Shown here: in pieces, positions 1-24,879 of the stretch
Layout: each line of letters starts with the position of its first letter
Position numbering within the stretch: the stretch's first letter is position 1
IMG/VR virus record: IMGVR_UViG_3300042567_001708
Span: 1-24,879 of that record
Direction: 5' to 3' (one strand)
DNA from: a virus
Length of the DNA: 24,879 nucleotides
Program-made: the position numbers and the translations under genes
The notes under the pieces: model-generated
Database searches by the model: none
Seen by the model: only the letters and a program-made list of their open reading frames with translations
What the model was told of the DNA's origin: nothing

Positions 1-19
1 CTGCGGATGTGTCGGCCAT
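1..19 (-). CDS. Possible start of next leftward gene (cut by window edge)
   Basis: After the stop codon of the preceding leftward gene (24-26), an ATG lies four bases further on and opens six codons (M-A-D-T-S-A) before the window ends. The tight spacing matches the rest of this operon, which suggests the operon continues to the left. Too little is visible to say anything about the product. The start is inferred only from spacing and could be spurious. Confidence 0.3.
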
Positions 20-23
20 GGTC

Positions 24-317
24 TTACTTCTTGGCTCGGGGGCTGATGGTGCGCAGCAAGGCAAAGGCCTGCCGGGCGTGTTCAATGGCCGCAAGGCGGG
101 CCTCGTTCGCAAGCGTGCGCATGAGGTCCGGGCTCAGGTCGGGCTCGGTCTTCGCTCGTTCAACGAAGTCCTCGGCCGTCTTGTGGGCAAGGGCCATGTC
201 CTTCATGTCATCGAGGGCGGCAGCCAGCAAGGTGCGGGCGTCGTTCGCAACGATCATGTCCGCCGCCGTGAAGGCGTGCGGCTTGGGTTTGTATTTACCG
301 GTCTGGTTTGTGCTCAT
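24..317 (-). CDS. Hypothetical small helical protein, 97 aa
   Basis: I do not recognise this protein. It opens with MSTNQTGKYKPKPHAF, a basic, polar segment, followed by about 70 residues that look entirely alpha-helical and Ala-rich, with acidic and basic residues mixed (LLAAALDDMKDMALAHK, then EARLAAIEHARQAF). It ends in the basic PRAKK. No signal peptide or membrane segment is seen. The ATGAGC start follows a C-rich leader (CCCCTTTCCCCCCAAC) with no Shine-Dalgarno match, the same arrangement as four other genes of this operon. It is the last complete gene of the leftward operon in this window. The coding call rests on operon position, start context and the GC-rich third codon positions. 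Confidence 0.7.
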   Translation of the reverse strand: MSTNQTGKYKPKPHAFTAADMIVANDARTLLAAALDDMKDMALAHKTAEDFVERAKTEPDLSPDLMRTLANEARLAAIEHARQAFALLRTISPRAKK

Positions 318-345
318 GTTGGGGGGAAAGGGGTTGCCCCGGCCG

Positions 346-681
346 TTAGGCCTGGGGCGGGTTGGGTTGTTCGAGGTTGATGCCGAGCGTCTCGGCCAGC
401 CAGCGGACCGCCTCGACAGTCTCGCCGTATTCGTCGCGATCAGCGCACCATGCCGGACCCACCGGGTCCATTAGCTGCGCCCATGTCTCGCGGATTGCCT
501 GCTCGTTCGTCTCGCTCGCTTCGGCATAGACGGACCCGAGCACGCGGGCAAACCGGCCTTGCTCGTCCGTCTCGAAGACTTCGAGGTAACGGCTCCAATC
601 GGTTCCCCATGTGCGGGGGTTCGGCGTGCCATGGTCGAGCACAATCCGCCAATCAAGGCCGCGGTCGTTGGGGTGACTCAT
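346..681 (-). CDS. Hypothetical acidic protein, 111 aa
   Basis: This product is unrecognised. The chosen start (MSHPNDRGLDWRIVLDHG) overlaps the stop codon of the upstream gene in an ATGA tetranucleotide, which implies translational coupling. The frame stays open for 37 codons further upstream, but those encode Arg/Pro-rich residues antisense-like to the neighbour and are not accepted. The protein is acidic and Trp-rich for its size (DWRIVLD, WGTDWSRYLEVF, ETWAQLM, AVRWLAETLG), with an apparent alternation of strand and helix that suggests a small folded cytoplasmic domain. No catalytic motif is evident. It probably belongs to a set of early or accessory phage genes. Confidence 0.7.
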   Translation of the reverse strand: MSHPNDRGLDWRIVLDHGTPNPRTWGTDWSRYLEVFETDEQGRFARVLGSVYAEASETNEQAIRETWAQLMDPVGPAWCADRDEYGETVEAVRWLAETLGINLEQPNPPQA

Positions 682-926
682 CGGGCGTCCTGGGCTTCGA
701 CGATCTCGGTGTAATAGCCATAGGCGGCCCCTTCGCCGTATCCGCAAAGGAAGGCCCGGCCTCGGGGTGCAACGATCGCCCCGAGGGCCCACATGAAGGC
801 CCGCGCCTCCTCATGCTGCGACGCTCGAAAGTAGCGGCAGGGCTTGGGGTAGTTGTCGGATGGGTAAACCTTGCCGACCTGTGCCTCGGCCGCAGCGTGC
901 GCGGCCTCTTGCTGCTCGGGGCTCAT
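678..926 (-). CDS. Hypothetical protein, 82 aa
   Basis: This product is unrecognised. The start MSPEQQEAAHAAAEAQ is chosen because its ATG overlaps the preceding gene's TGA by four bases (ATGA); an ATG three codons upstream would overlap more. A helical Ala/Glu-rich N-terminus (residues 1-17) is followed by a more mixed region with aromatic residues (KVYPSDNYPKPCRYFRAS) and a Gly/Tyr-rich segment near the C-terminus (CGYGEGAAYGYYTEIV). Two Cys residues (about 33 and 63) are too far apart to call a zinc site. It is coupled on both sides to neighbours by 4-base overlaps, so the three genes 346-1315 are probably translated as a unit. Confidence 0.7.
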   Translation of the reverse strand: MSPEQQEAAHAAAEAQVGKVYPSDNYPKPCRYFRASQHEEARAFMWALGAIVAPRGRAFLCGYGEGAAYGYYTEIVEAQDAR

Positions 927-1315
927 GCGGCCCAACCCTTGCGGGCGTTGTAGCGGACACCGGCCCCGCCGTCGTTAATGATGAGAAAGCAGGCGGTGCC
1001 GTCATCGCCGTTTCCGCCGATTAGGGACTTGTGCCCGCCGTCCGTCACCCAGCCAAGCATGAGGGCCAGGGCGGCCGCTGCTCGGGCGTGGTTCGGCTCG
1101 GGGTCGAGTTCGTGGTCCCATCCGACAATCAGGGAGGGCTCACCCTTGCGGCCGCTGCGGGCGTAGGCCTTGATGCGCGGACCCTTGGCACCGGTGCCTT
1201 GCAAGTAGCGGGTGCGGATCATCGCGCGGGCTTGGTTTTGTTCGTGGAGAACAAAGGCGGTTTTAGCCTTTGCTATTGCGGCCTCGCGGGCCGCTTTGGT
1301 GGTCGGGTTACTCAT
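923..1315 (-). CDS. Hypothetical basic protein, 130 aa
   Basis: This product is unrecognised. The start MSNPTTKAAREAAIAK is preferred over an in-frame ATG 16 codons upstream because it sits directly after the C-rich leader CTTCCCCACTCCCTCCC and begins ATGAGT, as in the sister gene at 2642. Residues 1-25 form a basic, Ala-rich helix. The middle is Arg/Lys-rich (IRTRYLQGTGAKGPRIKAYARSG). The C-terminal half has a WDHELDPEPNHARAAAALALMLGW segment, then a Gly-rich turn region (GGHKSLIGGNGDDGTACFLI). The basic N-terminus would be compatible with nucleic-acid binding, but nothing specific is visible. The upstream leader contains the duplicated 16-base element described separately. Confidence 0.7.
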   Translation of the reverse strand: MSNPTTKAAREAAIAKAKTAFVLHEQNQARAMIRTRYLQGTGAKGPRIKAYARSGRKGEPSLIVGWDHELDPEPNHARAAAALALMLGWVTDGGHKSLIGGNGDDGTACFLIINDGGAGVRYNARKGWAA

Positions 1316-1364
1316 GGGAGGGAGTGGGGAAGGTGCTCGGGTTCGGTCGGGTTGCAAGCGCAAA
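1316..1364 (-). promoter_or_regulatory. Leader with duplicated element, copy B
   Basis: Read leftward, this 49-base gap starts with TTTGCGCTTGCAACCC (1349-1364), then has CGAGCAC at offset 26-32 and ends in a C-rich tract directly before ATGAGTAAC. The gap at 2643-2693 has the same three parts in the same order and at the same offsets from the 16-mer. The 16-mer directly follows the TAA stop of the upstream gene. A shared promoter, operator or RNA-leader function is inferred; no canonical sigma-70 -35/-10 pair is evident. Confidence 0.5.
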
Positions 1365-1649
1365 TTAAAGGCGGGCCTTCATCTCGGCCAAGTTAGCTTC
1401 GACCGCTTCGGCTTCGCCGCTGGCGTGCCGGATGGCGTCCCCGAGGTGGGCGAGTTCGGCGGCCTGCTCGGCCAGCAACTCGCAAGCGAGTTCCCAGCAT
1501 CGAGGGCTTGCCGGGTTGCCGAGGGCTTCGAGGTTGCCCGCAATCCGTTCGACGGCGTGGGCGGCTCGGGCAAGCATGAAGGCCTGCGCTTGGGTGAGGG
1601 TGCGGACCGGGCGGGCGTCGCCGGTCCTGGGGGTGGGTTGGGTGCTCAT
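1365..1649 (-). CDS. Hypothetical helical protein, 94 aa
   Basis: This product is unrecognised. The accepted start (MSTQPTPRTGDARPVRT) follows the C-rich leader CCCCTTTCCCCCGCC. In-frame codons further upstream encode a Pro-rich stretch that corresponds to this leader, so they are rejected. Residues 20-94 look like two long alpha-helices rich in Ala, Leu and Glu (QAFMLARAAHAVERIAGNL and ELLAEQAAELAHLGDAIRHA), so a helical hairpin or coiled-coil dimer is likely. There are two Cys residues in the WELACELL/SPRCWEL region. No membrane segment is seen. The stop codon directly abuts the leader element of the next gene. Confidence 0.65.
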   Translation of the reverse strand: MSTQPTPRTGDARPVRTLTQAQAFMLARAAHAVERIAGNLEALGNPASPRCWELACELLAEQAAELAHLGDAIRHASGEAEAVEANLAEMKARL

Positions 1650-1738
1650 GGCGGGGGAAAGGGGAGGGGGTGGGGTTGGACTCGTCAGCGAGCGCGTCAC
1701 GCTCGGACCGGCCGCCGTCGGGCGGCTCGGTTTCGTCC
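1650..1738 (-). other. Short gap with C-rich leader and small stem-loop
   Basis: This 89-base gap separates two leftward genes. The part next to the downstream start (about 1650-1675) reads as an almost pure pyrimidine tract in the leftward direction. Within the gap, CGAGCG (1689-1694) can pair with CGCTCG (1700-1705) around a 5-base loop. No U-tract follows, so it is not called a terminator. Confidence 0.3.
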
Positions 1739-1978
1739 TTAGAGGGCTTGCCGCAAGCGGTCAATGCGGCCGTCTTCGCCTTCGCTGCCTTCGAGTTCGC
1801 AACATTCGAGCAGGCTCAGGCAATCGTCGGCCGCAGCGGTCAGGACCTCGGCCCGTTTGGCTTCGCGGATCAGGACTCCCACGGCTCGGGCGTCCCCTTC
1901 CCCGAGGCAGCCCTTTCTCACGCAGTCGCTGAGGAGGGCGCACGCTTCGCGGACGCTCATCGGTTCGGCCTTAGCCAT
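1739..1978 (-). CDS. Hypothetical protein, 79 aa
   Basis: This product is unrecognised. The start MAKAEPMSVREACALL overlaps the stop codon of the upstream gene by 8 bases; MSVREAC six codons later is an alternative. Upstream in-frame codons are antisense-like Arg/Pro-rich sequence and are rejected. The protein looks alpha-helical and acidic, with four Cys residues (about 13, 19, 24 and two in LLECCELEG), which is many for its size. The C-terminal part (SLLECCELEGSEGEDGRIDRLRQ) is strongly acidic. The Cys pattern does not match a zinc-ribbon or zinc-finger spacing that I can defend. Confidence 0.6.
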   Translation of the reverse strand: MAKAEPMSVREACALLSDCVRKGCLGEGDARAVGVLIREAKRAEVLTAAADDCLSLLECCELEGSEGEDGRIDRLRQAL

Positions 1979-2201
1979 GGCGGGCCGCCTTTCGTGCCTT
2001 GGCCGCGTTCGTGCGGGGGTTGTGGGCGTTGCGGGCCGAGTCCAGGGCGTGCGCAGCCGAGGCAATCAGGCCGGAGAGGCGGCGGGCCTTGCGGGCCGTG
2101 GCCTCGGCAGCGTGGCCGAGCGTGCGGACCTTGGCCGCAAGGGCGGCAAGGCGGGTGAGGAGGTGCGGCTTGCGGCCGCGGGGAGGTCGGGGGGTGCTCA
2201 T
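1971..2201 (-). CDS. Hypothetical strongly basic Ala/Arg/Lys-rich protein, 76 aa
   Basis: This product is unrecognised. It starts at ATGAGC after the leader CCTCTCCCACCC, only 12 bases after the previous stop. Composition is extreme: Arg, Lys, Ala and His dominate, with hardly any acidic residues. The N-terminus is MSTPRPPRGRKPHLL, followed by an amphipathic helix (RLAALAAKVRTLGHAAEA) and a basic tail (RTNAAKARKAARHG). Such composition is compatible with a DNA-binding or DNA-condensing small protein, but it is also what a GC-rich spurious frame can look like. Operon position and the leader support it being real. Confidence 0.6.
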   Translation of the reverse strand: MSTPRPPRGRKPHLLTRLAALAAKVRTLGHAAEATARKARRLSGLIASAAHALDSARNAHNPRTNAAKARKAARHG

Positions 2202-2213
2202 GGGTGGGAGAGG

Positions 2214-2642
2214 TTAGAGGGTGACGGCGAGAAGGCCGCCGCGTGCGCAGTGTTCGAGGGCGTCGCGGTAGTCCTCGGGGCTCGGGGCTTTCGTCTCAGT
2301 GCCTTCGGGCCAATAGTGGGAGGGGGTGCTTAGGAACTCGCCTTCCTCGTCGGCCTCATCGTCCCCTTGCTCCTCGAACCAGCCGGACAGGTGCTCGCCG
2401 TGACACTCTTCGACGCGCTCGGCTTCGGTCATGTCGGCATATCGGGCTGCCAGCGTATCGACCGAGACGAAGATGGCAAGGGCGGGCCAATCGGCCATGA
2501 CCTTGCCGGTCGCGGTGCGTGCGTCGGCCAGCGTCAGCAGGTCGGCGGGGGTGATGAGCACGCGGGCAAGTGTGGTCCACTTGGCTGCGTGTTCGTTGAG
2601 GACCGCAAGGGCTGCGGCGTGGGCGTCGGGTGTGTTACTCAT
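2214..2642 (-). CDS. Hypothetical acidic protein, 142 aa; first gene of the leftward operon
   Basis: This product is unrecognised. The chosen start MSNTPDAHAAALAVLNEH directly follows the C-rich leader CCACCTCCCACCC and the duplicated upstream element. The same frame is open for another 190 codons upstream, but that part is low-complexity Arg/Pro/Gly sequence and is rejected. The N-terminal 60 residues look helical (LNEHAAKWTTLARVLITPADLLTL), the middle is mixed (DWPALAIFVSVDTLAARYADM), and residues 90-104 are very acidic (EEQGDDEADEEGEF). The C-terminus is SPEDYRDALEHCARGGLLAV. It is probably the promoter-proximal gene of the operon, apart from a weak ORF at 2714-2854. Confidence 0.7.
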   Translation of the reverse strand: MSNTPDAHAAALAVLNEHAAKWTTLARVLITPADLLTLADARTATGKVMADWPALAIFVSVDTLAARYADMTEAERVEECHGEHLSGWFEEQGDDEADEEGEFLSTPSHYWPEGTETKAPSPEDYRDALEHCARGGLLAVTL

Positions 2643-2693
2643 GGGTGGGAGGTGGCCGAGCGTGCTCGCCTCGGGGTGGGTTGCAAGCGCAAA
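2643..2693 (-). promoter_or_regulatory. Leader with duplicated element, copy A
   Basis: Read leftward, the 16-mer TTTGCGCTTGCAACCC (2678-2693) lies 51 bases before the ATG, CGAGCAC occupies offset 26-32, and a C-rich tract (CCACCTCCCACCC) touches the start codon. Copy B at 1316-1364 has the same layout. The identical start of both proteins (MSN) extends the similarity into the coding region. This is either a duplicated promoter/leader or a conserved regulatory RNA segment. Confidence 0.5.
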
Positions 2694-2713
2694 GCTTCTT
2701 TTCCTCAGGGCCC

Positions 2714-2854
2714 TCAGTCGGCCCGCCCGAGGGGGTGCGTCCCCTCTGGCCCTCCTTGGCCCTTGGCTTCCCCTCTGAGGGCCTGCGGGGCGTCGCGTAG
2801 CTTCTCGGCCAGGGACTCGGCAGCGGGGGCGGTGGGGGCGTTTCTGCGGATCAT
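2714..2854 (-). CDS. Candidate micro-ORF, 46 aa
   Basis: Reading leftward, ATG at 2854 opens 46 codons ending in TGA at 2714-2716. The product begins MIRRNAPTAPAAESLAEK, continues LRDAPQALRGEAKGQGG and ends GRAD. The N-terminal two thirds resemble a short amphipathic helix. The start follows a C-rich stretch (GTCCGCCCGCCCGCC), as do several genes downstream. The surrounding DNA is so GC-rich that open frames arise by chance, so this is only a candidate. It would be the first gene of the leftward operon or a leader peptide. Confidence 0.3.
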   Translation of the reverse strand: MIRRNAPTAPAAESLAEKLRDAPQALRGEAKGQGGPEGTHPLGRAD

Positions 2855-2918
2855 GGCGGGCGGGCGGACGCGACCCCTCGTCGGGAGGTTTCTGGCCGGC
2901 CTCGGCAGCGGTCCGCGG

Positions 2919-2932
2919 CAGGGCTCGACGCC
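2919..2932. repeat. Direct repeat CAGGGCTCGACGCC, copy 1
   Basis: Fourteen-base word identical to the copy at 3020-3033. A third copy lacking one base (CAGGGCTGACGCC) lies at 3041-3053. The spacing is irregular (about 101 and 21 bases between starts). Confidence 0.6.
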
Positions 2933-3011
2933 GGCGGTCCTCGGGCCTCGGGCTCAGGCCTCGGGTCCGGTCCGCCGCGGGCTCGGGCTGCCCGCCCTGG
3001 CCGCCTCGGGC

Positions 3012-3021
3012 TGAGCGCTCA
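3012..3021. repeat. Perfect palindrome TGAGCGCTCA
   Basis: Ten-base perfect palindrome that overlaps the start of the second direct repeat by two bases. The arrangement resembles an operator but there is no direct evidence of protein binding. Confidence 0.45.
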
Positions 3022-3033
3022 GGGCTCGACGCC
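3020..3033. repeat. Direct repeat CAGGGCTCGACGCC, copy 2
   Basis: Identical to the 14-mer at 2919-2932 and overlapping the palindrome at 3012-3021 by two bases. Confidence 0.6.
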
Positions 3034-3040
3034 TCAGGCC

Positions 3041-3053
3041 CAGGGCTGACGCC
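3041..3053. repeat. Direct repeat CAGGGCTGACGCC, copy 3 (one base shorter)
   Basis: Matches the 14-mer at 2919 and 3020 except for one missing C. It starts 21 bases after the start of copy 2. Confidence 0.5.
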
Positions 3054-3138
3054 GCGACGCCGAGGGAGGGCCGCGACGCCGCCGCCTCCCGCCGCCTCCG
3101 ACCGACTACGACCGACCCCGCCCACACCCCTCGGCCGC

Positions 3139-3235
3139 CGTTTATTTTTCGATCTCCCCCCGCGCGCTAAAATTTGCGATTTTTCAAAAATGTTAAAAGC
3201 TTGAACGCTCATTAAAAGTTGTTACCAATTTGATC
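3139..3235. promoter_or_regulatory. AT-rich divergent promoter region
   Basis: After more than 400 bases of very GC-rich DNA the sequence turns sharply AT-rich (TTTATTTTTCGATC, CTAAAATTTGCGATTTTTC, TGTTAAAAGC) just upstream of the rightward tail fibre gene. Transcription of both operons plausibly starts in or near here. I could not fit a convincing sigma-70 pair: TTGAAC at 3201 has no good -10 box at 17 bases. No phage-type promoter repeated elsewhere in the window was found. Confidence 0.4.
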
Positions 3236-5620
3236 ATGTCGCAGCCTCCTTCTCCTTACGAAAGGAATTACAGTTTCACCGATCATTCTGCGCAGCAGCC
3301 CACCATTCCGCAGCCCGGCAACAAGCTCGACATTGAGTTCAATGATATTCTGACGACCCTTAACAGCACGATTGTCCGACTTGGTGAGATCCAGCGCGAC
3401 GACGGAAAGCTGCGAGACTCTGCCGTTCCTTTTGAACATCTTATTCCGGGTCCAAAGGGTGATAAAGGCGATCAGGGTATTCAAGGTATCCAAGGCGTTC
3501 CTGGTGCTCCTGGCGTAAACGGCTTGCAGGGCATCCAAGGTATTCAAGGTATTCAAGGAATTCAGGGCATCCAAGGCCCGCAAGGCGACAAATATGCGTG
3601 CACCAGCACCGATACGCTGACGATCGCAACCGGCATTAAGACAATCAATACTCAGGCAGGACTTGCGTGGACCAGCCAGCAGGACGTCACGATTGTCTAC
3701 GACGCAAACAACCACATGCACGCCGTCGTTGTCAGCTACAACGCCACTACCGGCGTCATGGTTGCCGACGTTGAGCACAAGACCGGCAACGGCAGCCATT
3801 CCTCTTGGACAATCAACATCGAGGGTGCGATCGGGGCGATGGGCCCAATGGGTCCAATTGGGCCCCAAGGCGAGCCGGGTATTCAAGGGGTCCAAGGGAT
3901 CCAAGGTATCCAAGGACCGGCAGGCCCGGGCTTGGTTGATGGACTTACGATCTCAGAAGCCGCTGCGACTTATAAAACGATCGTTTCAGCTGACGCTGCA
4001 CTCGCCAGCAAGGCTGCGCTCGCGCATACGCACCAGATCGCGGACGTCACCGGCCTGGCTGGCTCACTTTCCGGTAAGGCTAACAGCATCCACACGCACG
4101 CCATGGCAGATGTGTCCGGTTTGACCGGCACGATCAGCAGCATGTCCGCGGACATTAACACCAGGCTTAAGAAAGTGACCGATGCTTCGTTTTCTATGAT
4201 TTATAGCGCCGGTTTTCTGTCTATCCCGGCCGGATCTGACAACGAAGGCGACCGTTTCACCTACCAGGTTCCGCAGCTTGCGCTTGGAACGCGCTCATGG
4301 ATGGTCCAGCGCCCGGAGTTCCTGGGAAAATGGATCTTACTCAACGTCATGAACGCGGAAAACAAGCGACAGACCAAGGGTCCGCGCTCGTTCATTGAAT
4401 TTACGCACACCGATTTCGGCGTGATCGCGCAAGGCGACCTGGAGTTTGAAGATCCTGGCATCGTTATCTCATCCTACTGTGAATACACCGAGATCACCGA
4501 CGCGGCCGGAACGCTTTGGGCTGGTTATTACCTCCCGGTACATACCGTGACCGACGGCAACGGAGGTTACAACACGACCAACGGAAACCCCGGCGAAGGA
4601 AATTGCTACCTTCCGGAAGGGTATGTGATCAGCACCGGCGGCACCTCTTCTCTGGAGTTTAATTGGTCTGACGGCGAAGGTCATGAAGGAACGTTCCAAT
4701 ACGGATACGTCGAAAGTGAAACCACCATCGCCAACGGCCAAGGCGGCACGACTACCACCGGTAGCAACGTGACTACAATCACAGCATACCATGGACAGAT
4801 CATCCATTCCGACGCCGGCGGCTGTTCCGGCGCGTTAGAAGTGCAGTTCGATAGCTCAAATAATTACTATGTGCTCAGCGATAACCGCCAGAGCGCACCG
4901 CCAGCAGATCAGTTTATCCGCAGCGACTCCGGAGTTTATGAGGTAAGCCTTTGTGGCGGCACCCACCAGCTTGGAAGCTGGTCCGGTGACTTCTACACGG
5001 ACGGCTCATGCACCGGTGAGTATTTCTCCGGAATTTCTGAATACGTCCCTTACGGAACGTATATCACCAACTGCGACGACTACAATTATTACAGCGACGG
5101 CTCCGGCAGCTACTACTCCGAATACACCGGTGGCACCGGCGGTTGCAGCGGCGACACCGGCAACACCTCGTCCGGCGATCTCACGATCTACATCAGCGAG
5201 ATTGGCGCGGACGTCACGGCCGGCAGCTACTACGCTACCGAATACTATAACTACGATTGCACAACCTCTTGGTCCGGAACCGACAGCTGGTATGGCTACG
5301 GCACCCTTCTGGCCAGCGACGGCAATTATAACTATTACGCCGACGGAAGTGGCTCTTACTACGTCGAGAGCATCGGTGACCCCGACCCGCCCACTTGCAC
5401 CCAGGACGGCTACATCGGCCAGGTCAGCGGCGATCTGTTCGTGAACATCAACGGCCAAGAATTCACGGCCGGCAGCTACACGGCCGATCAGTATAGCAAC
5501 TCCGATTGCAGCACCTACACGACGAACGCCATGAACAGCTGGTGGAGCTACGGAACCACCATCTACAACGACGGCACAACCACCTATTATTCCGACGGCA
5601 ACGGATCCTATTACACCTAA
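3236..5620 (+). CDS. Tail fibre protein with collagen-like repeats, 794 aa
   Basis: Virion receptor-binding fibre. The start MSQPPSPYERNYSF is chosen over a TTG two codons upstream. The N-terminal about 70 residues (PGNKLDIEFNDIL, IQRDDGKL) resemble the particle-attachment segment of many phage tail fibres. Residues 72-119 are 16 Gly-X-Y triplets rich in GIQ, and 197-232 are 12 more; such segments form collagen-like triple helices. Between them lies a small beta domain (LTIATGIKTINTQAGLAW) seen in other phage fibres. HTHQIADVTGL and HTHAMADVSGL follow, a known fibre repeat. The C-terminus is Tyr/Gly/Ser-rich and triplicated (starts about 582, 645, 730), each copy ending like YYSDGSGSYY, probably the receptor-binding tip. 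It is the first gene of the rightward operon. Confidence 0.88.
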   Translation: MSQPPSPYERNYSFTDHSAQQPTIPQPGNKLDIEFNDILTTLNSTIVRLGEIQRDDGKLRDSAVPFEHLIPGPKGDKGDQGIQGIQGVPGAPGVNGLQGIQGIQGIQGIQGIQGPQGDKYACTSTDTLTIATGIKTINTQAGLAWTSQQDVTIVYDANNHMHAVVVSYNATTGVMVADVEHKTGNGSHSSWTINIEGAIGAMGPMGPIGPQGEPGIQGVQGIQGIQGPAGPGLVDGLTISEAAATYKTIVSADAALASKAALAHTHQIADVTGLAGSLSGKANSIHTHAMADVSGLTGTISSMSADINTRLKKVTDASFSMIYSAGFLSIPAGSDNEGDRFTYQVPQLALGTRSWMVQRPEFLGKWILLNVMNAENKRQTKGPRSFIEFTHTDFGVIAQGDLEFEDPGIVISSYCEYTEITDAAGTLWAGYYLPVHTVTDGNGGYNTTNGNPGEGNCYLPEGYVISTGGTSSLEFNWSDGEGHEGTFQYGYVESETTIANGQGGTTTTGSNVTTITAYHGQIIHSDAGGCSGALEVQFDSSNNYYVLSDNRQSAPPADQFIRSDSGVYEVSLCGGTHQLGSWSGDFYTDGSCTGEYFSGISEYVPYGTYITNCDDYNYYSDGSGSYYSEYTGGTGGCSGDTGNTSSGDLTIYISEIGADVTAGSYYATEYYNYDCTTSWSGTDSWYGYGTLLASDGNYNYYADGSGSYYVESIGDPDPPTCTQDGYIGQVSGDLFVNINGQEFTAGSYTADQYSNSDCSTYTTNAMNSWWSYGTTIYNDGTTTYYSDGNGSYYT
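3449..3592 (+). repeat. Collagen-like Gly-X-Y repeat, segment 1
   Basis: Sixteen uninterrupted Gly-X-Y triplets within the tail fibre, mostly GIQ. The DNA is a run of imperfect 9-base repeats (GGTATTCAA/GGTATCCAA), so copy number may vary by slippage or recombination. Confidence 0.85.
3824..3931 (+). repeat. Collagen-like Gly-X-Y repeat, segment 2
   Basis: Twelve Gly-X-Y triplets (GAI GAM GPM GPI GPQ GEP, then GIQ-type). It shares the GIQ-coding 9-base words with segment 1, so recombination between the two segments is possible. Confidence 0.8.
4979..5620 (+). repeat. Three-copy C-terminal module of the tail fibre
   Basis: Three imperfect copies start at about residues 582, 645 and 730. The shared pattern is SGD(F/L), then AGSY in copies 2 and 3, a D/N-C pair, YGT plus hydrophobics, and a final YY(S/A)DG(S/N)GSYY. 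Copy 1 is shorter. Each copy has few charged residues and many Tyr, as in tip or adhesin modules of phage fibres. Confidence 0.65.
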
Positions 5621-5626
5621 TCTACC

Positions 5627-5845
5627 ATGAACACCTACGTTCGCACCCCCAACCCTCCAGTAGTCCGCGTCGAGATCCCCACCGGGTTCTGCGCGTTCTT
5701 GGATAAGACCGGCAAGATCTGCCTGGGCATCAAGGAATTCACCAAACACGGCTACTCCTGGTCCGTGGTCCCGCCGATCACGAAGCCCACGCGCGCGGAG
5801 ATTGACGCCGAGCTCGCAGCTCGCGGCATCGCGCAGCCGGCCTAA
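5627..5845 (+). CDS. Hypothetical protein, 72 aa, between tail fibre and terminase
   Basis: This product is unrecognised. The start MNTYVRTPNPPVVRVEIP lies 6 bases after the tail fibre stop, and the stop overlaps the terminase start (TAATG), so it is in a tight rightward unit. The N-terminal half looks like beta strands (VVRVEIPTGFCAFLDKTGKICLGI) with two Cys residues 10 apart. The C-terminus is a short helix (TRAEIDAELAARGIA). It could be a fibre chaperone or a structural accessory because of its neighbours, but nothing in the sequence proves that. It shows no helix-turn-helix, so it does not look like a small terminase. Confidence 0.7.
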   Translation: MNTYVRTPNPPVVRVEIPTGFCAFLDKTGKICLGIKEFTKHGYSWSVVPPITKPTRAEIDAELAARGIAQPA

Positions 5846-7413
5846 TGGCAGAAGAACAGGAGGACATGCAGCAGCAGATAGTTGCTGCTGAGCGCCTCCT
5901 GCGGCTTAGGAAGGCAAGGGGTAGCATCATAGACTTTACCCAGTTTACGATGCCTGACCCAGCTGACCCTAATGATACCTCCTTGTCGCGGTATCGGCCG
6001 GCAAAGCATCACGAGGTAATTGCGGCTGCGCTGGAGGAGGTCGAAGCGGGCCGTATGCCTCGCCTGATTATCACGATGCCGCCTCGCCACGGCAAATCCG
6101 AGCTGGCCAGCCGTCGATTTCCGGCGTGGTTCATGGGGCGTGACCCCTATCGGCAGCTGATCTTTTCAACCTATAACGACGACTTTGCGCAGGATTTCGG
6201 CCGTTCTGTCCGAGAAACCATGCGCAGCCAAGCCTTCCAGCAGGTCTTCCCCCTGTGTAAGCTCAGGGCTGGCAGCGCGTCGGCCGACAAGATCCAGACC
6301 GAAGAAGGTGGCCTAATGAAGTTCGTCGGTCGTGGTGGCGGCCTGACCGGTCGAGGCGCTGACTTGCTGATCATTGACGACCCTATCAAGGACCGAGAGG
6401 AAGCCGACAGTAAGTCCGTCCGCGACAAGATGTGGAGCTGGTTTACTGAGGCTGCCATGACCCGACTGATGCCGGGCGGCCGTGTTGTTATCATCATGAC
6501 TCGCTGGCACGAGGACGACCTGATCGGCCGTCTTATCGACCCGCGCAACCCATGCTACAACAAGGAAGAAGCCGAGAATTGGCATATTCTGGCACTTCCA
6601 GCCATAGCCGTTGAAGGCGACCCTATGAAGCGAAAGGTTGGCGAAGCCCTCTGGCCCGACCAGTTCCCGATCGACGTGCTCGAAAAGATCAAGCGCCTCA
6701 ATGCCCGAGGCTTTTCTGCCCTTTACCAAGGCCAACCGACCCCTGATGACGGCGACTTCTTCAAGCGGGATTGGCTCAAAACTTATGATAGCCCCAATCA
6801 AATACCGAAGAATATTAGGGTTTATGCTGCTTCTGACCACGCTGTATCGGTTGCCCAGGACGCGGATAAAACGGTCCTGATGTGCGTCGGGGTGGACGAA
6901 GACGACAATATATGGGTACTTCCAGACCTATTCTGGCGTAGGGCCCAGACTGACGCAGTGTGCGACGGCATGCTGGAGATGATGCGCCGGCGAAAGCCGC
7001 TGCTGTGGATGGCGGAAAAGGGCCACATCTCCAAGGCTATCGGCCCCTTCCTCCGCAAGCGCATGCACGAAGACAAGATCTACTGCGCCATTGAGGAGGT
7101 GACGCCTGTAAAGGATAAGCAAAGCCGAGCTCAGTCTATCCGCGGCCGTATGGCCATGGGTAAGGTATTCTTCCCTAAGTTCGCAACTTGGTGGGGTGAG
7201 GCCCAGAACGAGATGCTCAAGTTCCCATCCGCGCGCCACGACGACTTTGTGGACACCATAGCGCATATCGGCATGGGGCTCGACTTCCAAGTGGCAGCCT
7301 CGCCTGAGCGAGTGGTCCAGGGTGGACCGGCATGGGGATCGTTGGCTTGGGTGAAGCAGGCCACGAACACGATGAACTGGAAAGAAAACAGGTTGAAAAA
7401 TATCTGGTCTTGA
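5845..7413 (+). CDS. terL: Terminase large subunit, 522 aa
   Basis: DNA-packaging motor: an ATPase pumps the genome into the prohead through the portal, and a nuclease domain cuts the concatemer. The Walker A motif is PPRHGKS (79-85), the Walker B with catalytic acid is LLIIDDP (174-180), and the coupling motif is IIMTRWH (216-222). The C-terminal RNase H-like nuclease domain shows an acidic strand end in AASDHA (D331), an acidic residue in LLWMAEKG (E391) and HDDFVDTIAH (D466, D467, D470). The length fits the family. The start overlaps the previous stop by one base (TAATG). No small terminase gene is recognisable in the window. Confidence 0.95.
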   Translation: MAEEQEDMQQQIVAAERLLRLRKARGSIIDFTQFTMPDPADPNDTSLSRYRPAKHHEVIAAALEEVEAGRMPRLIITMPPRHGKSELASRRFPAWFMGRDPYRQLIFSTYNDDFAQDFGRSVRETMRSQAFQQVFPLCKLRAGSASADKIQTEEGGLMKFVGRGGGLTGRGADLLIIDDPIKDREEADSKSVRDKMWSWFTEAAMTRLMPGGRVVIIMTRWHEDDLIGRLIDPRNPCYNKEEAENWHILALPAIAVEGDPMKRKVGEALWPDQFPIDVLEKIKRLNARGFSALYQGQPTPDDGDFFKRDWLKTYDSPNQIPKNIRVYAASDHAVSVAQDADKTVLMCVGVDEDDNIWVLPDLFWRRAQTDAVCDGMLEMMRRRKPLLWMAEKGHISKAIGPFLRKRMHEDKIYCAIEEVTPVKDKQSRAQSIRGRMAMGKVFFPKFATWWGEAQNEMLKFPSARHDDFVDTIAHIGMGLDFQVAASPERVVQGGPAWGSLAWVKQATNTMNWKENRLKNIWS

Positions 7414-7428
7414 TAACACTTTAAGCAA

Positions 7429-9564
7429 ATGGAACCAAGCGAGCCTAACGAGAGCAAATTTCCTGAGCCCTTTGAGCAGGAAAAGCCTGCGTCTGGCATC
7501 ATCCGCAAGCCCGACCCGGAGCAGACCCGATCCAGCAAGGCGCTGGTTAATGAATGGCAGGATAAGATAATCCGCGCAAAGAAGCATTGGGATCGCGCCC
7601 ACAAGACCATGAAGCAGGACATGGACTTCTACATGGGAAAGCAGTGGCCGTATCCGACCGAGAACGATGAGCGATATGTCGCAAATATCGTCCAGAGCCA
7701 TATCAAGCAGAAGGTTGCGTCTCTTTACGCTAAAAACCCAAAGGCCGTAGCTAAGCGCCGTAAGACCATGGACTTTGCGATTTGGGGCGAAGAAGCCAGT
7801 GAGCTTCAGGCAGCGCAAACGGCCAATCAGATTGCGATCCAGCAGACCGGCATGCCGGACCCTCAGGCGACTGCGCTGATGCAGGACGTTTCTCAAGGGA
7901 TGCTCAAGCGCACGACCATCGAGAAGGTGGCCCGCACGCTTGAAATCATCTTCCATCACATAATGGAAGATCAGGATATCAAGAGCCAGATGAAGCAGCT
8001 CGTGCGCCGCACCTGCGTCACTGGCGTCGGCATCGTCAAGATTGGCTACCATCGCGTGATGGAGAAGCGCCCTGAAGATACGGAGAAGATCACCGATATC
8101 ACAGAGGAACTTAAGACGCTCGAACGCCTGATGGCCGACGAGAAGGATGAAATCTTTGACCAGCATAGCGCTCGCGCTGAGCAGCTAAAGATCCTTCTTC
8201 ATGAAATCTCCGAGAAGGGTGACGACGTTATCGCCAGCGAAGGCATGGTCTTTGACTTTCCGCAGTCCCATACCATTATCGTCGATACCAAGTGCCGGCA
8301 GCTGAAAGGCTTTATTGGCGCCGATTGGGTCGCCCAGGAGTTCATTCTCAACGTCGATGAGGTCAAAGAGATCTACAATGTAGACCTCGGCAAGACCTAC
8401 ACCCGCCACGAAGACCAGCTTAAGCGCCTTCAGGGCGGCCAAGACAAGGCCGACGAGTGCAACCTCGCCCGAGTGTGGGAAATATACAACAAGCGTGACG
8501 GAATGAAGTATGTCATGGCCGACGGCTATCCTGAGTTCCTTGAGGAGCCCAGTTGCCCGGATATAAAACTGAAACGCTTTTGGCCGTTCTTCGTGCTCAC
8601 CTTTAACGAGGTTGAAAACGAGAAGGAGATCTACCCTCCGTCCGACGTCCGACTGCTCACGCCGATCCAACGTGAATATAACCTCGCGCGTCAGCGCCTG
8701 CGTGAGCACCGTAACGCGAACCGGCCCCTCTATGTGACCCCTGTTGGGGCCTTGTCTGAGTCCGATGTTCGCAAGCTGATAGACCGTTCTCCGAACGAAG
8801 TCATCCAGCTTCAGGCCATCCAGCCCGGCCAGAAGGTCAGCGACGTCCTTCAGCCTGTGATGCCTATTCCGATCGACCCTTCGCTTTACGATGTGTCGAT
8901 GTATATGGAGGACATTTACCGCGTCATCGGCTCTCAGGAAGCCAACATGGGCGGAACCAGCTCCTCCACGGCCACCGAAGTCTCGGTTGCCGAGTCCAGC
9001 CGCCAGACGGCCATGGGCTCTAATGTGGACGACCTTGACGAGTTCCTGATCGACCTTAGCCGCGCAGCTGGACAGGTGCTGCTGACCATGATGGATCCTA
9101 TGTCGGTCCAGAAAGTAGCCGGCCCAGGTGCTTCTTGGCCGACCCTATCGGCTCAGGAAATCGCTGATAATCTGATGCTTGAGGTAGAGGCTGGCTCCAG
9201 CGGCCGCCCGAATAAGGCTGCCGAAATTGGCAACTTCGAGCGCCTTGCCCCGACCTTGCTCCAAATCCCCGGCATCGACCCGGCTTGGCTGGCCAAGGAA
9301 GCGATCCGACGCATGGACGACAATATCGACATGACCGACGCCATCAAGGCCGCCCTTCCGTCGATCGTCGCCCAGAACGCCGCCAAGGAAAACGCCAACC
9401 TCCAGGCGCAGCAAGATGCCGGCGTCGGCCAAGCTGGAGCCCAAGCTCCTGTCGGCCCTCAAGTAGCCCCTCAGGCGCCCGGTCATCCGATGGGCGGCCA
9501 TGCTGCCAGCCCAGAGGAGATGGCCGGTGGCAATCAGATGATGAACGGAGAACTAACTCCGTAA
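7429..9564 (+). CDS. Portal protein (podovirus type), 711 aa
   Basis: Forms the dodecameric portal at the capsid vertex, the channel for packaging and ejection and the docking site of the tail. The assignment rests on size, position between large terminase and scaffold, and recognisable family sequence: WDRAHKTMKQDMDFYMGKQWP (50-70 region), SHIKQKVASLYAKNPKAVAK (about 100-120), EIIFHHIMEDQDIKSQMKQL with RRTCVTGVGIVKIGYHR. The middle has long charged helices, and EYNLARQRLREHRNANRP resembles the stem/wing region. The C-terminal 70 residues are Gln/Ala/Gly/Pro-rich and probably disordered. The ATG lies 15 bases after terL, preceded by AACACTTTAAGCAA without any Shine-Dalgarno sequence. Confidence 0.85.
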   Translation: MEPSEPNESKFPEPFEQEKPASGIIRKPDPEQTRSSKALVNEWQDKIIRAKKHWDRAHKTMKQDMDFYMGKQWPYPTENDERYVANIVQSHIKQKVASLYAKNPKAVAKRRKTMDFAIWGEEASELQAAQTANQIAIQQTGMPDPQATALMQDVSQGMLKRTTIEKVARTLEIIFHHIMEDQDIKSQMKQLVRRTCVTGVGIVKIGYHRVMEKRPEDTEKITDITEELKTLERLMADEKDEIFDQHSARAEQLKILLHEISEKGDDVIASEGMVFDFPQSHTIIVDTKCRQLKGFIGADWVAQEFILNVDEVKEIYNVDLGKTYTRHEDQLKRLQGGQDKADECNLARVWEIYNKRDGMKYVMADGYPEFLEEPSCPDIKLKRFWPFFVLTFNEVENEKEIYPPSDVRLLTPIQREYNLARQRLREHRNANRPLYVTPVGALSESDVRKLIDRSPNEVIQLQAIQPGQKVSDVLQPVMPIPIDPSLYDVSMYMEDIYRVIGSQEANMGGTSSSTATEVSVAESSRQTAMGSNVDDLDEFLIDLSRAAGQVLLTMMDPMSVQKVAGPGASWPTLSAQEIADNLMLEVEAGSSGRPNKAAEIGNFERLAPTLLQIPGIDPAWLAKEAIRRMDDNIDMTDAIKAALPSIVAQNAAKENANLQAQQDAGVGQAGAQAPVGPQVAPQAPGHPMGGHAASPEEMAGGNQMMNGELTP

Positions 9565-9580
9565 TTGACTTTATTCCCCC

Positions 9581-10642
9581 ATGAGCGAACATACCAACGT
9601 GCCAGAGACGCTAAACCAGACAGACTCGAACTCGTCGTCCGAGCCCACCAACCTACAACCGGTGCAGGAAACTGCGCCTATTGAGAATAATCAGCATGAG
9701 GTGTCACAGGCTGAGCAGGGTTCTCCAGACGCTAATATTTCCGCAGATCCGTCTGCTGCGGGCGACACGGACGCTAAAAAGAAGGCCACCCTATTAGACG
9801 TTGTAAAAAGCGTTGCTAACAAGGGCAAGCCTGACTCGGACTCGTCCACTGAGGGGGAGCAGCCGGAAACTGCCGATGGGAAAGACGCCGATGCTGTTGG
9901 CAAGGACGCACAGCAGCAGAAGGTAGACCCCAATAAGCAGGCCGAAAAGCTGCCATTCCACAACCATCCGCGCTGGCGCGAGATGATCACCGAACGCGAC
10001 GCCATGAAACCCAAGGCGGAGCAGTACGACAAGATCACTACATTCATGACCTCTAACGGCCTCACCCCTGAGGAGATGGCCGAAGGAATGGGAATAATGG
10101 CGCTAATGAAGCAGAACCCAGTCGAGGCCTATAAGGTCTTGAAAGCTCACACCGACAGCTTGGCCAAGTTTGCCGGCGAGGAGCTTCCAGAGGATATTCG
10201 ATCCAAGCTGGATGATGGCTTCATTGATAGCGAGTCCGCCAAAGAACTTGCACGCTTCAAAGCGCAGCAGGAGTTCGAGCAGGCTCGCCAGCAGGAGCAG
10301 ATGGTTCGCCAACAACAGTATCAGCAAGAGGTCGGCCGCAAGCAGATCCATGATGCAGTTTCGGCGTGGGAGGCAACTGAGAAGGCCAGAGATCCGGACT
10401 GGTCCAAGAAATACGAGATGGTAATGGAGCGAGCCTCGGTGCTCATTCAGAACGGTCAGCCCAGTAACCCGCAGCAAGCCGTCGAGTTCGCCAAGCGCGC
10501 GCTCGCCGACGTAAATGCGCGTCTCCGGCCCCTTTCTGGACGTTCGATCGGACTCCGCAATCCCACCAGCTCCATGTCGTCCGCCAGCGCCACGCCGGTC
10601 CCGCGTTCTCTTGAGGACGCTGTTCGGCTGGCAATTCAGTAA
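9581..10642 (+). CDS. Capsid scaffolding protein, 353 aa
   Basis: Guides assembly of the capsid protein into a prohead and is normally removed before or during packaging. The assignment is from position between portal and capsid protein and from composition. The first 110 residues are polar, acidic, Ser/Asp/Glu/Gln-rich and likely disordered. LPFHNHPRWREMITERD (about 124-141) is a stretch typical of podovirus scaffold proteins. A long helical, Gln-rich region follows (KAQQEFEQARQQEQMVRQQQ) and suggests a coiled coil. The C-terminus (RPLSGRSIGLRNPTSS, then LEDAVRLAIQ) is basic and then a short helix, as expected for the coat-binding end. No protease domain is seen. Confidence 0.8.
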   Translation: MSEHTNVPETLNQTDSNSSSEPTNLQPVQETAPIENNQHEVSQAEQGSPDANISADPSAAGDTDAKKKATLLDVVKSVANKGKPDSDSSTEGEQPETADGKDADAVGKDAQQQKVDPNKQAEKLPFHNHPRWREMITERDAMKPKAEQYDKITTFMTSNGLTPEEMAEGMGIMALMKQNPVEAYKVLKAHTDSLAKFAGEELPEDIRSKLDDGFIDSESAKELARFKAQQEFEQARQQEQMVRQQQYQQEVGRKQIHDAVSAWEATEKARDPDWSKKYEMVMERASVLIQNGQPSNPQQAVEFAKRALADVNARLRPLSGRSIGLRNPTSSMSSASATPVPRSLEDAVRLAIQ

Positions 10643-10664
10643 CTCCTAAGCACAAACAACTACC
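10643..10664 (+). promoter_or_regulatory. A/C-rich, SD-less leader of the capsid gene
   Basis: The 22 bases before the capsid ATG read CTCCTAAGCACAAACAACTACC, with hardly any G and no Shine-Dalgarno match. A very similar word (CACAAACTAACTACAACC) precedes the gp14-like gene at 16224. Because the capsid gene must be translated strongly, this leader is probably an efficient SD-independent initiation site. Confidence 0.4.
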
Positions 10665-11744
10665 ATGGCCTTCACCACCGGCGAACTCGAAAACATCGCC
10701 AACTCCGCCCTTGATTTCTACGTCAAGGGCGACGCTATGGCCCAAACCATCCAGAATAAGCCCCTGCTCAACCTTCTCACGAAGCGCCAGCAGACCTTCC
10801 CTGGCGGTAAGGGTTATATCGACCTCCCCATCGTGTTTGACTACACGACTACGATCCAGGGTTATACCCATAACCAGACCGTTAGCTACCAGAACCCGGC
10901 CAATACGAAGCGTATCCGCTTCCCTTGGGCCGAACTGCACGCCGGTCTGTCCGTGACCTTCACGGAACTGAAGCATGACGGTATCTCCGTCACCGACTCC
11001 GCCACCGGCGAGTCTACCTCCAAGCACTCCAACCGCGATATCACGGTCTTGACCAACATTCTGAAGGCCAAGATGGATGACATGGCGGAAGGCTGGGCTC
11101 GTGGCTTCAACACGATGCTTTGGCTCGATGGTACCCAGCAGGCTAACGTCTTTGCTGGTATCTCGGCCTACATCCGCCCTGACGCCTCGATCACTGGCGG
11201 TACGGACCTCAATGCCACCGGCACCACCGGCGGTATCGACCGCGCTCTCCAGCCGGCTTGGCGCAATCGCGCTGCCAAGTGGACCTACACCACCGGCTCG
11301 ACCAACATCATCGACGGCCTCCGTTCGGAGATCCGCCAGCTCACCCGCTTCGGCGGCAAGCCCGGCACGATCGTCTGCGGTTCCGGCTTCCTCCAGAAGC
11401 TCGAAAAGGAAGTCCATTCCAAGGGTCTTTACACCCAGTCTGGCTTCTCCAAGGGTTTCGATGTGTCGATCGGCACGATCAGCCTCCAGGGCATCGGCGA
11501 GTTCATGTACGACCCGACCCTCGACCAGATCGAAGGCTACGCCTCCGGCGAAACCACCCGCACCAACTACGCCTATGTCCTCGATAACGAGGCCATGCAG
11601 CTGTACGTCATGGACGGCGAGGACAAGAAGACCCACAACCCGGCCCGCCCGGAAAACGTCTACGCGATCTACAAGTCGATGACGTGGACCGGTGGTACGG
11701 TCGCCAAGCGCCTCAACAGCTCTGGCGTGTACGTCGCCGCCTAA
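10665..11744 (+). CDS. Major capsid protein (HK97-type), 359 aa
   Basis: Main shell protein. The assignment rests on position after the scaffold, length, and family-like sequence: an N-terminal MAFTTGELENIANSALDFYVKG arm, an elongated-loop region (FPGGKGYIDLPIVFDYTTTIQGY), the long spine helix (LTNILKAKMDDMAEGWARGFNTMLW, residues about 128-152), and a C-terminal A-domain with beta strands (GTIVCGSGFLQKLEKEV). No delta domain or protease is attached, consistent with a separate scaffold. Codon use is more strongly biased to C-ending codons than in neighbouring genes, as expected for the most highly expressed gene. It is followed closely by an intrinsic terminator. Confidence 0.9.
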   Translation: MAFTTGELENIANSALDFYVKGDAMAQTIQNKPLLNLLTKRQQTFPGGKGYIDLPIVFDYTTTIQGYTHNQTVSYQNPANTKRIRFPWAELHAGLSVTFTELKHDGISVTDSATGESTSKHSNRDITVLTNILKAKMDDMAEGWARGFNTMLWLDGTQQANVFAGISAYIRPDASITGGTDLNATGTTGGIDRALQPAWRNRAAKWTYTTGSTNIIDGLRSEIRQLTRFGGKPGTIVCGSGFLQKLEKEVHSKGLYTQSGFSKGFDVSIGTISLQGIGEFMYDPTLDQIEGYASGETTRTNYAYVLDNEAMQLYVMDGEDKKTHNPARPENVYAIYKSMTWTGGTVAKRLNSSGVYVAA

Positions 11745-11763
11745 GCGGTCTTGACCTAATACG

Positions 11764-11795
11764 AGGGCCCCTCTGGAAACGGAGGGGCCCTTTTT
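11764..11795 (+). terminator. Intrinsic terminator after the capsid gene
   Basis: AGGGCCCCTC (11764-11773) pairs perfectly with GAGGGGCCCT (11782-11791) around an 8-base loop (TGGAAACG), followed directly by a T-run (11791-11795). It lies 20 bases after the capsid stop and ahead of the next gene in the same direction, so it probably reduces rather than abolishes read-through. That would give extra capsid mRNA relative to tail genes. Confidence 0.85.
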
Positions 11796-11835
11796 ATTGT
11801 TGCGGAATTGGCCGAGTGGGGGACACTACCTGCGT

Positions 11836-12150
11836 ATGCAAACCGCCATCGTTGAAATCATGCTCCAGGGCGACATGTTGAACACTGTCACCAAGCGAGT
11901 TTCCGCGGCCGAGGTTCCTGTTATCCGATCCATTCACGGCGCTGACTCCGTGGTGAAGTTCTCGGAATACGAGGTTTCCGACGCCAATAACGCCGAGGAA
12001 ATTGAGCGCCTCGAACGTGTCTACGGCCCCGCCGTCCGTCTGGTCTACACCGGCCATTCCCCTCGCTTGATCACCAGCTTCGCCGAGTGCGGCGTCGAGG
12101 CCCCTGCGCCTGTCGTCGAGAAGAAGTCCAAGCTCCTAAAGGACAACTAA
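11836..12150 (+). CDS. Small conserved-position protein after the capsid gene, 104 aa
   Basis: Function not known. The ATG (MQTAIVEIMLQGDMLNT) is preferred over a TTG 13 codons upstream, which would lie at the edge of the terminator. The protein appears as an alpha/beta fold: TAIVEIML strand, VPVIRSIHGADSVVKFSEYEV, then an acidic helix (AEEIERLERVYG). It ends in a Lys-rich tail (VVEKKSKLLKDN). Short proteins of this kind often sit between the capsid and adaptor genes in podovirus operons and may be head-completion or decoration proteins, but this is inferred from position. It is one base apart from the next gene. Confidence 0.7.
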   Translation: MQTAIVEIMLQGDMLNTVTKRVSAAEVPVIRSIHGADSVVKFSEYEVSDANNAEEIERLERVYGPAVRLVYTGHSPRLITSFAECGVEAPAPVVEKKSKLLKDN

Positions 12151-12151
12151 G

Positions 12152-12853
12152 ATGGCACGAGGAACGACCCTTCTTGAGCTGCGGGACATGCTCCGCGCCG
12201 AGATCGGCGCTTCTCCTAACGTCGGTATGGGGGTCAATACCATTGAGCAGTATGACCACCTTCTACGCCGCCAGCAGCAACGTCTCTGGGCCGATCACGA
12301 TTGGGATTTCGCCTACATTGAACGAGACGAACCGCTGCTGGCCGGCCAGCGTTATTACACCTTTGATAACGAGATAGACTCCGACAACATCGTTAGCGCC
12401 CACCTGCGCTATGGCGATATCTGGCATAATCTGGAATACGGCATCGGGCCGCAGCAGTATAACTTCCAAGACTCAGACATGGCCGTAAACCAGTCCGAGC
12501 CTTGCGTCCGCTGGCGCCACTGGGAAGGCAATCAGTTCGAGGTCTGGCCTGTGCCGAGCAGCAATAGCCAAAAGATCCGGTTTAAGGCCATTAAGAAGCT
12601 TAATCCGCTTATTGCAGTAAGTGACCGAGCTGAGCTCGACGACAATCTTATCGTGCTCTTTGCGGCCGCAGAGATCCTCGCGCGAACAAAAGCTGCTGAC
12701 GCCCAGGCAAAGCTTGCTCAGGCCAACACTCACTACGCCAAGATGAAGGGTAAGGGCATGAAGTACGACCGCTTTATCTACGGCGGCGGCCTCGATCGAG
12801 GCGAGCGACTCCGTATCATCGGTGGTCGATACACCCGAGATGATCGCTCCTAA
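12152..12853 (+). CDS. Head-tail adaptor protein, 233 aa (T7 gp11 position)
   Basis: Predicted to form the ring that joins the portal to the tail nozzle. It starts MARGTTLLELRDMLRAEIG, with a helical N-terminal half (YDHLLRRQQQRLWADHDWDF), a beta-rich middle (LAGQRYYTFDNEIDSDNIVSAHL, FEVWPVPSSNSQKIRF) and a helical C-terminal part (LIVLFAAAEILARTKAADAQAKLAQANTHY). This helix/strand/helix layout and its place directly before a tail nozzle gene match podovirus adaptor or tail tubular A proteins. The length is within the range of that group. The stop overlaps the start of the next gene (TAATG). Confidence 0.75.
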   Translation: MARGTTLLELRDMLRAEIGASPNVGMGVNTIEQYDHLLRRQQQRLWADHDWDFAYIERDEPLLAGQRYYTFDNEIDSDNIVSAHLRYGDIWHNLEYGIGPQQYNFQDSDMAVNQSEPCVRWRHWEGNQFEVWPVPSSNSQKIRFKAIKKLNPLIAVSDRAELDDNLIVLFAAAEILARTKAADAQAKLAQANTHYAKMKGKGMKYDRFIYGGGLDRGERLRIIGGRYTRDDRS

Positions 12854-15726
12854 TGCCGTATATCGTCGTCGAAAACTTCAAGGGAGGCCTTGATACCCGC
12901 CGGCACAAGCTGGCATCAGCTCCAGGCACTCTGACGCGGCTTCAGAACGCGCATATTACGCGCGGGGGTGAGGTTGAAAAGCGAAAGGCGATCAAACTAA
13001 AGCACACGCTTCCGGCCGGCACATTCGGGATGGAGACGAGCGTAAACACGATCTACGTCTTTGGCTCGATTGAATACACTCAACAGATGATGCCGCATGG
13101 CGTCACCTACCAGAGACTCCAGAGCCCGACAGGTGCTGCCATGACCGAAGTGGTCTATTCCACTGTCTACGGCGGCAAGCCATTCGTGATCGCAAGGTTT
13201 GATGACGGAAAGCAGTTTCCGTTCTGGGACGGCGCCTTTATCACTGACTGGAACTCTGGCATCGTCACCGCAGCGATGGTCAATAACGCCGGCATAGCCG
13301 AGCACCTAAGGTCTGTCTTCTTTTACAAAAATGCCGAAAACGAACAATACTCGTGCAGCGCGATCGGCAATAAGGTCCGCGTTACAGGCCCTACCGGAAA
13401 GACTTTTGAGGGAAGTCTTTATAAGAACTCAAACCCGGCGGTCAAAGGGACTGTCGTTTCCGAGGCCAAGGTCGAGACTCCCTCGGTCCAGGCACAAGGG
13501 TCTTTCCTCCTGACCGGAGGATCGGCTTCAGTAAAAGCCTCTGCCACATACGCGCTTCGTCAGCATTATTACGAAAACCTGCCCAATGCCGTAGGTGTCT
13601 GGGTTGGTGACGGTGCTGCCGAGGTAAAGGAGCTGCTTGGATTTAATGCACCTATTCCTGAGCCGATAACTCGATCAGGACTGAGCACTACGTCTGGATC
13701 TTCCGTTATTACCGGAATTAGCTTTGGAGGTTGGCAGGCCCTATCTGTCGGAATGAGCGTGTCCGGAAGCGGCATACCAAGTGGCGCAAAGATTGTATCC
13801 ATACAGGGATCCTTGCCTCACGACATAACAATTAGCGAACCTGCTACTGATACGGCCACAGACCTGACGCTTACATTTCTTGCTCCTCAGATAGCTTCGA
13901 TAGAAGGATTTGGAGCGTGGAGCATGGCTGGCGGCATAGGCGGAGATCCGGGCCAGCGATATGCGGCAGCCTTTGCGTTCTATGTGAACGCAAACACGGC
14001 GATATCAGGATACACGGCAATCTACTCTCATGGCGGCGGCGGTTGGAACGCGCGAGATCCGGGCAGCTGGACTCTGTATGCTCCTGAAAACCTGCATGAG
14101 ACTGCCAATGGGAAAGATGTTTGGATAGAGTTTAAAAGTCAGCCTGCTTGGCCCGGGACCACAGGCGGAAACCCAGGCGATAACTTCTTTGATTACGCTC
14201 AGATAATCCCGAGTCCTTACTACCGAACAGGAGAAGATCAGACTATTCCAAATGGAAGATATCTGATGAGAACGCTTGGGTACTCTGCTGGTCAGCTTGC
14301 CGGAGGTACGTTCAACGGAGTATCGAGCGTCAAGGTCGATGGCGTCGAAGTGCTCGGCGAGAGAGTCGCATGGAAAACGTCAAACAGCCAGACGGCTCTT
14401 GATATCGTAACTCAGATAAACAATTTCGTATCAACGACAGAGTATGTGGCATCGGTAAAAGATAGCACCCGCATCATACTTACTGCCACGACAGGAACAG
14501 GTGAGTCCGTTAATGGAAGAACCATAAATGCCACCACGGTTGGCGACGCAATCGTTACTTCTTTTGTGGCGTTTGCCGGCGGGAAAAATGTCGTCGCAGG
14601 ATCCCCGCGCGTGATGGATTTCACGATTGATGGCACATTTACGATCGGAGACAGGTACTCGATAGCGATAACTGACCCCGCAAGTCCTGACCAGCCATAC
14701 CAATTTGGCGCAACGCGGGTATCTGGAAAAATCCCAGCATTTTCAGCAACCTACAAGGGCAAGGAGTATGCAGCCGTAGGTTCTACGCTTTTCTTCTCCG
14801 CCCTAAACGATGCGACAGAGTGGGGTGTCTACGACGTCGGCTCCGGGTTTATCGACATGTCCAACAACTTTGGCGGCCGAGAAGACCTGTCTGGTATCGG
14901 CTTCTACCAGAACTCGGTGGCCGTGTTCAGCAAGAGAAGCGTCCAGATGTGGTACTTTGACCCTGATCCGAGCGTCAATGCTCAGAGTCAGGTCTTGGAT
15001 AACACCGGCTGCGTAGCCCCAGGCAGCGTAATGTCGGTCGGATCGGTGGACCTTTTCTACCTTTCCTACAACGGCGTTAGGTCGCTTCGCGCGCGCGACA
15101 GCACCGACTCTGCCTACGCCAACGATATCGGCTCTGCCGTGGATGAGATACTGATCGCCCACATGGCGACCCTGACGGAAGAACAGATTTACAAGTCAAA
15201 GTCCATCATCGAGCCTACCGACGGCCGATACTGGATAGCGATAGGCGGAAAGCTTTTTGTCCTTTCATCCTTCTCTGGATCAGGGATCAACGCATGGTCT
15301 GAGTATACAACCGGATACCAGATAGACAATATGTGCGTTTTCAGCAATAACGTCTACATCCGGTCTGGAAACAGCATCTATAAATACGGTGGAGATACAG
15401 GAAACGAGTATGACGCCAGCAAGGTAGTGGTTGAAATGCCTTACCTTGACGCCAACAAGGCTGCCACCTTCAAGTATGTGAACGGCGTGGACCTTACCTG
15501 CGAGGGGCAGTGGAAGATCGAGCTCGGCTTCGACTACACCAACCCCGATGCGCGAGATGAAATAGCGACGGTAGACCAGCCCTCTTTTGCCCTTGGACGC
15601 ATCACGGCGACAGGAATGGGTACGCATATCGGCCCAAGGCTAATAAGCTCCTACCTTGGCTACGCAAAGCTGGCCAATTTCATCCTGCACTACGACGATC
15701 AACACTCTAAACACGAGGCAGGCTGA
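12853..15726 (+). CDS. Tail tubular protein B / nozzle-like protein, 957 aa (T7 gp12 position)
   Basis: Predicted to form the hexameric tail nozzle, the end of the DNA channel. The N-terminus (MPYIVVENFKGGLDTRRHK, then GTLTRLQNAHITRGGEVEKR) is the typical opening of this family. The last 350 residues give the beta-propeller signature (GATRVSGKIPAFSATYKGKEY, NSVAVFSKRSVQMWYFDPDP, LFYLSYNGVRSLRARD). It is longer than T7 gp12 (794 aa). Residues about 273-600 hold an additional beta-rich part (TTSGSSVITGISFGG, LSVGMSVSGSGIPSGAK) whose codons use more GGA, ATA and AGA than the flanks, suggesting a modular insertion. It overlaps the next gene by one base (TGATG). Confidence 0.85.
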   Translation: MPYIVVENFKGGLDTRRHKLASAPGTLTRLQNAHITRGGEVEKRKAIKLKHTLPAGTFGMETSVNTIYVFGSIEYTQQMMPHGVTYQRLQSPTGAAMTEVVYSTVYGGKPFVIARFDDGKQFPFWDGAFITDWNSGIVTAAMVNNAGIAEHLRSVFFYKNAENEQYSCSAIGNKVRVTGPTGKTFEGSLYKNSNPAVKGTVVSEAKVETPSVQAQGSFLLTGGSASVKASATYALRQHYYENLPNAVGVWVGDGAAEVKELLGFNAPIPEPITRSGLSTTSGSSVITGISFGGWQALSVGMSVSGSGIPSGAKIVSIQGSLPHDITISEPATDTATDLTLTFLAPQIASIEGFGAWSMAGGIGGDPGQRYAAAFAFYVNANTAISGYTAIYSHGGGGWNARDPGSWTLYAPENLHETANGKDVWIEFKSQPAWPGTTGGNPGDNFFDYAQIIPSPYYRTGEDQTIPNGRYLMRTLGYSAGQLAGGTFNGVSSVKVDGVEVLGERVAWKTSNSQTALDIVTQINNFVSTTEYVASVKDSTRIILTATTGTGESVNGRTINATTVGDAIVTSFVAFAGGKNVVAGSPRVMDFTIDGTFTIGDRYSIAITDPASPDQPYQFGATRVSGKIPAFSATYKGKEYAAVGSTLFFSALNDATEWGVYDVGSGFIDMSNNFGGREDLSGIGFYQNSVAVFSKRSVQMWYFDPDPSVNAQSQVLDNTGCVAPGSVMSVGSVDLFYLSYNGVRSLRARDSTDSAYANDIGSAVDEILIAHMATLTEEQIYKSKSIIEPTDGRYWIAIGGKLFVLSSFSGSGINAWSEYTTGYQIDNMCVFSNNVYIRSGNSIYKYGGDTGNEYDASKVVVEMPYLDANKAATFKYVNGVDLTCEGQWKIELGFDYTNPDARDEIATVDQPSFALGRITATGMGTHIGPRLISSYLGYAKLANFILHYDDQHSKHEAG

Positions 15727-16184
15727 TGAAATTGGCTTACCTGAATGAGTCAGACCTGCTGTATGTCGCCGACAATATGCGCGAAATCGACAAAAAGGAG
15801 GTCTACGCTACCAGATGGGACGAAAATCCTGCAACTTTGGTCGATAGCATCCTGTCGAACGGCCGTTTTGGCTGGGTAGCCGGCGGAGAAGATGGCATCC
15901 CGATAGCTGCTTTCGGGGCAGTCCCGATGTGGCCAGGCGTGTGGCAGGTCTGGATGTTCGCAACCGACCGCTGGCCTGAGGTTTCAGTCGGCGTAACCAA
16001 GTTCATCAAGCGCATCATGATCCCTTCGGTCAAGTCGGCCGACTGGCATCGAGCTGAATGTCGATCCATAGAGGGCCACGACGTCGCTCACCGATGGCTT
16101 GAGATGCTCGGAGCCACCCGAGAAGGCGCACTGCCTTACTTCGGCAAAAATAAGGACACTTTCCACGTTTATAGCTGGACCTAA
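15726..16184 (+). CDS. gp13-like protein with GNAT-type fold, 152 aa
   Basis: It lies exactly where T7-type phages carry gp13 (internal virion protein A). The sequence has the outline of a GNAT acetyltransferase fold: MKLAYLNESDLLYVADNM, a central FGWVAGGEDGIPIAAFGAVP strand pair, VWQVWMFATDRWPEV, and a C-terminal HRWLEMLGATREGALPYFGKN. The last resembles the GNAT end (helix, LGF, EG). The acetyl-CoA loop (Q/RxxGxG/A) is not convincing, so it may be a degenerate, structural member that no longer acetylates. In T7 gp13 is not retained in the mature ejection channel as a main component, so an assembly role is possible. Translation is coupled to the nozzle gene. Confidence 0.75.
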   Translation: MKLAYLNESDLLYVADNMREIDKKEVYATRWDENPATLVDSILSNGRFGWVAGGEDGIPIAAFGAVPMWPGVWQVWMFATDRWPEVSVGVTKFIKRIMIPSVKSADWHRAECRSIEGHDVAHRWLEMLGATREGALPYFGKNKDTFHVYSWT

Positions 16185-16223
16185 CCGGCGATAAACACAA
16201 ACTAACTACAACCAAATACGAAC
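16185..16223 (+). promoter_or_regulatory. A/C-rich, SD-less leader of the gp14-like gene
   Basis: This 39-base gap has AAACACAAACTAACTACAACCAAA, almost without G or T runs, before ATGTGC. It shares CACAAAC and AACTACAACC/ACTACC words with the capsid leader at 10643-10664. There is no Shine-Dalgarno sequence. Confidence 0.4.
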
Positions 16224-16841
16224 ATGTGCGGCGGAGGAGGATCAGATGCTTATGCGGCCCAAGCTCGGGCTGATGAGGTGGCTCGACAAGAGCGCATCAA
16301 GTCAGGCATGTCGCAGATCGACCAGCGATTTGCCGGCTTCAATGATGACTTCTTCAAGAAGCGCAGCGACGAGTATATGGCGGTGATGAACCCGCAGCTG
16401 GTTAAGCAGTATCGTCAGGCAAATGAAGGCCTCGCGTACTCTCTCGCGCGAAGCGGCCTTACCGACTCCAGCGAACGAGCCAAGAGCGAGGGTATTCTCA
16501 AGGGCCAGCTCGATGCCGGCCGCACTGAGGTCGCAAATCAGGCCATTGATCGCACGAATGAACAGCGACAATCGGTAGAGCAGGGCAAGACGGCCCTAAT
16601 CCAGCAGCTAAACGCCACAGGCGACGCAAATGCCGTCGCAAATCAGGCGCTAAATTCCGCCAATCGCCTTGCTGGCCAGCAATCCTATTCACTTCTTGGC
16701 AACATGTTTGCCGGCGGCATGGGGCTTGTCTCTGACGCCAGGGCTGCCAAGCAGTACGACCGAAATGCGGTCGGACTGGATGGATACAAGAACCTCTTTG
16801 GCTTTGGCACAGGCAAAGAAAAAGTAACTAAGACCGACTAA
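16224..16841 (+). CDS. Internal virion protein, MCGGGG type, 205 aa (T7 gp14 position)
   Basis: Probable internal (core) virion protein, ejected to help form the DNA channel across the cell envelope. It starts MCGGGGSDAYAAQARADEVARQ, a known opening of a podovirus family. Next come a long helix region (DQRFAGFNDDFFKKRSDEYM, YRQANEGLAYSLARSGLTDSS), a helical, Gln/Ala-rich middle (QAIDRTNEQRQSVEQGKTALIQQ) and a Gly-rich hydrophobic stretch (LLGNMFAGGMGLVSD). The order nozzle, gp13-like, this gene, and then larger proteins copies T7. Cys2 with a short Gly run is striking and could be modified, but no lipobox-bearing signal peptide is present. Confidence 0.8.
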   Translation: MCGGGGSDAYAAQARADEVARQERIKSGMSQIDQRFAGFNDDFFKKRSDEYMAVMNPQLVKQYRQANEGLAYSLARSGLTDSSERAKSEGILKGQLDAGRTEVANQAIDRTNEQRQSVEQGKTALIQQLNATGDANAVANQALNSANRLAGQQSYSLLGNMFAGGMGLVSDARAAKQYDRNAVGLDGYKNLFGFGTGKEKVTKTD

Positions 16842-16842
16842 C

Positions 16843-17616
16843 ATGTGTAACCCTCTTGCTATTGGTATGTCGATGGTGGCCGCCGGCACTTACGCTCAAA
16901 GCGAAGGTGCCAAGAAGGCGCAGAAGGCCATAAACTCGGCACGCGAAGCCGAGCGCATCCGCCAAATGGGATTAAAGGGTGACTCTGACGTTCTTTTCAA
17001 GGAGTCCCTTGCGAAACAGGGCACTGAAGGAGACGAACCCAAGACCAGCAAGGCTATTGGCGACCGATTGGCTGCCATGGATCGAAATGTCACCTCAGCT
17101 CCGACTGTTGCTCCGATAAAATCACAGGGCGACACGCCCCAGATCGTCGCCGACGAGTCTGCGCAGCGAAAAGACGCTGCCGCAACCGGGGCTTCTATCG
17201 AAGGACGAAATAAAGCCATAGCTTCAGGATTTGGAGACACTCAGGTAGGCAACGCCTTGATGAACCTCGATTTCAGCCGACGCCAGAACATGATCGCCGA
17301 CTTCTCGCGCGGATCTTCTGGCGTGCTTGGCAGTGAAGTTGAAGCCGCCTCACACAAGGGAGACTCCCTTAAGGGCTGGGGCCAGGCGCTATCAGCCGCA
17401 GGCTCAATGGTTGGAATGTATGGTGCGATGCAGCCAGCAACCGCTGCTGCCGCTGCTGCTCCTGCTGCCGCAGCCCCTGTTGCCACGGCCGCTGGCACTG
17501 CCGCTGCTGGAACTGCTGCCGCTGCGGCTCCCGCTGCTGCTTGGTATGCCAATCCTTATCTCTGGGGTGGCGCTGCTATTGGCGCCGGAGCCCTGGCATC
17601 ACGACGCAAAGCATAA
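16843..17616 (+). CDS. Second MC-starting internal virion protein, 257 aa
   Basis: It starts MCNPLAIGMSMVAAGTYAQSEG, a hydrophobic N-terminal helix with Cys2 as in the preceding gene, which fits the gp14-like internal virion family. Residues 20-50 are a charged helix (KKAQKAINSAREAERIRQMG). The middle is polar. The C-terminal quarter is an Ala/Pro/Thr-rich linker (AAAAAAPAAAAPVATAAGT region, about 195-235) followed by a hydrophobic segment YLWGGAAIGAGALASRRKA, a probable transmembrane or amphipathic end with a basic tail. A channel-forming role during ejection is inferred from this and the position. It is one base apart from the previous gene. A separate origin is not excluded. Confidence 0.75.
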   Translation: MCNPLAIGMSMVAAGTYAQSEGAKKAQKAINSAREAERIRQMGLKGDSDVLFKESLAKQGTEGDEPKTSKAIGDRLAAMDRNVTSAPTVAPIKSQGDTPQIVADESAQRKDAAATGASIEGRNKAIASGFGDTQVGNALMNLDFSRRQNMIADFSRGSSGVLGSEVEAASHKGDSLKGWGQALSAAGSMVGMYGAMQPATAAAAAAPAAAAPVATAAGTAAAGTAAAAAPAAAWYANPYLWGGAAIGAGALASRRKA

Positions 17617-17622
17617 ACACTT

Positions 17623-20124
17623 ATGGCTGACCTCTCTTGGATAGATCCTCTCTTTAAACACGCGCGATCCGCGTTCGGACTCGACCCTAAGCAGGCCGCC
17701 GAAGGCCAGCTCATGCAGAAGCATGGCGACCTTTACACCGCCCAGACTGAAACCGAGAAGTATCGACTTGGCCAACTGCTGCCTGCTCAAAAGGGCGTCT
17801 TTGATGCCGATGCTGGGCACAAGAAAGCACTTGGAGTTAAGGTTGGCGAGGAGACTCGCGGCATAAAGCACACAAACGACTCGGCACAAAGGCTTTCAGA
17901 GCTTCTTTCTGATCCTACAAATTACATCACTACGCAAGATGGCCGACGAGTCCCTGACGTAAACAAGATACACGGAATAATCGCCGCAAGCGCTGGAGCT
18001 GGCGGTGCGGCTGGAGTTAAGAATGTTCCTGGCATCATCGGCGGATTTAATCTTCAGGCCAACCCTCTGAGCCCAGGCGCTAACCTTGCTGCCGGAGGCA
18101 CCAACGCGACGGCGGGAGCAGGTATGCTGAAGCCGATCCAGCTTAATCCTGACCAAACCCTGATCCAAAAAGATCCGCTTACCGGCCAGCCTATCACTGG
18201 TGCCCCGATGGCTGCGCCCAAGGTGACGCTGCCGAACTTTGCTGGACCTATCACGGAGCCACTTGCTCCAAACGCTCAAGTTATCCCTCGCGGAAACATA
18301 TCAAACGAAGATCTCGCGGCCATACTCGCTCCCGGCAACAAGGCAGGCATGGATAAGGTCGGTATTGAGATGCCTCAGAGGGTGAACTCTAACCTTCCTT
18401 ACACTGCCCCAGCCAGCTCGACCAAGCTTCAGGTTGCCGACAAGAATAACGAAGCTGATCTCACTCAGGCCCTTTTGGATAACCAGACTAAGCTGGATAT
18501 TGCCATGGGTCGAAATGCGACAGCCAAGGAGATCGCAGACATACGCAAGGAAGGTCAAGAGATCGTCGCCCGCATACGCGCAGGCAAAGGAAAGGGTGCG
18601 TCTTCGTCTGGCGAAGCCGGCGTTGGTCAAGACGGAGGCGTGGCCCCGATAGACCTAAACCGCCTTGCTGACCGAGAGAAGGCCGCAACCGAGTATCTGG
18701 TTAATTCCTTTGGCAAGTCTGGCCATAACATAGACCCCAACCACGCTGCACTTCTTGCGGCGGCCGCAACCCAGTCCTTCCCTAACGATCCGGCCGGTAC
18801 GGCCATTCAGAAGTTCATGACGCAAAACGGCATAACCAGCGACACTGGTGGCTGGAGCCGTGTGGACTTCTCTCAGAATGGAAAGCCGATGGACTTTAAC
18901 GCCCTGCGCACCAAGCTTTTTGGCGCCCAACCGGGTCCTGCTGCTACTGCCACAGGCGCCCCAGGCACTCCTCTGACCGCCGACGGCAAGCCGGCCGACG
19001 GAAGCGTTGCTGGCGTCGTTGCAGGAGGATCAACTCCTGCTGGTGCGCCTGCCCCGAAGGCTGACGGATCAATAGAAATAGAAGGCATACCGTTCACACC
19101 GGGCTCAAATCTTGCCACCGAGCGCAAGCATGGTGACGAGTATACCGGCATTAGTAAAACGACAGGAAAGATCGAAACCCGATACTGGGACGCCGAGGCC
19201 CTTGGGGGTAAGGGTGGCTGGTCTGATACGCCTATCGGCGGCCGTCAGGAGGACTTTGATAAGGTGGACCAACTTGGTAAGGATCTAAACAGAGAGGGCG
19301 GCATGTTCACGAGGCCTCCTACCGCGGAAGAAAGCAGGACTGCCGAGGATGATATCCTAAAGCTCGCCTTGGAAAAGGGGGCTATAAGCAAGGAGGAATA
19401 TGATGCCGCAACCAAATTCGGAAAGGTAAGCGGATCAAAGAGATCTACCGCCGCTAAGGTGGTAGATAAGCTTAAGGCCATGGAGGGCGAGGAAGCAAAG
19501 CGCGACCCTCGTGTTAAGTCCTATGCAAAGGGTGATTTTCTTGATGATAAAGGCCTTCCTGATGATGCCATGGAGCTTGCAGAGCGACTCGGAATAGACC
19601 GTGAAGCCTACGGAATACCCAGTTATAAGGGCAAAATGACCACCGACTCAAGGGGCAGAAGGTACAGGGAAAGCACTCTTGGCGATCTCGGTGAGGCGTT
19701 TATTCAGAATGTCCCAGGTTCTTTATTCCTTCCGGGTTACAAGGATACCCAAGACAGGATGCACTCTGGACTAAAAGCCTTCTTTGCCGACGTATTGGCT
19801 GGAAAGGTTAAGACCTCTCCGCAGCCAAGGAACGATGTGCCTCCGGTAGCCGGCCCTGCCGGGTCAAAGACGGAAAAGGCCCCTGAGCTCCCTGCCGAAA
19901 CAAAGATAGAGCCCCCCTCTATTCCTAAGGGAGTTCCGACGCAGACAAAGCAAGAGTCTGTTCCTGTCGAAAAGGCAAAACCTGACACTAAGCCTGCCCC
20001 AAAGACCGTAGCCGAGATCGTGGCCCCGAAGAAAGAGCTGACCGACGAGGAGAAACGGATCCTGGCCGGCAAGGGATTTGGGAAGATCCAAAAGGACGAG
20101 GTAGCAGCCAAGCAGAAGAAGTAA
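17623..20124 (+). CDS. Large putative internal virion protein, 833 aa (T7 gp15 position)
   Basis: I do not recognise a domain. Position and size (T7 gp15 has about 747 residues) suggest an internal core protein ejected with the DNA. The N-terminal 90 residues are charged and helical (MADLSWIDPLFKHARSAFG). Residues 125-300 are Gly/Ala/Pro/Asn-rich (NPLSPGANLAAGGTNATAG), probably extended. A helical part follows (ALLDNQTKLDIAMGRNATAKEIADI). An SRVDFSQNGKPMDFNALRTKLFG block precedes a Pro/Gly-rich linker, and FLDDKGLPDDAMELAERLGIDREAYGIPSY lies near residue 650. The last 100 residues are Lys/Pro-rich (KPDTKPAPKTVAE) and likely disordered. The start follows CATAAACACTT without an SD. Confidence 0.75.
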   Translation: MADLSWIDPLFKHARSAFGLDPKQAAEGQLMQKHGDLYTAQTETEKYRLGQLLPAQKGVFDADAGHKKALGVKVGEETRGIKHTNDSAQRLSELLSDPTNYITTQDGRRVPDVNKIHGIIAASAGAGGAAGVKNVPGIIGGFNLQANPLSPGANLAAGGTNATAGAGMLKPIQLNPDQTLIQKDPLTGQPITGAPMAAPKVTLPNFAGPITEPLAPNAQVIPRGNISNEDLAAILAPGNKAGMDKVGIEMPQRVNSNLPYTAPASSTKLQVADKNNEADLTQALLDNQTKLDIAMGRNATAKEIADIRKEGQEIVARIRAGKGKGASSSGEAGVGQDGGVAPIDLNRLADREKAATEYLVNSFGKSGHNIDPNHAALLAAAATQSFPNDPAGTAIQKFMTQNGITSDTGGWSRVDFSQNGKPMDFNALRTKLFGAQPGPAATATGAPGTPLTADGKPADGSVAGVVAGGSTPAGAPAPKADGSIEIEGIPFTPGSNLATERKHGDEYTGISKTTGKIETRYWDAEALGGKGGWSDTPIGGRQEDFDKVDQLGKDLNREGGMFTRPPTAEESRTAEDDILKLALEKGAISKEEYDAATKFGKVSGSKRSTAAKVVDKLKAMEGEEAKRDPRVKSYAKGDFLDDKGLPDDAMELAERLGIDREAYGIPSYKGKMTTDSRGRRYRESTLGDLGEAFIQNVPGSLFLPGYKDTQDRMHSGLKAFFADVLAGKVKTSPQPRNDVPPVAGPAGSKTEKAPELPAETKIEPPSIPKGVPTQTKQESVPVEKAKPDTKPAPKTVAEIVAPKKELTDEEKRILAGKGFGKIQKDEVAAKQKK

Positions 20125-20163
20125 TTTTGTTGCCTCTGGCCGGGTTTTTGGGAAAGTCTCGTC

Positions 20164-23100
20164 ATGGGTATTATTCCTGACGACGAATTTCTCGTGCAGC
20201 CAAATAAGGCGCAAGAAGCCCCGCAAGCCCCTCAATCTGTCGGCCCGATCAAGAAGAACACGATCGCGGACGACGACTTCCTTGCTGTACCTAAAGACGC
20301 TATGCCTGGCATGGGCACTGCTGCCCTTTACGGCGCAGGAAGAAACATAATTCCTTCTCTTGGAGGCCTTCTTGCTGGCACTGTTGGCGGCGTTGGAGGC
20401 GGGCTTGTTGGTGGTCCTGCCGCCGCATACACGGCGCCTGCTGCTGCTTTTGCTGCTTCCACCGGAACCGCATACCTATTGGCAGAAGGGCAAAACGCTG
20501 TGTGGAAGCCGGGCTTGCGTGAACAACTCGCCGCCAGCAAAAACCCTAACACATATACTTGGATGGGCCTTGCTCCTGGCTTTGTCACTGGCAAGTTTAT
20601 CGACCCTAAGGCACTTGCCACTGGCGGCTTGAAGGCTGGCGCAAATGCGGCTGAGATCGCTGCTGCTAATGCTGTAAAGAGGGCTGCTCGTATTGAGCTC
20701 GCAACTGAGGTTGGCGGCGAACTTGGCGGCGATGTTGTTATCAACGCGCTTACCGGCCAAGAGCAAAACCTCGGTCAAAGTCTTGGAATGGCCCTTACCG
20801 AAGGTCTACTCCAAGGCCAACAGACTCGAGTTGGCAGGGCCATCTCTCAGTCTCCAATCAACCTTGCGCAGTATCTTACTACTCCGTCCGCACCGAAGCC
20901 CGCTACGCCGGTCACTCCAGGCATCCAAAGCGACATTCTCGCCGAAGCTCGCGGCGCAGTCGATATTCCTGCTGTCAATCCGAACGCCCCGATACCGCTT
21001 GGTCCGGATGGGCTTCCTGTTGCCACCCAAGGCCAGATCGCAGGTCAAAACGTACCTGCCGTAACGACCTCTACTCCGGCCGTCGCCACGCCTGCCGTGG
21101 CAACGCCTGCTGTCGCCACGCCTGCTGTCGCCACGCCGGCCACGGCTACACCTGCTGCCGCAGCAGCGGCTGCTCCGGCGGCGCCTGTCGCACGCCCGAG
21201 CGTCGAGCCCGGAACCGCCCCCGCCGTCGCAGTTGGCGCAGATGGTCGCGGCCAGGTTAGCTTTGTTCCGAACCACATACCTGCGCACGAAAACCTTGCC
21301 CCCGAGCAGCTGCGTGCAGCGCATGCGGCCATGGAGCCTGCCCAGGCTGCCAACAGCATTATCGCATTGAACGCGGAAGCCCATCGCCGCAACGGAAACA
21401 TCAAGCCAAGCGATCCTGCCTTCACCGAACGGATCCTTACACACACTGGCGTTGCTTTGCGCGATTTGGCTGCGAAGGACCAAGGACTTGCTATATCCAC
21501 AGGCGAAGGCCTGTCTCGGCTCATTGAAAGCCAGATCACGAAGGCAAAGAACAACCCTGAACAGAGTCCATATACGCCCGAACAGGTGTTTGAGATGGAA
21601 TATCGAAAGGGTCGAGTAGATGCAATCGTTGAACATCTCCGAAAGGGCGGAACAGAGCCCCTTCCGTACTCCGTTGCAGGCGTAACCGAATACGTCAAGA
21701 ACATGAAGTATTACGCCGGCAAGGATGCCGAGGTCGAAGCTGCAAGAAACACTCCTCCTTCCCCTGAGCAGGCTGCCGCTGAAGCCGGAGTGGATATCGG
21801 CGAGGTTGCTGTTAATTACGACACTAAGCGCTGGCAGGCTGACCCTAAGATGCCGAACGGAGGATCTGTCGTTCAAGACAAGGGCCAGGCTCCGATCGTT
21901 GAATACAATGGCCGTCTCATGGTCCTGCGAAATGTGAACGGAGTCCAGGTACCTTTCTACCTAAGCACCGGAGACGGCGGTAAGAAGGATGTTCCTTCCG
22001 GCAAGTGGTACCCATTCTTTGGTGTTGCGGACGGTTGGCTGAACAAGACAGGCGGCAAGGAGATGGCCAGCTATTACGGCCGAGCTGATCTGGCTGCCGT
22101 CGCAAGACAGCTCGATCGAACGATCGGAGATATCAGGCATCAGGCTGGCCGGGACAGGTTCCCGAAGGTCGGCAACAAGGATAGCTTTGCCCATATCAAT
22201 CAAGGCCTCACTCCTACTGGAAACGGAACGCCCGAAACTCGCCCTAAGCTTGAGGCGAACATGAAGAACCTCTTTGATCGCCTCGATGCCGCTGCCGCGC
22301 AGCGCAAGCCGAAGCCGGTCGCAGCTCAGCCTGACAATCCTGAAACCGGTCGTCCTCAGAACCCTGGAGATCACGAAAAGAAACTCAAGGACGCAGGATA
22401 CACTAAGTTTGAAGATGGATACATGAACCCTGAGGGTGACTACAAGATAGTCATAAAGGGAGACAAAGCCACGGCCGTATCTCTTGACGACACCTACGAC
22501 ATGCAGGGTAAGCCTATGCACAAGGCAGGAGAAACCATAAGCTATGTAGGAGGAGCCCACAGTCTTGCTGAAATAGACTCGCTGATCAGTGCTCTTTCAG
22601 GGAAAAAGAGAGACGCAACCTGGGTGTCTAAGAACGACGGAAGATCCCATCAGACAACGGACAAACACGGCCTCATAATAGCGCAAGGAGACAATTTCAT
22701 GATCCAGCGCGCTGCTGCTATCAAGAAGGATGGATCTATTCAGTCGTATGAGACTCTTGGATTTACCAAGACCCTTGAAGAAGCCAAGCAGCTGTTTAAC
22801 GACAAGCAGAGGGCCAAGAGCAAAGAAAAGGCATTGGAGCGCAGGCAGCAAGAAGCGGCCCGCCAAAGAAAACAGCAGGAAGCAAAGCCTGCCCCTAAGC
22901 CTGCCACGCCCGCCTCCGCCGAGCTCACGCCCGAAGCGGCCAAGCCTGCGCCTAAGCCGGCCGAGCCTAAGCCCTCAAAGCCCGCCAAGCCCCTAACCAA
23001 GAAGGAGCAGCGTGCTGCTGAGAAGAAGTCGAAGGAGGAAAAGGAAATCGCAGCGTCTACCGAAAGACACATGAAGTGGTGGCAGGGAGAAAACCCTAAC

Positions 23101-24879
23101 GCCGGAAAGGATGTAGTAGACGCATACAGGATGATAATGGAGAGGGAACACGGAGAGCCTGCCTCGGATGAACTTAAGGCTGCCTATAAAAAGGTAGATG
23201 ATTACGAGATACTAAATAACGAAAATGCAAAAAAGGTAGTCTCTCACCCAGGCGTAGAAAGATACGAAAGGACTACTTTTGATGAAGATGGCGTAGTCGA
23301 AAGTGGCAGCGTCATTCACTTGAAAGAAGGCTACACCTTGGACGTTGGGCCTGATAGTGGATATCAATACCAGTCATTCAACAGGGATGATGATGGCAAC
23401 TTTGAAGGTAACTCTTTTCATGTAAATAACGATGCTGATGCCGCATGGCATCTTGATACGATTGTTAAAAAGTCCGATCTTCCAGAGATAACGGCAAGGC
23501 GCAAGGTGGAGCGCGCAGAAGAAGAGCTTAATTCTTGGAAAAATGCGATGGCTTCTGTTCGGGCTAAGGTTGAAAAGCTACGATCCAGCAAGAAAAAGGA
23601 AGACATTGACTTTGTTACCAGGGCTGAAGCAGGACGTTCCAATGCTGAAGCGGAGCTTAAGGACCGCGAGCAAGAGGCCTTAGATGCTAAGTCTGATTAC
23701 GAGTCTAAGTTCGGAAGGTACGAGAAGAAGGTTCAAGAGCCTGAACCGGAAGGCCGTGACCCGGCAGAAGAAGAACCAGATCCTGATGAAGATCCGGAGG
23801 ATGTAGCCGAGCGCGAGGCGCTATTTGAGGCCGACCAAGAGGCAAAGGACAAATCTGAAAGGGAGACAAACCTCGCCAAGAGCGACCAGGAGATATACGA
23901 CGAGCTTAGGGCCAAGGATAAGGCCAAGTGGAAGAAGGGCAGCGATAAGTCGATAGCCGACGCAGAGAAACGGCTCAAGGCCGCATCAGATCAGCTCGAA
24001 AAGGCCAACAAGTCTGGAAAGGTTAAGCAAAAGCAGCTCAATAAGCTCATCGAAACCAAGGCACTCAGAGAGTATGAGTTGTCATACCTGACCGACCCCG
24101 ATCACAAGTCTCCTTCTGATGTTCAGTTTGAAGAAATGAAAGCGGCAGGATTTGGTCCTGTCAGGGATATGTATGGCACTTTTGATGTCACAGTAGGGAC
24201 TGATTACATTAACAAAGACAAGTCCTACAAGATAACGCCAGTGCCCCAGGGCGACTCCTTCGCCAGCAAGAAGAAGTACCTTGTGTCAAAAGTTGAGTTG
24301 ATAGAAAAAGATGGGTTCGTAAGGACCGAAAAAGTAAGCTGGTTCGACAGTCTTGATGAAGCCGTTAAGGCTACCAAGTCTGGACAAGCCAGCAGACAGC
24401 CTGCGCCGGCGACTGGAAGCGTAGATCCTTCCGTAATAGGAGATGATTTCCATGAGTCAGTCTATGAGATGGGATACTCCGATACTCATTATCCTAACGT
24501 CATAGAAAGCCCCGATGGTTATACAATAGGACCTGACTGGGATAAAATTGAAGATCTGAAAGCCGGCGAAAAAATAAAAGGATGGAAGGTTCTTGATGCA
24601 GACGAACAAAGCATTGGCACATACAAGACTCTCAAAGAGGCGCTTGATGCCGTTTCAGAGCTCGACGGAAACCTTGAAGGCAAAAAGGAGGGAGATGGCA
24701 CCTCACAGGAGCCTGCTTTTAGCGGAGAAAGGGGTGATGTTGAGAACGCACGCCTATACAGAGAGAGTGCGCATGGCGGAGCTGAAGCAATACCTGTGGA
24801 TAGGCAGCTTCCTAAATCAATGGACCTGGACTTCGGGCTTCGCGGAGGAAAGCACCCTAACGATGCCTACTATTACAGG
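20164..24879 (+). CDS. Giant modular protein at T7 gp16 position, at least 1572 aa, cut by window edge
   Basis: Open from ATG at 20164 to the right edge with no stop (1572 codons). It begins MGIIPDDEFLVQP, with DDEFL echoed by DDDFLAVP. Residues about 62-105 are a Gly/Ala-rich hydrophobic segment (GGLLAGTVGGVGGGLVGG) that could insert in a membrane. PAVAT repeats occupy 305-329. Residues 540-660 form a compact domain (YNGRLMVLRNVNGVQVPFY, VPSGKWYPFFGVADGWLN) that I do not recognise. Modules of similar layout end in FTKTLEEAKQLF (about 868-879), WFDSLDEAVKA (1393-1403) and YKTLKEALDAV (1488-1498). KPAPKPA linkers and a charged coiled-coil region (about 1110-1310) separate them. A polyvalent virion protein ejected with DNA is likely. 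No lytic transglycosylase motif is seen so far. Confidence 0.85.
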   Translation, partial: MGIIPDDEFLVQPNKAQEAPQAPQSVGPIKKNTIADDDFLAVPKDAMPGMGTAALYGAGRNIIPSLGGLLAGTVGGVGGGLVGGPAAAYTAPAAAFAASTGTAYLLAEGQNAVWKPGLREQLAASKNPNTYTWMGLAPGFVTGKFIDPKALATGGLKAGANAAEIAAANAVKRAARIELATEVGGELGGDVVINALTGQEQNLGQSLGMALTEGLLQGQQTRVGRAISQSPINLAQYLTTPSAPKPATPVTPGIQSDILAEARGAVDIPAVNPNAPIPLGPDGLPVATQGQIAGQNVPAVTTSTPAVATPAVATPAVATPAVATPATATPAAAAAAAPAAPVARPSVEPGTAPAVAVGADGRGQVSFVPNHIPAHENLAPEQLRAAHAAMEPAQAANSIIALNAEAHRRNGNIKPSDPAFTERILTHTGVALRDLAAKDQGLAISTGEGLSRLIESQITKAKNNPEQSPYTPEQVFEMEYRKGRVDAIVEHLRKGGTEPLPYSVAGVTEYVKNMKYYAGKDAEVEAARNTPPSPEQAAAEAGVDIGEVAVNYDTKRWQADPKMPNGGSVVQDKGQAPIVEYNGRLMVLRNVNGVQVPFYLSTGDGGKKDVPSGKWYPFFGVADGWLNKTGGKEMASYYGRADLAAVARQLDRTIGDIRHQAGRDRFPKVGNKDSFAHINQGLTPTGNGTPETRPKLEANMKNLFDRLDAAAAQRKPKPVAAQPDNPETGRPQNPGDHEKKLKDAGYTKFEDGYMNPEGDYKIVIKGDKATAVSLDDTYDMQGKPMHKAGETISYVGGAHSLAEIDSLISALSGKKRDATWVSKNDGRSHQTTDKHGLIIAQGDNFMIQRAAAIKKDGSIQSYETLGFTKTLEEAKQLFNDKQRAKSKEKALERRQQEAARQRKQQEAKPAPKPATPASAELTPEAAKPAPKPAEPKPSKPAKPLTKKEQRAAEKKSKEEKEIAASTERHMKWWQGENPNAGKDVVDAYRMIMEREHGEPASDELKAAYKKVDDYEILNNENAKKVVSHPGVERYERTTFDEDGVVESGSVIHLKEGYTLDVGPDSGYQYQSFNRDDDGNFEGNSFHVNNDADAAWHLDTIVKKSDLPEITARRKVERAEEELNSWKNAMASVRAKVEKLRSSKKKEDIDFVTRAEAGRSNAEAELKDREQEALDAKSDYESKFGRYEKKVQEPEPEGRDPAEEEPDPDEDPEDVAEREALFEADQEAKDKSERETNLAKSDQEIYDELRAKDKAKWKKGSDKSIADAEKRLKAASDQLEKANKSGKVKQKQLNKLIETKALREYELSYLTDPDHKSPSDVQFEEMKAAGFGPVRDMYGTFDVTVGTDYINKDKSYKITPVPQGDSFASKKKYLVSKVELIEKDGFVRTEKVSWFDSLDEAVKATKSGQASRQPAPATGSVDPSVIGDDFHESVYEMGYSDTHYPNVIESPDGYTIGPDWDKIEDLKAGEKIKGWKVLDADEQSIGTYKTLKEALDAVSELDGNLEGKKEGDGTSQEPAFSGERGDVENARLYRESAHGGAEAIPVDRQLPKSMDLDFGLRGGKHPNDAYYYR
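21076..21150 (+). repeat. Tandem 15-base repeats encoding PAVAT
   Basis: Five consecutive 15-base units inside the giant gene: four encode PAVAT and one PATAT. The units differ mainly at third positions (CCGGCCGTCGCCACG, CCTGCCGTGGCAACG, CCTGCTGTCGCCACG twice, CCGGCCACGGCTACA). They form a Pro/Ala/Thr linker after the N-terminal hydrophobic domain. Confidence 0.75.

What the first reader, a model, noticed from the sequence alone, without database searches (positions are those of the whole stretch)
20164..24879. Giant modular ejected-protein candidate with a recurring unrecognised domain
The frame is open for at least 1572 codons. Three stretches share a layout: a start with a (D/A)GY or GF turn (AGYTKFEDGYM, AAGFGPVRDMY, MGYSDTHYPN), beta-like strands, and an end in TLEEAK/SLDEAV/TLKEAL helices. 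A further compact domain lies at residues 540-660 (VPFYLSTGDGG, KWYPFFGVADGWLN). Large multi-domain phage proteins delivered with DNA are known as polyvalent proteins and often carry effector domains. These modules could be such effectors or binding units, and the missing C-terminal part may carry the enzyme.
Basis: partly seen in the sequence, partly recalled or inferred. Interest (0 to 1): 0.55.

Follow-up and report, generated by a model that had tools for sequence, protein, structure and literature searches.

The report
Giant phage-ejected protein, unnamed conserved domain
This is the first third of a giant phage protein that is probably packed in the virus particle and injected into the host cell; it carries a conserved domain with no name so far, which also turns up as small stand-alone phage proteins and in large, some of them probably exported, proteins of a group of small-genome bacteria.

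Summary
The open frame is real: 1572 codons, cut by the contig end. Contig L002 holds the intact gene, 4050 codons; its further part has a sub-threshold ART-PolyVal match and a HExxH motif. The gene follows a late structural block, in the slot that in Microcystis phage Mae-Yong1326-1 holds a 2441-residue giant with LPD1. The polyvalent-protein reading is well supported; packaging and ejection were not shown. 'Three copies of one domain' is only partly right: two stretches share about 55 residues (hhalign E 8e-4), the third is not significant. The 540-710 domain is the best find: no Pfam or NCBIfam match, no confident PDB fold match, 88 IMG/VR relatives, presence in MS/MS-annotated structural proteins of Cellulophaga phages, free-standing phage proteins of about 180-240 residues, and 27 of 96 genomes of one order of small-genome Alphaproteobacteria; of ten such proteins read, six start signal-peptide-like. 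Window and L002 differ at 4 of 10,464 bases, then diverge abruptly inside this gene at 23817.

The parts
20164..24879 (+). 5' 1572 codons of the giant gene (intact homologue 4050 codons in L002:6812-18964)
20311..20493 (+). residues 50-110: Gly/Ala-rich hydrophobic segment near the N-terminus, possibly membrane-interacting (by eye)
   Evidence: sequence; similar Gly/Ala-rich stretches seen by eye in giants printed; inference
21079..21141 (+). 15-bp tandem repeat encoding a TPAVA linker
21781..22293 (+). residues 540-710: the conserved unnamed domain (R584, P597, F598, Y599, S601, K607, K614, W615, G620, W625, K628, Y638, N679)
23446..23733 (+). residues 1095-1190: predicted long helices, coiled-coil-like
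   Evidence: pLDDT of blocks mostly 60-80
23817..23817 (.). point (residue 1218, end of an acidic linker) where identity to L002 drops from 4 differences in 10,464 bases to about 40-56%
24757..24879 (+). residues 1532-1572: block conserved with L002 (78% DNA; 15 synonymous and 6 non-synonymous codon changes of 41 codons)
5845..20124 (+). late structural block ahead of the giant gene: large terminase, portal, scaffold, major capsid protein, tail and DNA-ejection-like genes, an acetyltransferase

Best explanation
The frame is the N-terminal part of a phage polyvalent protein: a late-expressed giant that is packed in the head and ejected with the DNA. Gly/Ala-rich and helical regions help it cross the envelope; an internal zincin-like peptidase (motif seen in L002) may cut it into pieces; the pieces, including an ADP-ribosyltransferase-like domain, act on the host at the start of infection. 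The 540-710 domain is one of these working modules, most likely a ligand-binding or enzymatic effector unit rather than a mere packaging handle. The stretches after residue 1218 are small alpha/beta spacer or binding modules in a fast-changing, recombining part. Shown: gene order, homology, domain and motif content of relatives, the conserved polar/aromatic residue set, the break in identity. Inferred: packaging, ejection, self-cleavage, and any target.
For: Intact homologue of 4050 aa with ART-PolyVal and HExxH. HExx(x)H in 22 of 31 non-redundant intact giants with the domain against 1.3 expected from shuffles. LPD38, a domain the 2017 paper lists only for phage-type polyvalent proteins (passage seen), in 9 of 19 giants; ART-PolyVal 2, LPD39 2, SLT 1 of 19. 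Syntenic late slot in Mae-Yong1326-1, whose giant matches the C-terminal part of L002 by BLASTP (E 7e-13), has two HExxH sites and LPD1 at E 1.8e-12. The domain lies in proteins of Cellulophaga phages phi4:1 and phi14:2 annotated as structural from MS/MS. Domain as effector: 29 columns conserved at 85% or more in 54 sequences, 21 columns shared with bacterial copies, and bacterial copies in proteins of which six of ten read have a signal-peptide-like start and six of ten have the domain at the C-terminal end (four have both).
Against: Packaging or ejection is not shown for this phage. L002's ART match is below Pfam's cut-off and LPD38 was not found in L002. The window part itself has no Pfam or NCBIfam match. 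The BLASTP link between L002's C-terminal part and the Mae-Yong1326-1 giant was not recovered by phmmer at E 0.01, and neither method linked L002's C-terminal 800 residues to any other domain-bearing giant. 9 of 31 giants lack the HExx(x)H motif, among them L017, the phi4:1 protein. The set of giants was picked by the domain, so its being their common core is partly by construction. Y616, P617 and N627, nearly invariant in viruses, are not kept in the bacterial copies at the level used. No confident solved-structure match to the domain model was found, so its activity is a guess.
Confidence: 0.7

Rival explanations
1. The 540-710 domain is a virion docking or packaging module that loads ejected proteins into the head, and has no action of its own in the host.
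For: Present in MS/MS-annotated structural proteins; 14 of 22 stand-alone copies carry an MK(H/Y)LK.Y..FE-like leader, which recalls T4 internal-protein targeting sequences (from memory, not tested); one such contig, L064, has tail sheath and tail tube genes.
Against: Found in 27 of 96 genomes of one bacterial order; of ten proteins read there six have signal-peptide-like starts, where no virion is known. The prophage status of those loci was not tested.
Confidence: 0.25
2. The giant is an ordinary DNA-ejection channel protein (T7 gp16-like or N4 vRNAP-like cargo) whose domains are structural; 'effectors' are overread.
For: Position after ejection-like genes (phrog_4287 DNA ejection protein E 0.003 for the 205-aa gene, phrog_1471 pilot protein E 0.035 for the 833-aa gene).
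Against: ART-PolyVal, SLT, LPD and HExxH content of relatives. Not exclusive: polyvalent proteins can also help ejection.
Confidence: 0.2
3. The three stretches are three copies of one recurring domain.
For: 816-885 with stretch 2: z 5.9, hhalign E 8e-4; stretch 3 with the L002 copy of stretch 2: z 4.1, 4 of 1000; end motif three times.
Against: Stretch 1-3 and 2-3 not significant; HMM of the shared half reaches stretch 3 only over 13 residues at -1.1 bits; stretches 1 and 3 modelled below pLDDT 50, so uninformative.
Confidence: 0.2
4. The break at 23817 is an assembly chimera, not a natural crossover.
For: The window is a virus record and L002 an IMG/VR contig; identity falls sharply and the window ends about 1 kb later.
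Against: The frame stays open through the break in both; the divergent part is homologous (35% in stretch 2), and the last 124 bases are 78% identical with 15 synonymous against 6 non-synonymous codon changes, as for a real related allele.
Confidence: 0.25

Closest known systems
Phage-type polyvalent proteins (Iyer et al. 2017, PMC5512222; abstract, sections 6, 8, 9, 29, 32 and passages read)
   Same: Giant late-gene protein; relatives combine ART-PolyVal, zincin-like HExxH, SLT and LPD domains; slot beside virion genes
   Different: Carries a 540-710 domain that no Pfam model, LPDs included, matched; delivery not shown
Giant protein UUJ74515 of Microcystis phage Mae-Yong1326-1 (OP028995.1; PMC9503304, two passages seen)
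   Same: Same gene slot, C-terminal BLASTP match to L002 (E 7e-13; not recovered by phmmer), two HExxH sites, LPD1
   Different: No match to the 540-710 domain HMM; deposited as 'peptidoglycan transglycosylase', but Pfam gave no SLT at E 0.01
Cellulophaga phage phi4:1 gp038 and phi14:2 gp078 structural proteins
   Same: Carry the 540-710 domain (tblastn E 4e-7 for phi4:1; phi14:2 via phi4:1, E 3e-8, and BFVD Foldseek E 1e-3) and are annotated from virion MS/MS
   Different: 1957 and 1797 aa, no HExx(x)H; the profile HMM does not reach phi14:2
Bcep22-like giant protein, e.g. gp69 of Burkholderia phage JC1 (PMC9144972, one table passage seen)
   Same: Over 4400 aa with LPD38, LPD3 and a lytic-transglycosylase-like domain
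   Different: Not compared by sequence here
crAss001 cargo proteins (PMC10172136, passages seen)
   Same: Large proteins stored in capsid and tail, thought to be ejected before the DNA and partly unfolded
   Different: A comparison of mechanism only; no homology tested

Membership tests
Phage-type polyvalent proteins | Large multidomain protein encoded next to late virion genes | tested here: met
   4050 aa in L002; follows terminase, portal, MCP, tail and ejection-like genes
Phage-type polyvalent proteins | Two or more catalytic domains of unlike activity in one polypeptide | tested here: inconclusive
   L002: ART-PolyVal 24 bits (cut-off 31.2) and one HExxH; ART H and Y seen in the alignment, third residue unclear. 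Window part: no match
Phage-type polyvalent proteins | Known polyvalent-associated (LPD) domains | tested here: inconclusive
   No match in the window part or L002; LPD38 in 9 of 19, LPD39 in 2 of 19 giants sharing the 540-710 domain; LPD1 in the syntenic giant
Phage-type polyvalent proteins | Delivered into the host with the DNA | not testable with these tools
   Only MS/MS annotations of distant relatives
N4-like virion RNA polymerase | RNA polymerase module in the giant protein | tested here: inconclusive
   No RNAP family listed in Pfam, PHROGs or NCBIfam scans of the window protein or L002
LPD1-LPD40 (for the 540-710 domain) | Match to a curated LPD model at residues 540-710 | tested here: inconclusive
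   No Pfam match there in the window protein or L002; whether all 40 LPDs are in this Pfam copy was not checked
One recurring domain in three copies | Significant self-similarity among all three stretches | tested here: not met
   Only 816-885 with 1310-1405

The most novel reading that the evidence does not exclude
The 540-710 domain founds a new effector family used on both sides of a boundary: as a module of phage-ejected giants, as free-standing phage proteins, and as a working part, often the C-terminal one, of large exported proteins in one order of small-genome Alphaproteobacteria, perhaps exchanged between phages and these bacteria, and acting on a target met outside the producing cell.
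Probability: 0.3. Interest if true: 0.7.

Novelty: new member of a known kind. Interest (0 to 1): 0.45.

Why it matters
Polyvalent proteins are a store of unexplored phage effectors. A compact, highly conserved domain that occurs in giants, alone as a protein of about 180 residues, and in bacterial proteins is small enough to express and assay directly, so its function could be found without handling a 4000-residue protein. The sharp switch in the variable part of the gene between near-identical phages would show where such proteins exchange modules, if it is natural.

Tried and rejected
Whole-protein tblastn against 50,697 phage records found nothing at E 1e-5, and a PDB sequence search nothing at E 1. 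Domain tblastn against plasmids found nothing at E 0.1. Stretch 1 as query found only the L002 contig, as did the divergent end 23857-24879. The C-terminus of L002 found its own contig and one 6.9-kb contig. The domain model (mean pLDDT 78, pTM 0.77) had no Foldseek PDB hit at E 0.001 and a best VIA Z of 2.1; that is no proof of a new fold. The four best BFVD hits were large phage proteins, two counted at E 0.001 or better. The 776-residue model of residues 735-1510 (mean pLDDT 55) was only useful for stretch 2 and the helices; its VIA rows mostly cover the long helices. Neighbours of stand-alone copies (phrog_7595, SbcD, tail sheath, tail tube in L064; homing endonuclease in L049) gave the phage type, not a function. 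A tree of 54 domain copies clusters stand-alone copies more than chance (0 of 500 shuffles) but does not fix the number of gains or losses; 27 of 51 inner branches are open. The ART alignment of L002 to L014 and L015 did not settle the third catalytic residue. PADLOC was not searched. Literature searches. Three core peptide strings of the domain are in no held paper (0 papers), which does not exclude a description in other words.

Counts to read with care: the 88 IMG/VR relatives (80 kept) include the L002 contig and contigs; the 99 frames are redundant (54 after thinning, which also dropped copies under 75 residues); one search scanned 19 of the 54 intact frames; the bacterial proteins read are ten, from places I chose among the hits. 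Labels run 2 higher than true residue numbers; I use those. LPD38 in L002 was not tested by profile-profile comparison.

Full report
What is there. The window is a 24,879-base virus record. The last gene, 20164-24879 (+), is open for 1572 codons from ATG and is cut by the contig end. Pfam (E 1) and NCBIfam (E 0.1) give nothing in this part; PHROGs gives phrog_32390 (E 2e-6) at residues 581-629, a 1957-position profile, the length of the phi4:1 protein found later, and one weak match (E 0.19).

The rest of the gene. One other contig, IMGVR_UViG_3300042154_003041 (L002), holds the whole gene, 4050 codons. Its part beyond the window has an ART-PolyVal match at 2345-2434 (E 7.5e-5, 24 bits, below the curated 31.2), a HExxH site at 2650 and a second, ART-like stretch near 2913 seen by eye, with no significant BLAST match to the other ART stretches. 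Pfam LPD38 was not found in L002.

Context. The genes before it are terminase, portal, scaffold, capsid and tail genes, an acetyltransferase and ejection-like genes. TerL and MCP are closest to Microcystis phage Mae-Yong1326-1 and Rhizobium phage RHph_N65. Nine window genes from terminase to the 205-aa gene match Mae-Yong1326-1 genes in the same order, the 117-aa one weakly (E 0.002); the 257-aa and 833-aa genes gave no match at E 0.01. In that phage the slot after these genes holds a 2441-aa giant with two HExxH sites and LPD1 at E 1.8e-12. Its residues 1902-2221 match L002's C-terminal part by BLASTP (E 7e-13; a second piece E 5e-6), but phmmer did not report it at E 0.01, and neither method linked L002's last 800 residues to another domain-bearing giant. 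It does not match the 540-710 domain HMM. RHph_N65 shows no such giant in its annotation.

The 540-710 domain. A search with the window's domain found 14 loci; a search with an alignment of ten found 88 relatives, 80 kept. In phage records it was found in Cellulophaga phi4:1 and phi17:2 (7 records) and, through phi4:1, in crassvirus phi14:2, in proteins annotated as structural from MS/MS for phi4:1 and phi14:2. In phi14:2 it lies in gp078, next to gp077 of 2180 aa, which I recall as the virion RNA polymerase. In the loci held it occurs in 99 frames, 22 of them closed proteins of at most 260 aa. In 54 non-redundant copies R584, Y599, W615, Y616, P617, G620, W625, Y638 and L650 never vary (54 of 54) and N679 is 51 of 51. 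The AlphaFold2 model has a beta-rich first half and a helical second half (mean pLDDT 78), with no PDB match of note.

Giants with the domain. Of 31 non-redundant intact proteins of 1200 aa or more, 22 have HExx(x)H, where shuffles give 1.3. Of 19 scanned, LPD38 is in 9, ART-PolyVal in 2, LPD39 in 2, and SLT, DUF7178, RNase_T and DUF3990 in 1 each. These are marks of phage polyvalent proteins as described in PMC5512222 (abstract, sections 6, 8, 9, 29, 32 and passages read). The giants were chosen by the domain, so its conservation among them is partly by construction.

Bacteria. A genome scan found two small stand-alone copies, in an alphaproteobacterial MAG and in a MAG titled only 'bacterium'. 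In the order of the first, 27 of 96 genomes (0.5-1.1 Mb) match, the centre itself included; in the family of the second, 13 of 60 (overlapping sets); in 398 genomes of the phylum and 289 of the class only the centre matched. In ten loci read (nine taken by place from hits I chose, and L107) there are 11 copies in ten proteins. Six of 971 to 2546 aa start with a signal-peptide-like stretch (by eye); one of 1424 aa and two of about 420 aa do not; one is cut at its start by the locus edge. The domain lies at the C-terminal end in six of the ten, four of them among the six with a signal-like start; two others of those six have it further in. One protein has two copies. Whether these loci are prophages was not tested. 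This weakens the idea that the domain is only a virion handle.

The repeats. Self-BLAST finds none. Residues 816-885 and 1310-1405 share about 55 residues (z 5.9, 1 of 1000 shuffles; hhalign E 8e-4, probability 10). Stretch 3 relates to neither at a significant level, though it resembles the L002 form of stretch 2 weakly (z 4.1, 4 of 1000). One search tested 34 pairs, uncorrected. Stretch 2 is modelled with strands and a closing helix (block pLDDT 57-86); stretches 1 and 3 are mostly below 50.

The break. From 13353 to 23816 the window and L002 differ at 4 of 10,464 bases; from 23817, at the end of an acidic linker, identity falls to about 40-56%, and the last 124 bases are 78% identical. The reading frame is kept. 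A crossover with a related phage fits; an assembly chimera is not excluded.

Verdict. A polyvalent, probably ejected protein: well supported by relatives, delivery unproved. A new member of a known kind, with a widespread unnamed domain that is worth a study of its own.

Noticed in passing
window 23817-24756: Abrupt loss of DNA identity to L002 inside the giant gene after 10,464 bases with 4 differences.
   Followed up: partly
window 12853-15726: The 957-aa protein matches the Mae-Yong1326-1 'packaged DNA stabilization protein' at both ends only; about 490 residues (139-632) look inserted.
   Followed up: no
window 3230-5620: 796-aa frame with collagen-like Gly-X-Y repeats and Tyr/Gly-rich repeats just before the terminase gene.
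   Followed up: no
window 15726-16184: An acetyltransferase-like gene sits among structural genes and matches the N-acetyltransferase of Mae-Yong1326-1 (39% identity).
   Followed up: no
L049, L053, L055-L057, L064-L068, L070, L074, L075, L082: 14 of 22 stand-alone copies of the domain carry an MK(H/Y)LK(T/S/E)Y..FE-like leader, and some other frames on these contigs begin alike; it may be a packaging or cleavage leader.
   Followed up: partly
L086:9836-10549, L098:4326-4982: Stand-alone copies with a C2H2-like zinc-finger motif in front.
   Followed up: no
L110, L111, L113, L115, L117, L118: Large bacterial proteins with signal-peptide-like starts, Cys-rich parts and the domain (at the C-terminal end in L111, L113, L115, L117), some with ART-like or HExxH stretches by eye.
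   Followed up: partly
L092:1712-5587, L099:8915-10390: Proteins in which the domain follows a basic motif of the type ENFADGxxPGRxG.
   Followed up: no
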